From NCBI RefSeq assembly GCF_900109225.1, contig NZ_FNZK01000023.1, positions 1 through 64,000 of the forward strand: a DNA stretch of 64,000 nucleotides, given 5' to 3'. Positions 1 to 64,000 of this stretch are shown here, one piece after another; within the stretch, counting starts at the first letter, position 1; each line of letters opens with the position of its first letter. Under the pieces are notes generated by a model. The model ran no database searches. It saw nothing but the letters and a program-made list of their open reading frames with translations, and was not told the origin of the DNA. The translations under genes and the position numbers were made by a program. Source of the DNA: Propionispira arboris. Lineage in GTDB: Bacteria; Bacillota; Negativicutes; Selenomonadales; Selenomonadaceae.

Positions 1-1
1 T

Positions 2-507
2 GCATCGTTAATGCTCGTCACTGCCATGAATCCTTGTCCGTGTGGATTTCTTGGGGATTCTGATCATGCTTGTTCCTGTACCGCTAATGAAATAAAAAGA
101 TATACAAAAAAAATATCTGGTCCATTGCTAGATCGAATCGATATACATATTCAAGTACCTCGCGTCGAATATAAAGAACTAACAGAAACAAAACCAGCAG
201 AAGCTTCGATTGTTATTCGTAGTCGCGTTGAGGTAGCACGTTGTGTGCAGCTAAATCGCTTCAAAAAAATAAAATTTTCTGTAATGCGCAAATGAGTCAC
301 GCGATGCTTAAGCGGCACTGTGCATTGACTCCCGAAGCAGAATCACTTTTAGAGTTGGTTTTTAAAAAGATGAGTCTAAGTGCAAGATCATATGACCGAA
401 TTATTAAGGTGTCGCGTACGATTGCTGATTTAGATCATTCTAAACACATCACTGATCGCCATGCAGCGGAAGCTGTTCAGCTTAGGAATAATCTAATACA
501 TATATAA
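2..507 (+). pseudogene. comM: ComM/YifB-type Mg-chelatase-like AAA+ ATPase, 3' end, frameshifted
   Basis: C-terminal part of the ComM/YifB family, AAA+ proteins linked to natural transformation in some bacteria. The window starts inside the gene. The first part (to about 270) holds the conserved NPCPCG cysteine motif and the LLDRIDIH segment. The family's last domain, with SARSYDRI and RTIADLDHS, continues in another frame from about 270 to the stop at 507. The shift falls at a run of seven A at 263-269; one more A would rejoin the frames. Without it the first frame stops at 295. It may be a true pseudogene, a sequencing error, or a gene read by slippage. The family call is firm; the gene's state is not. 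Confidence 0.85.
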
Positions 508-693
508 TAAAACAAACTGATTATTATCGAAAAGGAAAGCATACCACCTTCCGGTGGCAAGGCCTTCAGTAAGCACGCGGCACAGAAAACGACACAGATA
601 CCAGATTCAAACGAACAAACCCGATGGTCATATCCTAAGAGCGGATCACCACAACAAGGGCAGATCGATAAATCGTATAAAGGAGATTAAATA
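508..693. other. GC-richer intergenic segment with hairpin, function unknown
   Basis: This gap looks less AT-rich than its flanks. It holds a perfect 5-bp hairpin (CCACC, loop TTCC, GGTGG; 544-557). Just before the next gene is a ribosome site, AAAGGAG (about 680-686). It could be a structured leader of the permease gene, but I do not recognise a known riboswitch class. On the minus strand about 40 codons are open and Cys-rich (CPCCG, then CAAC followed by LP about 25 residues on). This recalls the zinc-ribbon start of some transposase-linked proteins, but no start codon or ribosome site supports it. Confidence 0.4.
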
Positions 694-1923
694 TTGACAC
701 AGATAGAAATTAATTTTTCAGCGGCAGTGATTTTAGGCGGCGTGCTATTGGTTTTCACCTTGGGAAAAAGTCCTTTTTTTCGTATTGATCGAGCAGGGGT
801 AGCTATTATTGGTGCGGTTGCCATGATGGGACTCGGTATTATTTCCTTTGACGATGCAGTAAAAACCGTTGATTATCGAACGATTGTAATTTTATTTTCT
901 ATGATGGTGCTTGTAGCAAATTTAAAAATTGCCGGATTTTTTGAATTTATTGGGCAGCACGTTTTAGAGAATGTACATTCGAAGAAACTTTTATTGCTCG
1001 TTGTTATTTTGCTTAGCGGTGTTTTGTCAGCATTTGCCATCAATGATATTATCTGCCTACTATTGACACCTGTAATCATTTTTATATGCAATAAAGGAAA
1101 CTGTGATCCCTTGCCGCATTTAATGGGGTTGGCTTTGGCTTCTAATATTGGCAGTGCTGCTACTTTTTTAGGAAATCCGCAGAATATTTTAATTGGTAGT
1201 TTATCAAAATTGACGTTTATGGAATATTTTAAAGTAGCCATTCCTATTGTATGCATCGGACTACTGCTTACCTATCTGTTCCTTGCAATGGCTTATCATA
1301 AAAAGTTACAGGGTAAGCTGGATCACAGCTCTTTTCAAGCCCCTTATGTAAATACCTATTTAATAGGGAAAACCATTTTAACCTTATTTTTTGTAATTGG
1401 ATCCTATATAGCTGGTTATGATATTGTCTTAACAACAAGTTTAGGTGCAGCATTTTTACTGATTACCAGGAAAGTTAAGCCAAATAAAGTTTACACAAGC
1501 ATAGATTTTAACTTACTGGTTATTTTTATTGGTCTATTTGTCATTGTCGGTGGCGTAAAAGCTAGTGGCTTACTGCTTCAAGTACAAACTTTGCTACCAA
1601 TGGAACAAATGAATAATCTTGGTTTCTTTGCTTTGGTCAGCGTTGTTTTATCAAATCTCGTCAGCAATGTACCAGCAGTACTTTTATTGCAATATTATAT
1701 TCCAGTGGATAATGCTGCACAAAAATGGCAGGCTTTGGCCTTGTTTTCTACTTTCGCGGGAAATCTTACAATTTTTGGTTCAATTGCAAATTTAATTGTT
1801 GTTGAAATAGCTAAAAAAAATCAAATTATCATTACAGCCAAAGAGTATTTTCGTGTGGGTTTTCCTCTAACAGTAATTTTGACATTTTTATGCTTGCTCT
1901 GGTTGAGCTTTCTAGCGAAATAG
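694..1923 (+). CDS. ArsB/NhaD (SLC13-like) family permease
   Basis: A 409-residue integral membrane protein of the ion transporter superfamily that includes ArsB, NhaD and SLC13 anion carriers. The protein is almost wholly hydrophobic, with about ten likely membrane spans. Residues 113-126 (AFAINDII then LLLTP) and 151-164 (NIGSAATFLGNPQN) match the conserved ND...LTP and GNPQN motifs of this fold. The second half repeats the pattern (VVLSNLVSNVPAVLLL), as expected for an inverted-repeat carrier. The start is TTG, placed by AAAGGAG about 7 bases upstream. Substrate cannot be told: arsenite, a dicarboxylate, or Na+/H+ exchange are all possible. No arsenic genes are nearby. Confidence 0.85.
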   Translation: MTQIEINFSAAVILGGVLLVFTLGKSPFFRIDRAGVAIIGAVAMMGLGIISFDDAVKTVDYRTIVILFSMMVLVANLKIAGFFEFIGQHVLENVHSKKLLLLVVILLSGVLSAFAINDIICLLLTPVIIFICNKGNCDPLPHLMGLALASNIGSAATFLGNPQNILIGSLSKLTFMEYFKVAIPIVCIGLLLTYLFLAMAYHKKLQGKLDHSSFQAPYVNTYLIGKTILTLFFVIGSYIAGYDIVLTTSLGAAFLLITRKVKPNKVYTSIDFNLLVIFIGLFVIVGGVKASGLLLQVQTLLPMEQMNNLGFFALVSVVLSNLVSNVPAVLLLQYYIPVDNAAQKWQALALFSTFAGNLTIFGSIANLIVVEIAKKNQIIITAKEYFRVGFPLTVILTFLCLLWLSFLAK

Positions 1924-2317
1924 AAGAGAAAGCCCTACGATGAGCAGCAATTTATTTGATATCGGATAACGACCTCTTAAAGGACAGAAATGTACTTTTC
2001 CCGCTAACAATATGAATCGTTAATCAGCCATTTTTCATACCTTTCCCAATTAATCTACAAATTCATGAAAAAGCAAGAGACTGACATCTGAAGATAAATT
2101 GGCACCGTTGAATTAGATTTTAGAATTCACCTGAATAATTAAGGATTAATTATTTATAAATCCACAAAAAATAATAACAAAATAGGCACCATTTTTGTAA
2201 AATCGTAATTTATAAAAAAACGATCAGAAATTAGGTGCCTACAATGAATTATTGAAATGCTGACAGCGCGAAAGTGAACGAAATAACGTCGCTCTTCCTC
2301 ATGCCATCGTATCTTTC
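1924..2317. other. Intergenic region between convergent genes
   Basis: About 390 AT-rich bases between the permease and the convergent efflux operon. I see no credible gene. It holds a small AT hairpin (2134-2142 with 2146-2154) and the larger inverted repeat listed separately. Confidence 0.6.
2183..2241 (-). terminator. Likely terminator of the efflux operon
   Basis: TAGGCACC (2183-2190) pairs with GGTGCCTA (2234-2241). Inner partial pairing (ATTTTTG with CAGAAAT, ATCG with CGAT) lengthens the stem. On the minus strand it is followed by a T-rich tract. It lies about 75 bases after the TolC-type stop codon. Confidence 0.5.
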
Positions 2318-3619
2318 TTACTCTCTTATTTCTACTTTTTTGCCAATAGCTCTATCAAGTTTTGCTTTATTTATATTGTAATCATATAGTGAATCTATAT
2401 AATTTGTCTTCGCCTGATCAAGTGCGAGCTCGGCATCCATGACATCTAAATTCGTATCAACTCCTGCGCTATAGCTTTTTTGAGAAATATCTAAATTTAC
2501 ATTTGCCTCTTCGATTGCAACCTGATTCGTTGTAATTCGTTTTTCGGCTTTCCTCATATTTAAACAGGCATCACTAATTTCTAAAGCAATATTGTTTCTT
2601 GTCTGTTGCTGTATATTTTGGGCAGAAAAAATCCCTGATTTTGCTGCCTTGATTTTTGCATCTGTATTGCCCGAATCAAAAATATTCTGGTTTACTGTCA
2701 GCATGGCAGTCCAGTCTCGATTATCGGTTCCAGCAAAGTCATCATCATCCCAAGCCATAGTTCCCTTTATGCTCACATCCGGACGCTGTGCACTTTTGGC
2801 AATATTCATCTGCTTTTCCTGTATTTTTACTGCAATCTCCTGCTGTGCCATTTCAGGGCGATTTTCCAATCCTTCTGCTGTCATTTCATCTATATTTAAA
2901 TCATATTTTTGGTATTCAAGCACATCCAGCAGCTTGATATCCGTATCCAGCGACAGTCCCATTGTTTTATTCAGACTGCGAATGGACAAATCATAGTCAC
3001 TTTGTGCCTTGACCAAATTATTTTCCGCATTCGCCATACGTACTTTCGTCTGCACTACATCATGCCATGCCACTACTCCAGCATTATACATTTGCTGTAC
3101 ATTATTTAGATGCTGCTTAAAATTATCTACCATTTGATGTGCTATATCCAAAACGGTTTTCGCTTTTAGTGCCTCATAATATTTCAAGTCAGTTTCAAGT
3201 TTAAGCTTTTGTTTTGTTGCATCAATTTCAAGTTCAGATGCATCAAGCGACAGCTTAGACTCATCGATTGTGTTTTCAAGTCGTCCACCAGTATACAGAG
3301 GAATACTGGCAGATATTGTATTGCTATAATAGTTATACGGTGAAACAGCTGCCAGTGTGGCTTGCCATGTGTGCGGTGCTGTCGAGCGCATGTCAATATG
3401 CTGATAATCGAGCGATATTCCCTTCTTGCTCTTTGCCTCTTTTACCCCCCAGACAGCCTGTTCCTTTTGTGCCTCTACAGCCTGTAAAAACGGATCATTT
3501 TTCAGCGCAAGTGCGACACTATTATCTAAGGACAAATTAATTTCTGCCGACACATTTTGACAAAAAGATAATGCAATTAACAGAAAAAATGATTGTTTTT
3601 TTAAAAATCGAAACCTCAT
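2318..3619 (-). CDS. TolC-type outer membrane efflux channel
   Basis: Outer membrane factor of a tripartite efflux system: it forms the exit duct linking an inner membrane pump to the outside. About 433 residues from the chosen ATG at 3619, which gives a clean signal peptide (basic start, then FFLLIALSF and a cut near VSA-EI). An upstream in-frame ATG at 3661 would overlap the previous gene and lacks a signal-like start. The body shows the two long helical repeats of the family, rich in Q, A and N (LALKNDP near the start, ALDQAKTNY near the end). It is the last gene of the efflux operon, 17 bases after the UspA stop. Its presence supports a diderm cell envelope. Confidence 0.9.
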   Translation of the reverse strand: MRFRFLKKQSFFLLIALSFCQNVSAEINLSLDNSVALALKNDPFLQAVEAQKEQAVWGVKEAKSKKGISLDYQHIDMRSTAPHTWQATLAAVSPYNYYSNTISASIPLYTGGRLENTIDESKLSLDASELEIDATKQKLKLETDLKYYEALKAKTVLDIAHQMVDNFKQHLNNVQQMYNAGVVAWHDVVQTKVRMANAENNLVKAQSDYDLSIRSLNKTMGLSLDTDIKLLDVLEYQKYDLNIDEMTAEGLENRPEMAQQEIAVKIQEKQMNIAKSAQRPDVSIKGTMAWDDDDFAGTDNRDWTAMLTVNQNIFDSGNTDAKIKAAKSGIFSAQNIQQQTRNNIALEISDACLNMRKAEKRITTNQVAIEEANVNLDISQKSYSAGVDTNLDVMDAELALDQAKTNYIDSLYDYNINKAKLDRAIGKKVEIRE

Positions 3620-3636
3620 CTCTTGTAAAACCCCTT

Positions 3637-4101
3637 CTATTTTATAATTAAAACCGAACACTGTGCATTCGCTGTAACATATTTACTTACACTTCCCTGC
3701 CATATTCCAGAAAGGAAATTTAAGCCTCTACTCCCAATGACAATAACATCATAATGATTACGTTGGGCAAAATCTGTAATAGCAATCCCAGGTTCACCAA
3801 TTTCATAATACGTATGCCTAGGAATATGCTTAGGAATTAATTTTCCTGCATCTTTTAGCATGCTTTTCGCAAATGCCACAGGATTAGAACGGACTTCATG
3901 GGGTACTTTATCGCCGTGAATTTGTTTTTGCAACGGAGTTTGCTGCGAAAAAGTCAAGATATATAAAATACTGATTGTTGCCTGAGATAATTCCGCCATA
4001 TCAACAGCAGCGGCTATAGCCCGACAGGAATTTTCCGAACCGTCTATCGGAACTAATATTTGTTTATACTGTATACAAGACTTTGTATCTGGTTGATCCA
4101 T
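3637..4101 (-). CDS. UspA-type universal stress protein
   Basis: About 154 residues, single UspA domain. The N-terminal ILVPIDGS strand-loop and the C-terminal GSRG-9x-GS nucleotide-binding motif (G-2x-G-9x-G-S) are intact, so ATP binding is likely. The ATG at 4101 is preferred: it follows the pump stop codon by five bases and has GGAG in front. Earlier in-frame starts (TTG at 4116) overlap the pump gene. Its position between an RND pump and its outer membrane channel is unusual. Family members bind ATP or AMP and affect stress survival; a direct role in efflux is only an inference from context. Confidence 0.88.
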   Translation of the reverse strand: MDQPDTKSCIQYKQILVPIDGSENSCRAIAAAVDMAELSQATISILYILTFSQQTPLQKQIHGDKVPHEVRSNPVAFAKSMLKDAGKLIPKHIPRHTYYEIGEPGIAITDFAQRNHYDVIVIGSRGLNFLSGIWQGSVSKYVTANAQCSVLIIK

Positions 4102-4106
4102 AGTTA

Positions 4107-7100
4107 TCATCTCCAACTTGCTTTAGTTTGTTGACCTTCTTTACTTGGTTCCGCTTTATACCATGTTGCATACATAACCGGCAGTACCAATAAGGTCAAT
4201 ATTGTAGCTCCGGCTAAACCGAAAGCAATAGCAACAGCCATAGCTCCCCACATAACGCTTGAAACCAATGGAATCATAGCCAAAATCGCTGCTGTTGCTG
4301 TAAGTAAGATTGGTCTGAATCGCATAATTGTAGCATTAATAATTGAATCCCAAAGTGTTTGACCTGCATTAAGCAATTGATCAATCTGGTCAATAAGAAT
4401 TACCGAATTACGCATGATAATTCCTGCCAACGCTAAAATTCCCAATTGAACAACAAATCCCATTGGTCGTCCTGTTAAAATCAAGCCTATTGACACCCCG
4501 ATAAGTCCTAATGGTGCAGTTAAAAGTGTTAATACCATCTTGGGAATGCTCTGCAATTGTGTCATCAAAATAAGCATAATTATAATGAACATAGCCGGTA
4601 TAGGTACAGCGAGATATTTAGATGCCTTAATACTGTTTTCCATTGAACCATCAAAGTCAATACTGTACCCAAACGGCAGATTATCGCGAACATCTTTTAA
4701 CTCATCATATACCGCTTGTGTGACATCATTTCCCGTTACTCCTGATTTTACTTCTCCCTGTACTATAATCATCGGTTTGAGATCATAGCGATAGATAAGT
4801 CCCTCTTCCGCTTCATAGTTTATTTTAGCAATCTGATCGAGCGGAACATATGTACCATTTGCTGTACGGATATTCAGGTTTTTAAGATTTGATGGATCGT
4901 TTCGTTCCAAATTTTCAGAACGCAAAAGCATCTTGACCGTCTTATCTGTTTCTCTAAATTCAGCAATAGACGTACCCGAAACATTTGTCTGTAAAGCCCC
5001 TTTTATGGTTTGACTTGTAATTCCGAGAGCCCTCGCTTTATCCTGATCAATAGACAGATGAATCACCTTTGATTTTTCATCCCAGTTAAGTGCTGTCTTA
5101 GCTATCCCCTGGTTTTTCATCATTACGTTCTGTACATTTTCAGCAATTTCCCGTACTTTATCAACATCATAACCTCTGACCCTGAGCATAACCGGATACT
5201 CAGCCGGCGGTCCATTGCTGAGAAGTTTTGTATGGACGCGTATCCCCGGTAGATTGTTCTCTGCATTTTCTTTTATTTTTGCATCCAGTCTGTCTCTGGC
5301 TTCCTTGTTTTTAGCAACAATAACAAACTCGGAAAAATTTGTTTTATTAAATACCGGCTCATAGGCCAATACAAAACGCGGTGCTCCTTCACCAACATGA
5401 TAGGTGTAATAATCAATATCTGCATCACCCTTGAGCGTCTGAGCAAATTGATTTGCTCCCGCTTCGATATTTTTTAAAGAAGCCCCTTCTTGTAATTGCA
5501 GCTGTACGATAAGTTCCGGTCGCTTTGTCGCGCCAAAGAATTCCTTTTTTACATGCCCCAGAAGCGCGCATGATCCTATAAAACAAATGAGTGTTACGAT
5601 AAGCACCTTTTTACGATGCGTTAAAAATAAAATTAGTATTTTTTTGAACTTATTATAAAATCTGCTATCATATACAGACTTTTCAGGTTCACCATCTTTG
5701 CTTTCAATGGGTTTTACCTTGATAAATTGATATCCCAATAATGGTGTTACTGTACCGGCAACAATCCATGAGATAAGCAGCGATGCCGTTATAACCTGGA
5801 AAATTGACCCTACCGCTTCGGCTGCACTGCCAGGCGAAAAACCAATAGGAATAAACCCTGCACAAGTAACCATGGCACCACATAATCTTGGATAAGCCGT
5901 AGATGTATAAGCAAAGCACGTTGCATTAAACCGTGTCCAGCCTTGCTCAAGCTTTACTGATATCATTTCAATTGTAATAATTGCATCATCTACAAGCAGC
6001 CCCAGTGCAATAATTAGAGACCCCAGCGAAATATTCTGCAAAGATATGCCGTCTAAATACATAAACCCAAATACCGCAGCAATAACCAGAGGAATACAAA
6101 GTGCAACGATGATTCCCGAATGTACTCCCAGGCTCGCAAAACTAACAATTAAAACAATGATGATGGCTTCAGCCAACGAATGAACAAATTCATTAATAGA
6201 CGAGTCTACAACCTTTGGTTGATTCACTGTCTGATTTAGTGTTAAACCGGCTGGCAGTTCCTTTTTTATCTGGGCAACAGTTTTTTCTAAATTATCCCCC
6301 AGCGTCAAAATATTTCCACCAGACTCCATTGCAAGAGCAATACCAATGGTCGGCTCACCATTATAAAACATTTTCGGATCCTGCGGTTCTGCATAACTGC
6401 GTGTTATTTTTGCAATATCACCCAACCGAAAAGTTTTGCCATGTGCAGAAATAGGCGTATTACTAATGTCCTCTGCATCCTCGAACATTCCTGTAACTCT
6501 CAGGTATAAATCATCTGAATGTGTTTCCAGCATGCCCGCTGGAATCATTGAATTTTGTCCTTGCAATGTCTGCGCAATCAGATTCGGATCAATTCCAAGC
6601 TGAGCAAGTTTACTGTTTTCAATTTCAATATAAAATTTTTCAGTCTGAACACCGATAAGCTTAACTTTACGAACACTCGGCGTATCCAGCAGCATGCGTC
6701 GAATTTTTTCTGCTTTCTCACGTTTTTCTTCATAACTATAATCATTGCCCGTCAATGTATAAACAACACCGTAAACTTCATCAAAACGATCATTGAAGAT
6801 TGGTTCCAGCGCGCCCTCTGGTAAAGTTCCCTTCATATCATTGACCATATTACGAGTTTCCAGCCATAGATTACGTATTTGTTCCTTTGGAACGGTATCT
6901 TTTACATTTACATAAATTACAGTCTGCCCCGGCATAGAATAACTTTTCAAATAATCCAAACCAGGAAGATCCTGTAACTTCTTTTCAATTTTATCTGTTA
7001 CCTGTTCTTGCACCTCACCAGCAGTTGCACCTGGCCATGGCACACTGATGACCATTTGTTTGATTGTAAAATCAGGATCTTCCAACCGACCAAGATTTTT

Positions 7101-7199
7101 ATACGAAAATATCCCCACGACAAAGAGCAACACCACAAAGAAATATATATATTGTTTATGGTTTAGAGCCCATTCCGTTAAGTTGAAGCTTTTTTTCAT
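4107..7199 (-). CDS. RND-family efflux pump, inner membrane subunit
   Basis: A 1030-residue proton-driven exporter of the AcrB-like hydrophobe/amphiphile RND class, full length for the family. It has an N-terminal span, two large periplasmic loops and two groups of membrane helices. LLVDDAI near residue 400 carries the paired aspartates of the proton relay in TM4. The start ATG overlaps the adaptor stop codon (ATGA), so the two are likely co-translated. It forms a tripartite complex with the adaptor upstream and the TolC-type channel downstream. The substrate is unknown; drugs, solvents or bile-type compounds are typical for the class. Confidence 0.95.
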   Translation of the reverse strand: MKKSFNLTEWALNHKQYIYFFVVLLFVVGIFSYKNLGRLEDPDFTIKQMVISVPWPGATAGEVQEQVTDKIEKKLQDLPGLDYLKSYSMPGQTVIYVNVKDTVPKEQIRNLWLETRNMVNDMKGTLPEGALEPIFNDRFDEVYGVVYTLTGNDYSYEEKREKAEKIRRMLLDTPSVRKVKLIGVQTEKFYIEIENSKLAQLGIDPNLIAQTLQGQNSMIPAGMLETHSDDLYLRVTGMFEDAEDISNTPISAHGKTFRLGDIAKITRSYAEPQDPKMFYNGEPTIGIALAMESGGNILTLGDNLEKTVAQIKKELPAGLTLNQTVNQPKVVDSSINEFVHSLAEAIIIVLIVSFASLGVHSGIIVALCIPLVIAAVFGFMYLDGISLQNISLGSLIIALGLLVDDAIITIEMISVKLEQGWTRFNATCFAYTSTAYPRLCGAMVTCAGFIPIGFSPGSAAEAVGSIFQVITASLLISWIVAGTVTPLLGYQFIKVKPIESKDGEPEKSVYDSRFYNKFKKILILFLTHRKKVLIVTLICFIGSCALLGHVKKEFFGATKRPELIVQLQLQEGASLKNIEAGANQFAQTLKGDADIDYYTYHVGEGAPRFVLAYEPVFNKTNFSEFVIVAKNKEARDRLDAKIKENAENNLPGIRVHTKLLSNGPPAEYPVMLRVRGYDVDKVREIAENVQNVMMKNQGIAKTALNWDEKSKVIHLSIDQDKARALGITSQTIKGALQTNVSGTSIAEFRETDKTVKMLLRSENLERNDPSNLKNLNIRTANGTYVPLDQIAKINYEAEEGLIYRYDLKPMIIVQGEVKSGVTGNDVTQAVYDELKDVRDNLPFGYSIDFDGSMENSIKASKYLAVPIPAMFIIIMLILMTQLQSIPKMVLTLLTAPLGLIGVSIGLILTGRPMGFVVQLGILALAGIIMRNSVILIDQIDQLLNAGQTLWDSIINATIMRFRPILLTATAAILAMIPLVSSVMWGAMAVAIAFGLAGATILTLLVLPVMYATWYKAEPSKEGQQTKASWR

Positions 7200-8299
7200 A
7201 ACGAGTCACCACCGGATTTTACTTTTTGACCTTCTGTCAGCATATGTACACCTTTTGTTACAATGCAGTCACCTTCTTGTAAGCCAGATAAAACTTCAAC
7301 AGTATCAGATCCATAATTACCAACCTGAATCGGGCACAAGGAAAGTTCATCATCTTTAATTTTCCAAACTGCCGGAGTTTCGCTATTTTGATAAATTGCA
7401 TCAATAGGAATTTTCATCAAATTACCACCGCTCCGCGGTATACTTACGGTTGCCGTCATGCCAAGTTTCATGTCAGCTGGTGGACTTGGAATACTAATCC
7501 GCACTTTAAAGGTCCGTGTGCTTGGATCTGCCATCGGTGCAATTTCTCTGACAAAACCACTTACACTTTCATTGCCTAAAGCCCAAAAATTCACTTTAAT
7601 ATCCGGTGCCTGTCTTAAATCTTCAATACGATTTTCCGGCACATTAATTTCTATTTCACGTTCACCATCTTGTACTAAAGTGACAACAACCTGTCCCGGA
7701 CTTACCACATGTCCGACTTCGGCGGAAATACTCGATATGACACCTGATTTATCAGATTTCAGCAAACTATAGTCCATCTCATTAACACTCTGCGCGTATT
7801 GCGCCTGTGTCTGTCGTACTCTTGACGCACTTACATTATAGGCATTAACATATTTATCATATGTTGCCTGACTGATAACTCCTCCATTAACTAATTCCTG
7901 ATAACGGCTTAAATCGCTCTGTGCAAGTTCCAACTCCGATTGTGCGGAATCAACCAACGCAGAATTGTTATTTACTGTTTGCACAATATCCTTAGCATCA
8001 ATCTGCATAAGCACATCACCTGCACTTACTGAACTTCCCAACTGTACATTTCTACTGACAATTTTCCCCTTTACCTGAAACGCCAGTTTACTTTCATAAC
8101 GTCCTCTCACTTCCCCAGAATATGTATATTTTTGTGTGGCAGCATTTGCAGCAATTGTCATCGTATGTACCACAGTAATTTCTTCCTTGGCTACAGGTAC
8201 TTCATCTTTTCCTCTCAACAAAAATATCACTGCAAATCCTATAATTACAGTACCTAACAAAACAGCTGCTTTTTTTCTCTTTTTTAAAATATTCAACAT
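7196..8299 (-). CDS. RND periplasmic adaptor (membrane fusion protein)
   Basis: About 367 residues. A short basic N-terminus and one hydrophobic segment (AAVLLGTVIIGFAVIFLL) anchor it; the rest is periplasmic. Order: lipoyl-like half (AFQVKGKIVSRNVQLGSSV), a helical hairpin rich in Q, S and A, the second lipoyl half (GVISSISAEVGHVVSPGQ), then beta-barrel and membrane-proximal domains. The ATG at 8299 is chosen over one at 8347 because it gives a normal anchor start and has AGGAAG upstream, although the spacing is long. First gene of the efflux operon, with a palindromic operator about 75-100 bases upstream of the start. Confidence 0.93.
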   Translation of the reverse strand: MLNILKKRKKAAVLLGTVIIGFAVIFLLRGKDEVPVAKEEITVVHTMTIAANAATQKYTYSGEVRGRYESKLAFQVKGKIVSRNVQLGSSVSAGDVLMQIDAKDIVQTVNNNSALVDSAQSELELAQSDLSRYQELVNGGVISQATYDKYVNAYNVSASRVRQTQAQYAQSVNEMDYSLLKSDKSGVISSISAEVGHVVSPGQVVVTLVQDGEREIEINVPENRIEDLRQAPDIKVNFWALGNESVSGFVREIAPMADPSTRTFKVRISIPSPPADMKLGMTATVSIPRSGGNLMKIPIDAIYQNSETPAVWKIKDDELSLCPIQVGNYGSDTVEVLSGLQEGDCIVTKGVHMLTEGQKVKSGGDSL

Positions 8300-8372
8300 C
8301 TTCGTTTTACCACTTCCTATAGTTATATATTCCCCTATACTATTCAAAAAAACTTTTATAAATAACCCTAAT

Positions 8373-8398
8373 AATTATTTGACCGCGGTCAAATAATT
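8373..8398. promoter_or_regulatory. TetR-type operator of the efflux operon
   Basis: A perfect 26-bp palindrome with core TTTGAC-CGCG-GTCAAA. On the minus strand TTGACC within it could serve as a -35 box for the efflux operon. The same TTTGAC-N4-GTCAAA core recurs in front of the TetR gene at 9107-9122. Confidence 0.8.
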
Positions 8399-8463
8399 CG
8401 TTGAAAAAAACGCAACTCTAAACAAATTTTTAGAATTACGGTTTCTCTCGCATATTTTTTATT

Positions 8464-9081
8464 TTATAAATTAAAATGAATGGATCCTTTCTTGCTCTGC
8501 AATAGACTTTCGATCATATTTTCTGCCATTTTTAGTCGCATTTGCAACATGTCACCAGGTAATTTTTTATAAAACAGTTCAATAAGAAAACCTAAAATCA
8601 ATATAAGAAATTCAAGTACTGCTTCTTCCTGTTCAACAAAGAACTCTTTTTTTTCCTTGCCTTCCGCAATAACTTTTTTCCCCATATTCATAAACGAATT
8701 TCCACAATAAGAAGTTACTTTTTCCTTAATATACAAATTTTTCTCATCATAAAGAATACTTAAAAGTTCACCATCTTGATAAAAAACTCCATAAATTACT
8801 ATCTCAAACATGCGTCCAATTTTCTCAGACGGCATAATGCTCTCTGAATCAATCATCTGTTTTATTTCACTTAAAAACAAATCTGAATGACGCTTCAGCA
8901 ATACTTCTAACAATTCCTCCTTCGATTTAAAATAATAATAAAGCATACCTTTTGCTACACCCATTTCTTTAGCAACACCACTTATTGTAGTTTTACGATA
9001 GCCCATATTAATAAAGCATTTTTGTGCAACATCTAAAATTTCATTAATTCGAATTTCAGGGTCTTGTGGTGTTCTTGCCAT
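8464..9081 (-). CDS. TetR/AcrR-family repressor, likely of the efflux operon
   Basis: A 205-residue TetR-family regulator. Residues 10-60 form the helix-turn-helix: AQKCFINMGYRKTTI, then GVAKGMLYYYFKSKEEL, the classic recognition helix and its following helix. The rest is a helical ligand-binding domain typical of multidrug-sensing members. It is encoded upstream of the efflux operon in the same direction. Matching palindromes in front of it and in front of the adaptor gene suggest it represses itself and the pump until a ligand binds. The ribosome site before the ATG is weak (TTAGG), and the promoter region lies very close, so the leader may be short. Confidence 0.92.
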   Translation of the reverse strand: MARTPQDPEIRINEILDVAQKCFINMGYRKTTISGVAKEMGVAKGMLYYYFKSKEELLEVLLKRHSDLFLSEIKQMIDSESIMPSEKIGRMFEIVIYGVFYQDGELLSILYDEKNLYIKEKVTSYCGNSFMNMGKKVIAEGKEKKEFFVEQEEAVLEFLILILGFLIELFYKKLPGDMLQMRLKMAENMIESLLQSKKGSIHFNL

Positions 9082-9090
9082 CCTAATTCA

Positions 9091-9138
9091 CATCCATATA
9101 CTATATTTTGACCACAGTCAAATTATAGTATATGGATG
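9091..9138. promoter_or_regulatory. Autoregulatory operator of the TetR gene
   Basis: A 48-bp inverted repeat centred at 9114-9115 with only three mismatched pairs. The core TTTGAC-CACA-GTCAAA matches the operator at 8373-8398. TTGACT on the minus strand overlaps the core and can act as a -35 box, with TATA-like sequence towards the gene. The symmetry gives similar sequence on the plus strand too. Confidence 0.75.
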
Positions 9139-9489
9139 CCATTTTTGTCAACAATTTTCAGCTTTGGATTCAATTATTGTTTTGAAAAAACAAGTACCTA
9201 TTACTGCATAGCTTTGCCAAAGCAATAATTCCATATATAAAAATACCTCATAGATACAATATAACGTACACCTAAGTACTTTTCGTTAGAGAATTTCGAG
9301 TATACTACTAACAAGATTATATTAATGCTTGAATTTATTAGCGTTAAATCGAACTTAATAATTTACGTGAATACTTCAAGTTTAATATAGACGATAAAAA
9401 TTTTACAATATATAATATAAATAATGTTGTGTCATTTCAATTTTTTGATTTAAAAAATCACGATTCGTAGAAAGAAGGTCACTATTTGT
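9139..9489. other. Intergenic region upstream of the MarR gene
   Basis: About 350 AT-rich bases. A weak dyad (GAACTT near 9353 with AAGTTT near 9378) could be a MarR-type operator. AAGAAGG before 9490 is the ribosome site. No gene seen. Confidence 0.4.
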
Positions 9490-9942
9490 ATGGAATATGT
9501 TGATCGTAAAGAACTTTCCGCTAGATTTATTGATTCTTTTCATGCCTTTAATAGTAATTTTTTTCAAAAAATAAACTATCCTATAGCAGCCAATCACTGG
9601 ATATCGTTATGTATTTTAGATTCTTATGGACCATTGACCGCCACGGCATTAGGCAATCACTTATCTATTTCAAAGCAACAAGTACTTCAAATCATTAATA
9701 AATTATGTAAAGATGGTTATATTAGCCGTCAAACAGCTCTTAGTGATCGCCGCTACAAAAATATTACACTGACCGAAAAAGGTCATAAAATTATTATGAA
9801 CGAAATAAGACTATTAACATTGGTATTTGAAAATAAAATTGATATTTTAACAGATTTAGAGCTCACAAAATTTGACGAAGCAATAAAAACATTTGTACCT
9901 TTGTTTGAGAAAATATATATAATTAACAAGGAACCTACGTAG
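9490..9942 (+). CDS. MarR-family transcriptional regulator
   Basis: A 150-residue winged helix-turn-helix protein. The DNA-binding core runs from about residue 50 to 100: LTATALGNHLSIS, then QQVLQIINKLCKDGYI as recognition helix, and SDRRYKNITLTEKG as wing, all typical of MarR. The flanking helices form the dimer interface. The ATG has AAGAAGG about 11 bases upstream. MarR proteins often control efflux, oxidative stress or adhesion genes, usually next door. Here the next gene on the same strand encodes a secreted protein of unknown role, and the TetR-controlled pump lies on the other side. The target is unknown. Confidence 0.9.
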   Translation: MEYVDRKELSARFIDSFHAFNSNFFQKINYPIAANHWISLCILDSYGPLTATALGNHLSISKQQVLQIINKLCKDGYISRQTALSDRRYKNITLTEKGHKIIMNEIRLLTLVFENKIDILTDLELTKFDEAIKTFVPLFEKIYIINKEPT

Positions 9943-10292
9943 CAAACGAAAGGACTATCAACTAAAAGGGAGGTATCTAAAAATTGGATAATAGCCATTA
10001 TTTTAAAATTTCAATTGAACGAATCATTAAGTAGTAATAGAATATAATAAGTGTAGTTCTAAAATGTTATTTTTATGGCAAAACGCATTCGCAACTGAAT
10101 TATTGAACCGGAATCTGATTCAAAATTAACGGAGATTGTAAAAGTCAGTAAACCAAAGCCTTTAAAAGTGTTTTTAGAATACAATACAAGTAAATCAGTA
10201 CATGACAACGTCTAACTAAATACTTTAATAATACAAATAAATTTTAAATAGTATTACACAAAAATTTTAATTGTGAGAGGAAGCTAATCATT
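9943..10292. other. Intergenic region with possible decayed reading frames
   Basis: AAGGGAGG at 9966-9973 is followed by TTG at 9984 and a 16-codon frame to 10034. From 10075 (ATG) a frame runs to 10215 with one in-frame stop at 10096-10098; the remaining 38 codons (with KVSKPKPLKVFLEYN) look protein-like. Neither is a recognised gene. They may be relics of a lost gene, or chance. GAGAGGAAG just before 10293 is the ribosome site of the next gene. Confidence 0.3.
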
Positions 10293-10913
10293 ATGAAAAA
10301 AATATTTATTAAATTATTTTCTATTTTACTTTGTACTACGATATTATCATTTATATCAAATACCCCACTCTTTGCAGCAGCAGATACTACTCCAACTACG
10401 GCAACAGCAGCTTCAACCAAACATGCATATATCCCTGGAAAAACCAGGATTGTACTAGCATTACTTAATACAATAGATTCTAAAACAGCACATACTGGAG
10501 ACATAATAAATTTTAAAACATTAGATAATGTTAAAATTAATGGTGTTATCGTGATTCCTGCAGGGACAATTGCGAACGGAAAAATAACAAAAGCTGTATC
10601 TGCCGGATCTTTTGGTAAAGGTGGCAAACTCGAGTTTTCTGTGACATCTATAAAAACTCTAAATGACATAGACGTCCCATTATTATGTAATGCTTCTTAT
10701 GTCGGAACGAAACAAATTCAAAGCAGCAGTGGTATAAGTGCTGTCGGAAGTGCGGTACAAAATTTATTTTCAGGTGGCAACAATGTCCAGTGTTTGATGG
10801 GAATGAGCATTGACTCAATTGTTACCACAGATACTGATTTAAATATATCTATTTCCGATTTATCGAGTACGATGCAAACATTTAAAGAACATGATGTAAA
10901 TATCACCCTATAA
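10293..10913 (+). CDS. Secreted protein of unknown function
   Basis: 206 residues. A clear signal peptide spans about residues 1-29 (basic start, then a long hydrophobic stretch, cut near FAAA). A Thr/Ala-rich linker follows (about 30-42). The rest looks beta-rich: a segment around ARIVL-type strands, then KTAHTGDIINF, then GVIVIPAGTIANGKI, a pattern seen in surface proteins where a hydrophobic IPAGT strand follows a G-D turn. The protein has two cysteines after the signal peptide (CNASY, QCLMG). No catalytic motif is visible and I do not recognise a named family. It follows a MarR gene on the same strand, 350 bases away, so shared control is possible but not shown. Confidence 0.75.
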   Translation: MKKIFIKLFSILLCTTILSFISNTPLFAAADTTPTTATAASTKHAYIPGKTRIVLALLNTIDSKTAHTGDIINFKTLDNVKINGVIVIPAGTIANGKITKAVSAGSFGKGGKLEFSVTSIKTLNDIDVPLLCNASYVGTKQIQSSSGISAVGSAVQNLFSGGNNVQCLMGMSIDSIVTTDTDLNISISDLSSTMQTFKEHDVNITL

Positions 10914-10969
10914 GTCGCCCCCAGCCCCCTTTTCCACGTCTCCAGTTAAGGACGCAGCACCTATTGCAA

Positions 10970-11041
10970 TAATATAAAATTGAAACGGCTGAGGATATTC
11001 AAAATGCACTGAAAAGTTTACTTGATGCTTCTATCAATTGA
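10970..11041 (+). mobile_element. Probable relic of an IS256-type transposase
   Basis: A 22-codon stretch between two stop codons reads ETAEDIQNALKSLL. This resembles the N-terminal region of IS256 (Mutator-type) transposases, where a TxEDIxxxLKxLL pattern is common. Nothing else of the element remains in this gap. The match is short, so this is tentative. Confidence 0.4.
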
Positions 11042-11132
11042 CCGAACTTTCAACTTAATATTTGTCGAAAAATGCCGATATATTATTGGGTATATATAAA
11101 ATCTAAAGTAATAAAAAGAAGGTGTATGTGTG

Positions 11133-11492
11133 ATGTCAGTATCAATCAGTACCCAAGCAGCAACTCCGGTAGCCAAAGTAGCTCCGGCAGCCCAAACAGC
11201 CCCTGTAGCCCAAACGAGTTCGACGGATACGACAAATGTATCAACTACGGTTACTTCGACTGATCCTTCTGTTTTACAAAACCAAATAAATAAACTTTCA
11301 AGTGCTGTAACACAATTGCAGCAAAGTGGTGGAAGTTCAAGTCAGATTCAAAAGTTCCAACAAGCAGAGCAAACCGCTAAAAACCAAATCCTAAAACAAA
11401 AACATTTAGAGGAAGCAAAAAAAGCAGCTGAACAATCATCCAATATTCAAACAGCAGTTAAGGAAAATGGGGGGCTTGATATTCAAGCTTAA
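11133..11492 (+). CDS. Small low-complexity protein, FlxA-like
   Basis: 119 residues, no signal peptide. The first 45 residues are rich in Ala, Thr, Pro and Val (repeated VAQT and APVAQ units). The second part is a likely coiled coil with spaced Gln and Leu (LQNQINKLSSAVTQLQQ), then a charged helix (KQKHLEEAKKAAEQ). The Q-rich helix with QINKL and QLQQ spacing is like the FlxA-like family, which is poorly understood. ATG at 11133 has AGAAGG about 10 bases upstream. A strong terminator follows at 11600, so it is likely a single-gene transcript. Confidence 0.65.
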   Translation: MSVSISTQAATPVAKVAPAAQTAPVAQTSSTDTTNVSTTVTSTDPSVLQNQINKLSSAVTQLQQSGGSSSQIQKFQQAEQTAKNQILKQKHLEEAKKAAEQSSNIQTAVKENGGLDIQA

Positions 11493-11599
11493 TTTTTGAA
11501 GGTTGATAACTACAAAATTGGAGTTTCATTCTCGTTAGGATGGCATTCTTGATTTTGTGAAAATTCCATTTGGTGTAAAAGAGTATATGATTTTTTATG

Positions 11600-11632
11600 G
11601 GGCAAAACAGTCACGGGGCTGTTTGCCCTTTA
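11600..11632 (+). terminator. Intrinsic terminator after the FlxA-like gene
   Basis: GGGCAAAACAG (11600-11610) pairs with CTGTTTGCCC (11619-11628, one bulged base), followed by TTTATTT. Confidence 0.8.
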
Positions 11633-11639
11633 TTTACAT

Positions 11640-11873
11640 TATACTGATAAACTGGCCCTCTTGCGAGGCGGTAAAAAAACACGTCATTAACATCTGATAC
11701 TGGGATGCATCAGGTCGTTTTCGTCTCATAATATTGGCTGGTGTTGCTGACCTGAATGAAACAATATACCCGAAAGAATGTGTCTCAGTGCAAATCGATC
11801 CGCTTGCGAGGTAAATTTAGGTCGGTGGTATCCCGCTTTCACCCGTTAAACTCCTCCCCTGGCAGCACACCAC
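11640..11873. other. Unexplained GC-richer segment with repeats
   Basis: This stretch looks less AT-rich than the genes beside it. CTTGCGAGG occurs twice (about 11660 and 11802). Hairpins are possible: CTGAT with ATCAG (about 11693-11712), and CAGGTC with GACCTG (about 11711-11755). On the plus strand 39 codons (11698-11814) are open and look protein-like, but a stop lies directly before them and no start is seen. It may be a structured RNA or a decayed gene. Confidence 0.35.
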
Positions 11874-11915
11874 AAAAAAGCGAGGTGCCACGCTAATTTC
11901 TTAGTGTGACACCTC
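11874..11915 (-). terminator. Intrinsic terminator of the small secreted protein gene
   Basis: A 15-bp stem (11882-11896 with 11901-11915, two G-U type pairs) with loop TTTC. On the minus strand it is followed by GCTTTTTTG (11874-11881). Confidence 0.85.
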
Positions 11916-11962
11916 ATTTATCTATTTCAGTAATTAGTTGAACAAAACATTACCAGCAAAAC

Positions 11963-12250
11963 TCATAATTCGTGAGCTGGGCTAAGGGAAACATTTTCGC
12001 CGTCTGAACCATTGGTAGCATTACTTTGATTGCTGCCAGTACTCATTACATGAGCTACACTTATTGATGTGTTTTGTTCATCCTTGTTAGTGACTTGCTT
12101 ACCGTCATTACCACTGCCATAAACAACACTCATATTTACGGTTGCTTGGTCTAAAGCAGATGCATGCACTGCTGTATTACTAAAGCCTAAGCCAAAAACT
12201 GCTGCTGCCATAAGACCGCTTACTACTAATTTGTTTAAATTTTTATTCAT
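11963..12250 (-). CDS. Small secreted protein of unknown function
   Basis: 95 residues from ATG at 12250, which has AAAGGGAG eight bases upstream; an in-frame start 24 bases earlier lacks a ribosome site. Signal peptide at about residues 1-31 (NKLVVSGLMAAAVFGLGF, cut near VHASA). The mature part, about 64 residues, is rich in Ser, Asn, Gly and Thr, with no cysteine. It has two loosely similar units, each built as N/E-x-SxS-x-AH (SISVAHV and SLSPAHEL). No family recognised. It has its own promoter region with a palindrome and direct repeats, and its own terminator, so it is a regulated single gene. Confidence 0.75.
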   Translation of the reverse strand: MNKNLNKLVVSGLMAAAVFGLGFSNTAVHASALDQATVNMSVVYGSGNDGKQVTNKDEQNTSISVAHVMSTGSNQSNATNGSDGENVSLSPAHEL

Positions 12251-12354
12251 GATATTTACTCCCTTTATTTCCATAAGTATATGGACTCTTTTTATATTTT
12301 AAGTAACTATCGAAAGAAAACATTCTGTAAGTTCTCTGCGATAACTTATATTAT

Positions 12355-12374
12355 ATATATTACAGGTAATATAT
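12355..12374. promoter_or_regulatory. 20-bp palindrome in the promoter region of the small secreted gene
   Basis: A perfect AT-rich palindrome with core TTAC-AG-GTAA. It lies between a likely -35 (TTCATA) and -10 (TATAAT) on the minus strand, so a bound protein would block the promoter. Confidence 0.5.
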
Positions 12375-12408
12375 GAAGATGTTGTGAAGAACTTTTGAAG
12401 ATATTGTG
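12375..12408. promoter_or_regulatory. Direct repeats typical of a response-regulator site
   Basis: GAAGATGTTGTG (12375-12386) and GAAGATATTGTG (12397-12408) are direct repeats with one mismatch and a 22-bp period, two helix turns. They sit just upstream of the likely -35 box of the 12250 gene, a place where OmpR/PhoB-type activators bind. No such regulator gene is in the window. Confidence 0.5.
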
Positions 12409-12470
12409 TCTTTTTTATAGAACACGCAGCTCTTCTATCTGTCAAAACCAACATGCCTGATCAAATGAGA

Positions 12471-12513
12471 AAAAGCGAAACTTGTATGTGCATCACATAC
12501 GAGTTTCGCTTTT
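12471..12513. terminator. Bidirectional terminator after the floA operon
   Basis: 20-base arms (12471-12490 and 12494-12513), one mismatch, 3-base loop, with A-run on one side and T-run on the other. It ends the minus-strand nfeD-floA operon. Confidence 0.85.
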
Positions 12514-12527
12514 TTATGGACAGTTTC

Positions 12528-13025
12528 TTATTTATTTTTCATTTGATTGAAATAAGGATTTGCTACCGTTTGATAGGCTTTAGGACGTTCCAAAATTTGC
12601 GCGTAAGCCATCGCACTTAAAATCACATTTGTATGAATATCCGTCGATTGCTGATGATGCTTAACGGTTGCTGGTACCTTGGTTTCTTGTTCATACTGAG
12701 CATGATCTTTTGCTTTTTGTTCATGTCTATGCTCTAAATAATAAGCATATTTATTTTTTTCAGTCGCTATTGGCGGGCTTTGCACGATTACCTCAGGTTC
12801 AATATAAACACCTTCGGTTTCACGTTGTGGTGCGCCTTTTATTGGAGGAATGACAATATCGGGTTCATTTTTCTTTCCGCCAAAATCAACATCAATCCGG
12901 CGATTTTTCGGTGCTGATCTCGTTGGTACTGGCGGAACATGTTTTCCTTTTTTCTTATTGCTTTCAATAGCATCGTTAATGACCGCAAACGCCACAAAAG
13001 CAATGACAATTAATACCAGTTCCAT
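12528..13025 (-). CDS. Membrane-anchored protein of unknown function next to floA
   Basis: 165 residues. One N-terminal membrane span (LVLIVIAFVAFAVI), then a basic stretch (ESNKKKGKH) and a long polar, Pro-rich tail with no clear domain. A likely helix lies near the C-terminus (NVILSAMAYAQILERP). It starts six bases after the floA stop and is surely co-transcribed with nfeD and floA. Its place in this operon suggests a role with flotillin membrane domains, but this rests on context only. Confidence 0.75.
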   Translation of the reverse strand: MELVLIVIAFVAFAVINDAIESNKKKGKHVPPVPTRSAPKNRRIDVDFGGKKNEPDIVIPPIKGAPQRETEGVYIEPEVIVQSPPIATEKNKYAYYLEHRHEQKAKDHAQYEQETKVPATVKHHQQSTDIHTNVILSAMAYAQILERPKAYQTVANPYFNQMKNK

Positions 13026-13031
13026 ATTATC

Positions 13032-14030
13032 TTATTTCACCGGTGGCGGATTTTTAAGCTGTCCATCAGAACCAGCTTGGCTGATTGCTTCACGCATTTG
13101 CGTATCCGCATTAATATTTTTCAAATTATAATAATCCATCACACCAAGTTTACCTTCACGCAATGCGGCCGCCATCGCATGAGGAACTTCTGCTTGCGCT
13201 TCAACAACTTTTGCTTCCATCTGCTGGGTATAAGCTTTCATTTCCTGTTCGGTTGCCACAGCCATAGCACGACGTTCTTCTGCTTTCGCCTGAGCAATAC
13301 GTTTATCTGCTTCTGCCTGATCCGTCATCAATTCAGCACCGATATTACGACCTACATCAACGTCAGCAATATCAATGGATAAGATTTCAAATGCCGTTCC
13401 GGCATCAAGCCCTTTTCCGAGAACTGTTTTGGAAATGTCATCTGGATTTGCCAAAACATCCGTATGACTATTCGCTGAACCTACTGTCGTTACAATACCT
13501 TCACCAACTCTGGCAATAATAGTCGGCTCCCCGGCACCACCAACAAGGCGGTCAATATTCGCACGAACAGTAACTCGCGCTTTAATTTTAAGTTCAATCC
13601 CGTTTTTAGCAACTGCCGAAACAATCGGTGTCTCAATCACCTTTGGATTGACACTCATCTGTACAGCCTGCAGCACATCACGACCAGCCAAATCAATGGC
13701 TGCCGAACGTGCAAAAGGAAGTGGTATTTCCGCGCGGTGAGCCGCAATCAAGGCATCAATGACCTTATCTACATTCCCACCCGCTAAATAATGCGCTTCC
13801 AACTGGTTTACCGATACATCAATACCAGCTTTGTTGGCTTTAATAAGAGGCAAAACTATATTCGATGGTGGTACACGCCGAAGCCGCATCCCCACCAATG
13901 TAAAAATGCCAACAGACACATTCGCAGCAAGTGCTGAAATCCATAAGCCCAATGGTACAAAATGCAAGAACAACATAACAAATGCTATGACTACGACTAA
14001 TAAAAATCCTGATCCTAAGATCACATCCAT
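13032..14030 (-). CDS. floA: Flotillin-like protein FloA
   Basis: 332 residues, the usual length of FloA (UPF0365). An N-terminal hydrophobic hairpin ([21 protein letters not shown]) inserts in the membrane. It is followed by the conserved Firmicute FloA core ([19 protein letters not shown], then [14 protein letters not shown]) and a Glu/Ala-rich coiled coil near residues 240-300 ([18 protein letters not shown]) that drives assembly. FloA marks functional membrane microdomains in Firmicutes. GGAGGA lies before the ATG. It sits downstream of nfeD, its usual partner. Confidence 0.96.
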
Positions 14031-14065
14031 AAAAATATCCTCCTCTAGTTTACTTCGTCCACATT

Positions 14066-14710
14066 TTAATTTTCTATTTGTTTTCGAACGACAATGCGAC
14101 TGCCATTAACCATTATAACCGTCACGGCTTCCCCCCTTTTAATATAGGTCCCCTCCGAAACTACATCAAAAGGGCCTTCATCAATAATGGCCGTTCCAGC
14201 CGGGCGAAGCTCTGTTAATGCTACACCGTTTTTACCCAATAAATGCGTATAATCTTTGGCACTCACATAACCAAGCGTCGCCGTTGAAGTATCCGTCAGC
14301 AAAACTTTTTTCCATAAACGGCTTGATGGCAGCTTTTTTAAAATTAATGCAAACAGGATGATTGCAATCACTACAGCCATTAAAATAGCATAAATTGCTT
14401 CACTCGTACCGCCGAGAGACAACACTAAACTATAGAGCATCGCACCAATACCAATACCCGCAAAAATCCCTGCTCCTGGCGTCAGCATTTCAATGCCAAT
14501 GCATAAAACCCCACCTAAAAATATTGCTATTTCAAAAAAGCTGACCAGTCCATTTACATATTGACTGCCGAAAAACACAGCCGCGGCAACAATCCCCAGC
14601 AAGGTTCCCAGTCCCATACCACCAGTTTTTATTTCAACTAAAACCGCTAAAAACATAATGGCTACCAATAAGATTTGAACTATAGGCAAGCCCATCACTT
14701 CAATTTGCAT
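14066..14710 (-). CDS. NfeD-family membrane protein
   Basis: 214 residues. Four to five membrane spans fill about residues 10-125 ([46 protein letters not shown]). The C-terminal part (150-214) is the soluble OB-fold domain of NfeD, with [14 protein letters not shown], then [19 protein letters not shown]. The serine protease domain found in long NfeD proteins is absent; short forms like this pair with flotillins. AAGGAGG precedes the ATG by six bases. First gene of the nfeD-floA-unknown operon. Confidence 0.93.
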
Positions 14711-14847
14711 AACATGCCTCCTTCCCGTTCAGCTACTGAACCAATTTGATCTCTATTTACAGTCTATATAGAACTCATTTCACACATATATTTAATTCCA
14801 CAAATTCCTCATGAATCCCTGCATTTTCGAAAGATAAGCAGCGAAAA

Positions 14848-14881
14848 AAAACTGACATCGTGTAAAAACGATGTCAGTTTT
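14848..14881. terminator. Intrinsic terminator after yqeY
   Basis: 13-base arms AAAACTGACATCG and its complement, loop TGTAAAAA, with A and T runs at the edges. It ends the minus-strand rpsU-yqeY transcript. Confidence 0.85.
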
Positions 14882-14983
14882 ATGAAAAGCATAGCGACTG
14901 CCAGCAATTCTATGAAATTTTACAACGCCCCTTCAACCAAGATGAGGTTCGTTCATTGCATCTGTTTAAAACAGTCTTTATTC

Positions 14984-15436
14984 TTATAGATTCAATATTT
15001 CGCGTACAATGGTATTCACAAGCTTACCATCTGCACGACCTTTAACTTTAGGCATCAAGAGTGCCATTACCTTGCCCATTTCTTTTTGTGATGAAGCACC
15101 GCTAGCCGTTACAGCTTCCTTAACAAGGCTGCGAATTTCATCTTCAGAAAGTTGTACAGGCAGATACGACATCAATACTACAATTTCAGCTTCAACTTGC
15201 GCAACAAGATCTTCGCGATCTCCTTTTTTGAATTCTTCAATAGAATCTTTACGCATTTTGACTTCTTTACTGATGATATCAATTACTCCATTGTCATCGA
15301 GCTCTTTTTTACCATCAATTTCGACTTGCCGAAGTGCAGACCGAACCATACGAATTACAGAAAGACGTTGCTTTCCTTCTTCTTTCGCTTTCATGGCGGT
15401 CTTCATGTCTTCAGTCAATTGTTCTTTAAGTGACAT
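14984..15436 (-). CDS. YqeY/GatB-like domain protein
   Basis: 150 residues, all YqeY domain. This family is related to the tRNA-binding tail of GatB amidotransferase subunits; its exact role is not settled. Typical motifs: SLKEQLTEDMKTAMKA at the start, RLSVIRMVRSAL, and KEMGKVMALLMPKVKGRADG near the end. The ATG at 15436 is chosen from the family's length and start; a longer open frame upstream runs over rpsU and is not real. It follows rpsU by 22 bases, the common Firmicute arrangement. Confidence 0.95.
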   Translation of the reverse strand: MSLKEQLTEDMKTAMKAKEEGKQRLSVIRMVRSALRQVEIDGKKELDDNGVIDIISKEVKMRKDSIEEFKKGDREDLVAQVEAEIVVLMSYLPVQLSEDEIRSLVKEAVTASGASSQKEMGKVMALLMPKVKGRADGKLVNTIVREILNL

Positions 15437-15458
15437 TAAAATTCCCCCGAAACGAAAA

Positions 15459-15638
15459 TTAAGCTTTAAATTTGCGTTTGCGCGCAGCTTCGGACTTCTT
15501 TTTACGTTTAACACTAGGTTTTTCGTAATGCTCACGTTTTCTAACTTCAGCTAAAGTACCAGCTTTTTGGCAAGTACGTTTAAATCTGCGGAGTGCACTA
15601 TCGATTGTTTCGTTTTTTCCAACTTTAACTTCTGACAT
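15459..15638 (-). CDS. rpsU: 30S ribosomal protein S21
   Basis: 59 residues, very basic, fully typical for S21: it opens with [20 protein letters not shown] and ends in a Lys/Arg tail ([14 protein letters not shown]). S21 binds the 30S platform near the anti-Shine-Dalgarno region and helps start translation. GGAGAAATAG leads into the ATG at 15638. It lies in frame with neither neighbour and is followed by yqeY. Confidence 0.97.
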
Positions 15639-15727
15639 CTATTTCTCCCCCCCTCCACTTGACATGGGAGTGTACTGCTTAACTACACCTAAATATTATA
15701 CATGAACTAGGGTTTTATTGTCAACTC

Positions 15728-16078
15728 TTAACCTGGTGGCCATGTCATTGATCTTCCACCTAACAAATGAAAATGGAGATGCGACACCGTCTGTCCGCCA
15801 TCGACTTTGGTATTGACCACGACACGAAATCCCTTTTCATCCACGCCTAATTCTTTAGCAATCTTCGGAATTACTTCACCCATAATATGGGAAAGCAATT
15901 CTTGATCTGAAGCAGCAACATCCAGGAGGTTAGCAATATGCTTTTTTGAGACAACCAGCACATGTATAGGTGCCTGTGGTTCTAAATCCTTAAAAGCAGC
16001 AACAGATTCATCTTCATAAACAAACTTGGTTGGTATCTCCTTGTTTGCTATTTTACAAAAAATGCAATCAGTATGCAT
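15728..16078 (-). CDS. HIT-family nucleotide hydrolase (HinT-like)
   Basis: 116 residues. CxxC pair near the N-terminus (CIFCKI), then the conserved core (FKDLEPQAPIHVLVVSKKHI) and the histidine triad H100-L-H102-F-H104 followed by LLGG. Members act as nucleoside phosphoramidase or AMP-lysine hydrolases; the substrate in this cell is not known. A hairpin separates it from mtaB upstream. Confidence 0.95.
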   Translation of the reverse strand: MHTDCIFCKIANKEIPTKFVYEDESVAAFKDLEPQAPIHVLVVSKKHIANLLDVAASDQELLSHIMGEVIPKIAKELGVDEKGFRVVVNTKVDGGQTVSHLHFHLLGGRSMTWPPG

Positions 16079-16114
16079 AATGCACCTCCTTTCGGTAAAA
16101 AAATCTTTCCAGAT

Positions 16115-16144
16115 ACAAAGATACAGTTTATACTGTATCTTTGT
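16115..16144 (-). terminator. Hairpin between mtaB and the HIT gene
   Basis: A 13-bp perfect stem (16115-16127 with 16132-16144). On the minus strand the T-run after it is poor, so it may be a partial terminator or an mRNA end structure. Confidence 0.5.
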
Positions 16145-16190
16145 TTACTTCGGCTTTTTTTAGCATATTCCTGCTAAAAAATAAATTTTA

Positions 16191-17483
16191 TCAACAAATT
16201 TTCCCCCATAAACCATCACGATATATTTTTTCAATATGAACTTGATAAATTTCGCCACAATCAATTCGGTCATTGACATAAACGCGAATATAATTTCCTG
16301 TAAGTCCATCAAAAACCCCATCATGATTTGCTTCAAATAAGACAGAAACATCCGATCCAATAAAACCTTCATGAAAAGCTGCCGCCTTCGCATCTGCCAT
16401 TTTCTGCATGATATGAACCCGCTGTTTTTTTACAATTTCAGGAACTTGATTCTTCATCGTGGCAGCTGGGGTGCCAGCCCGCTTCGAATAAGGGAAAACA
16501 TGCATCTTGGCAAAATTCATAGATTTCGCAAATGCCAGCCCCTGTTCAAACATTTCATCTGTTTCACCAGGAAACCCAACAATAATATCCGTTGATATAG
16601 CGATCCCCGGTACAGACTCTTCTACATACGTAATAAGCCGTCCAAACTCCTCGGTTGTATAGTGACGGTTCATAGCTTTCAAAATGTCATCCTGTCCTGC
16701 TTGCAGCGGTAAATGGAGATGTGGGCTAAAGCGATCATCGGCGCAAATCAAATCAAATAAGTTCTTTGATAATTCAATGGATTCTAACGAACCCAGCCGC
16801 AATCTTTTTAAGTTTGGTATTGTTAAAACAAGCCGCGCCGCGTCTACCAGATTGATATCGTCCGACAAATCACGCCCATATGCACCTAAATGAATCCCCG
16901 TTAAAACAATTTCTTTAAAACCCGCCTCAACTAATTTTTCTGCTTCGACTTTAATACTGCTTAGTTTTCGTGAGCGCAGTGGTCCGCGCGCATATGGAAT
17001 AATGCAGTACGAACAAAAATTTGAACAGCCTTCTTGTATTTTTAAAAAAGCCCGTGTACGTCCCGGCATATCAAATAAAGGTATATCTTCAAATTCTGTA
17101 GCTTTCATGATATCCGTAACATCCATAATAAGATTATGTTCCTCGGCTGCACGTTCAACCAGATCAACTATTTTGCTGCGTTCTTTCGTACCAATCACAA
17201 CATTCACACCCTCAATAGCTTGAATCTGTTCTGGAGCAATCTGTGAATAACAGCCAGTTACAGCGATAATAGCTTTGGGGTTAAGCCTTTGGGCGCGACG
17301 AATCAGCTGTCGTGATTTTTTCTCGCCCAAATGCGTAACCGAACAAGTATTAATAATATAAAAATCGGCTTGATCCGCAAAAGAAACCGTTTCGTAGTTT
17401 CTTTTTTTGAATAAACCTTCCATGACTTCAGTTTCAAATTGATTTACTTTACATCCCAAAGTCGTTAAGGCAACTTTTGGCAA
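16191..17483 (-). CDS. mtaB: tRNA t6A37 methylthiotransferase MtaB
   Basis: 430 residues, radical SAM enzyme that turns t6A at tRNA position 37 into ms2t6A. Order: N-terminal UPF0004 domain with TLGCKVNQFETE and INTCSVT (cysteines for the second iron-sulfur cluster), radical SAM CSNFCSYC (C-x3-C-x2-C) near residue 150, then a C-terminal TRAM-like RNA-binding region. The MtaB rather than MiaB or RimO call rests on the N-terminal sequence and on the neighbourhood after rsmE. It starts four bases after the rsmE stop. Confidence 0.95.
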   Translation of the reverse strand: MPKVALTTLGCKVNQFETEVMEGLFKKRNYETVSFADQADFYIINTCSVTHLGEKKSRQLIRRAQRLNPKAIIAVTGCYSQIAPEQIQAIEGVNVVIGTKERSKIVDLVERAAEEHNLIMDVTDIMKATEFEDIPLFDMPGRTRAFLKIQEGCSNFCSYCIIPYARGPLRSRKLSSIKVEAEKLVEAGFKEIVLTGIHLGAYGRDLSDDINLVDAARLVLTIPNLKRLRLGSLESIELSKNLFDLICADDRFSPHLHLPLQAGQDDILKAMNRHYTTEEFGRLITYVEESVPGIAISTDIIVGFPGETDEMFEQGLAFAKSMNFAKMHVFPYSKRAGTPAATMKNQVPEIVKKQRVHIMQKMADAKAAAFHEGFIGSDVSVLFEANHDGVFDGLTGNYIRVYVNDRIDCGEIYQVHIEKIYRDGLWGKIC

Positions 17484-17486
17484 AAC

Positions 17487-18230
17487 TTACAAACTCCTTC
17501 CACCTAGATCTCCATTTTCATACATAACGAGGCTCACAGCTACTAATGATGCTGTTTCACTGCGTAAAATACGAGGTCCCATCGTCACAGTACGAACGCC
17601 ATTTTTCAGACAAAGCTCCACTTCTTCTGGTGTGAAACCACCTTCGGGTCCAATCAAGACAAAAAATCGTCGTGCTGTGTTATGTCTTAAAAAATCACGA
17701 ATTGGAACATCTGCCCGACCTTCATAGCAAATGAAGGCAACGATATCTGAATCTAAGTTTTCTAATACTTCTTTTAATCTAACAATCGGCTCTACAACCG
17801 GTTGTATCGTACGTCCACATTGTTTTGCAGCTTCATCGGCAATTTTCTGCCACTTGGTTCTTCTTGCTATTTGTTTTGCTGCATCATATTTAACTACACA
17901 ATTCGTACTGATGACTGGCACGATTGAACTTACACCAAGTTCCACAGCTTTTTGAGCAATAAAATCCATTTTATCCGCCTTGGGCAGACATTGTGCCAAA
18001 ACAACCTCAATGGGTGCTTCCGTATTGGCATTCATTTGTTTAAGACACTTTAGGGTTATCTCCCCATTGGCAAAAGCAATAATTTCAGCTTCAGCAATCG
18101 TTTGGGATGAATCCACCACAACCAGCTTCTGGCCAATTTTAGCGCGCAGAACATGCATAATATGATGTCCATCTGTACCACTTATTTTGATTTCATCCGC
18201 TAGCAATCCATCAATAAAGACTCGTCTCAC
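17487..18230 (-). CDS. rsmE: 16S rRNA m3U1498 methyltransferase RsmE
   Basis: 247 residues. SPOUT-class methyltransferase that modifies U1498 of 16S rRNA. An N-terminal PUA-like region (HHIMHVLRAKIGQ) is followed by the trefoil-knot SAM site (FFVLIGPEGGFTPEEV, then LGPRILRSETA-type ending, here MGPRILRSETASL). The start is GTG at 18230 and overlaps the prmA stop (GTGA), so translation is coupled. Standard prmA-rsmE-mtaB order. Confidence 0.97.
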   Translation of the reverse strand: MRRVFIDGLLADEIKISGTDGHHIMHVLRAKIGQKLVVVDSSQTIAEAEIIAFANGEITLKCLKQMNANTEAPIEVVLAQCLPKADKMDFIAQKAVELGVSSIVPVISTNCVVKYDAAKQIARRTKWQKIADEAAKQCGRTIQPVVEPIVRLKEVLENLDSDIVAFICYEGRADVPIRDFLRHNTARRFFVLIGPEGGFTPEEVELCLKNGVRTVTMGPRILRSETASLVAVSLVMYENGDLGGRSL

Positions 18231-19171
18231 ACTGTCGTTCCTCCATTGCGAATTACCATAGCAGCCCAGCCGCCCTCTTCGAGCACCCGATCAACCAAAA
18301 GTCCATGAGCAATAACAGCTTCCGTAACATCACCAAGACGATCGGCAATAATGCCGCTGGCAATCATGCTGCCGCCTATTTTAAGTTTATTTGGAATATC
18401 ATCAAGCAAAACAATAATGATATCGGCAATAATATTGGCAATTATAAGATCCGCTTTCCCTTCAATCCCTTTTAAAAGGTCGCCACGGCCAACCGAAATG
18501 ATTGAATCAGCCTGATTGATTGCCACATTTTCGCTAGCAACAGTGACAGCAACCGGATCAAAGTCTACCGCTGTGACTTCAGTAGCCCCTAGTTTAGCGG
18601 CGGCAATTGCTAAAACTCCAGACCCCGTACCAACATCAAATACCTTCATGCCGCCAGTAACGATTTCTTCTAAAATCCGAATGCACATAGACGTAGTTGG
18701 ATGTGTCCCGGTTCCAAAGGCCATGCCGGGATCAAGCTCGATGACAATGTCATCCGGACTTGCCGTATACTCTTCCCATGATGGTTTAATTACGATGATA
18801 TCGCCAATTTTTTCCGTATGGAAATACTTTTTCCAATTATTAGCCCAGTCTTCATCTTGAATTTCACTATAAGAAATATCCCCTGTACCTTTATCAATAT
18901 CATGGCCTGCTAAGGCATCGACTTCTTTTTCAAAAGCACGAAGTTTATCATCCAATTCTTCGTCCATTGGCAAATAGGCTCTAACCGTAACAACTTCGGT
19001 ATTTGTTGCTTCGGGTATATCCGTATAATCCCATGTTCCTGAATTACGATATGTATTCACCAGTTCAGGATCTTCGATAACGACTCCTGAAGCTCCCAGA
19101 TCATGAAAGATTTCCGCGATCAATTCCGTTGCCTCATGCGTTGTTCTTATACTAACTTCAGCCCATTTCAC
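18227..19171 (-). CDS. prmA: Ribosomal protein L11 methyltransferase PrmA
   Basis: 314 residues, full length. N-terminal L11-binding domain, then a Rossmann methyltransferase domain: AFGTGTHPTT near residue 175 (signature), VFDVGTGSGVLAIAAA (SAM loop), and DLIIANIIADII (catalytic-site strand). It methylates lysines and the N-terminus of L11. In Firmicutes it commonly lies downstream of dnaJ, as here, with a 157-base gap holding a hairpin. Confidence 0.97.
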   Translation of the reverse strand: MKWAEVSIRTTHEATELIAEIFHDLGASGVVIEDPELVNTYRNSGTWDYTDIPEATNTEVVTVRAYLPMDEELDDKLRAFEKEVDALAGHDIDKGTGDISYSEIQDEDWANNWKKYFHTEKIGDIIVIKPSWEEYTASPDDIVIELDPGMAFGTGTHPTTSMCIRILEEIVTGGMKVFDVGTGSGVLAIAAAKLGATEVTAVDFDPVAVTVASENVAINQADSIISVGRGDLLKGIEGKADLIIANIIADIIIVLLDDIPNKLKIGGSMIASGIIADRLGDVTEAVIAHGLLVDRVLEEGGWAAMVIRNGGTTV

Positions 19172-19223
19172 TATGCAATCTCTCCCTTAACAGTTATTCC
19201 AATATTCACCTGAAATAAGCAAG

Positions 19224-19241
19224 GCCGAGGATATCCCCGGC
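19224..19241. terminator. Hairpin between dnaJ and prmA
   Basis: GCCGAGG and CCCCGGC form a 7-bp stem with one mismatch. A T-run follows only on the plus strand, so on the minus strand it is more likely a weak attenuator than a full stop. Confidence 0.4.
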
Positions 19242-19328
19242 TGCTTTTTCACTTTTCTTATTTTATTATATTTCAAAATCGTAGTTTAAACCAGTGCTTT
19301 TCTGAACGAATTCTATTTGCGGATGATT

Positions 19329-20474
19329 TTATTTAAAGAATTTTTTTAAATTATCGGTCCAACTCTTTTGCTCTGGATTGATATTTTCACCGCTGGCTGC
19401 ACCAAACTCTTTTAAAAGATCTTTTTGTTTGCTGCTTAATTTTTGCGGCGTCAATACTTTGATTTTCACATGCTGATCGCCACGACCAGACCCGCGCAGG
19501 AATGGAATGCCCTTGCCTTTTAGACGCAGAACAGAGCCCGACTGAATACCTTCTGGAATCGTCATTTCAACTTTTCCATCCAATGTCGGCACTTCAATTT
19601 TATCACCCAACGTTGCCTGAACAAATGATACTGGCACTTCACATAGTACATCTACACCATCGCGTTTGAATAAACGATGCGTTTTGACAAAGATATATAC
19701 GTATAAATCGCCAGGACCACCACCACGAATGCCAGCTTCTCCACCTGCTGAAACACGAATTCTTGATCCATTGTCTACACCTGCTGGAATTTTAACACTG
19801 ATTTTGCGTTTAACGCGTTTTGTACCTTTACCACCGCAATCTTTACAAGGAGTTTTAATGATTTTCCCTGTTCCCTCACAGCGATCACAAACGCGCGAGT
19901 TGACGATTCTTCCAAATGGCGTATTTTGTGCATACTGTACCTGTCCATTCCCATGACACTGTGGACATTCTTCTTGTTTTGTGCCAGCTGCGGCACCAGA
20001 GCCATTACAGGTTTTACATTCTTCGGTACGCGGAATATTGAGTTCCACTTCTTTACCAAAGGCAGCTTCTTCAAAGGCTATTTCCAAGTCATAGCGTAAA
20101 TCACTGCCGCGTTCTGGTCCAGGTCGACGTGAACCACGACCTCCGCCATTACCACCGAAAAACATGTCAAAGATATCACCAAATCCGCCAGCTTCCGCTC
20201 CGCCGCCAAATCCGCCAAATCCACCAGTACCACCGCCGCCTGATCCATCAAATGCTGCATGACCAAACTGATCGTATTGTGCTTTTTTCTGCGGATTGGA
20301 TAAAATTTCATAGGCTTCATTTATTTCTTTGAACTGTGCTTCCGCTTCTTTTTGATTATCCCGATTCAAATCAGGATGGTATTTCCGGGCCATTTTCTTA
20401 AAGGCTTTTTTAATTTCAACGTCTGAGGCACCTTTTTCAACACCTAAGACTTCATAATAATCGCGCTTACTCAC
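19329..20474 (-). CDS. dnaJ: Chaperone DnaJ
   Basis: 381 residues, type I Hsp40. J domain at 1-70 with the HPD motif (KYHPDLNRD), Gly/Phe-rich linker (GGFGGFGGG), then four CxxCxGxG zinc repeats ([32 protein letters not shown]) and the C-terminal substrate domains. It stimulates DnaK ATPase and delivers clients. Last of the hrcA-grpE-dnaK-dnaJ heat-shock set; a hairpin lies in the gap after dnaK. Confidence 0.98.
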
Positions 20475-20513
20475 TTCGCACCACCTAAACTCCTATATAT
20501 GTCAAATTAACCG

Positions 20514-20546
20514 AATAACTCCGACTAATACTCAGCCGGAGTTATT
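20514..20546 (-). terminator. Hairpin between dnaK and dnaJ
   Basis: 10-bp stem (20514-20523 with 20537-20546) with a 13-base loop and no good T-run on the minus strand. It may lower dnaJ expression or stabilise the dnaK message. Confidence 0.45.
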
Positions 20547-20593
20547 GGATTTTCTATTTACAAATTTTTCTTCAATTGCTTTCTGGCAAACTC

Positions 20594-22447
20594 TTATTTT
20601 TTGTCTTTTTCATCATCAACGACTTTGTATTCTGCATCCACTACATCGTCATCTTTTTTGCCAGCAGCTTGCCCAGCCTCGGGAGCTCCCTGACCTTGTG
20701 CTGCACCAGCTTGTTCAGCTGCCTGATATGCTGCTGCACTCATTTCGTAAAGTGGTTTTTGCAGTTCTTCCGTTGCTTTTTTGATTGCTTCAAGATCCGT
20801 ACCTTTTAAAGCTTCTTTTACAACTTCAGCTGCTGCTTGAATTTTTTCTACTTGTGTTTTATCGGCTTTATCGCCTAAATCTTTAATTGTTTTTTCTGCT
20901 TGATATACTAAAGAATCTGCATTGTTCCGAGTTTCAACTTCATCTTTATGCTGTTTATCTTCAGATGCATGTGCTTCGGCTTCTTTAACCATACGATCAA
21001 TATCTTCCTTGCTCATGCCGTTGTCGGAAGTAATCGTGATTTTTTGTTCTTTGCCTGTACCCAAATCTTTTGCAGATACATGAACAATACCATTGGCATC
21101 AATATCGAAAGAAACTTCAATACGAGGCACACCTCTTGGTGCTGGTGGGATATCCGATAATTCAAAACGTCCCAATGTTTTATTGCCAGCTGCCATTTCA
21201 CGTTCGCCTTGCAATACATGAATATCAACCGAAGGCTGACTATCCGCAGCAGTAGAGAAAACCTGACTTTTTGAAGTAGGAATCGTTGTGTTACGTTCAA
21301 TAATTTTTGTGCAAACACCACCCAATGTTTCAATCCCCAAAGAAAGCGGTGTTACATCTAATAATAAAACATCTTTTACTTCACCAACAAGAACACCTGC
21401 TTGAATAGCAGCACCAATTGCTACACATTCATCAGGATTTACACCACGATGTGGTTCTTTGGCAAGATTTTTCTTGATGGCTTCCTGAACAGCAGGAATA
21501 CGGCTTGAACCACCAACAAGGATAATTTTATCAATATCACTTGCGCTAAGGCCTGAATCTTGGAGTGCTTTACGGGTAGGTTCCATTGTGGATTCAACAA
21601 GACTTGCTGTAAGTTCATCAAATTTTGCTCTAGTAAGCGTAAGATCCAAATGTTTAGGACCATTCGCGTCTGCTGTAATAAACGGCAGATTTATATTGGT
21701 CGAAAGTACAGTTGATAATTCCACTTTTGCTTTTTCAGCAGCTTCAATTAGACGCTGTGCCGCCATTTTATCTTTCGAAAGATCCATACTGTTTTCTTTT
21801 TTGAATTCTTCAACCATCCAGTTCATAACAAGCTGATCAAAATCATCACCACCAAGGTGATTGTTACCATTTGTAGCTTTTACTTCAAATACACCATCAC
21901 CAAGTTCCAAAACGGAGACATCAAATGTACCGCCGCCAAGGTCAAATACTAAAATTGTATGCTCTTCGCCTTTATCCATTCCATAAGCAAGCGCTGCTGC
22001 TGTTGGTTCATTGATAATACGCAATACTTCCAAACCGGCAATTTTACCCGCATCTTTTGTTGCCTGACGCTGGCTGTCGTTGAAGTAAGCTGGTACTGTA
22101 ATAACAGCCTGTGTTACTGTTTCACCAAGATACGCTTCAGCATCTGCTTTTAATTTTTGTAAAATCATTGCTGAAATTTCTTGTGGTGAATAATTTTTGC
22201 CATCAACCGTTACTTTATAATCTGTACCCATATGACGTTTAATCGACGCAAACGTACGATCTGGATTGGATACAGCCTGACGTTTTGCCAATTGCCCAAC
22301 TAAACGTTCATCTGTTTTTGAAAAACCAACAACCGATGGTGTAAGACGGCTGCCTTCTGTATTTGTAATAACAGTTGGTTCGCCACCCTCCATTACAGCC
22401 ACAACTGAATTTGTTGTACCTAAGTCAATACCTATTACTTTTGACAT
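20594..22447 (-). CDS. dnaK: Chaperone DnaK (Hsp70)
   Basis: 617 residues. Nucleotide-binding domain opens with [25 protein letters not shown] is the phosphate loop; the interdomain linker reads [13 protein letters not shown]; a Gln/Gly/Ala-rich lid tail ([10 protein letters not shown]) ends in a charged C-terminus ([12 protein letters not shown]). It folds and protects proteins with GrpE and DnaJ. AGGAGG lies before the ATG. Its control is most likely through the CIRCE site in front of hrcA. Confidence 0.99.
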
Positions 22448-22512
22448 GTAAAATTCCTCCTACTAATACTCATAATTGATTTTGCGATCATTTATTTTTT
22501 ATTTATCTAAAA

Positions 22513-23133
22513 TTAATTAGCAACTACCTTAACCATACTTGGTCTGATGACACGACCATGAACTGAATAACCTTTTTGCAGTTCTTCAGCAACAATGTCA
22601 TCTTCTTTATCCGCATCTTCGACACGCATGATAGCCTGATGGAAATTCGGATCGAATTTTTCACCAATTGCTTTGATAGATTCTAATCCATTTTTTTCAA
22701 GTGCTGCAAAAAACTGTTTATATATCATAGAAACACCTTCACGAAGCGATGTCTCATCAGCAGTTTCTACGCTGATAGCGCGCTCCAAATTATCTAAAAG
22801 CGGCAGCAAATCTTTAATTAAGCCTTGAACTACAAAAGTTGACAACTCTTCTTTTTCTTGACGTGTACGGCGACGAAAATTATCGAAATCAGCCTGCAAA
22901 CGTTTTACCCGATCTGCATTTTCCAAAACATCTTTTTGTTTTTGCTCTAATTCAGCTTTCAATGTTTCGATTTCACTATTCATTTCCGTAGTCACTTCAT
23001 CAGCTGTCAATACTTCTTCTTCCTCAACCTGAGATTCCTGTTGGTCTTCTTTCTCGGCCTTATCAATTTCTTTTTTCATCTCATCCATAATTACAGCATC
23101 TTTTTTCTTCAGTTCTTCTTTGAGAAACGCCAT
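22513..23133 (-). CDS. grpE: Nucleotide exchange factor GrpE
   Basis: 206 residues. The first about 75 residues are a Glu/Lys-rich coiled coil, followed by the typical FDNFRRRTRQEKEEL helix, four-helix middle part and the beta domain (VHGRVIRPSMVKVV) that opens the DnaK nucleotide cleft. The ATG at 23133 has AGAGGTGAGG eight bases upstream. The gene lies between hrcA and dnaK. Confidence 0.97.
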   Translation of the reverse strand: MAFLKEELKKKDAVIMDEMKKEIDKAEKEDQQESQVEEEEVLTADEVTTEMNSEIETLKAELEQKQKDVLENADRVKRLQADFDNFRRRTRQEKEELSTFVVQGLIKDLLPLLDNLERAISVETADETSLREGVSMIYKQFFAALEKNGLESIKAIGEKFDPNFHQAIMRVEDADKEDDIVAEELQKGYSVHGRVIRPSMVKVVAN

Positions 23134-23218
23134 CTTTAAAACCTCACCTCTTTTTATCAGTCAACTTAATTTACTGTGACTTCTCATTTATATCGTTTCT
23201 TTACAAAATGCCCCGTAC

Positions 23219-24244
23219 TTACCAACCAAACTCTTGTAAAACCTGCGATAAATTCTCATTCATAAAATCAAGCAAAGCGATCGTCTTCCCATATTCCATA
23301 CGAGTTGGCCCCAAAACCGCAATCGTACCTAAAAGCTCTCCATCCAAATGATAAGTTGCGCTAATAATACTGCAATCTTGAATGCCGCTGTATTTATTTT
23401 CATGACCAATCGAAACGCTCAATCCATGGTTTGTATTAGAATGTAATATATCACATAAGAGTTGTTCTTCTTCTAGCATCAATAAAATATTTTTGACTTT
23501 TTCAACATCACGAAACTCTGGTTGATTCAAAAGCTGCGTTGTACCACCTAAATAAATCCGTTCTTTTTTATCAACCATCAAAGCCTTATCAATCACATCC
23601 ATCGCCGCATCAAATAAAGATGTATCCATGATATCATCTCTTATTTTACGCAAGGTAGCCGTTGTAATTGAATCCATCGTGTGTCCCATTAAATGTTTAT
23701 TTATGACAAGGGCCATACGTTGAAAATCTTCAAACGCAGCACCAGATGGCACAAAAATAATTTTATTTTCAATAAACCCGGCATCTGTCATAATAACAAC
23801 AATCACACGTTTTGCATCAAGCGGTAAAAATTGCAGACACCTAAAAGCCGCTTGTGATAACTGCGGTGCAAGCACCAGTGAAACATTTTTTGTCATTCTT
23901 GATATAAGTTTTGCAGTCTCTTGAAAAACTTCTTCAACCCGCTTTACTTTTGCCTTATACCAATTCCTGATCAGCGTAATTTCATTCTCCGTCATCGTCG
24001 TGGGAATCAATAAGTCATCGACATAAAAACGATACCCTTTTGACGATGGTATACGACCTGATGATGTATGAAGCTGTTCAATATAGCCGAGTAATTCCAA
24101 GTCGGCCATTTCATTGCGAATTGTCGCTGAGCTTACACCCAGATCATATTTGCGGGCAATTGTCCTAGAGCCAATAGGTTCTGCGGTGGAAATGTAATCA
24201 TTAATAATTGCCTGGAGAATACGTTGTTTGCGTTCGTCAAGCAT
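23219..24244 (-). CDS. hrcA: Heat-inducible repressor HrcA
   Basis: About 341 residues from ATG at 24244, which follows AGGAGGTGGGAAA directly; a start 24 bases earlier would sit inside the ribosome site region. N-terminal winged helix (RIARKYDLGVSSATIRNEMADL type, here TIARKYDLGVSSATIRNEMA), then an inserted dimerisation region and a GAF-like domain near the C-terminus. HrcA binds CIRCE and is held active by GroEL. First gene of the operon it controls. Confidence 0.97.
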   Translation of the reverse strand: MLDERKQRILQAIINDYISTAEPIGSRTIARKYDLGVSSATIRNEMADLELLGYIEQLHTSSGRIPSSKGYRFYVDDLLIPTTMTENEITLIRNWYKAKVKRVEEVFQETAKLISRMTKNVSLVLAPQLSQAAFRCLQFLPLDAKRVIVVIMTDAGFIENKIIFVPSGAAFEDFQRMALVINKHLMGHTMDSITTATLRKIRDDIMDTSLFDAAMDVIDKALMVDKKERIYLGGTTQLLNQPEFRDVEKVKNILLMLEEEQLLCDILHSNTNHGLSVSIGHENKYSGIQDCSIISATYHLDGELLGTIAVLGPTRMEYGKTIALLDFMNENLSQVLQEFGW

Positions 24245-24261
24245 TTTCCCACCTCCTATTG

Positions 24262-24288
24262 TTAGCACTCTGAACTAGTGAGTGCTAA
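24262..24288. promoter_or_regulatory. CIRCE operator (HrcA-binding site)
   Basis: Exact match to the CIRCE consensus: TTAGCACTC (24262-24270), nine bases, GAGTGCTAA (24280-24288). It lies between the promoter and the hrcA start. Confidence 0.97.
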
Positions 24289-24299
24289 TGTCTAATAAA

Positions 24300-24328
24300 A
24301 ATGTACCACTCTTCCGACTAAATGTCAA
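24300..24328 (-). promoter_or_regulatory. SigA-type promoter of the hrcA operon
   Basis: TTGACA (24323-24328), 17-base spacer, TACATT (24300-24305), reading leftward into CIRCE. Confidence 0.85.
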
Positions 24329-24348
24329 CATTGTAAATCATTTTTTTA

Positions 24349-25488
24349 TCATGTATCCAAAAGAAATTCGGCAAAAACCTGATTACCATATTTCATTCCC
24401 AATGCAGTCAAATAAACAGATCTCGCATCGACTGTCAGCAATTTTTTCTCTTGCAAATTTTTGATGACATTACCATATACTGCAAAAATCGACCGGCCAA
24501 ATTTTTCTGCAAATTTTCCACAATCAATTCCCCATTTTGTCCGCAAAGCCAAAAAGCAGAATTCTTCCATCAAAACAGTGCTTGTCATTTCCTCTTCCAC
24601 CTCAGCTGCAACTTTACCACTGTTTACTGCCGCGATATAAGCTTTCACATCATGTGTATTGGCATAACGACGATCATTTATATAAGAATGTGCAGCGGCG
24701 CCAAGCCCAAGATAGGGCTGATCCTGCCAATACTTCAAATTATGCCGGCTATAACACTTGGCTTTTGCAAAATTTGAAATTTCATAGCGTTCATATCCGG
24801 CATTTGGCAGAGCTGACATAATTCGATCATACATCTGTTCCACAAGCTCTTCCGATGGAAGCTCCAATTGACCTTGCTTTTCTTTTGCGGCAAAAACGGT
24901 TCCTTCTTCTACAATTAACCCGTAAATTGAAATATGATCCACACCTAAATCCATCGCTATTTGCATACTTTTTTCGAGCATGGCTAAAGTCTGACCAGGC
25001 AGCCCATACATCAAATCAAGATTGATATTCGTAAATCCGGCTGCTTGTGCCAACAAAACAGACTGACTTGCTGCTTGTGCCGTATGAATTCTGCCAATTT
25101 TGACAAGTAAATTATCCTCAAAAGTCTGAACACCAAAACTGATACGATTGACACCTGCTGCCCTGAGACTTTCTAGTTGCTGCGGATTGACTGTACCCGG
25201 ATTTGCTTCGATACTGCATTCCATAGTCTCATTAAAATGAAAAGCCTGCTTTAGCGAGGCGAGAATTTTGCGCAGCAAACCGTCGGACAATGTGGTGGGC
25301 GTACCGCCGCCAATATAAATTGTATCAACGACCGCACAAGGCAAAAGAGCGCCTTGCATAAGAATTTCCTTACACAAAGCGTCCGTATAAGCCTCTTTCA
25401 AATCTGCTATATTAGCAAAAGACGGGAAGTCACAATAAAAACATTTTTGCAAACAAAATGGTATGTGAACATATAATCCCAGCTTCAT
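24349..25488 (-). CDS. hemW: Radical SAM protein HemW (HemN-like)
   Basis: About 379 residues. The start is ATG at 25488, just before the conserved KLGLYVHIPFC; a TTG six bases earlier is less likely. The radical SAM cluster is CLQKCFYC near residue 15, followed by YIGGGTPTTL and the SIEANPGT strand typical of HemW. HemW moves haem to respiratory proteins and does not replace HemN. Its place after lepA is the classic Firmicute arrangement. Confidence 0.95.
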   Translation of the reverse strand: MKLGLYVHIPFCLQKCFYCDFPSFANIADLKEAYTDALCKEILMQGALLPCAVVDTIYIGGGTPTTLSDGLLRKILASLKQAFHFNETMECSIEANPGTVNPQQLESLRAAGVNRISFGVQTFEDNLLVKIGRIHTAQAASQSVLLAQAAGFTNINLDLMYGLPGQTLAMLEKSMQIAMDLGVDHISIYGLIVEEGTVFAAKEKQGQLELPSEELVEQMYDRIMSALPNAGYERYEISNFAKAKCYSRHNLKYWQDQPYLGLGAAAHSYINDRRYANTHDVKAYIAAVNSGKVAAEVEEEMTSTVLMEEFCFLALRTKWGIDCGKFAEKFGRSIFAVYGNVIKNLQEKKLLTVDARSVYLTALGMKYGNQVFAEFLLDT

Positions 25489-25490
25489 AG

Positions 25491-27287
25491 TCAATCAATC
25501 TTCAAAATCGCCATAAAAGCTTCCTGTGGAATTTCTACATTCCCCACAGACTTCATGCGTTTCTTTCCTTCTTTTTGTTTTTCCAATAGCTTGCGTTTAC
25601 GCGTAATATCCCCGCCATAACATTTTGCCAGCACATCTTTGCGCATTGCTCGTACAGTTTCCCTAGCAATGACCTTGTTGCCGATCGCTGCCTGAATAGG
25701 AATTTCAAACATCTGCTGTGGAATAATTGCTTTGAGTTTTTCCGCTAGCTGCCGTCCGCGCTGCGTTGCTCGATCAACATGAACAATCGTTGACAAAGCA
25801 TCAACAGGTTCGCCATTTAACAGAATATCCAATTTTACTAGTTTTGATGTTTGATAATCTGTAAGTTCATAATCGAGCGAAGCATAACCACGCGTTGACG
25901 ATTTAAGACGATCAAAGTAATCATAAATAATTTCACTCAAAGGAATATGATATTTGATAAGTACACGATTGACATCCAGATAATCCATATTCTTAAATTC
26001 ACCACGTTTATCTTGTGAAATTTCCATAACCGCACCAACATAATCATTTGGCACAATAATCGTTGCCTTCACAAATGGTTCTTCAATATGATCAATTTCC
26101 GTAAGTGGTGGCAGATTCGCCGGATTATCAATTTTTAGCAAATCACCATTGGTTTTATAAACATGATAAATTACACTCGGCGCTGTCGTAATAAGTTTTA
26201 AATTGTATTCTCGTTCAAGCCGTTCTTGAACAACATCCATATGCAAAAGCCCTAAAAATCCGCAGCGATAACCAAAACCAAGCGCCATCGATGTTTCCGG
26301 TTCAAATAATAAAGCCGCATCGTTTAATTGAAGTTTGTCGAGTGCATCCTTCAAATTATCATAATCTGAACTATCTACCGGGTATAAACCGCAATACACC
26401 ATCGGATTGATGCCACGATACCCCGGCAATGCTTTTGCCACTGGATTGTCAGCATATGTTACCGTATCACCAACACGCACATCTTTTACATTTTTAAGAC
26501 TGCCGGCAACGAAGCCAACCTCGCCGGCACTAAGTTCTCCGACATTGACTGGAGCTGGTCTAAAACAGCCCACATCCGTAACTTCAAAAACCTTATGCGT
26601 AGCCATCATCTTCAGCCTCATACCGGGTTTAATGCTGCCATCCATAACACGAATCAAGGCAATTACACCTTTATACGCATCAAAATAAGAATCGAAGATC
26701 AAAGCACTAAGCGGTTTGTCCCGATCTCCCGCTGGAGATGGAACTTTCGCTACAACCTGATCCAAAATTGCCTCAATGCCAATCCCTGCTTTTGCACTGG
26801 CAAGAACTGCATCGGATGTATCCAGTCCAATGATATCTTCAATTTCTGTTTTCACTTTTTCTGGATCGGCACTTGGCAAATCGATTTTATTAATGACTGG
26901 AAGAATTTCCAAATCATGTTCTAATGCCATATACACATTCGCCAAAGTCTGTGCCTCCACGCCTTGCGCTGCATCCACGACGAGCAAAGCCCCTTCGCAA
27001 GCAGCCAGGCTGCGTGAAACTTCATAAGTAAAATCAACATGCCCCGGTGTATCAATCAAATTAAGCTGATACATCTGTCCATCTTTGCCTTGATAATCAA
27101 GTCGTACAGTCTGTGCTTTAATCGTTATACCCCGTTCGCGTTCAAGATCCATGGTATCAAGAACTTGTGCTTCCATTTGACGTTTTGATAAAGTTCCTGT
27201 ATATTCAATCAAACGATCCGCAATCGTTGATTTGCCATGATCAATATGAGCGATAATAGAAAAATTACGAATATTTTTAGTCTGCAT
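25491..27287 (-). CDS. lepA: Elongation factor 4 (LepA)
   Basis: 598 residues, full length. GTPase domain with [10 protein letters not shown] (P-loop) and [11 protein letters not shown] (G3), a beta-barrel domain, two EF-G-like domains, and the LepA-only C-terminus ([24 protein letters not shown]). It acts on stalled or assembling ribosomes. The stop codon overlaps the few bases before the hemW start, so the two genes are coupled. Confidence 0.98.
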
Positions 27288-27441
27288 TTTTTCCTCCTAC
27301 GAGCTAATTACGAATACTATTTATAAGTATATCATTTTATCTAATCTCCCCGCAAGTAAATAGATAGCTTTTGGTAATTGCTGCGGTGCGTTGTTTTGAA
27401 TCTAAATCAGCAGTACCCTCTTCTCTTTGGAAAAATAGGTC

Positions 27442-27470
27442 TTGATTTCCCAACGCCATCATGCTAGAAT
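27442..27470 (+). promoter_or_regulatory. Promoter of rpsT
   Basis: TTGATT (27442-27447), 17-base spacer, TAGAAT (27465-27470). Confidence 0.8.
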
Positions 27471-27504
27471 TGTTAGGTAACAAACCATTAAGGAGGTGAA
27501 TCAC

Positions 27505-27771
27505 TTGCCAAATATTAAATCATCTATTCGTAGTGTAAAATCTGACGCTGAACGTCGTGCCAGAAACTTTTCTGCTAAATCCGCTGTTAAAACTGCTTCC
27601 CGTAAATTAGTCGAAGCTATTGAAGCAGGCAATGCAGATGAAGCTAAGGCCCTCCTTATTACAGCTAGCAAAACGATCGACCAGGCTGCTGCTAACAACG
27701 TTTTCCATAAAAACGCTGCTGCTCGCAGAAAGTCACGTTTAGCTCGTAAACTTAACGCTTTAGCGAACTAA
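27505..27771 (+). CDS. rpsT: 30S ribosomal protein S20
   Basis: 88 residues, basic and helical, starting PNIKSSIRSVKSDAERRARN as in other S20 proteins. The start is TTG at 27505, placed eight bases after AGGAGG; a GTG nine bases earlier would sit in the ribosome site. A non-ATG start fits the family: rpsT of E. coli begins with UUG, which is tied to autoregulation. Own promoter and terminator, so it is a single gene read away from lepA. Confidence 0.97.
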   Translation: MPNIKSSIRSVKSDAERRARNFSAKSAVKTASRKLVEAIEAGNADEAKALLITASKTIDQAAANNVFHKNAAARRKSRLARKLNALAN

Positions 27772-27790
27772 TTTTACATGATGTGATAAA

Positions 27791-27816
27791 AAGCCTGTCC
27801 TAACGGACAGGCTTTC
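27791..27816 (+). terminator. Intrinsic terminator after rpsT
   Basis: AAGCCTGTCC and its complement form a 10-bp stem with a TAAC loop, followed by TCTT. Confidence 0.85.
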
Positions 27817-27840
27817 TTACGTTCACCAAAATTTTTCATA

Positions 27841-27891
27841 AAAAAGCCATCACTTACTTTTACTAAAATAAAAAGTAAGTGATGGCTTTTT
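27841..27891. terminator. Terminator after holA
   Basis: 20-bp perfect stem (27841-27860 with 27872-27891), bounded by A and T runs, so it can act in both directions. It lies eight bases past the holA stop. Confidence 0.85.
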
Positions 27892-27899
27892 TATATCGG

Positions 27900-28928
27900 T
27901 CACATACATAGCTCAATGACAATTTGATCCAAAAGAGCCACATTCGCTTGACCAGATTTTAATTTATAATCAGCCTCTGCCAAATTCAACAACGCTTTTT
28001 TTAAAACAGGCTCCGTAAACTTCAAACTTTTCATACCAACTTTTTCAGCAACAAAAGGAACCAGCCCCAGCGGTGCTGCCAATTGTTTGCCCTTATACCC
28101 TTTTGCCTGCAGCGTCTTCGCCTGCCAAAGCTGACGTGTATGACGCGTCAAAAGTGTCAATATCGCCAAAGGGTGAATCCCGCCCGCTAATTGCTCGGAT
28201 AATAACATGATCGCCTTATTTATATTTTTATCACTAATGGCATCGAGCATCGAAAAAATCGATACTTCCGGAATACTCGATAAAACCTGCAATAAATCTT
28301 GCTTCGTAATAAACTGGCGATCGGTATAAAGAACCAGTTTATCCAGTTCCTGATCTAAAAACCCCAAAGAAATTTGATTCATCACTCCTGTGATTTCAAA
28401 AAAGTACGTATAGGCCTCACGATCAAACTGTTTATCGATTTCAATGAGTTTTTCCTGAAGCCAGTCTTTGATATTCCAGGCTCTAACAGCCTCTACCTCA
28501 GCGGCCAGACCAAACTTGACAATCGTTTTATAAATCTTACGACGTTTATCCGCTTTTTCCGGTGTTTCCAAAATCAAAACGCTGTAAGGCGGCATATTCT
28601 CTAACAGATGCATAAATTGCTCTTCCACTGGATTTGCCGATTCCTTTGTCTTTGCTGCTTTTTTCTTTTCCTTAAACAAAGTTGTACCACGAATCAAAAT
28701 TACATTCTTGTCCGTAAAAAAAGGTGCGGATTCAATGAGATTCATCAATTCATGTAAATCAAGATCGCCATTAAATCGCTGCAAACCATCTCGGTTTCCA
28801 TCTGGCAATAATTTTTTCAGCAAAGCTTGTTCTATTTTATCGATCAAATATGTTTCTTCACCTGAAATCAAATACACCGATTTCAGATCATTTTTTTTGA
28901 TTGCTGTCATTGCTTCAGCATAATTCAT
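27900..28928 (-). CDS. holA: DNA polymerase III subunit delta
   Basis: 342 residues. HolA is the wrench of the clamp loader that opens the sliding clamp. Its N-terminal AAA+-like domain has SVYLISGEETYLIDKI and lacks a working ATPase site, as usual. Middle: MNQISLGFLDQELDKLVLY; C-terminal: AILTLLTRHTRQLWQAK and LAEADYKLKSGQ, both typical. It follows comEC and comEA, the common Firmicute order. Confidence 0.95.
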   Translation of the reverse strand: MNYAEAMTAIKKNDLKSVYLISGEETYLIDKIEQALLKKLLPDGNRDGLQRFNGDLDLHELMNLIESAPFFTDKNVILIRGTTLFKEKKKAAKTKESANPVEEQFMHLLENMPPYSVLILETPEKADKRRKIYKTIVKFGLAAEVEAVRAWNIKDWLQEKLIEIDKQFDREAYTYFFEITGVMNQISLGFLDQELDKLVLYTDRQFITKQDLLQVLSSIPEVSIFSMLDAISDKNINKAIMLLSEQLAGGIHPLAILTLLTRHTRQLWQAKTLQAKGYKGKQLAAPLGLVPFVAEKVGMKSLKFTEPVLKKALLNLAEADYKLKSGQANVALLDQIVIELCM

Positions 28929-29030
28929 TTATTTCTACACCTATCTATTCCATTTCGTTAGGAAATGCTGTTTTCTGTATCATATAATATTTTATCGCAT
29001 TTGTAAAACCAAGCTGCCCCCTAAAACCAA

Positions 29031-31418
29031 CTATTCAACACCCCGAAACGTCCTAACATCCAGCCGTTTGCCATCACTGGAAAAAACAATTGCACCGGCT
29101 TCATCCGTTCGCCAAAACCGAATATGATTCTGTGCTAAACGATCTAAAACCACCTGATCGGGATGACCAAACTTATTATCGGCCCCAACGGAAATGACAC
29201 CGTAAGCTGGTTTAACTGCATCAAAGAAGTCTTGACTTGAAGATGTTTTTGAACCATGATGCCCGACTTTAAGCACAGTACTTTGCATAGCAGCAGACTT
29301 AGCTATCATCTGTTTTTCTTCTGCCTCTGTTAAATCTCCCGTAATCAAAAAGCTATGCTGGCCATAACTGATTTTTATAACATTGGAGACTTCATTGCCC
29401 GTGCCGCCCTGCACGGCATCCATCGCATGAACGATTTCCAGTTTTACATTATCTAAAAAAATAATTTGTCCTTCATACGCCGGAATCATCGCTCGGCCTC
29501 GCTCATTTTCCAGACCCATTTTAAATACCTGCGCATATTCCTGACGATTTTCGCGACCCGTTATAATATGATCGACCGGAATTTTACGCAAAATAGAGCC
29601 CGCCCCGCCCGCATGATCGACATGAACATGCGTCAAAATTAAATAATCGAGTTTTGTAACGCCATAATGGCGCAAATAAGGCAAATCGACTCTTGCGCCT
29701 ATATCAAAATCACTATTTAATATACCGCCGGTATCAATCATAGCGGCTTTTCCGTGTGGTGACACAATAAGAATTGCATCCCCTTGTCCAACGTCAATAA
29801 AATGAACATATAGTGGCTGAGTCTTGCTGTATTGCCAAATAAAAAACGCGATGCCCAGAAAAGACAGCAAACAAAGCACCTGTCTATAATGCTGCCAATT
29901 CATTCGCTGACACATTTCTTTTACCTTGCCATATTGAACCCAGCCAGACAGACAGAGATAGTAAACGATACCACTTACAAAACCACCGGATGGTAAATAG
30001 ATACTACCACCGGGAATACGTGCTATGAAGTTCGTGATTTCATAGGCAAAACCAATAGATAAACTGCAAAATGCAAATAGTAAACTTTGCGCTACAGGCA
30101 GCACCAAACCAAAAAGACCCGCAGCAAGTCCCAAAACAATCACATATTCTAAAATCGGTACCACCAGCAGATTTGCGAGCAGCGAGCTCACTGACACCGA
30201 ATTAAAATACCAGGCTAAAAAAGGTAAAACCATAATTTGCGCTGCCATAGTAATAGACAAATTCGCCGCCAACCACTTTGGCAGAAAATCGAGTTTGCAT
30301 TTTAGAAACGGTGCTAAATATAAAAGTCCGCCAGTCGCCGCAAACGATAATTGAAAGCTAATGTCATAGATGAGCTGTGGTTTTAGCAAAATCATCAAAA
30401 AACCTACTAAACTGAGTATCCGTCTGGCATCTGCTTCACGCTCAAATGCCAATGCGGCAAATGTCAATATTCCCATAACAGCAGCACGAACTGCCGGTGA
30501 AACACAGCCCGCCAGTACTGTATACGCTAAAATAACCAGTGTAACGAAAACTGCCAATAACGATGATTTTAAGCGTAAAACACGCCCCAACCAAACCAAA
30601 GTCCCAGCCAATAAGGTAATATGAGACCCCGATACGGATAAAATATGAATAATACCCGTTGCGGTAAAAGAATCTAAAAGTTCTGGTTTGATTCCATCAT
30701 AGCCACCAAACAGCATTGCAAATAGAACGGCTGCATCTGCCTCGGACATTACATTTTTCATAGCTGCACGTAAATGATTGCGCAATTCATCCGCTTTACG
30801 CAAAAAAGGATGTACATTTGCTTCGGTAATTTTGACATCGCTTTTTCCTAAATTCAAACGAGCTGTAATGCCCTGTCGCCGGGCTGAGGCGACTATATCA
30901 ATGATCCCGGGGTTCTGATAACCATGTAGTGCCTTAACAACGCCAGTTACCGTAATAACATCACCAATTCGGGCCACTGACTTTGTCACTGGTTGTGAAA
31001 CATACACATACATACTTCCATCGGCAAAAACAGGAGCATTGTTTTTATCAACGGACTTCACTTCCATGACATAGCGAATTTTTTCACTGTCATCAATCCC
31101 CACAGTAATCCTGGGTGCCTCGGCAACAGCCCCTTGGATTTTAACAGACTCATTCATAAAATGACTAATATTATACGTTGATACCAGCGAAGCCTCGCTA
31201 CACACTATAAATCCCAAACAATAAAACAACAAACATAATCCATAAATAGCAGATTCTTTGACCTTATAAAGCCCCCATATAGCGTAAAGCAATAGAATAA
31301 CAAAAGCAACCGCAAAACACCAAACGGGCAGTATCAGCTTCCCTGCACAAAAAATGCCCAGCACAAAAAAAGCAATGAGCAAATTAATAAATATAAGCTG
31401 ATTTTGACCTGTTTTCAT
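29031..31418 (-). CDS. comEC: DNA uptake channel ComEC/Rec2
   Basis: 795 residues. N-terminal part with membrane segments and an OB-like DUF4131 region, a central competence domain with about ten spans (FAMLFGGYDGIKPELL, SGSHITLLAG), and a C-terminal metallo-beta-lactamase domain with FIDVGQGDAI and LTHVHVDHAGG. It carries one DNA strand across the inner membrane in natural transformation. The start overlaps the comEA stop (ATGA). The full length and intact motifs suggest the cell can, or recently could, take up DNA. Confidence 0.96.
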   Translation of the reverse strand: MKTGQNQLIFINLLIAFFVLGIFCAGKLILPVWCFAVAFVILLLYAIWGLYKVKESAIYGLCLLFYCLGFIVCSEASLVSTYNISHFMNESVKIQGAVAEAPRITVGIDDSEKIRYVMEVKSVDKNNAPVFADGSMYVYVSQPVTKSVARIGDVITVTGVVKALHGYQNPGIIDIVASARRQGITARLNLGKSDVKITEANVHPFLRKADELRNHLRAAMKNVMSEADAAVLFAMLFGGYDGIKPELLDSFTATGIIHILSVSGSHITLLAGTLVWLGRVLRLKSSLLAVFVTLVILAYTVLAGCVSPAVRAAVMGILTFAALAFEREADARRILSLVGFLMILLKPQLIYDISFQLSFAATGGLLYLAPFLKCKLDFLPKWLAANLSITMAAQIMVLPFLAWYFNSVSVSSLLANLLVVPILEYVIVLGLAAGLFGLVLPVAQSLLFAFCSLSIGFAYEITNFIARIPGGSIYLPSGGFVSGIVYYLCLSGWVQYGKVKEMCQRMNWQHYRQVLCLLSFLGIAFFIWQYSKTQPLYVHFIDVGQGDAILIVSPHGKAAMIDTGGILNSDFDIGARVDLPYLRHYGVTKLDYLILTHVHVDHAGGAGSILRKIPVDHIITGRENRQEYAQVFKMGLENERGRAMIPAYEGQIIFLDNVKLEIVHAMDAVQGGTGNEVSNVIKISYGQHSFLITGDLTEAEEKQMIAKSAAMQSTVLKVGHHGSKTSSSQDFFDAVKPAYGVISVGADNKFGHPDQVVLDRLAQNHIRFWRTDEAGAIVFSSDGKRLDVRTFRGVE

Positions 31419-31990
31419 AAAGACACCTTGTCTTTTAGTTTCTCAAACTTAGTTGCCCCCATACCATGGACTTTCTTTAAATCTTCAATAGCTTGAAAAG
31501 CACCGGAAGTTATCCGATATTCGATAATGCGCTGCGCCATTGCCGGTCCCACACCTGGCAGACGATCCAGTTCTTTTGCATCTGCCGTGTTTATATTGAT
31601 AAGATTTGAAGAACTACCTGCAGGTGTTGCCGCTTTACTCTGCCCCTCATTTCCGGATGAATTGCCCGCCAGTTTTTCGGGTACCACAACCTGCATACCG
31701 TCTTTTAAAGCTTGAGCCATATTGATCTTCCCAGCATCAGCGCTCGCCAGCACACCTCCGCAGAGGTTCACCGCATCGACAACTCTTGCTTTTTCAGGCA
31801 GTGTTACCACCCCTGGCTTATTGACAGCACCAGACACATATACTGTAATTTCAGCTGCTGGCAAATCCTCCTTAGCTACTGCATCCAACGTAATAACTTT
31901 ATCTTTTTCATAATAACCATACAAACTTCCACCAATGATCAGTATTGCCAAAACCAAAAACACCGCCATGGACCGTTTGTACATTGGCAT
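31415..31990 (-). CDS. comEA: DNA receptor ComEA
   Basis: 191 residues. One N-terminal span (VFLVLAILIIGGSLYGYY), then an SLBB domain (TVYVSGAVNKPGVV), a Ser/Gly linker, and a C-terminal helix-hairpin-helix pair (LININTADAKELDRLPGVG, then IEDLKKVHGMGATKFEKL) that binds double-stranded DNA. It passes DNA to ComEC. Short gap and overlap with comEC show an operon. Confidence 0.95.
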   Translation of the reverse strand: MPMYKRSMAVFLVLAILIIGGSLYGYYEKDKVITLDAVAKEDLPAAEITVYVSGAVNKPGVVTLPEKARVVDAVNLCGGVLASADAGKINMAQALKDGMQVVVPEKLAGNSSGNEGQSKAATPAGSSSNLININTADAKELDRLPGVGPAMAQRIIEYRITSGAFQAIEDLKKVHGMGATKFEKLKDKVSL

Positions 31991-32120
31991 GTAACATCCC
32001 CGCTTTCTCTAATTAACCCTTTCCTTTAAAATTATATATACTTCCTTCGTCATGAAATTTTAAAATCCTATATAAAAAGGATTTTTTCTAAAGACCTCGC
32101 AAAAATATCCGGAGCGACAA

Positions 32121-32160
32121 AAATACCGATTGATGGCAAAACTGCCATCAATCGGTATTT
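32121..32160 (-). terminator. Intrinsic terminator after leuS
   Basis: 18-bp perfect stem (32121-32138 with 32143-32160) with a 4-base loop; ATTTTTG follows on the minus strand. Confidence 0.9.
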
Positions 32161-32169
32161 GATTATTCT

Positions 32170-34647
32170 TTATTTCACAACAATATTCACCAGTTTTTTC
32201 GGAACACAAATCACTTTCACAATCGTTTTCCCGGCAATATAATCTTGTACATGCGGCTTTGCTAGCGCAGCTTTTTCCAAGTCTTCACGACTTAAATCAG
32301 CCGCTACAACAAGTTTATCACGTACTTTGCCATTGACTTGCAAAACAATTTCGATTTCATCAAGGATGGTTGCTTTTTCATCATAAACAGGCCATTTGGC
32401 TTTATGTACACTGCCATCGGCGATGATAAGGCTCCAAAGTTCTTCCGTCATATGCGGCGCGAACGGAGCTAATAATTTAAGCAGATCAACAATCACTTCA
32501 TAAATAAGACCAGCATTTAGGTCCTTTTTATCTTTGATATTATAAAAGGCATTAACGAGTTCCATAATGGAGCTGATTGCTGTATTAAAGTTAAACCGAT
32601 CCCCAATATCTTCTGTCACCTTTTTAATCGTAACATGCAAAACGCGGCGCAGTTCTTTTTCGTCTTTCGCGAGAGCCGCTGTATCGTAATCTGAGACATT
32701 TTGTTTCATAACATCTTCAAATTCACTAATAATACGCCATACTCTTTTTAAGAAACGATATGCACCTTCAACGCCTTGATCATTCCATTCCAGATCACGT
32801 TCTGGCGGTGCCGCAAATAAAATAAAGAGACGCGCCGTATCGGCACCATATTTACTGATGATTTCTTCTGGTGATACGACATTGCCTTTCGATTTGCTCA
32901 TTTTCGAACCATCTTTAATGACCATCCCCTGTGTCAGAAGATTTTTAAATGGTTCATTAAAATTAACCAGCCCGGCATCTTTCAAAACTTTTGTGAAAAA
33001 ACGCGAATATAAAAGATGCAAGATAGCATGTTCGATTCCACCAATATATTGATCAACTGGCATCCAATAATTTACTTGTTCATCGCCAAATGGTGCTTTA
33101 TCATTTTTAGGATCTGTATAACGCATGTAATACCAGGATGAACACATAAACGTATCCATTGTATCGGTTTCACGCCGTGCTTTACCGCCACATTTTGGGC
33201 AAGTGCAATTCACGAAATCTTCCGCCTGCGCAAGTGGTGAAACGGAACCTGCCGCAAAGTTCACATTCTCTGGTAATTTAACTGGTAAATCCTCTTTTGG
33301 CACTAAAACTTCGCCACATTTCGGACAATAAATAACCGGAATCGGTGCACCCCAATAACGCTGCCGTGAGATTAACCAATCGCGCAAACGATAATTAACA
33401 CGTTTTTGGCCCACTTGTTGTGCTTCAATCCATTCAATAATAGCTGATTTTGCTTTTTCGCTATCCATTCCAGTAAATTCTCCTGAATTCACCAAAACAC
33501 CAGCATCAACATAAGCATGATCCATGGATTCTAGCGTTAAGGTTCCTTCTGGATTATTGACAACCAGTTTTTTCGGGAGATTATACGTATCGGCAAACAT
33601 CCAATCACGTTCATCATGTGTAGGTACGCCCATAACGGCACCTGTACCATATTCATAAAGAACATAATTCGTGATCCAGATTGGCACCCGTTCGCCATTA
33701 AACGGATTTACAGCATAAGCACCCGTGAACATACCTTCTTTGGCCGATTCACTCGATGTACGTTCCAATTCTGTCAGCTTACGAACCCGTTCCATAAAGC
33801 TGCGAATTTCAGCTTCATTTTCCCGGCCTTTAATTAGTTTTTCCACTAAAGGATGTTCTACTGCCAAAACTACATAGGTCACACCAAAAACGGTATGTGG
33901 ACACGTCGTATATACAGGAATTTTCTCAGAAAAATCTGGTACATCAAAACTAAATTCAGCACCTTCACTGCGTCCAATCCAATTTTCCTGCATCGTTTTA
34001 ACACGTTCCGGCCAGCCTTTCAGCTCTTTAAGATCTTCCAAAAGCACATCCGCGTAATCCGTAATTTTAAAAAACCATTGTGCTAAATCTTTTTTAATTA
34101 CTTCAGAGTCACAACGCCAGCAATGACCGTCGATAACCTGTTCATTCGCCAACACTGTATTACATTCATTACACCAGTTAACTGATGCTTTTTTCTTATA
34201 CGCCAGCCCTTTTTCATAAAACAATTCAAAAAACCATTGTGTCCAGCGATAGTACTCAGGACGGCAAGTCTCTACTTCACGATCCCAGTCATAGGAAAGG
34301 CCCATTTCACGCTGCTGGCGTTTCATGTTTTCAATATTTGAATACGTCCAGTCCGCCGGCTGCACGCCGTGTTTGATTGCTGCATTTTCCGCGGGCATCC
34401 CAAATGCATCAAAGCCCATTGGGTGAAGTACATTATATCCCTGCATTGCCTTATAACGCGCAATTACATCACCAATCGAATAATTGCGTACATGTCCCAT
34501 ATGTAAATTGCCCGATGGATACGGGAACATTTCTAATACATAATACTCCGGTTTACTACGGTCAAGTTCTGTTTTATAGGCATAATCATCAGCCCATTTT
34601 TTCTGCCATTTCTTTTCAATTCCTTGCGGGACATAACGTTCTTCCAT
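32170..34647 (-). CDS. leuS: Leucyl-tRNA synthetase
   Basis: 825 residues, class I synthetase, full length. HIGH motif as [12 protein letters not shown] near residue 50; zinc cysteines ([12 protein letters not shown]); editing domain in the middle; KMSKSKGN near residue 585; C-terminal anticodon and leucyl-specific regions. AAGGAGG precedes the ATG. Controlled by the T-box leader upstream. Confidence 0.98.
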
Positions 34648-34698
34648 GTTTTTTCCTCCTTAAAATTCAAACATGTGCTTACTGCATAAAAAAATAAA

Positions 34699-34920
34699 CG
34701 TCCCTTGGCTTATAAAGCCAGGGACGAATTTATCGCGGTACCACCCTGATTGACGGTCTTGCCGTCCTCTCTTGATTTTAACGCAATCAACGGCAGCATG
34801 GCTGCACCTCCGCAGTGAGTTCAATCAGCCTATGTATTGGCTTGCAGCTGCCGCCAACTCTCTGACACATAGTCCTAATTTACTATTCTGTTTCCTCAGC
34901 TTTATAAATATACAAAGTTA
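34699..34920 (-). promoter_or_regulatory. T-box leader of leuS, Leu specifier
   Basis: T-box AGGGTGGTACCGCG is at 34734-34747 (minus strand). Terminator: CGTCCCT...GGGACG stem at 34699-34725 followed by a T-run. In stem I, GAA-CTC-AC places a CTC (Leu) specifier at 34817-34819. Uncharged tRNA-Leu would favour the antiterminator and raise leuS. Confidence 0.95.
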
Positions 34921-34950
34921 CACATCTTTTTCTAGCTATTACTGACTAAC

Positions 34951-34980
34951 ATTATAGCGTATAGAGTAATTGAAAGTCAA
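34951..34980 (-). promoter_or_regulatory. Promoter of the leuS T-box leader
   Basis: TTGACT (34975-34980), 18-base spacer, TATAAT (34951-34956). Confidence 0.8.
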
Positions 34981-35003
34981 GATTCTACTGCATTTTCCTA
35001 ATG

Positions 35004-35039
35004 AAAACAAGATCTCCGCCGAAACGAAGATCTTGTTTT
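35004..35039 (-). terminator. Intrinsic terminator after ileS
   Basis: 12-bp stem AAAACAAGATCT with its complement, 12-base loop, TTTT at the end on the minus strand. Confidence 0.8.
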
Positions 35040-35049
35040 TAAATTTAAC

Positions 35050-38000
35050 TTATTGAATTCCTAATTCGACTTTTTCGCCATTAATATTCCATTCTTTCGT
35101 AAACCCGGCCAGGCTGCCTACATGGATTTCATTACCCAGAACAATATCTTTGATTGTCGCCATATTCGCCGTCATGAGTTTCGCAATTTTTTCATTGCCA
35201 TTTACATAAACGTCGATACGGTCCATTACTTCAAATTTATTATCTTTACGCATCGTCTGCAATTTGCTAATTACTTCACGAACAAAACCTTCTTCAAGAA
35301 GTTCCTGACTCAATGTCGTTTCCAGTGCCACAATTACACCATTATAGCGATCCGATACATATCCTTCGGTCTGTGCCATCGAAACTTCCATATCTTCCGC
35401 CAGTAAAATCACTTCACCCGTTTTGAGAGTAAGCTTTAATTCACCCGTTTTATCGAGTTCTTCTTTGGCTTCATGACCATTGACGGTAACAAGAGCTGCT
35501 TTAATTTCGCCGATTTGTTTACCAACTTTTGGTCCCAGAACTTTAAATTGCGGTTTAAAACTATATGTTAAATATTCTTCCATATCGTCTTTAAACGTAA
35601 CCGCTTTAACATTCAGTTCTTCTTCCACTATTTTTTTATAAAAGTCATTTAATTCAGCCGCAGCTTTTACGTACATATTGCCAATCGGCTGACGATTTTT
35701 GATATTTGCCGTATTTCTTGCTGAACGACCCAGTACCACAATTTCAAGTACAAGTTCCATATTTGTTTCCAGCTCTTTATCAATCCATTGTTCGTTGACA
35801 GTTGGGAAATCACAAAGATGGATGCTTTCCGGTGCGGCAGCATCAATGCCACAAACAAGATTTTGGTACATATCTTCGGTCATAAACGGAACCATTGGCG
35901 CAGCCGCTTTGGCTACCGTAACAAGTGCTGTATAAAGAGTCATATAGGCATTGATTTTATCTTGCGTAAGTTCTCTAGCCCAGAAACGTTCACGACTTCT
36001 TCTTACATACCAATTACTCATTTCATCAACAAAACCTTGCAGAACTTTTGCTGTTTCCGTTACTTTATAATTTGATAAATTATCATCTACTGTTTTAACC
36101 AATGTATTGAGACGCGATAAAAGCCATTTGTCCATAACCGATAATTTATCATAATCAAGTATATATTTACTTGCATCAAAATCATCAATATTGGCATATA
36201 AAACAAAAAATGCATAGGTATTCCACAGGGTGCCCATAAATTTACGCTGACCTTCCGTTACAGCTGCTTTATGAAAACGATTTGGCAGCCACGGAGCACT
36301 ATTTTCATAGAAATACCAACGAATAGCATCTGCTCCATGTTCTTGGAGTGCATCAAACGGATCTACAGCATTGCCCTTTGATTTACTCATTTTTTGACCA
36401 TTGGCATCTTGTACATGCCCTAAAACAATAACGTTTTTATAAGGCGCTGTATTAAATAATAACGTCGAAATAGCCAGCAGTGAATAAAACCAGCCACGAG
36501 TCTGATCAACGGCTTCCGAAATGAAATCCGCTGGGAAATTTTCTTTAAAGATATCTTGATTTTCAAACGGGTAATGCCACTGGGCAAACGGCATGGAACC
36601 AGAATCGAACCAACAGTCAATAACTTCCGGAACACGTTTCATTTGTTTGCCGCATGTTGGACACTTAATGGTTACATCATCAATAAACGGGCGATGCAAT
36701 TCGATATCTGCTGGACAATTATCGGACATGGATTTCAGTTCTTCAATCGAACCGATCGAATGCTGCTTTCCACATTCACACTCCCAAACATTAAGTGGGG
36801 TACCCCAATACCGATTCCGACTGATTCCCCAATCCTGCAGGTTTTCGAGCCAATCACCAAAACGGCCTTTACCAATACTTTCTGGTATCCAGTTAACCGT
36901 ATTATTATTGCGAATCAAATCTTCCTTAACATCTGTCATCTTGATGAACCAGGATTCTCTTGCATAATAAATGAGTGGTGTATCACATCTCCAACAATGT
37001 GGATAGCTATGTTCGAAATCTAAGACTTTAAATAAAAGTCCTTTCTCTTCCAATGCCTGCAAAATCAACGGATCGGCTTTTTTACAAAAAATACCTTCCC
37101 AATCCGTTTCTTTGGTCATTTCACCCTTGCCATCGACAAATTGAACAAACGGAAGATCATACTTGCGCCCGACTCTTGAATCATCTTCCCCAAAAGCTGG
37201 CGCCGTATGAACCACCCCTGTCCCATCACTTGTTGTAACATACGTATCGCAGGTTACAAAAAAAGCTTTTTTCGTAACATTGGCAAACGCAAACAATGGT
37301 TCATACTCTTTATATTCAAGATCTTTACCCTTAAACGTTTCGAGTACCTGATATTCACCATCAAGAACCGATTCTAATAAAGCTTCTGCCATATAATAAA
37401 TTGTTTCATTGTTTTTTACTTTTACATACGTAATATCCGGATTCACACAAAGTGCCACATTTGACGGCAATGTCCAAGGTGTAGTCGTCCAGGCTAAAAT
37501 ATAGGCATCTTCACCTTTTACTTTAAATTTGGCAATCGCTGATTTTTCTTTCACATCTTTATAGCCCTGAGCAACTTCATGCGAAGAGAGCGGTGTACCA
37601 CAGCGTGGACAATATGGTACGATTTTATACCCTTTATACAAAAGACCCTTTTCCCAAATCTGTTTAAGTGCCCACCATTCGGATTCAATAAACGTATTAT
37701 CATAGGTTACATAAGGGTCATCCATATCCGCCCAAAAGCCAACGGTGCTGGAAAAATCCTCCCACATACCTTTATATTGCCAAACACTTTCTTTGCATTT
37801 TTTCACAAATGGTTCAATACCATATTTTTCAATCTGTTCTTTTCCATCGAGTCCCAGCTGTTTTTCAACTTCTAGTTCTACCGGCAGGCCATGTGTATCC
37901 CAGCCAGCTTTACGACGAATTTTGTGACCTTTCATAGTCTGAAAACGAGGAATCATATCTTTGATAACCCGTGTCAAAACATGACCAATATGCGGTTTTC

Positions 38001-38154
38001 CGTTCGCTGTAGGCGGTCCATCATAAAACGTGAATGCTGGTGAACCTTCACGCTGTTCAATACTTTTTTTAAAGATATCTTTTTCTTTCCAGAAATGTTC
38101 AATGTTTTTTTCACGATCAACAAAGTTAAGATTTGTTTCTACTTTCTTATACAA
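35050..38154 (-). CDS. ileS: Isoleucyl-tRNA synthetase, long (type 2) form
   Basis: 1034 residues, class I synthetase. PHIGHVLT (HIGH) near residue 56 and KMSKSKGN near 600 are intact. The GWDTHGLPVE motif and the length of over 1000 residues match the eukaryote-like type 2 clade rather than the shorter type 1 enzyme with GWDCHGLP. Type 2 enzymes are often insensitive to mupirocin; that is family knowledge, not shown here. The start is TTG at 38154 with GGGAGG seven bases upstream. Controlled by its own T-box leader. Confidence 0.95.
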   Translation of the reverse strand: MYKKVETNLNFVDREKNIEHFWKEKDIFKKSIEQREGSPAFTFYDGPPTANGKPHIGHVLTRVIKDMIPRFQTMKGHKIRRKAGWDTHGLPVELEVEKQLGLDGKEQIEKYGIEPFVKKCKESVWQYKGMWEDFSSTVGFWADMDDPYVTYDNTFIESEWWALKQIWEKGLLYKGYKIVPYCPRCGTPLSSHEVAQGYKDVKEKSAIAKFKVKGEDAYILAWTTTPWTLPSNVALCVNPDITYVKVKNNETIYYMAEALLESVLDGEYQVLETFKGKDLEYKEYEPLFAFANVTKKAFFVTCDTYVTTSDGTGVVHTAPAFGEDDSRVGRKYDLPFVQFVDGKGEMTKETDWEGIFCKKADPLILQALEEKGLLFKVLDFEHSYPHCWRCDTPLIYYARESWFIKMTDVKEDLIRNNNTVNWIPESIGKGRFGDWLENLQDWGISRNRYWGTPLNVWECECGKQHSIGSIEELKSMSDNCPADIELHRPFIDDVTIKCPTCGKQMKRVPEVIDCWFDSGSMPFAQWHYPFENQDIFKENFPADFISEAVDQTRGWFYSLLAISTLLFNTAPYKNVIVLGHVQDANGQKMSKSKGNAVDPFDALQEHGADAIRWYFYENSAPWLPNRFHKAAVTEGQRKFMGTLWNTYAFFVLYANIDDFDASKYILDYDKLSVMDKWLLSRLNTLVKTVDDNLSNYKVTETAKVLQGFVDEMSNWYVRRSRERFWARELTQDKINAYMTLYTALVTVAKAAAPMVPFMTEDMYQNLVCGIDAAAPESIHLCDFPTVNEQWIDKELETNMELVLEIVVLGRSARNTANIKNRQPIGNMYVKAAAELNDFYKKIVEEELNVKAVTFKDDMEEYLTYSFKPQFKVLGPKVGKQIGEIKAALVTVNGHEAKEELDKTGELKLTLKTGEVILLAEDMEVSMAQTEGYVSDRYNGVIVALETTLSQELLEEGFVREVISKLQTMRKDNKFEVMDRIDVYVNGNEKIAKLMTANMATIKDIVLGNEIHVGSLAGFTKEWNINGEKVELGIQ

Positions 38155-38174
38155 GGCATTCCCTCCCTAAAAAT

Positions 38175-38440
38175 AAAGCTTTCATCCTGTATATACAGGA
38201 TGAAAGCTTTCGGTAAACTAAAAAAACTCCCACCCCAAAACAGGATGAAAGCCGAGCTGTCATTATACCACCTATTTCACATACAATCATATGCAACCCA
38301 TATAACGGTGGGTCCCGGCACAGCCTACTTGTAATTTCTTTCAGCCTGCAATTCCAGAGTGATGTTCCGCTTTAAACGACTCATACCGACCTCACACTAT
38401 CGCCGGCTCGCTTGAATTTTAGTTCAAAGCCTACTGTCTC
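38175..38440 (-). promoter_or_regulatory. T-box leader of ileS, Ile specifier
   Basis: Specifier: GAAC-ATC-AC places ATC (Ile) at 38361-38363. The T-box core is a variant, AGGTGGTATAATGACAG (38257-38273), which keeps the TGG needed to bind the tRNA end. The terminator is an 18-bp perfect inverted repeat without loop bases (38175-38192 with 38193-38210), then ATTTTT. A second copy of its 5' arm (38240-38252) lies next to the T-box. Confidence 0.88.
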
Positions 38441-38548
38441 TATCAACATTATTATGATATTTGATGTACTGTCTATTATCGTATCACATGGACTTAAAAA
38501 TATCAAACAAAATCGCAATAAACTTTACCGAAAGAAAGGACTGTAAAA

Positions 38549-38577
38549 TTGCTTATTTTCACTATATCTCTTATAAT
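38549..38577 (+). promoter_or_regulatory. Promoter of lgt
   Basis: TTGCTT (38549-38554), 17-base spacer, TATAAT (38572-38577). Confidence 0.75.
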
Positions 38578-38680
38578 AATAAAATGAAACTTTTCTACAC
38601 GATAGTATCGATTATACATATAAACTACTTACTATATTTACGTAACCAACACGAAGTTTTAAAAGGAGGTTTTTTTCTTT

Positions 38681-39523
38681 ATGCATCAATATTTATTTTT
38701 CATTGGTGATTTTCCAATTCGCGCCTATGGACTTGTTTTAAGCCTCAGTATTATTTTGGCAACGGGGGTTGCTTATTTTCTCGCAAAACAAGATGGGCGC
38801 TGGCACAATCACATTGCCGATCTCGGCATATATTGTGGTCTGGGCGGCATCCTGGGTGCAAGGCTTTGGGATGTTTTTTTCTTTGACTGGAGCTACTACC
38901 AAAATCATCTAACGGAAATTTTCAATGTCTGGCAAGGCGGCATGGCAATTCAAGGTGGTGTTCTTTTAGGTTCAATTGTCGGAATCATCTATACAAAGCG
39001 CCATAAAATCGATACCTGGGCTATGGCCGATATTATGGCACCAGCTATTATTTTAGGACAAGCCCTGGGCCGCATTGCAAATCTATTAAATGGTGACGCT
39101 TTTGGTGCACCAACCGGCACTGCATTTGGTATCATCTACCCGGTAACCACCCTTGCCTATCAAACCTATGGAAACCAGCCTTTATGGCCAGCGGAAGTAT
39201 GGGAAGGGCAGCTTGATATCGTAATTTTTGCTTTGCTCTTAATTTTCCGTTCCAGCAAGCATGCTAAAGGGCAAGCTTTTATTTTATATACCATGCTCTA
39301 TTCTATCGCGCGTTTTTTCCTGGAATATCTGCGCGGTGATTATAACAATCTTGTTTTCGGACTGTTTAAATCCGCTCAGATGACAAGCCTGCTGGTTTTT
39401 CTAGTTGGCTTTATATTATTTATCTATGTTGGCTGGCAAGAAAAAAAAACTTCACCCGCACTTGCTGCGATTGATAAAAATAAGCCAAAGAAAAAAATTA
39501 GGACAAACACAAAATCCAGTTAA
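38681..39523 (+). CDS. lgt: Prolipoprotein diacylglyceryl transferase Lgt
   Basis: 280 residues, inner membrane enzyme that adds diacylglycerol to the lipobox cysteine of lipoproteins. About seven spans. Conserved: IRAYGLVLSLSI near the start, GGLGARLW-like segment (GGILGARLWDV), GGMAIQGGVLLG, and the signature GRIANLLNGD, a slight variant of GRxGNFxNxE. A Lys-rich tail (KPKKKIR) ends it. AAAAGGAGG precedes the ATG. It has its own promoter, divergent from ileS. Confidence 0.96.
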   Translation: MHQYLFFIGDFPIRAYGLVLSLSIILATGVAYFLAKQDGRWHNHIADLGIYCGLGGILGARLWDVFFFDWSYYQNHLTEIFNVWQGGMAIQGGVLLGSIVGIIYTKRHKIDTWAMADIMAPAIILGQALGRIANLLNGDAFGAPTGTAFGIIYPVTTLAYQTYGNQPLWPAEVWEGQLDIVIFALLLIFRSSKHAKGQAFILYTMLYSIARFFLEYLRGDYNNLVFGLFKSAQMTSLLVFLVGFILFIYVGWQEKKTSPALAAIDKNKPKKKIRTNTKSS

Positions 39524-39589
39524 TAAAAGGTATATATGGAACGTTCTAACTTAAATTCAACCGGATAAATAAAAAACATAAAAAAATCA

Positions 39590-39618
39590 TTGACATTTAT
39601 ACGTGTGATGCTTATAAT
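39590..39618 (+). promoter_or_regulatory. Consensus promoter of the tRNA operon
   Basis: TTGACA (39590-39595), 17-base spacer, TATAAT (39613-39618): a full consensus match, as expected for a strong tRNA promoter. Confidence 0.92.
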
Positions 39619-39637
39619 AAATATAGTTCTTAAGCGC

Positions 39638-39713
39638 GCTGGTGTAGCTCAATTGGTAGAGCAGCTGACTTGTAATCAGCAGGTTGGGAGTTCAAGTCTT
39701 CTCGCCAGCTCCA
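39638..39713 (+). tRNA. tRNA-Thr (TGT)
   Basis: 76 bases. Acceptor GCTGGTG with CGCCAGC, anticodon loop CTTGTAA (TGT), T loop TTCAAGT, encoded CCA. Confidence 0.97.
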
Positions 39714-39725
39714 TTGCACAAGAAT

Positions 39726-39811
39726 GGGTAGGTGCCCGAGTGGTTAAAGGGAGCAGACTGTAAATCTGCCAACTTCGGTTTACGATGGTTCGAATCCATC
39801 CCTGCCCACCA
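39726..39811 (+). tRNA. tRNA-Tyr (GTA)
   Basis: 86 bases with a long variable arm, as for class II tRNA-Tyr. Acceptor GGGTAGG with CCTGCCC, anticodon GTA in CTGTAAA, encoded CCA. Confidence 0.97.
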
Positions 39812-39830
39812 AATTTCATATTGTTTTTAT

Positions 39831-39906
<76 letters not shown>

Positions 39907-39915
39907 ATTTCAGTC

Positions 39916-39992
39916 GGCGGCGTAGCTCAGTTGGCTAGAGCATGCGGTTCATACCCGCAGTGTCCGGAGTTCGAATCTCTGCGCCGCCACCA
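39916..39992 (+). tRNA. tRNA-Met (CAT), elongator
   Basis: 77 bases. Acceptor GGCGGCG with CGCCGCC, anticodon CAT in TTCATAC, encoded CCA. The body closely matches elongator tRNA-Met of Firmicutes; a tRNA-Ile2 with modified CAT is less likely. Confidence 0.9.
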
Positions 39993-40004
39993 TTATGTAA
40001 TGTA

Positions 40005-40030
40005 AGCACACAGCACTGTGTGCTTTTTTT
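40005..40030 (+). terminator. Terminator of the tRNA operon
   Basis: AGCACACAG, two-base loop, CTGTGTGCT, then a run of T. Confidence 0.92.
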
Positions 40031-40044
40031 GTTATAACGACATA

Positions 40045-40092
40045 AAACAAAAAAGCAGCCCGGAATAATTATTCCGGGCTGCTTTTTTGTTT
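40045..40092. terminator. Terminator after the OmpM-type porin
   Basis: A 48-base perfect palindrome, GC core flanked by A and T runs, so it can stop transcripts from both sides. It ends the porin gene, whose stop is at 40101. Confidence 0.92.
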
Positions 40093-40100
40093 TACTTTGC

Positions 40101-41387
40101 TTAGAAATGAAAATCGATCTGCGTACGGAACAAATTACGATCTTTCGTCCCGACTACCTGATCCTGTTTCGAATAGAAGGTTTCCCATTGAACGTTTGTA
40201 AACGGTACATACGTTACACCAAGAATCCAGCCTTTTACATTATCAGGCATCGAACCCCATTCATCATCATGCGATATATCACCATATGGTGCCAGCTTGA
40301 AATAGCGGAAATAAGAACCAAATGACCCTACTTTTTTAAGATCGGTGCCTTTATAATCCAATCGATATTCCTGTGATGAATTATTATTTTCGGCATTTGT
40401 TCTAGAATACGTTGCTGTCAATTTTAAATTATCAACCAGCTGCGTACGCAAGTCAATAGAACCCCATCTGCCTGCGCCATAAATATCTTTGTCTTTATTA
40501 GCACCAATTGCGATATTTGTTTCTAAATTGTGTCCTAATTTTCCCGCAAAATTCATACCATATAGATTCATGTTATCCTGTACATTTTGGTCGGTTGTCC
40601 CAATCCATTGTGTAAGTCCACTTTGTCGAGGCCGTAAATTAAAAACGCTTACTTTCCAATCAGGCGTAACATTATAATCCAGCATCACGCCATCCGCGGC
40701 ATGGCCAAACAGAACATTCTGATAACCAAGACCCCACCATTTTGTCCCCAAAGTTACGCCAACAGCACCAACCTTACCTTCTGCCCATATTCTTTGAATG
40801 GTTCCATCTTGGTCGTCACTACTATGCGATTTAGCAGTTGGACGCCAATCCTGATTTGCTGTATAGCCTTTGCGTGTTTCACTTTGGAAATGCGCATCCC
40901 AGTTTTCATCAACTTTCATCTTGCCTTCAAAGTCCATGTAAAAATGTTTATTATTATTTTCTGATCCAAACGTGCTTCCAGTGCTAGAATCATCACTATC
41001 ATATTTTGCCCGCACAAAACCACTAAGCATAACATTATCGACTCTCTTATCAAGGGCTGTATATTTAGCATCAAGATTTTTCATTTCAGATGCATATTCT
41101 TTTTCTAATTTTTCTACCAATGCTTGATCTGCTGGATTTGCTGTTTGTAAATGATCCACGGCTCTAGCCACAACAACCGCCATTTCATAACGACTCATCG
41201 ATCGGTCCCCGGCAAAGGTACCATCACCATTTCCTTCAATAATACCGTCTTTTGTTAATTGATTGATGGCAGCATAACTCCAATGGTCTTTCGGAACATC
41301 CGAAAAACTGTTTGTTGCGGCAAATGCTGAACTTGTGATACCAACCGATAAAGCCAAGGCGATTACTGTACTCAATTTTTTATTCAT
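40101..41387 (-). CDS. SLH-domain outer membrane porin (OmpM type)
   Basis: 428 residues. Signal peptide 1-23 (STVIALALSVGITSSAFA). One S-layer homology domain at about 26-80 (FSDVPKDHWSYAAINQLTKDG, then GDRSMSRYEMAVVVARAV), then a short coiled coil (LEKEYASEMKNLDAKYTALDKRV) and a beta-barrel of about 300 residues with alternating strands, ending in Phe (DFHF), as outer membrane proteins do. In Negativicutes such proteins tie the outer membrane to the polyamine-linked peptidoglycan by the SLH domain. It is a main marker for the taxonomic call. AAAAGGGG precedes the ATG. Confidence 0.95.
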   Translation of the reverse strand: MNKKLSTVIALALSVGITSSAFAATNSFSDVPKDHWSYAAINQLTKDGIIEGNGDGTFAGDRSMSRYEMAVVVARAVDHLQTANPADQALVEKLEKEYASEMKNLDAKYTALDKRVDNVMLSGFVRAKYDSDDSSTGSTFGSENNNKHFYMDFEGKMKVDENWDAHFQSETRKGYTANQDWRPTAKSHSSDDQDGTIQRIWAEGKVGAVGVTLGTKWWGLGYQNVLFGHAADGVMLDYNVTPDWKVSVFNLRPRQSGLTQWIGTTDQNVQDNMNLYGMNFAGKLGHNLETNIAIGANKDKDIYGAGRWGSIDLRTQLVDNLKLTATYSRTNAENNNSSQEYRLDYKGTDLKKVGSFGSYFRYFKLAPYGDISHDDEWGSMPDNVKGWILGVTYVPFTNVQWETFYSKQDQVVGTKDRNLFRTQIDFHF

Positions 41388-41474
41388 TTCACTAACCCCT
41401 TTTAAGAAATTTATTCATATTTTTTCACAAAATATCATCTATAGGTCTTTTCTATTTTTAGTGAGTTACTTAAC

Positions 41475-42839
41475 TTATTGTGTTTTAAGCTGCAAGTTTT
41501 CCTTATTATCCACAGAATCAGACGTATTATTCTTAGCTTTATCTGCATCCAATTCTTCTTGATAATAAATATTGTCCTGTATTTTCATGAACGGGAAATA
41601 CACTGCGGTAGCCATAGCCACAATCGCAATTTGTACTACGGCTCCCTGCCAGCCCGCTAATAAAAATCCTGCAATTACCGTTGGTGTGGTCCACGGAACC
41701 TGCACTGCTGAAAACGGTGACATAAAGCCGACTGCAATTGCCACATAGGTCATGATCATCGCAATAACTGGAACACCGATAAAGGGGAAAATAAAATAGG
41801 GATTAAATACAATTGGCAAGCCAAAGATAATCGGCTCGTTGATATTAAACAGTCCTGGTATAAAAGCGAGTTTTGAAATTGATTTCATCTGTGCTGACCG
41901 TGCTGCTATAAAGGCTGAAATCAACAATCCTAATGTAATCCCACAGCCACCACTTTTGATAAATACATCCGATACTTGGATTGTAATGATTTTTGCCTGC
42001 GGATTGCCAATAAGCGACATCCCAGCATCTAATAAGTGCTGATTGTCAATCGCATTCGCCGTAAGTATTGGTCCTACTACACCACCAACTATGTTCGGTC
42101 CATGAATTCCGGCCCAGAAAAGAATGCTCTGGATTCCGGCAATAATAACACCAGCTACCAGATTATCCGTGAGATTTTGCAATGGTGTCTGCAATACCTG
42201 AAAAACAATTTCTGGAAAAGTAAGCCCTGCAACGGCCTGACAGAGAAAAAATACAAAAGCGGATCCTGTAAAAACAAGCAAACCCGGCACCAGTGCGGCA
42301 AAGGCTTTTGTTACGCCATCCGGCACGCCAGCCGGCATCTTGATTCCAATATGATTTTTCTCACAGTAGCAAAAAAACTTGGCAACCAATAAGCTGACAA
42401 TAATAGCCGTAATAACACCATTACCGCCCACCCAGCCTTTTGGTATAACATCATTGACTACATCGCCAGCTTTTGTTAAAACTGAACCTTTTGTAACGAT
42501 CAGGAACGATCCTAAAGCTAATAAAGATGCAGTTATTGCATCGCAGCCTTCTGCTTGACAATACTTATAACATATTCCCAGTACACACAAAATTGCTAAA
42601 ATTCCAAAAGTTGAACCAGCAACCTGATTCAATGGCGCAGCCCAATCTGCACCAAACTGTCCTTTCATGAAATCGCTGTATCCGCCAATTGGCAAATTGG
42701 CAATCAACAAAAATACAGAACCTGCCAAAGTTAACGGAAGCGTGAGAATAAAACCATCTTTCAAAGCCGCGACTGCCTTAATTTCGGCAAATCGAACCAT
42801 ATATTCCAAAAACTTATCAAATAATTCCTGCTTACTCAT
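41475..42839 (-). CDS. PTS lactose/cellobiose-family EIIC permease
   Basis: 454 residues, about ten membrane spans, typical CelB-type EIIC. It opens with KFLEYMVRFAEIKAVAALKDGF; the conserved NEPIIFGLPIVFNP and FWAGIHGPNIVGG segments hold substrate-site residues, including GIHG with His. A polar tail of about 30 residues ends it. The EIIC carries the sugar while EIIA and EIIB pass the phosphate; neither is nearby, so they must be supplied from elsewhere. The RpiR-type regulator just upstream, read the same way, probably controls it. GGAGGAG precedes the ATG. Confidence 0.93.
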   Translation of the reverse strand: MSKQELFDKFLEYMVRFAEIKAVAALKDGFILTLPLTLAGSVFLLIANLPIGGYSDFMKGQFGADWAAPLNQVAGSTFGILAILCVLGICYKYCQAEGCDAITASLLALGSFLIVTKGSVLTKAGDVVNDVIPKGWVGGNGVITAIIVSLLVAKFFCYCEKNHIGIKMPAGVPDGVTKAFAALVPGLLVFTGSAFVFFLCQAVAGLTFPEIVFQVLQTPLQNLTDNLVAGVIIAGIQSILFWAGIHGPNIVGGVVGPILTANAIDNQHLLDAGMSLIGNPQAKIITIQVSDVFIKSGGCGITLGLLISAFIAARSAQMKSISKLAFIPGLFNINEPIIFGLPIVFNPYFIFPFIGVPVIAMIMTYVAIAVGFMSPFSAVQVPWTTPTVIAGFLLAGWQGAVVQIAIVAMATAVYFPFMKIQDNIYYQEELDADKAKNNTSDSVDNKENLQLKTQ

Positions 42840-43171
42840 ATTTGATTTTCTCCTCCTACACCGCCTAAACGGTTTTTTATGATTTAGCCATATACAAACC
42901 TTTTTATGAAATAATCAGCGAATACACATCCCTCCAGATTGTTCAGTAAGTTTTCCTTGATCAAAGGTTACTTTCTGTTTTTATTCGTATGTGTTTATAT
43001 CTTATAAGATTAGTAAAAATATACCACATGAAAAAAAGCCGTTCAATCGTTTGAACGGCTTTAGGATATTTGTTTCAATATATGTAGTTGTTCTATCCAA
43101 TTCGTTGTATCATTCGTCCAAATTTTCACAAAAATTAAACAATAATCTATAAATTCTATTTATAAGAATAT
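42840..43171. other. Intergenic region between rpiR-type gene and EIIC gene
   Basis: About 330 AT-rich bases with the terminator at 43035-43062, so the EIIC gene needs its own promoter to the left of it. Small dyad AAACCGTTT...GGCGG-like elements are near the EIIC start; I could not assign a firm promoter or operator. Confidence 0.4.
43035..43062 (-). terminator. Terminator after the RpiR-type gene
   Basis: AAAGCCGTTCAA and its complement, 12 bp, loop TCGT, followed by T-run on the minus strand. Confidence 0.8.
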
Positions 43172-44008
43172 TCAAACTCTAAATATTTTTTCAAAAAATT
43201 CATTACGTGACAGCGTGCTTTCATAATGTTTGGCAAACAAAACACTAAATAAAACATCAAACATATACTTCGCAGCACTAAGAAAAACCATCGTTCCCAA
43301 TTCATTAAATTCCCGCTCCGATGATACCCAGAGAGTTTCATCGCAAAGTTTTGTTAAACTTGATGGCTTGACGGCTGTAACTAAAATTATTTTTACCTTA
43401 CGCGTTTTTAATATTTCAGCGATCTCAATTAATTTATTATTTTCACCCGTGCGGCTTATAATAAAAGCAACATGGCTCCTCGGTGAAGCTAACGCTTGTA
43501 CATACTGGGCATTTACAGCCGAATTTACCGTTGATAATTTTCCGGCATGCAAAAAGCAATAACAAGCAATTTTCGCAATTCGTAAATTGTTGTCCATTGC
43601 ATAAAAATCAATATGCTCTGCCTGATCAATTAAGTGGATCGTCTTAATAATCTGCCCAACATTAATCTCATTTTTTGTTTCCTGAATTGCTTCAATTTCA
43701 ATACGCGCTACTTTATCTAAAATGGATAGAATAGAATCTTTATTCGTAATGGAATTTTCATAAAATCCCGCCGGCGAAGAAACACGCATAGCTTCACTCG
43801 TAAACTTAATCTTAAATTCCGCATATCCTTTAAGACCGATTTTTTGTGACAATCTAACGACTGCGGCTGAACTCGTATAGGTTTTTTCCGCCAAATCACG
43901 TGCTGATAAAGAAGCAACTTCTTGATAGTGTTCCATGACATAGTCGATAATGACCTGCTCGGTTGGTGAGAAATTCTCTTTTGCCTTTAATATATCTAAC
44001 AGCTTCAT
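43172..44008 (-). CDS. RpiR/MurR-family transcriptional regulator
   Basis: 278 residues. N-terminal helix-turn-helix (SLSARDLAEKTYTSSAAVVRLSQK) at about 30-60, then a SIS sugar-phosphate domain at about 110-250 (HIDFYAMDNNLRIAK; HVAFIISRTGENNKLIEIAEILK). The SIS domain binds a phosphosugar and changes DNA binding. It precedes a cellobiose-type EIIC gene, so the ligand is probably a sugar phosphate made on import. Family members repress or activate. Confidence 0.93.
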   Translation of the reverse strand: MKLLDILKAKENFSPTEQVIIDYVMEHYQEVASLSARDLAEKTYTSSAAVVRLSQKIGLKGYAEFKIKFTSEAMRVSSPAGFYENSITNKDSILSILDKVARIEIEAIQETKNEINVGQIIKTIHLIDQAEHIDFYAMDNNLRIAKIACYCFLHAGKLSTVNSAVNAQYVQALASPRSHVAFIISRTGENNKLIEIAEILKTRKVKIILVTAVKPSSLTKLCDETLWVSSEREFNELGTMVFLSAAKYMFDVLFSVLFAKHYESTLSRNEFFEKIFRV

Positions 44009-44189
44009 AAGTTACTCCCTTCTTATGCTCATAATAAAATTTAAGCTCTATTGCACACCGCTCCTCTTTTTAGCGAAATATTTCCGCTAAACAACATACT
44101 AATTTTATTTTCTTCCTCTATTCTACACCGATAAGCGTAAAAGATGCAATCCATCGAACCTATGCTGTTGATTAACTCCGAAAAAGAAA

Positions 44190-44239
44190 AATACAAGTAA
44201 TGAATTGCCAAATAAAACAAACAATTCATTACTTGTATT
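44190..44239. terminator. Terminator after the DUF535 gene
   Basis: 18-bp stem (44190-44207 with 44222-44239), A-rich and T-rich at the ends, 16 bases past the stop at 44256 on the minus strand. Confidence 0.75.
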
Positions 44240-44255
44240 TTCTATTTTATACGGA

Positions 44256-45158
44256 TTAAACTTGCAAATAATGCGTAAGATTTCCCGTCACCTGGTGGGC
44301 TATCTCATCTAACACAACATATCGTTTACGATATAAATTACGTTTTTGCGATTTAACTTCATCAATGGTTTTACGTTTTTCCAACAGCGGAAGTTCAAAA
44401 AAACGTTTGTCCGCACTTAAAACCCCTCCAGCTTCTTCCCAAAAATCATCGAGGGATGTCTTCAATTTTCTGTCTAAACGTACATGTGTATTCGTAAAAA
44501 AGCCAAGATTTGAGATTGCTTTGATTCGATTCACCCCGATTTGTAAAGCTACCAGGCGTAATGCATATAAAATTAAATTTTTCGGTCGATACCCGAAAAA
44601 ATGTTTTGTTAAATCACGAATACAATCTGCCCCTCCAAAGCTGCCCTGTAAGGCCCCAATCCACAAAACTGCATTCTGTTTTTCATCTTGACTAAACCCA
44701 AATGTAATATGATAAATCCGCTGTTTCCCTAAAGCAAGCTCAATACTCAGCAATCCTTCTTTTCGATCAACATACTGGAAATTCAGGGCAATGCTTAATA
44801 ATTCCTGCTTATAGTCCGCTTCCCACAAGACAAGCCGCTGATCATAGTATATTTTTTCCAATGCAGCCGCCTGAAAGTGTCGCAGACAAAATGAAAAATG
44901 ATTTTTAATTAAAAAAAATCGTTCCTGAACGGTTGATTGATGATAAAACACATGACGTGTCAATTGTTCAAAAAAGATAGGATTTCCCATCACAATATTC
45001 TGTAAAACCGCATTTTCCAGAAAAAAAACTTTTAATTCTTGAACTTGTTTTTGGTGCAGGCAGGCTCTCACAATAAAAACCAGTAAACGTTGTAAATTAA
45101 AATCACTTGTATCCCGATGATGATAAATTTGTCGACCTAACTCAATATATTCTCGCAT
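44256..45158 (-). CDS. VirK/YbjX family (DUF535) protein
   Basis: 300 residues, soluble, no signal peptide. Matches the DUF535 pattern: QLTRHVFYHQSTVQERFFLIKNHFSF at the N-terminal third, then LLSIELALGKQRIYHITFGF, LWIGALQGS, and PKNLILYALRLVALQIGVNRIKAISN, ending with the conserved DDFWEEAGG region. In enteric bacteria VirK and YbjX relate to envelope and virulence traits, but the molecular role is unknown. It stands as a single gene with terminators on both sides. Confidence 0.9.
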   Translation of the reverse strand: MREYIELGRQIYHHRDTSDFNLQRLLVFIVRACLHQKQVQELKVFFLENAVLQNIVMGNPIFFEQLTRHVFYHQSTVQERFFLIKNHFSFCLRHFQAAALEKIYYDQRLVLWEADYKQELLSIALNFQYVDRKEGLLSIELALGKQRIYHITFGFSQDEKQNAVLWIGALQGSFGGADCIRDLTKHFFGYRPKNLILYALRLVALQIGVNRIKAISNLGFFTNTHVRLDRKLKTSLDDFWEEAGGVLSADKRFFELPLLEKRKTIDEVKSQKRNLYRKRYVVLDEIAHQVTGNLTHYLQV

Positions 45159-45286
45159 CTAATTACTACCCCACTATTCCACATTATGCAGTACTTCCGT
45201 TTTTACAGTTTCTTATTACAATGCTTCATTGTATACTTAAAAACTGAAATTTATCTGAATTTGCTGCAAAACTAAAAATAGGCGCA

Positions 45287-45317
45287 AAAAAGCAGACCCG
45301 AAAAGAGGTCTGCTTTT
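45287..45317 (-). terminator. Terminator after cheV
   Basis: AAAAGCAGACC and complement, 11 bp, followed on the minus strand by TTTTTTGC. Confidence 0.85.
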
Positions 45318-45329
45318 TATGCTATGCGA

Positions 45330-46271
45330 TTATGCTTTTTCTGTATCTTTCTTACTATCAAAAATTAACTTATCTAACAAATCAATAAGCTGTCCAATTT
45401 CCGGTTTTGAAATCTGTCCATTGGCCCCAAGATTATCCCCTTTACGACGCATTTCTTCGTTGATTAAAGAAGAAAATAAGATAACCGGTACATTTGCCAG
45501 AACTTCATCTTCACGAATCAATTTAAGTAAACGATGGCCATCCATTTGCGGCATTTCAATATCAGATATCATGATTTTCACCTGATCTTCAATCGGACCT
45601 GGTTCTTTTGCTAAAATAGACAAATAATCCCAAGCGGCCTTACCATTATTAAAATCTTTAACAAATTTATAGCCAGCTTCATGCAGTGTTGAAACAAGAA
45701 GGTCGCGAAGCATTGGTGAATCTTCCGCCACCACGATATGCATATTTTCTCTGCTTTCCTTAACAACCGTCGTTCCATTATTAAACGTTGTAAGTTTTGC
45801 ATTGATTTCCGGATTAATTTTTGCAATGATCGTTTCAAAATCCAGCAATAACACAATCTTATCTGGCATTTTAATAACACCAACGACCATTGAATCTTCA
45901 CCAACTTCTGGTGATGGCTCCATATCTTTCCATGAAATACGATGAATCCTCGACACATTATCCACTAAAAATCCAATATTATAATTGTTAATTTCAGTGA
46001 CAATGATGTTTTTTGGTTCTTCACTTCCTACAGCATTCAAACAGCGTGGTAGATTAACCAACGGCATTACACGACCACGGAGAGTAAACAAGCCATCCAC
46101 AAAAGGATGTACTTGCGGCATTTTAGTAACAGGCACACGCGTAATAACCTCACGCACTTTCGCCACATTGATACCATAATTTACTTCACCAATACTAAAC
46201 TCCACAATTTCAAATTCATTGGTACCCGTTTCTAAAAGAATTCCTTTTTTTTCCGCATTTCTATCTGCCAT
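45330..46271 (-). CDS. cheV: Chemotaxis coupling protein CheV
   Basis: 313 residues. CheW-like domain at about 20-160 (IVEFSIGEVNYGINVAKVREVI, then FTLRGRVMPLVNL), then a response-regulator receiver at about 180-300 (HIVVAEDSPMLRDLL; IMISDIEMPQMDGH with the phospho-Asp; VILFSSLI). CheV links receptors to CheA and adapts by phosphorylation. It is a lone gene here: no receptor, cheA or cheY nearby. The cell is therefore likely motile or once was. Confidence 0.96.
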   Translation of the reverse strand: MADRNAEKKGILLETGTNEFEIVEFSIGEVNYGINVAKVREVITRVPVTKMPQVHPFVDGLFTLRGRVMPLVNLPRCLNAVGSEEPKNIIVTEINNYNIGFLVDNVSRIHRISWKDMEPSPEVGEDSMVVGVIKMPDKIVLLLDFETIIAKINPEINAKLTTFNNGTTVVKESRENMHIVVAEDSPMLRDLLVSTLHEAGYKFVKDFNNGKAAWDYLSILAKEPGPIEDQVKIMISDIEMPQMDGHRLLKLIREDEVLANVPVILFSSLINEEMRRKGDNLGANGQISKPEIGQLIDLLDKLIFDSKKDTEKA

Positions 46272-46631
46272 AGAATCGCCTCCACATTTCTAGTAAATTC
46301 AATGTTATTATAATATAAAAATACACATCATTAGCAAATATACCTATTAGCACAATATTCGTTGTCGCCCGCCTAAATCCTGCCTAACTGTCTCTATTGA
46401 TTGAAAAGTTTTTGCAGCGGACTTTATAAAAAGTTTTTGACAGCAAACTTCATGAAAAACAAACTTTATTTATGTATAAAAATATATAAGTACAGACCAC
46501 AATGTAAAAACTCGCTGTCACTTTGTCAAAAAAGGACTATAGGGCACCTTAACGCTGCTCAACCCTATAGTCCCCACCTACTCCAAATTTAAAATTCGTT
46601 ATATTTTTTCAAAAAACATAAACTGTTAGTT
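46272..46631. other. Intergenic region between cheV and the cvfB-type gene
   Basis: About 360 AT-rich bases. The terminator of the cvfB-type gene is at its right side (46534-46573); the left half carries the cheV promoter, which I could not define. No gene seen. Confidence 0.5.
46534..46573 (-). terminator. Terminator after the cvfB-type gene
   Basis: GGACTATAGGG pairs with CCCTATAGTCC (11 bp, 18-base loop), then TTTTTTG on the minus strand. Confidence 0.85.
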
Positions 46632-47501
46632 TCATAGTAAATAAGTCCAGCCATCTTTTTGTTGAATCAAACCCTGTCGGAATAAATGCCCCAAAGCACG
46701 TTTAAAAGCAGCTTTGCTGATTTGGAATTTATCTTGAATTACTTCAGCTGAAGAAGCATCACTATATGGCATTTTACCACTGCGGGCAGTCAATAATTTC
46801 ATAATCTTTTCCGCATCAACCGAAATAGCCTGTTCTTTTATCGGACGCAGTGATACATTGATACGTCCATCTTCACGAATAAACGTCACACGTGCATCGA
46901 CTTCTTCGCCAACACGTGGTCTGGTTGCTAATTCCTTATTATCAGCAAACGCAATAAAGCGCTCATCCGTAAATAAAAAAGCACCTTGATCCGTATAATT
47001 ATAAACCGCGCCATGGATCATATCACCGATTTTAAGATTTTCAACCGGCCTTGATGCTCGCCGCATTTCATCTTCAACGACCATGGTAACCGCAAGACGA
47101 CCCGACTTGTCCGTATAAAGTTTAGCCCATACAACTTCACCAATTTGTGGTTTTCCACGCATACCAGCATAAGGCATAAAAACACCACGTTCTGCCCCCA
47201 CATCGAGGAACGCTCCATCCTTGCTCACATTTATTACACTCAAGCGAGCAATTTGACCTTCCTTCATTTTGGGTACACGCATACTGGCTGTCAAGCGGCC
47301 TTTCGGATCGCGATATAAAAATACTTTAAGAACATCACCGACTTTTACAGGTCCCGTCTGCTGCGTTTTATGAAGTAAAATATCATCCGATGTACTACCT
47401 GTCTGTGCATCCAAAAAAGCGCCCATTTCATGCAGCCGAGCTACTTTGAGCTCCGCTACCGTACTCGGCTTAAATTGAATTTCTTGTTTGTCTTCTTCCA
47501 T
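46632..47501 (-). CDS. CvfB-family S1 RNA-binding protein
   Basis: 289 residues. Three S1-like domains in tandem (near 15-65, 80-140 and 155-220) with the repeated GAFLDxG pattern (MGAFLDAQTG, DGAFLDVGAERGVF, QGAFLFTDERF), then a C-terminal winged helix (DKFQISKAAFKRALGHLFRQGLI). CvfB of Staphylococcus binds RNA and affects virulence gene expression. It lies at the downstream end of the nadD-yqeK-lcp-rsfS run, nine bases after rsfS. Confidence 0.92.
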   Translation of the reverse strand: MEEDKQEIQFKPSTVAELKVARLHEMGAFLDAQTGSTSDDILLHKTQQTGPVKVGDVLKVFLYRDPKGRLTASMRVPKMKEGQIARLSVINVSKDGAFLDVGAERGVFMPYAGMRGKPQIGEVVWAKLYTDKSGRLAVTMVVEDEMRRASRPVENLKIGDMIHGAVYNYTDQGAFLFTDERFIAFADNKELATRPRVGEEVDARVTFIREDGRINVSLRPIKEQAISVDAEKIMKLLTARSGKMPYSDASSAEVIQDKFQISKAAFKRALGHLFRQGLIQQKDGWTYLL

Positions 47502-47509
47502 AATGTCCT

Positions 47510-47860
47510 CTAATCTTCATAAGGTTTAAATGGTGCATTGCCCCACAAACCTTCTAAATTGTAAAACTGACGATTTTCTTCGGTGAAAATATGGGCCACA
47601 CAATCGCCATAATCAAGCAAAACCCATCCGCCTTCACGGTGGCCTTCTTTATGCAGAAACGGCACTCCCTGCTCTTGTAAGACGTCTTCAATGTGATCTG
47701 CAATTGCCTTTACCTGTGTTGATGTGTTAGCACTGCAAATTATAAAATAATCCGTATTCACCGTAAGTTCTTTCATATCAAGTGTAACGATATCACTTGC
47801 CTTCTTGTCACTAGCCGCCTGGGCAATTACTTTACTCATTTCTTCTGTTGAACTAAACAT
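47510..47860 (-). CDS. rsfS: Ribosomal silencing factor RsfS
   Basis: 116 residues, all of the RsfS/Iojap domain: VTLDMKELTVNTDYFIICSANTS-type core (TDYFIICSAN), WVLLDYGDCVAHIF, and the terminal FYNLEGLWG. It binds L14 and stops the subunits from joining in starved cells. Follows the LCP gene and precedes the CvfB-type gene. Confidence 0.96.
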   Translation of the reverse strand: MFSSTEEMSKVIAQAASDKKASDIVTLDMKELTVNTDYFIICSANTSTQVKAIADHIEDVLQEQGVPFLHKEGHREGGWVLLDYGDCVAHIFTEENRQFYNLEGLWGNAPFKPYED

Positions 47861-47886
47861 ATTTTATTAACTTCCTCCTAATATAT

Positions 47887-48906
47887 CTATTTATTACTTG
47901 TCTCTAGATCTTTATCATTTATTTCATTTTTAAACATCGCATCGATTTGTGCCTGAATTCCACTTTGATCCGGCAGCCAATAGTTAATCATGCCAACCGT
48001 TGTCATCGTGCCGGGTAAAATATTAGTCGTAACCTTTGCTGCAAAAAGCATCTTGATGATTGCTTCCATTTGCGAAATATTTAAAAGTTCAATGCTTGTG
48101 GTCACTCGATATTTCAATATATTCACAATTTCCGGCAATTTCCATATTGTATCAAAACGAACTATTTTTGCATAGAATTCTTTTAAGAATTTTTGCTGTC
48201 GTCGCATTCTGCCGATATCCGAAAGTTCATCACTGCGGTAACGCAGATATTTTTGAGCTTCATCACCCGTTAAATGCTGATAGCCTTGTGCTAAATGTAT
48301 CTGCAAATCTGCATACGGATCGTCATAATCCATATTGGTTTCAACATACAAATCAATACCGCCCAGTGCATCAACTAATTCAGCAAAAGCTTTTGTGTCA
48401 ATCGCAAGATACTCCTGAATCGGAATCTGCAATAACTTTTCCGTCGTTTTGACAGCCAGCTGCGCACCACCATAAAAATAAGCTTCATCGATTTTTTCTT
48501 CGCGGCTTCGTCCATCAATCGAAACAACCGTATCGCGTGGAATCGATAAAAAATGAATGCTTCCATCTTTGTGAGAAATTGCCGCTACAACCACTGTATC
48601 CGAACGCTGACCAGGCTCACTTGCCTCGTCGGCCACATCATTATCAATTCCCAAAAGCAATATATTGGTATAGGCTGCAAATTTCGGATCCTGTGCTTTT
48701 TTCTTAAGTTCCTGCCTCGTTTGATAATCTGCATACAACGACGAATAATTGTCATAGGTTCCTTTCAGAACAAAAAACAAACTATATAAACCCCAACCTA
48801 ATGAGACTACCACACTGATTAAAACAATGATAAAGACAAAGAGTCTGCCCCAACGAATTCTTCGTATTTTTTTCATCTTTTTCTTTTTATATTGCGTATT
48901 TTTCAT
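47887..48906 (-). CDS. LytR-CpsA-Psr (LCP) family wall polymer ligase
   Basis: 339 residues. One span after a basic start (LFVFIIVLISVVVSLGWGLY), then the LCP domain: NILLLGIDNDV, RSDTVVVAAISHKDGSIHFLSIPRD (with conserved Arg and Asp), and AQKYLRYRSDELSDIGRMRRQQ near the active site. LCP proteins attach anionic polymers to peptidoglycan in Gram-positives; in diderm Firmicutes the polymer is not known. Between yqeK and rsfS, a common Firmicute place. Confidence 0.94.
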   Translation of the reverse strand: MKNTQYKKKKMKKIRRIRWGRLFVFIIVLISVVVSLGWGLYSLFFVLKGTYDNYSSLYADYQTRQELKKKAQDPKFAAYTNILLLGIDNDVADEASEPGQRSDTVVVAAISHKDGSIHFLSIPRDTVVSIDGRSREEKIDEAYFYGGAQLAVKTTEKLLQIPIQEYLAIDTKAFAELVDALGGIDLYVETNMDYDDPYADLQIHLAQGYQHLTGDEAQKYLRYRSDELSDIGRMRRQQKFLKEFYAKIVRFDTIWKLPEIVNILKYRVTTSIELLNISQMEAIIKMLFAAKVTTNILPGTMTTVGMINYWLPDQSGIQAQIDAMFKNEINDKDLETSNK

Positions 48907-48913
48907 GAAACCC

Positions 48914-49477
48914 TTATCCCTTTAATAAGATTTCATTGCGTGCAAGCACTGTATCTGGGTGAATGATACTATTTTTCTTCAAAACAAACTGCATGGATTG
49001 ATTAAATGCCAACAGCATTGCTTGGTCAAGATTTTCTTCAGCGCGACGCCGTAAGATAGCAAGTTCAGGAAAATCACGACCAGGCTCAATCATATCGGCT
49101 AAATATATAATTTTATCGAGCTTTGACATGTTCGCACCACCGACAGTATGAAAACGAATCGCTTGCTTTATGTCGAGATCTTTTATTCCATAAGATTCTT
49201 CCAGCATGTCAGCACCAAGTACCGCATGCAGCAAAATAGGTACATGCCGTTCTATTTCCGAAAAAAAAATCTGTCGTTTATTAGCTTGTTCAATCATTTC
49301 ATTTATGGTAAATTCCCTGGCGCAATCGTGCAGCAGACCAGCTATTTCTGCTTTTTCAACGCAAACTCCATAACGTTTTGCCAATTGCCCGGCTGTCATG
49401 GCTACACCTAAAGAATGCTTATATCTCTTTTCCTTCAATCGCTTCGATAAAAATTCTTTCATTTCTGCAATTTTCAT
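48914..49477 (-). CDS. yqeK: YqeK-type symmetrical Ap4A hydrolase (HD domain)
   Basis: 187 residues from ATG at 49477, which has AAGAAGG eight bases upstream; a GTG nine bases earlier is in the ribosome site. HD-domain metal ligands: H21 (KHSLG), H50-D51 (GLLHDCAREF), and HAVLGA then RFHTVGG further on. The family splits Ap4A to two ADP. Between nadD and the LCP gene. Confidence 0.95.
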   Translation of the reverse strand: MKIAEMKEFLSKRLKEKRYKHSLGVAMTAGQLAKRYGVCVEKAEIAGLLHDCAREFTINEMIEQANKRQIFFSEIERHVPILLHAVLGADMLEESYGIKDLDIKQAIRFHTVGGANMSKLDKIIYLADMIEPGRDFPELAILRRRAEENLDQAMLLAFNQSMQFVLKKNSIIHPDTVLARNEILLKG

Positions 49478-49586
49478 ATAGAACACCTTCTTATTCGTCT
49501 AGAATTCGCTAAATCTTGACAATTTCCTGTTTAGAACAACAACAATTGTGCCTCATCACAAAAAAAAAGTTTTCATTCGCAGGGCT

Positions 49587-50201
49587 TCACAGATACAGAC
49601 CTTCCTTATGAATATATTGTTCAACATTTTCCGGTACAATATATTTTATCGAATATCCTTTTTTAATACGCTCCCGAATATCCGTAGAGGATATTTCGAG
49701 TTCCGGGGTCGCTAAACGATGAATTCGTTTTTCCCCGAGCCCACCAAAATATTCTTTTATATTATCAACATTTGGTAAACAGCCCTGCCGCGTAGCAGCG
49801 ATAAACTGACATATCCCCAAAAGTTCTTCAATACGATCCCAGGTAGGAATCTCCTGAATGGCATCTGCTCCTGTAATAAAATAAAACTCAGTCCCTTTGC
49901 CAAATCGACGAATTAACTCATAAATTGTATCAATTGTATAAGATAAACCTGGTCGATTCATCTCCAAAGACGATACCTCAAAATGAGGATTTGAGCAAGT
50001 TGCCAGTAACGTCATAATAAAGCGATGAATTGCTGGCGTAACATGTTGGTCTTGTTTGTGCGGCGGATTCGCAGCTGGTATAAAGATAACTTTGTTCAAA
50101 TGATATTCATCACGTACAGCTTCTGCCGTCATCAAATGACCCACATGAATTGGATCAAATGTACCCCCCAGAATGCCGATGCGGTGTTTCTGCTGTGACA
50201 T
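49587..50201 (-). CDS. nadD: Nicotinate-mononucleotide adenylyltransferase NadD
   Basis: 204 residues, Rossmann nucleotidyltransferase. GILGGTFDPIHVGHL at the start holds the HxGH motif; IPAANPPHK binds nucleotide; the C-terminal ISSTDIRERI is the conserved ISSTxIR site. It makes nicotinate adenine dinucleotide on the way to NAD. It follows proA with a 224-base gap and precedes yqeK. Confidence 0.97.
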   Translation of the reverse strand: MSQQKHRIGILGGTFDPIHVGHLMTAEAVRDEYHLNKVIFIPAANPPHKQDQHVTPAIHRFIMTLLATCSNPHFEVSSLEMNRPGLSYTIDTIYELIRRFGKGTEFYFITGADAIQEIPTWDRIEELLGICQFIAATRQGCLPNVDNIKEYFGGLGEKRIHRLATPELEISSTDIRERIKKGYSIKYIVPENVEQYIHKEGLYL

Positions 50202-50425
50202 AAAAAATGCTCCTAGTCATAATATTTGCCTATTTCTATAAGCAACGTTATCGTTGTATCTTATTTAATTTCCACAAATCCATTTTATAAACATAAACAG
50301 CACTACACTAATAAGCCCTATAAGGGAAAAAAATTGAAGATAATCAAAAAAGTCATGGTTTCCTTTTGGTGTTTGTATATATTGATACAACGTCTTCATA
50401 CAGCCCCCAAAATATTTTAACCAAT

Positions 50426-51679
50426 TCATCGAACTTGGCCTTCACCCGAAATTAAATATTTTGCACTGGTAAGTTCAGTTAACCCCATTGGACCGCGAGC
50501 ATGAAGTTTTTGTGTACTAATTCCTATTTCTGCACCAAACCCAAATTCAAAGCCATCTGTAAAGCGTGTCGATGCATTTACATACACAGCAGCAGCATCA
50601 ACATATTGTTGGAATTTCCGTGCATTCGTATAATCTTGCGTAACAATTGTTTCGGAATGTTTTGTATTATATTTTGCAATATGTGCAATCGCCTCATCAA
50701 GATCAGCAACTACTTTAACAGATAAAATCAAGTCCCCATATTCCGTCTGCCAATCTTCTTCTGTTGCTGGCACAAGACCTCCATAATACGATCTTGTTTT
50801 TTCACAGCCACGCACTTCAACACCTTTTTCTTTCATTGCATCAATAACCAATGGTAAAAAATCGCCAGCTATCGCTTCGTGCACGAGCAGAGTTTCCATC
50901 GAGTTACAAACGGAAGGACGAGATACTTTTGCATTGATAGAAATATTTTTAGCCATTTCCAAATTTGCTGAAGCATCAACAAAAGTATGACAAACGCCTG
51001 TACCAGTTTCAATCACCGGAACCGTACTATTCGTGACAACAGCCTTAATAAGACCGGCTCCCCCACGCGGAATGATTACATCCAGATACTGATTCAAATT
51101 GAGTAAAATTCGTACAGCTTGTCTATCGGTGGTTTCAATAAATTGAATAGACCCCTCAGGAACTCCTGCCTCATAGGCAGCTTTGGTAATAACCGAAGCA
51201 ATAACTTGATTCGAATAAATTGCCTCTGATCCACCACGTAAAATAACAGCATTACCTGATTTCAAACAAAGCCCCGCTGCATCTGCCGTAACATTTGGTC
51301 TAGCTTCATAAATAATACCGATTACACCAAGCGGTACGCGAACTTTTCGAATTTCAAGACCATTTGGTCGAAGTGTCGATCCAATTCCCTGCCCTATTGG
51401 ATCAGGAAGCATTGCTGTTTGTCTTAGTCCCTCTGCCATTTGTAAAATTCGTTCCTCATTCAGCATTAGACGATCCAGCATCGAACGACTCATCCCCATT
51501 TTTCGGGCAACGTCGATATCCTTTGCATTTTCTAGTAAAATTAAACTGCTCCGAGCTTCCAAAGCGGCTGCCATAGCATGTAATGCCTGATTTTTTGCTT
51601 CAGTCGATAAAACAGCCAAAGCAAAAGCTGCCTGTTTTGCCTGAGCGGCTTTGATTATGATTTTTTCTTCTAAGCTCAT
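50426..51679 (-). CDS. proA: Gamma-glutamyl phosphate reductase
   Basis: 417 residues from ATG at 51679 (GGAGG about 10 bases upstream; a GTG six bases earlier is possible). Aldehyde dehydrogenase fold. VIIPRGGAGLIKAV and RPSVCNSMETLL (catalytic Cys near residue 255) are intact. It turns glutamyl-5-phosphate into the semialdehyde in proline synthesis. Follows proB by 26 bases. Confidence 0.97.
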   Translation of the reverse strand: MSLEEKIIIKAAQAKQAAFALAVLSTEAKNQALHAMAAALEARSSLILLENAKDIDVARKMGMSRSMLDRLMLNEERILQMAEGLRQTAMLPDPIGQGIGSTLRPNGLEIRKVRVPLGVIGIIYEARPNVTADAAGLCLKSGNAVILRGGSEAIYSNQVIASVITKAAYEAGVPEGSIQFIETTDRQAVRILLNLNQYLDVIIPRGGAGLIKAVVTNSTVPVIETGTGVCHTFVDASANLEMAKNISINAKVSRPSVCNSMETLLVHEAIAGDFLPLVIDAMKEKGVEVRGCEKTRSYYGGLVPATEEDWQTEYGDLILSVKVVADLDEAIAHIAKYNTKHSETIVTQDYTNARKFQQYVDAAAVYVNASTRFTDGFEFGFGAEIGISTQKLHARGPMGLTELTSAKYLISGEGQVR

Positions 51680-51705
51680 TTTCACAAAACCTCCAAAACA
51701 ATCAA

Positions 51706-52833
51706 TTAACTCATTAATACCATATTATCACGATGAATCACTTCTGCGTAGATTTTTCCTTTGAGAATCGCCGAAAACTCGGTTGTTTGTTTACCAATAA
51801 TCTGCCTGAGTTCTTCAACTTTATAGTTTACAATACCACGAGCAATTTCTCGCTGGTCTTTTGATAAAACACGTACCGTGTTTCCTTCTATAAAATCTCC
51901 CTCAACAGAAAGAATACCAGCTGCCAAAAGGCTAGAACCCTCTTGCAGCATTGCCTTCTCACAACCAGCATCCACGGTAATCCCTCCGGTAATTTGTTTG
52001 CCAAAAGCCAACCAGCTTTTCCTTACTTTCAAATGCAGTTCTCTGGCTGGAAACACCGTTCCTAGTTTTTTTCCAGCCAAAATATCACGAACAATCCCTT
52101 CACGTGACCCAGAAGCAATCAGCATCGTGACACCGGAATTTACAGCAATTTTAGCTGCCTGTAGTTTGGTAAACATACCGCCAGTACCAAATTTTGAACC
52201 AACACCACTGGCCATAAGTTCAATCTCAGGTGTTATATCCTTTATTTCAGAAATAAGTTGTGCCGTTTTATCTATTTGTGGATTTGCTGTGTATAGACCT
52301 TCAATATCGGACAAAATAATAAGTACATCGGCATCGACTAATGTTGCCACCATCGCTGACAAAGTATCATTATCGCCTATTTTGAGTTCATCCACAGCAA
52401 TCGCATCATTTTCATTAATAATTGGAATGACACCTATCTTGAGAAGTGTCAATAAGGCATTGCGGGAATTCATATACTGTTTGTGCTGCAGAGAATTTTC
52501 TTTTGTCAAAAGTACTTGAGCTACAGTTTGACCATATTCGCCAAAAAGTTTTTCATACATATGCATTAAAATCCCCTGACCGACTGCAGCCAAAGCTTGC
52601 TTTTCCGGGATCGTTTTAGGACGATCTCTACGCCCCATACGATCCATACCAGCTCCAACAGCCCCGGAGGTCACTAAAATGATTTCTCGACCTTGATTAA
52701 CCAAATCTGACAATTCACGCACAAGTTTTTCAATTCGGTTAAAATTTAATTTACCATTTACATACGTAAGCGTACTTGTCCCAATTTTTACAACAATTCG
52801 CTTCGTTTTGCTTAATTCTAATCTCGTCTCCAT
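51706..52833 (-). CDS. proB: Glutamate 5-kinase
   Basis: 375 residues, long form. Amino acid kinase domain (RIVVKIGTSTLT, LVTSGAVGAGMDRMG, INENDAIAVDELKIGDNDTLSAMVA) followed by a C-terminal PUA domain from about 275. First step of proline synthesis. PUA-bearing ProB is typical; proB-proA form one operon with yhbY and obg upstream. Confidence 0.97.
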   Translation of the reverse strand: METRLELSKTKRIVVKIGTSTLTYVNGKLNFNRIEKLVRELSDLVNQGREIILVTSGAVGAGMDRMGRRDRPKTIPEKQALAAVGQGILMHMYEKLFGEYGQTVAQVLLTKENSLQHKQYMNSRNALLTLLKIGVIPIINENDAIAVDELKIGDNDTLSAMVATLVDADVLIILSDIEGLYTANPQIDKTAQLISEIKDITPEIELMASGVGSKFGTGGMFTKLQAAKIAVNSGVTMLIASGSREGIVRDILAGKKLGTVFPARELHLKVRKSWLAFGKQITGGITVDAGCEKAMLQEGSSLLAAGILSVEGDFIEGNTVRVLSKDQREIARGIVNYKVEELRQIIGKQTTEFSAILKGKIYAEVIHRDNMVLMS

Positions 52834-52914
52834 TATGTTTCCCTCACAACTCTTACTGACTTAATCAAACTCCACGCAAAGGCATCTTCTTAAACCATAA
52901 CCTGCCAGGTAGTC

Positions 52915-53217
52915 TTATGGAAGTTCAATTTTTGGTCTATCAAAATTTTTCTTATATAAAAGCCCATTACGACCAATTACTTGTACAAGATCCGTATCCG
53001 TTCGTTCAGCAAGCATCATAATCACATCTTTTGCCACTTCAGGGCAATTCTGCAAAACGCGCACTTTAATCAATTCTCTAGCTTTTACTGCATCAATCGC
53101 ACTTTCAACAATCGATGGTGTAAGACCTTCCTTGCCAATTTGTACAACAGGATCAGTAGTAACCCCCAATGCACGTAAAAATCTTTTTTGTTTTCCATTT
53201 AATGTATTTCGAATCAA
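52915..53217 (-). CDS. yhbY: YhbY-type CRM-domain RNA-binding protein
   Basis: 100 residues, single CRM domain: LNGKQKRFLRALG, then the GxxG loop (VQIGKEGLT) and LIKVRVLQNCPE. The family binds pre-50S particles in ribosome assembly. It lies between obg and proB, the common place for it, next to another 50S assembly factor. Confidence 0.94.
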   Translation of the reverse strand: MIRNTLNGKQKRFLRALGVTTDPVVQIGKEGLTPSIVESAIDAVKARELIKVRVLQNCPEVAKDVIMMLAERTDTDLVQVIGRNGLLYKKNFDRPKIELP

Positions 53218-53236
53218 AAATTTTTCCTCCTAAAAA

Positions 53237-54511
53237 CTATTCTTTATATTCAAATTCCATATCCATAATATGAACTGTATCGCCTTGCTTTACACCACGT
53301 TCTTTGAGTTTTTGTTCAATTCCTTTAACACGCCAAATATATTGGAAACGGCGCAATGCTTCATCATTATTAAAGTTCGTCATTGCAACCAATTTTTCAA
53401 GAGCTTTACCGGATACAACAAATTCACCTGACATATTACGGGAAATCGTAATATCTTCTTCAATTGCCGGTTCATAGATTTTCACTTCTTCAATAACTTC
53501 TGGTTCTTCAATATATTCGTCGAGCATTTGTGACACACATTCCATCAACGCTTGCAAGCCATCGTTGGTAGCAGCTGAAACCGGGAATATTTTTACACCT
53601 TCTGCTTGGGCCAATTTTTGAAGTTTTTCATAGTTTTCTCGAGCTTCCGGCAGATCCATCTTATTCGCCGCAATAACCTGCGGACGTTTTGCAATGCGTT
53701 CACTGTATTTTTTGAGTTCGTGATTAATTTTATGATAATCCTCAACCGGATCTCTGCCTTCTATTCCTGATGCATCCAAAACATGGATAATGACCTTGGT
53801 ACGCTCTACATGGCGTAAAAAATCATGGCCAAGTCCGACGCCTTCAGCAGCACCTTCAATCAACCCTGGTATATCTGCCATAACAAAACTATGTTCTTCA
53901 CCTAAACTTACAACTCCCAGTACCGGGGTAATTGTTGTGAAGTGATAGTCTGCTATTTCCGGTCTCGCAGCAGAGACCATCGAAATAATACTTGATTTAC
54001 CAACACTTGGATAACCAACCAAACCAACATCTGCCAATAATTTCAATTCCAGCAGTAAGTTTTTAGCCTCACCGGGCTCGCCAAATTCCGCAAAAGTTGG
54101 AGCTCTATTGGCACTCGTTGAAAATTTCGCATTACCACGACCACCACGGCCACCTTTAGCAATCACAACTTCTTGACCGATTTCGGTCAAATCTGCCAAA
54201 ACCTCACCAGTCGCTTCATCTTTTATAATTGTCCCCTGTGGAACTTTAACATAGCAAGGTTCCCCAGCATGGCCATAACAATTTTTAATCTCGCCTTTTT
54301 CCCCATTTTTACCAACAAATTTATGATGAAAACGAAAATCAAGCAATGTATTCATATTGTTATCCACAACAAAAATAATATCTGCCCCACGTCCGCCATC
54401 GCCGCCGCTGGGGCCGCCTTTTGGTACAAATTTTTCGCGACGAAATGCGGATTTACCATGGCCGCCATCGCCAGCTTTTACGGTTACTTTTGTTCTATCT
54501 ATAAATTGCAT
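53237..54511 (-). CDS. obg: GTPase Obg (CgtA)
   Basis: 424 residues, full length. Glycine-rich Obg fold at 1-158 (GGPSGGDGGRGADI), GTPase domain with P-loop GYPSVGKSS at 166-174, DIPGL and NKMDLP, then the C-terminal OCT domain from about 345 (NMSGEFVVSGKALEKLV). Essential 50S assembly factor also tied to ppGpp. A strong terminator lies between it and rpmA, so it has its own promoter or reads through. Confidence 0.98.
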   Translation of the reverse strand: MQFIDRTKVTVKAGDGGHGKSAFRREKFVPKGGPSGGDGGRGADIIFVVDNNMNTLLDFRFHHKFVGKNGEKGEIKNCYGHAGEPCYVKVPQGTIIKDEATGEVLADLTEIGQEVVIAKGGRGGRGNAKFSTSANRAPTFAEFGEPGEAKNLLLELKLLADVGLVGYPSVGKSSIISMVSAARPEIADYHFTTITPVLGVVSLGEEHSFVMADIPGLIEGAAEGVGLGHDFLRHVERTKVIIHVLDASGIEGRDPVEDYHKINHELKKYSERIAKRPQVIAANKMDLPEARENYEKLQKLAQAEGVKIFPVSAATNDGLQALMECVSQMLDEYIEEPEVIEEVKIYEPAIEEDITISRNMSGEFVVSGKALEKLVAMTNFNNDEALRRFQYIWRVKGIEQKLKERGVKQGDTVHIMDMEFEYKE

Positions 54512-54537
54512 ATATGTCTCCTTTAATCTCTTCTTTG

Positions 54538-54586
54538 TGATGTATAAAAAGCTGGTATTAGACCAATACCAGCTTTTTATACATCA
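54538..54586. terminator. Terminator between rpmA and obg
   Basis: 22-bp perfect stem (54538-54559 with 54565-54586), 5-base loop, A and T runs inside the arms. Confidence 0.9.
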
Positions 54587-54615
54587 CAACAATCTACGCT
54601 TAGCAGAATAAAACA

Positions 54616-54644
54616 ATACCTGCGTCTATAAAAGGCGCAGGTAT
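54616..54644 (-). terminator. Second small hairpin after rpmA
   Basis: ATACCTGCG and its complement (9 bp), just before the stronger terminator; with no good T-run it is at most a helper. Confidence 0.4.
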
Positions 54645-54651
54645 CAGTTAA

Positions 54652-54942
54652 TTACATAGCTTCTTCCACAGCATAAACACTAATTTGTCTGTTATAACGG
54701 CCTTTGCGTTCAAAAGCAACTTTACCAGAAACCTTAGCGAATAACGTATCATCTTTACCGATACCAACGTTTTGCCCTGGATGGAAGTGAGTGCCTCTTT
54801 GGCGAACTAAGATACTACCTGCTGTTACAACTGTACCAGCATGCTCTTTTACACCAAGACGTTTCGATTCACTATCACGTCCATTACGCGTACTACTAAC
54901 ACCTTTTTTATGGGCGAATAACTGTAATTCAAAGTTAAACAT
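54652..54942 (-). CDS. rpmA: 50S ribosomal protein L27 (precursor form)
   Basis: 96 residues from ATG at 54942, ten bases after AGGAGG; an ATG six bases upstream is too close to it. The start reads [14 protein letters not shown]. In Firmicutes a nine-residue peptide ending in Phe is cut by Prp before Ala10 to expose the working N-terminus near the peptidyl transferase centre; the motif fits. Core: [20 protein letters not shown]. The prp gene is directly upstream. Confidence 0.97.
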
Positions 54943-54949
54943 ACTCATT

Positions 54950-55270
54950 TCACCTCCTGTGCTCTAAAATGTGAATACTCTTAGGATTTATATTTTCGAT
55001 CTCTTTTAATCCTAGAATCATTGTTTCCAAAATAGCATCTGTCAGATCATCCGGTGCATCTTTCAAAACTGTATACAAATCGCCGCTTTTAACACGATAA
55101 TCCATATCACGATGCAAATACTGTCCCAGCCCTAAAAGTGCTGTCTGCGCAAGTGCAGAAACTGCTGCACAAACGATATCTTGTCCGTAGTCAGCGGTAT
55201 TAGAATGACCTTTTACCTCAAACCCGGTTACATAACCTTCCGATTGACGAAAAATTTGAATTTTAATCAT
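54950..55270 (-). CDS. prp: L27-processing cysteine protease Prp
   Basis: 106 residues, YsxB/Prp family. The catalytic pair sits at H22 ([11 protein letters not shown]) and C34 ([15 protein letters not shown]), the same places as in the Staphylococcus enzyme. It removes the L27 leader peptide, so its place between rplU and rpmA is functional. Confidence 0.96.
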
Positions 55271-55279
55271 CTTATTGAA

Positions 55280-55591
55280 TTAAGCTTCAATTTTTTCGAT
55301 AACTAATTTTGTGAAAGGTTGACGATGACCCTGACGACGACGATAGTTTGATTTTGCTTTGTATTTGAAAACTAAAATCTTTCTATTTTTGCCCTGAGCT
55401 TCAACCTTAGCTGTTACTTTAGCTCCTGCAATAACAGGTTTGCCGATAAGTACTTCGCCATCTTTTGCAATGGTAAGAACTTCGTCAAAAGTAACAACAT
55501 CACCTTCATTTGCTACTATTTTTTCAACAGTGATAACATCGCCTTCTGCAACACGATATTGTTTACCACCCGTTTTGATAATTGCGTACAT
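55280..55591 (-). CDS. rplU: 50S ribosomal protein L21
   Basis: 103 residues, complete: [17 protein letters not shown] at the start and [18 protein letters not shown] at the end, both family hallmarks. First gene of the rplU-prp-rpmA operon, with a consensus-like promoter and about 100-base leader upstream. Confidence 0.98.
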
Positions 55592-55694
55592 AATTACACC
55601 TCCCTATAAAATACTCGCCGATTACGGTATAGTCAAAACTATTTTTACAACCTCATCGTGCGGTTTGGGAAAACACACATACATGTGCTTACAT
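55592..55694 (-). promoter_or_regulatory. Possible L21 leader
   Basis: About 100 untranslated bases between the promoter and rplU. Many Firmicutes have an L21-binding leader here that controls the operon. The length and place fit, and there are short complementary segments, but I could not confirm its full fold. Confidence 0.45.
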
Positions 55695-55700
55695 CATAAA

Positions 55701-55729
55701 ATTCTATCATAAGCAAATAATCTTGTCAA
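55701..55729 (-). promoter_or_regulatory. Promoter of rplU-prp-rpmA
   Basis: TTGACA (55724-55729), 17-base spacer, TAGAAT (55701-55706). It lies about ten bases past the restored end of rng. Confidence 0.88.
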
Positions 55730-55738
55730 TCTCTATTA

Positions 55739-57180
55739 TTAAGAGTTCAATTGTAAGATAGAATAAACCTCCGGATGCATACCTGGGATTTTTTCTATTT
55801 GTATTTTAAAACCAAGTTCTTTGCCCAGCGTTTCCAATATTTTCGATTGATCCAAAACCGCCGCCACCCGCTCATGAACTTGCACCATATAGCCATTTGC
55901 TACATGATGTTTTTTTCCATACGCCTTAAATCTCGGCTGATTTTAATACTCAATGTTTCTGGTGACTCCACAAGACCACGTCCATGACAATATGGACATT
56001 CACTATAAATAATACTTTCAAAATTCTGGCGCGATTTTTTACGCGTTATTTCAACGAGCCCTAATGCCGTAATGTCAACCACATTTGTTTTCGTTTTATC
56101 CTGTCGTACTTTTTTCTCCATAAGTGCCAGAAGCTGTCCTTTTTGGCTGGCTGTTTCCATATCAATAAAGTCGATAATAATAATGCCGCCAATATCGCGC
56201 AAACGAATCTGTTTCGCAATTTCTACAGCCGCTTCCATATTGGCTTGAAACACGGTATCTGCTAAATTCGCCTGACCAACAAACTTACCGGTATTAACAT
56301 CAATGGCGGTAAGGGCTTCGGTCTTATCAATGACAATAAATCCACCTGATTTAAGTTCGACTTGCCGTTTTCCCAGATTCTCAATTTCTTTTTCAATTTG
56401 ATACATCTGAAAAACCGACTTACTGCCCTCATATAATTCTACTTTATCAATGAGTTCCGGCGATGTATATTTGAGTAAATCCAGCACTCGCACATAAGCA
56501 TCTTTATTATCAAGTACCATCTTATCTATATTTTCCGTAAAATAATCCCGCACAATCCGAATAACAAGATCGGCATCACGATATAACAAAGTAGGTGGAT
56601 TGGATACTTTATTTCTTGCCATGAGCGAACTCCATAGTCTGGTAAGATATTCCACATCTTTTTGCAAAGCTGTCTCACTTTTACCCGCTGCAACGGTTCT
56701 GACAATCATCCCCATCCCAGGCGGACAAATTCGTTCGGCTATCTCTTTCAATCTTTCACGCTCAGTTTCAACTTCGATACGTCTTGATATTCCAATATAA
56801 TCCACAGTTGGCATCAATACGATATTGCGTCCCGGCAGTGTTAAATGGGTAGTAGCACGCGGACCTTTTGTACCAAGCGCATCCTTGACAATTTGAATTG
56901 GCAGATTTTGCCCTATATGGATTTTTTCATGACTTGAGATGGCCTGCACCGCTTCTTTTGGCAGTCCATCCCCAATATATAAAAATGCATTTTTTTCCTG
57001 CCCGATATCAACAAAAGCTGCCTGCATTCCCGGCAATACGTTTTGTACCCTGCCTTTATAAATATTGCCAACTAAGTGGGCGCTTTCCGTCCGCTCTACT
57101 GAAATTTCTAAAAGATCGCCATCTTCAATAATAGCGATTCGAGTCTCTTCTGGAACGATATTCACAATAATAGACTTCAT
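55739..57180 (-). pseudogene. rng: Ribonuclease G, frameshifted near the C-terminus
   Basis: The first frame stops at 55900 after 426 residues. Past a run of seven A (minus strand; 55910-55916) a second frame continues as KKHHVANGYMVQVHERVAAVL and ends at 55739. This is the standard RNase G C-terminus, so one added A would give about 480 residues, the usual length. Up to the shift all parts are present: S1 domain at 35-130, catalytic Asp motifs TAIDVNTG and IIIDFIDM, and the CPYC zinc link. RNase G trims 16S rRNA 5' ends and decays mRNA. It may be a read error, slippage, or a real truncation that still keeps the catalytic core. Confidence 0.88.
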
Positions 57181-57198
57181 CGCTTCATCTCTCCCAAT

Positions 57199-57882
57199 CT
57201 ATACCAGATCGATCGGGGTCTGCCCCCCGGCATATAATCCTGTACGATGAATCAAAGCCTCATCTTCCAGAATCGGCATCGAAAATTGTGTTTTAAACAC
57301 CTGTAAGATTTCACCTGGTTTCACACTGCCTGCAGGTGTTATTTTCGTCTTCATCGTAAAAACAATCATTTCATTTACAAACGCAGCCTGTACTGCCTCC
57401 TGCATGTACTGCTTTATTTCAACTTCTTTACAAGATTTCGGTGTTCTGCGAATATACGTAACGGCTTGTGCCAAATTATAAGCTTGCATTGCCTCACAAA
57501 TAGCTGTTTGGTCCCCAATCAGCGGTATTTTCACATTATATTCGGCAAGATCAACAATTGCCATCATTGCCTTTTGTTTACCCTCAAACATCTTTGCCCG
57601 CAGAAGTTTTACTCCTTGTGGCAAGGCTTGACGAAGTCTATCGCAAAATACATTTTCTTCTACAGACTCTTTCAGTTCAACATCCATATATTCCGCAGCA
57701 CTCGTTACACCTACCGCCAATGCAGAAGCAAACGAGATTTTCATATGCGGATTGAAGCCCTCCGAATAGGCAACCGGCAATTTTGCCCGACGAATCGCCC
57801 GTTCCATAAGGGATGCATAATCAAGATGTGATACATAACGAATTTCATCGCCCTTGGTAATCTCTGTCCGAAATTTAGTCAT
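57199..57882 (-). CDS. Radical SAM-linked protein (TIGR03936/DUF2344)
   Basis: 227 residues, soluble. Typical opening KGDEIRYVSHLDYASLMERAIRRA and PVAYSEGFNPHMKISFASAL, then a beta-rich half. It has no catalytic motif of its own. In nature it pairs with, or is fused to, the TIGR03960 radical SAM protein, as here, where the two overlap by eight bases. Some work links it to rRNA or tRNA chemistry, but the role is not settled. Confidence 0.92.
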   Translation of the reverse strand: MTKFRTEITKGDEIRYVSHLDYASLMERAIRRAKLPVAYSEGFNPHMKISFASALAVGVTSAAEYMDVELKESVEENVFCDRLRQALPQGVKLLRAKMFEGKQKAMMAIVDLAEYNVKIPLIGDQTAICEAMQAYNLAQAVTYIRRTPKSCKEVEIKQYMQEAVQAAFVNEMIVFTMKTKITPAGSVKPGEILQVFKTQFSMPILEDEALIHRTGLYAGGQTPIDLV

Positions 57883-59731
57883 GACGCTTCCCCCAATCCA
57901 CTACTTTTACATCAAGATTCGGACAAACTCCACAAGCACTACATTTACCATGCCGGCAATCTTCTGTAAGTTCTTCTTTTAAAGCATGATGATATTCTCT
58001 AAGCAAAAATTCTTTATTAACCCCAGGCGTTACATGTTCCCATGGCAAAAGTTCATTTTTGCTGCGCTCCCGCTGATTGTAAAAAGCTGGATCAATGCCA
58101 CAAGTTTCAAAAGCTTTCATCCAGATATCATATCTAAAAAGTTCTGACCAGCCATCGAATTTTGCACCTTGTTTGAACGCTTCATAAATAACTTTGCTGA
58201 GACGACGATCACCACGCGTAATAGCTCCTTCAAGATAGCTGATGTGTGCATCGTGGTAGTTAAACTGAATCGCACGATCACGGATATGCTCTTTTAAAAG
58301 TTTCTGTTTTCTGGCAAATTCCTCCTGCGTATTTTGCGAAAACCATTGGAACGGTGTATATGGTTTTGGCACAAAACAAGCCACACTGACCGTGACTCGC
58401 GCCCCACGTTTACCAGTAACCTGCCGATATAAGTCAACCACTTTCTGTGCCAGTCGAGCAATCCCAATAATATCCTCATCTGTTTCAGTCGGCAGCCCCA
58501 TCATAAAATACAATTTCACGGTATTCCAGCCATTTTCAAAAGCACTTCTTACGGCTTGTTCAAGGTTTGCTTCCGTCACACCTTTATTAATAACGTCACG
58601 CAGCCTCTGGGTTCCGGCTTCCGGGGCAAATGTTAAACCACTTTTCCTGACCTGCTGCAATTTATGAGCAAGTTCGATCGAAAAACTGTCTATACGCAGT
58701 GAAGGTAAAGAAAGTGCCAGTTTTTCCTTTTTAAAATCTTCCATAATATCTGTCACAAATTCGCCCAAACATGAATAATCCGCTGAGCTAAGTGAGGTCA
58801 ACGCCATTTCATCATAACCTGTCGATGCAACGAGTTGTTTTGCCAGGGCGCGCAGTTTCTCTGGTGTGCGTTCACGTACCGGTCTGTATGAAATTCCCGC
58901 CTGACAGAAGCGGCAGCCTCTTGTACAGCCACGAAAGAGTTCTAACATGATCCGATCATGCACAATATCAATATAAGGTACCACGGGGCTTTCGAGAAAA
59001 GTAACCTCATCCATATTTTTTACAACTCTTTTTTGAACGAGTGGGCGTGCTTCTGGACAGATAGGCAAAACAGATTCAATTAAATTCTCATTATTATACT
59101 GTACCGCATAAAAAGATGGTACATAAATTCCGTCCAGAACCGCAAGTCGTTTCAACAAACCTTGCCGCCCCTGAACACATCCATCTTTTTTCCATTGAAT
59201 AAAGCACTCGACTACTTCAACAATGATTTCTTCACCTTCACCAATAATAAAAAAATCAAAGAATTCCGCAATAGGTTCCGTGTTATATACGCATGGTCCG
59301 CCACCGACAATAAATGGATCTGTATCCTTTCGTTCCACCGCAAAAAGTGGTATATTGGCTAAATCCAGCATATTTAAAATATTAGTGTAAATCATTTCAT
59401 ATTGCAAAGAAAAACCGACAAAGTCGAACTGCGACAGGGGGGTAAATGTTTCGAGTGAATACAATGGGATTTTATTTTCCCGCATTTTAGCTTCCATATC
59501 GATCCAGGGTGCATACACCCTTTCAGCAGCCGTATCCTCACGCTTGTTCAAAATCTCATACAATATTTTCAAGCCCAGATTTGACATACCTACTTCATAT
59601 ACATCGGGCAAAGCAAGCGCAAACGTACACTGCACCTGTGCATGATCTTTTTGTACTGCATTAAATTCATTGCCTGTATACCTTGCTGGTTTATTGACCG
59701 CATGAATCATTGCCGGATCAAGTTTTACCAT
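57875..59731 (-). CDS. B12-binding-like radical SAM protein (TIGR03960)
   Basis: 618 residues. N-terminal Rossmann domain like the B12-binding fold (FALALPDVYEVGMSNLGLKIL), then the radical SAM cluster ELFRGCTRGCRFCQAG (C-x3-C-x2-C) near residue 285, SLSSADYSCLGE, and a C-terminal extension with a Cys-rich end (CSACGVCPNLDVK). Family of unknown reaction, always found with the DUF2344 partner and often beside rng and rodA, as here. Confidence 0.93.
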   Translation of the reverse strand: MVKLDPAMIHAVNKPARYTGNEFNAVQKDHAQVQCTFALALPDVYEVGMSNLGLKILYEILNKREDTAAERVYAPWIDMEAKMRENKIPLYSLETFTPLSQFDFVGFSLQYEMIYTNILNMLDLANIPLFAVERKDTDPFIVGGGPCVYNTEPIAEFFDFFIIGEGEEIIVEVVECFIQWKKDGCVQGRQGLLKRLAVLDGIYVPSFYAVQYNNENLIESVLPICPEARPLVQKRVVKNMDEVTFLESPVVPYIDIVHDRIMLELFRGCTRGCRFCQAGISYRPVRERTPEKLRALAKQLVASTGYDEMALTSLSSADYSCLGEFVTDIMEDFKKEKLALSLPSLRIDSFSIELAHKLQQVRKSGLTFAPEAGTQRLRDVINKGVTEANLEQAVRSAFENGWNTVKLYFMMGLPTETDEDIIGIARLAQKVVDLYRQVTGKRGARVTVSVACFVPKPYTPFQWFSQNTQEEFARKQKLLKEHIRDRAIQFNYHDAHISYLEGAITRGDRRLSKVIYEAFKQGAKFDGWSELFRYDIWMKAFETCGIDPAFYNQRERSKNELLPWEHVTPGVNKEFLLREYHHALKEELTEDCRHGKCSACGVCPNLDVKVVDWGKRHD

Positions 59732-59849
59732 ATAATTTAATAACCTCCATTATCCATTCAAAATTAAACATAAGCTATCATACCGACTATGTGATCTACT
59801 CTATATTATAGCTTGAGCAAATAAGTCTAAATTCCCCATACGAGAAATA

Positions 59850-59869
59850 GGGCACCATGCTTAGCACCC
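59850..59869 (-). terminator. Weak hairpin after rodA
   Basis: GGGTGC with GTGCCC (G-U pairs) on the minus strand, followed by TATTTC. It may stop part of the rodA transcript. Confidence 0.4.
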
Positions 59870-59876
59870 TGTTTAT

Positions 59877-60980
59877 TTAAAATAAGATTTTTTGTCTTCG
59901 CATATAGATATTCAACAAAATACCAATTGACATCATATTAGTCGTAAGAGAACTAACACCATAACTCATGAGCGGCAGAGGAATACCGGTAACCGGCATA
60001 ATACCAGTTGTCATTCCAACATTCACAAGCACGTGAAATGCGAGCATTGATGAAATCCCCACCGCTAACAACATTCCAAAATTATCACTAGCCTCACGGG
60101 CTATTTTTACCCCACGATAAAGAAGAATGAGATATAGAATCAGCAAAATAGCCGCTCCAACAAAGCCAAGTTCTTCACCAACAACTGCAAAAATAAAATC
60201 TGTGTGGTTTTCTGGTAAAAAATTAAGCTGACTCTGCGTGCCGCCAAATAACCCTTTTCCAAAGAGCATACCGGAGCCAATCGCAATTTTAGATTGAATA
60301 ATATGATATCCTGACCCTAACGGATCTACATTTGGATCCATAAACACCATGATGCGCATTTTCTGATAATCTTTTAAAAAGTGCCACAAAACTGGTAAGC
60401 AGGCAATACCTGCACCAAAAATCATTGCCAGTAAACGCAAATTGACCCCCGCCGCAAAAATCATACCAACAAAGATTGCTAAAAAGACGAGAGAAGTACC
60501 TAAATCCGGCTGCTTCAACACAAGCAGAAACGGTACTCCTAAATAAGCTGCAATCGGCAATAAATCCTTAAACGTATTAAGTTTGCCAATTTTATCTTCC
60601 AATATTGCTGCTAAAGAAATAATCATAATTATTTTTGAAAACTCAGAGGGCTGCAATGTAATCGGTCCAATTTGTATCCAGCGTTGTGCTCCCAGAGCCG
60701 ATTGTCCAAGCACCATAACAGCAACCAGCATGACTAAATTGAAAATATAAAGACGATTTCCATAATGCTGCAACATTTTATAATCGAAATTCAATAGAAA
60801 AAAAATCAATAGGCCATTAATGATTGCGAAAATCCCCTGCCGCTGCACAAACCAATAGCGTTCATCACTTGGTGTATTGATATGCGTAGCACTCCCAATG
60901 ATAACTAAACTTATAACAATGATTGCAGCTACTGTGGCAATCATTGTTATATCCAATCTTCGTAACAATCTGTTATTCAT
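59877..60980 (-). CDS. rodA: RodA-type SEDS peptidoglycan glycosyltransferase
   Basis: 367 residues, about ten spans. SEDS family marks: QRWIQIGPITLQPSEFSK, LVLKQPDLGTSLVF, and the FLPENHTDFIFAVVGEELGF segment with the catalytic-site Asp region, then GIPLPLMSYGVSSL. The call as RodA rather than FtsW rests on its place behind minCDE and mrdA. It polymerises wall strands for elongation with PBP2. Confidence 0.95.
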   Translation of the reverse strand: MNNRLLRRLDITMIATVAAIIVISLVIIGSATHINTPSDERYWFVQRQGIFAIINGLLIFFLLNFDYKMLQHYGNRLYIFNLVMLVAVMVLGQSALGAQRWIQIGPITLQPSEFSKIIMIISLAAILEDKIGKLNTFKDLLPIAAYLGVPFLLVLKQPDLGTSLVFLAIFVGMIFAAGVNLRLLAMIFGAGIACLPVLWHFLKDYQKMRIMVFMDPNVDPLGSGYHIIQSKIAIGSGMLFGKGLFGGTQSQLNFLPENHTDFIFAVVGEELGFVGAAILLILYLILLYRGVKIAREASDNFGMLLAVGISSMLAFHVLVNVGMTTGIMPVTGIPLPLMSYGVSSLTTNMMSIGILLNIYMRRQKILF

Positions 60981-61072
60981 AATAATTTACCTTTTAGGTC
61001 CCCCTGTTATTTTCGTAAAAAAGAGTTTTCCTTTTTTACGCGTACAAAATATAACGTAAATGCACAACCCAA

Positions 61073-61105
61073 AATGGTCTTTTACGCATTTCGCAAAAGA
61101 CCATT
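61073..61105 (-). terminator. Hairpin after minE
   Basis: AATGGTCTTTT and its complement (11 bp, 11-base loop). On the minus strand TTTT follows briefly, then G; likely a partial terminator between minE and rodA. Confidence 0.55.
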
Positions 61106-61143
61106 GACTACAAAAAAGTCACAATTTCGCCTGCATGTTTGAT

Positions 61144-61422
61144 TCATCTTCGGATACCAGAATTATGTTTCATTCTATTTACCGGAATATTCGCCACGAG
61201 TGCTACGGACGTTTCATCATTAGCCAAGGTGATTTCCATATCCTGCTTGTTTATTTCCATATAATTTGAAATCACTTTTATGATATCATCTTTCAATAGT
61301 TTCATTACTTCCGGTGAAATATTGGCTCTGTCGTGAATCAAAACTACTTTTAACCGATCCCTAGCTACTTCTTTTGATGATTTATTTGTTTTACCAAACA
61401 TTTTTATAATCGATTCCAACAT
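61144..61422 (-). CDS. minE: Cell division topology factor MinE
   Basis: 92 residues from ATG at 61422, eight bases after AAGGAGG. Membrane and anti-MinCD helix at the start (ESIIKMFGK), the KSSKEVARDRLKVVLIHDR strand, and the C-terminal topological domain. It makes MinD release the membrane so the Min proteins oscillate. A MinE system, rather than DivIVA/MinJ, fits a diderm Firmicute. After minD by 13 bases. Confidence 0.95.
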   Translation of the reverse strand: MLESIIKMFGKTNKSSKEVARDRLKVVLIHDRANISPEVMKLLKDDIIKVISNYMEINKQDMEITLANDETSVALVANIPVNRMKHNSGIRR

Positions 61423-61435
61423 CCCATCAACCTCC

Positions 61436-62224
61436 TTACCAGCCAAAAACGCGTCGCAATTTCACCAAAAATCCATCTTCCAAAAACTCCATAAATGGAA
61501 TTTCCTCACCACAGATACGTCCAACAATATTACGATAAGCTTGCCCTGCCTCAGAATTACGATTTGTAATTACAGGGTCACCTCGATTCGTTGATGTAAC
61601 AACCAACTCATCATCTGGTACTTGTCCTATACATTTAATCGATAAGATCTCATCAATATCATCCATATCAAGCATATCACCATTTCGCACCATTTGTGGA
61701 CGAATGCGATTGACAATCAGTTCAATGTCTTCCTTATCAGCTCGCCCCAGTTCGCCAATAATTTTATCGGCATCACGCACAGCTGATATTTCAGGCATCG
61801 TCACAACAATAGCCCGATCTGCGGCAGCAATTGCCGTCTTGAAGCCCTGTTCAATACCAGCAGGGCAATCAATTAATATATAATCAAATTCACTGCGAAG
61901 CTCATTACAAAGTGCTATAAGTTGTTCTTCATTCACTGCCATTTTATCTTTAACCTGTGATGTAGGCAGCAAATAAAGTGTATCATATTTTTTATGACGA
62001 ACCAGCGCTTTTTTATATGTAACACGGCCCTCCGTCACATCAATCAAATCATACATAATTCGATTTTCAAGTCCCAGCAATAAATCTAAATTTCTTAGGC
62101 CTGTATCTGTATCAATCAATACAACTTTTTTGCCCCGCTCAGCAAGACCTACCCCCAAATTTGCCGTCGTCGTCGTTTTACCAACGCCGCCTTTTCCAGA
62201 AGTGATAACAATAACCTCACTCAT
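61436..62224 (-). CDS. minD: Septum site-determining ATPase MinD
   Basis: 262 residues. Deviant Walker A GKGGVGKTTTTANLG at 10-24, DTDTGLRNLDLLLG (switch), LIDCPAGIE, and a C-terminal amphipathic helix (FMEFLEDGFLVKLRRVFGW) that inserts in the membrane. Its start overlaps the minC stop (TAATG). It carries MinC to the poles. Confidence 0.97.
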   Translation of the reverse strand: MSEVIVITSGKGGVGKTTTTANLGVGLAERGKKVVLIDTDTGLRNLDLLLGLENRIMYDLIDVTEGRVTYKKALVRHKKYDTLYLLPTSQVKDKMAVNEEQLIALCNELRSEFDYILIDCPAGIEQGFKTAIAAADRAIVVTMPEISAVRDADKIIGELGRADKEDIELIVNRIRPQMVRNGDMLDMDDIDEILSIKCIGQVPDDELVVTSTNRGDPVITNRNSEAGQAYRNIVGRICGEEIPFMEFLEDGFLVKLRRVFGW

Positions 62225-62859
62225 TAGCCAGCCCCCAATCTATGTACCGGTTCAATCACAATCATTGCATCTCGTATGAAAGCACGTTCCGTACATTTTG
62301 TTTTTTCTATGTGGTCGGGCGCCCTGGCAACCAATTCTGCAATACGAATCTGCATTGCCATCATATGATCAGCAATAACAAACGCATTTGAATCACCAAA
62401 TGCTCCTGCATGGACAATACCGCGACACACCCCTTGAATATCAATATTCCCACCGGCGATAATCTTAGCACCGGGATTTACATTTCCCTGAATCACTATG
62501 GAACCATTACAAATAATCTCTTGGCCGCCGCGGACTGTTTTATTAATAATCGTCGTTTCTCGTATTCCCGGAATTTCAGCTTCTATTTCTTCCTGTTTTC
62601 TTGAAATTGATTTTTGCAGAGAAAAATCCACAGCTTGTAATGTTATCCCGTAACGTTTAAATAACAAGCTCAGTTCGGCTTCCTGCTCTTTGGTGAGCCG
62701 ATTTGCAGCTACCTTGATGATTGTTCCTTCTGAAAAAAAATTAAGTGCAGACTCCAATTTTTTTTTCAATTGATCCCTAATGTTACCAAAATCCGCTGTT
62801 TCGTTTAAAATCAGTTGTAACCCAACCCGACTGCCTTTAAACATCACATCTTCACTCAT
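62224..62859 (-). CDS. minC: Division inhibitor MinC
   Basis: 211 residues from ATG at 62859, with GGGAG close upstream; a GTG 12 bases earlier is possible. N-terminal FtsZ-binding domain, then a C-terminal beta-helix with repeated turns (GNVNPGAKIIAGGNIDIQG, then HAGAFGDSNA) that binds MinD. It blocks FtsZ rings near the poles. Between mrdA and minD. Confidence 0.95.
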   Translation of the reverse strand: MSEDVMFKGSRVGLQLILNETADFGNIRDQLKKKLESALNFFSEGTIIKVAANRLTKEQEAELSLLFKRYGITLQAVDFSLQKSISRKQEEIEAEIPGIRETTIINKTVRGGQEIICNGSIVIQGNVNPGAKIIAGGNIDIQGVCRGIVHAGAFGDSNAFVIADHMMAMQIRIAELVARAPDHIEKTKCTERAFIRDAMIVIEPVHRLGAG

Positions 62860-62960
62860 AAGTACTCCCACACTTTATTTGTACAGTTTATAGTATTTAA
62901 AAGATTACTTCGCTTTTTTTTGACATATTCCTGCTTTTTTTTAATTTGTCAATATATCAA

Positions 62961-64000
62961 TTACTTTTGTGCTGCATCCTCTGGATTTACAATACCAAAT
63001 GCCGCCTCTAGAATTTTTTTACCAATTGGTACCGCCGACTGTGAACCAAAACCACCTTGTTCAACGAGAACCGCCACTACAATATTGGGATCGTCAAATG
63101 GCCCATACGCAATAAACCAACCATGATCTTTTCCTTGTGAATTTTCAGCTGTTCCGGTCTTCCCGGCAATTTTAACTGGAAAATCTTTACCGAACGAAGA
63201 TGCCGCAGTTCCGACCGTTGTAACTTCCCGAAGTCCATCTTGGACAAGTGCTATGATATCCGGACTGACATCAAGCCGCCCTAGCTCTTCCGGTTTAAAG
63301 TCTTTCAGTACCTGCCCATTTGGATCCGTAATCTGTTTTACGAGATACGGTTTATATCGAATGCCACCATTGGCTATTTCACTCATTACAACAGCGATCT
63401 GCAATGGTGTTACCAAATTGAACCCCTGTCCAATGGCAGCATCAAAGGTTTCCGATAAATACCAATCATCATCAAAAACTTTTCGTTTATAGGCGCGGTT
63501 CGCCACAAGTCCATCTGATTCATAAGGCAAATTGATGCCGGTTCTAGCTCCCAAACCAAACATGCGGCCATACTTCTCCAGTTTATCAATACCTAAACGA
63601 TTACCCATCTCATAAAAATAAACATTATCAGAATGAGCCAATGCCATTTTAAAACTAATCCAACCTAATGCCTCACCTTCGGAATTAACCTTGGGAATAA
63701 TCCAGTGACGTCCCGAATCAAAAATCATTTCGTCCGGCCCCACCTTCCCTTCTGATAAAGCAGCTATCCCCGTGATAATTTTAAAAGGAGACCCTGGTGG
63801 ATATTCACCAGTAATTGCTTTATTATCAAGAGGAAAATTTGGATTATCATTAATCATCTTCCAATCTTTATTGGAAATGCCACGGGCAAAAAGATTTGGA
63901 TTGAAAGCCGGTCGGCTTACCATTGCTAAAACCTCACCTGTTTTAGGATTAAGTACTACGGCAGCTGCAGCTTTCGCATGGATTTTAAGCAACTGTTCAT
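62961..64000 (-). CDS. mrdA: Penicillin-binding protein 2, C-terminal part (cut by window)
   Basis: The window ends inside the gene, so the N-terminal membrane anchor and dimerisation domain are missing. About 346 residues of the transpeptidase domain remain. The active-site motifs are present: SPFK (serine of SxxK) in EYPPGSPFKI, SDN in LAHSDNVYF, and KTG in IAGKTGTAEN. The gene links wall strands in elongation with RodA. It stands first of the mrdA-minC-minD-minE-rodA order. Confidence 0.96.
   Translation of the reverse strand, partial: EQLLKIHAKAAAAVVLNPKTGEVLAMVSRPAFNPNLFARGISNKDWKMINDNPNFPLDNKAITGEYPPGSPFKIITGIAALSEGKVGPDEMIFDSGRHWIIPKVNSEGEALGWISFKMALAHSDNVYFYEMGNRLGIDKLEKYGRMFGLGARTGINLPYESDGLVANRAYKRKVFDDDWYLSETFDAAIGQGFNLVTPLQIAVVMSEIANGGIRYKPYLVKQITDPNGQVLKDFKPEELGRLDVSPDIIALVQDGLREVTTVGTAASSFGKDFPVKIAGKTGTAENSQGKDHGWFIAYGPFDDPNIVVAVLVEQGGFGSQSAVPIGKKILEAAFGIVNPEDAAQK

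Follow-up and report, generated by a model that had tools for sequence, protein, structure and literature searches.

Three genes downstream of a MarR-type regulator

The analysed window is a stretch of 64,000 nucleotides from Propionispira arboris, a two-membraned Firmicute with a genome of 4.26 Mb in 40 contigs. Three small open reading frames lie at positions 10293-12250, namely P1 (10293-10913, forward strand), P2 (11130/11133-11492, forward strand) and P3 (11963-12250, reverse strand). P1 encodes an exported protein of 206 aa in which the model, the fold match and the family delimit a VirB10-CTD-like domain at approximately residues 44-190. P2 encodes 119 or 120 aa, modelled as a Gln-rich helical hairpin with a disordered Ala/Pro/Gln tail and without a signal peptide, and P3 encodes an exported, Ser/Asn-rich peptide of 95 aa that carries one AHVMSTGSN unit. 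The frames are real and lie where a preliminary description of this DNA had placed them. It had also counted two exported proteins among them, in agreement with the Sec-type signal peptides that we recognised by reading at the N-termini of P1 and P3. We compared the window with P. raffinosivorans DSM 20765 (G001), which aligns with positions 3003-18682 in two blocks of 97.8 and 94.6 % DNA identity, and P1, P2 and P3 are all kept in place within the second block (9314-18682). Substitutions between the two species look protein-coding, with dN/dS values of 0.36 for P1 (a weak estimate from 11 changes only), 0.26 for P2 and 0.11 for P3.

The genes on the left flank are TetR- and RND-efflux-like by reading. 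A MarR-type regulator, already reported for this stretch, is encoded upstream of P1 (9490-9942, forward strand; PF01047, E 7.6e-9; PHROGs P0004, 2.2e-10). Between this gene and P1 lies a degenerate repeat (9998-10178, forward strand), whose two pieces are 89 % and 82 % identical to a second copy on another contig of the same genome (G000:C5:3430-3680). The preliminary description had spoken of mobile DNA relics in the plural; we found this one relic of ~180 bp and nothing further here as evidence of mobile DNA. A 410-aa ORF follows the C5 copy, and the frame is broken in both copies. A ComM-like C-terminal part, named by reading, is split into two frames (2-295 and 241-507) at positions 2-507 of the window, and a ComM-like fragment also occurs at the end of contig C5. 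The interval 11493-11962 has no second copy anywhere in the genome, and an Rfam scan of the window returned only a T-box and tRNAs, all outside 10293-12250. On the right flank are a 165-aa protein, FloA (PF12127, E 5.5e-162) and NfeD.

Neither Pfam nor NCBIfam gave a row for P1 or P3 at E values up to 10, and the rows for P2 were all below the curated cut-offs, so the earlier statement that none of the three belongs to a well-known family held up. PHROGs gave weak rows only for P1, P2 and P3, and a search of viral contigs retrieved no relatives of P2, P3, the P1 profile or the profile of the long P1 relatives described below. What did not survive was the description of the genes as a cluster. 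P3 is convergent to P1 and P2 and has its own promoter region with a regulator-type site, and a paralogue of P3 lies elsewhere in the genome. Relatives of P1 occur in varied neighbourhoods, and P2 and P3 are restricted to Propionispira among 120 genomes (two genomes for each gene, with two copies of P3 in both). A single operon or cluster of the three was rejected, given the opposite strands and a repeat site that, among the three, stands only at P3. Taken together, P1, P2 and P3 are three independent genes; the observation was right and the grouping was wrong. The suggestion of a surface or stress factor fared better in part: the response-regulator-type box upstream of P3 speaks for it, and for P1 an envelope role fits the VirB10-like fold.

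P1, its class-wide family and a predicted VirB10-type domain

The structure model of P1 was built from 11 sequences and reached a mean pLDDT of 71.7, with block means of 79-95 for residues 41-140, 39-49 for residues 141-160 and 80-90 for residues 161-190. A Foldseek search of the PDB with this model placed chains of type IV secretion system (T4SS) outer-membrane complexes (VirB10/CagY/ComB10/TrwE/DotG) in all of the best 22 rows, 11 of them at E ≤ 0.001, with modest TM-scores of 0.28-0.46. VIA-align gave eight rows with Z 8.5-9.4 (Xanthomonas 6gyb_C 9.4, CagY 9.2, TrwE 8.7 and ComB10 8.5; rmsd 3.8-4.5 Å over 125-136 residues), values to be read with the program's own note that middling Z scores are common, and 14 T4SS rows stood ahead of the first unrelated row (Z 3.9). 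Searches of viral predicted structures with the model returned a Powai lake megavirus protein (E 7.3e-5), mimivirus L591 (E 2.7e-3) and phage VirB10.

At the sequence level, PF03743 (TrbI/VirB10) gave no row for P1 at E ≤ 10 and no match in the whole genome at the same threshold, and PDB sequence searches with P1 and its profile returned chance rows only. The signal appears in the relatives of P1: eight of 19 family members weakly matched TrbI PF03743 (best E 7.1e-5), five of the 19 matched Transposon_TraM, and VirB10-type NCBIfam rows were each found in one of the 19 P1-type members (E 0.006-0.02). PF03743 is matched at E ≤ 0.01 in 36 of 200 genomes from the class, and in 23 of these above its cut-off. 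We aligned 12 of 22 VirB10 loci (L078-L099; loci for alignments were picked by score, not randomly), and the P1 profile matched the profile of these 12 C-terminal domains with E 8.4e-5, a probability of 60 % and the motifs in register. The model and the profile comparison thus support assigning the P1 domain to the beta type of the VirB10 C-terminal domain. No description of a VirB10-like protein in Negativicutes was found in our literature search.

The P1 family was matched in 113 of 120 genomes, including that of P. arboris (E ≤ 0.001), by frames of two sizes, ~170-260 aa as in P1 and 300-425 aa, and P. arboris encodes one of each. P1 reads as a stand-alone VirB10-CTD-like protein of a class-wide family, with export predicted from its signal peptide. 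The short forms have varied gene neighbourhoods. Two P1-type proteins (L020, 1450-2172; L060, 5740-6753) carry a C-terminal excisionase-like HTH after the VirB10-like domain, in one of them as PF12728 (E 1.7e-11) and in the other by reading, an odd feature in exported proteins.

The long form of ~310 aa matched the short, P1-type form in hhalign with E 7.9e-31 and a probability of 99.9 %. Compared alone with the VirB10 profile, it gave no match (E 0.011, probability 3.9 %), and a Pfam scan of ten long forms (E ≤ 10) gave no TrbI row; four frames of 309-352 aa, candidate long forms from the 200-genome search, reach PF03743 with E 0.001-0.01. By this homology, P1 is a shortened paralogue, or a short branch, of a Negativicutes-wide exported family that includes the long form. 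In Propionispira, the long form (G000:C28:207941-208867) comes after OmpM-like genes and one for an exported protein of 148 aa, and the gene behind it encodes an LptD-like protein of 504 aa (names by reading). In seven of the 11 long-form loci read (L049, L024, L027, L028, L029, L030 and L032), the next ORF downstream is LptD-like, and the remaining loci have other genes (L018, L021), a transposase-like ORF (L025) or a contig edge (L023) at this place. All five LptD-like ORFs that were scanned matched LptD_N (E 3.7e-6 to 0.047), two of them over the cut-off.

This position recalls Veillonella parvula. The passages of Poppleton et al. that deal with it (PMC5491611) describe an uncharacterised outer-membrane-fraction protein, Vpar_0646, which is encoded directly upstream of lptD; it is presented there as being without a domain or homologue and is proposed as an LptE equivalent. 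A later paper (PMC10665443) raises the question of whether other proteins stand in for the absent Lpt and Bam lipoproteins. We infer that the long form corresponds to Vpar_0646 from its position only. The family to which P1 belongs also contains a candidate for the outer-membrane Lpt partner that is missing. With a fold of the VirB10 type, the Vpar_0646-type family would gain a structural class, and the question of replacement would become testable.

A Gly-rich hydrophobic segment with LGPxG and an N-terminal part were present in all ten aligned long forms and absent in P1. We compared the stretch before the last strands, where VirB10 carries its membrane antenna, with borders set by us and hydropathy taken as the best 15-residue value. 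The antenna is 62-72 residues long in the 12 VirB10s, with hydropathy of 1.27-1.94, and the corresponding region is 52 residues in ten of ten long forms (2.15-2.27). In P1 this region has 36 residues and a value of 0.83, not hydrophobic, and values over 19 short forms ranged from 0.25 to 2.61. Because of the low hydropathy of this region, whose borders we set ourselves, P1 is probably soluble in the periplasm, and by the same measure the long form may be in contact with the membrane. The long form could act as an outer-membrane accessory, with its Gly-rich segment at the place of the VirB10 antenna, and P1 would be its soluble counterpart in the periplasm, docking to a partner in the envelope.

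The fold of P1 is that of VirB10 in T4SSs, some short forms lie near ORFs that read as integrase- or resolvase-like (L043, L047), and a repeated-DNA relic stands just upstream of P1. P1 could on these grounds be what is left of a conjugative element: a VirB10 of which the last domain alone has persisted, by chance or as cargo. A plasmid search with P1 retrieved a single Sphingobium hypothetical protein (E 7e-6). We regard a remnant as quite improbable: the family is present nearly throughout the genomes searched, P1 is far nearer to the LptD-neighbour form than to VirB10 by the E values given above, and PF03743 is unmatched in the genome. The likeness to VirB10 might instead be that of a generic small beta-barrel, and P1 would then have no part in an envelope machine and might, for instance, bind a ligand in the periplasm. 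The low TM-scores, the lost hydrophobicity of the antenna region and the frequency of middling Z scores would agree with this, but the T4SS rows exceed the unrelated ones by 4-5 Z units, and the TrbI matches in eight of 19 members together with the VirB10 profiles form an independent sequence signal, leaving a generic barrel unlikely. We therefore prefer a VirB10-type domain in P1. As a long shot, outer-membrane assembly in diderm Firmicutes might regularly include a VirB10-type barrel that serves no secretion machine; the long form would then be the missing LptE equivalent or an outer-membrane ring, T4SS VirB10 and this family would share an origin in envelope biogenesis, and P1 would be a specialised soluble offshoot.

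P2 and the promoter repeat of P3

In the P2 model, helices at residues 45-65 and 69-112 are preceded by the disordered tail. P2 is 89 % identical to the P. raffinosivorans form, in which the Ala/Pro/Gln tail is 29 residues longer. An FlxA-like identity of P2 was rejected, as no FlxA Pfam row appeared for P2 at E ≤ 10 or for the P. raffinosivorans form at E ≤ 0.1. Two overlapping matches to terminator-like stems follow P2 (11605-11629, forward strand; four in the region in total against a shuffle mean of 1.7). P2 may be a cytoplasmic, genus-specific helical hairpin that acts with a partner.

A wider search for P3 covered 250 genomes and retrieved matches in 16 at E ≤ 0.1; apart from that in its own genome, they were weak. 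P3 and its paralogue have a common protein start, and their upstream regions are similar, not identical. The paralogue contains three AH[VS]MS[TL]GSN units, and P3 contains one plus the beginning of a further unit, cut short by a stop; the mature parts hold two His and two Met among 65 residues in P3 and three of each among 74 in the paralogue. Upstream of both genes stands CTTCAAAAGTTCTTCACAACATCTTCA. It contains a triple CTTCA direct repeat with an 11-bp period, a predicted response-regulator site, which lies at 12374-12400 (reverse strand) before P3. A pattern search of the genome with CTTCA-N6-CTTCA-N6-CTTCA, allowing up to one mismatch, identified three sites, all exact, and none with the reversed control. 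These sites precede P3, its paralogue and, on C21, an OmpR-type response regulator with a histidine kinase, the third site differing by one base from that of the other two, and P. raffinosivorans has the same three. Sigma-70-like hexamers (TTCATA-16-TATAAT; 12350-12377, reverse strand) overlap the last repeat, although such hexamers are no commoner in the region than in shuffles (17 versus 15.3).

Judged by the conserved site, P3 most probably belongs to the targets of an OmpR-type regulon, with binding predicted from the site. The response regulator would activate P3 by binding the three CTTCA repeats, which overlap the -35 region, and would also control its own gene and the P3 paralogue. P3 might then use its H-x-M unit to buffer metal or stress in the periplasm, the weakest step of this scheme. 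The site defines a small, checkable putative regulon of three promoters.

Exact triple repeats were found at 43 sites in 23 of 100 genomes, including our own, against seven for the reversed control. Site surroundings were covered in 12 of the 23 genomes, ten of them besides Propionispira; ten f1 genomes (eight of ACTTCAA type, plus G030 and G056), G093 and the contig G089:C15 lay outside this reading. ACTTCAA at 11-bp spacing is seemingly a different box (G004, G010, G017, G027, G043, G050, G052 and G060); its genomes belong to the window's family, and some have more than three repeats. Six of the ten other genomes (G077, G107, G106, G095, G076 and G089) have, within ~2.5 kb of a site, a two-component gene or one of the CusB-like, outer-membrane-efflux or metal-ATPase type (Pfam examples: CusB-like, OEP and HMA-ATPase). 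G077 has eight sites in 17 kb. Genes for a two-component system, for CusB-like and efflux proteins and for small exported proteins rich in Met and His accompany them in the surrounding region (L129/L130; G077:C1:3962000-3992000), and this locus is likely a metal regulon. Elsewhere, a response regulator lies 3.9 kb from the site in G082, which also has a HAMP-HD protein of 453-454 aa nearby, and such a protein is the only one of note near the site in G091. A DUF6803 gene stands at sites in G074 and G107 and an SBF-family transporter at that of G090, and one of the two sites in G107 is without two-component, efflux, metal-ATPase or DUF6803-type neighbours.

The Propionispira regulator is 65-67 % identical to the site-adjacent regulators of G077, G107 and G076 and 53 % identical to another regulator at the G095 locus. 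Taken together with the neighbours of these sites, the three-promoter set of P3 probably descends from a metal-efflux type regulon, and P3 may bind metal. P3 could as well serve a general envelope-stress response and bind no metal, the regulator having changed its signal in Propionispira. The low His and Met content of P3 would suit such a role. Moreover, the two-component genes here are not beside metal genes, and the Propionispira kinase is without the Met-containing loop present in the kinases of G077, G107 and G076, and therefore the signal may differ. Against it stand the related regulators elsewhere, with sites near CusB-like, OEP or HMA-ATPase genes, and two weak outside matches to P3, which are Met-rich exported proteins by a DUF2933 gene and near an RND fragment; no phased TTCA pair was found within 300 bases upstream of these two. 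We give the envelope-stress role a little less than an even chance.

Comparison with known systems

Overall, we favour, with moderate confidence, a locus in which P1 is a VirB10-type exported protein, P2 a helical hairpin and P3 an OmpR-type target. The closest structural relative of P1 is the VirB10/TrbI C-terminal domain (PF03743; PDB 6gyb, 6x6s/6x6k, 8rt6, 3jqo and 2bhv), with which P1 shares the predicted beta-barrel fold and the order of the conserved 'IP-GT' and 'G-T-V-D-L' motifs. Unlike VirB10, P1 has neither the N-terminal cytoplasmic and linker part nor a long hydrophobic antenna, and T4SS genes are absent among the ORFs read at 6000-17000. With the Vpar_0646-type family of LptD neighbours, P1 shares the homologous C-terminal domain of the long form, but P1 is shorter, having neither the N-terminal part of ~150 residues nor the Gly-rich segment, and no LptD-like gene adjoins it.

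For P3, two known systems offer comparison. Regulons of CusR/CopR-like OmpR-family regulators include small exported proteins, and SilE/PcoE-like exported metal-binding peptides have a His/Met-rich mature part that binds metal. P3 differs from the small exported proteins of the CusR/CopR-like regulons in being Ser/Asn-rich with few His and Met residues, and Propionispira has only three sites, none of them at efflux genes. What the P3 set has in common with the CusR/CopR-like regulons is the regulator family, the phased direct-repeat site and the small exported target.
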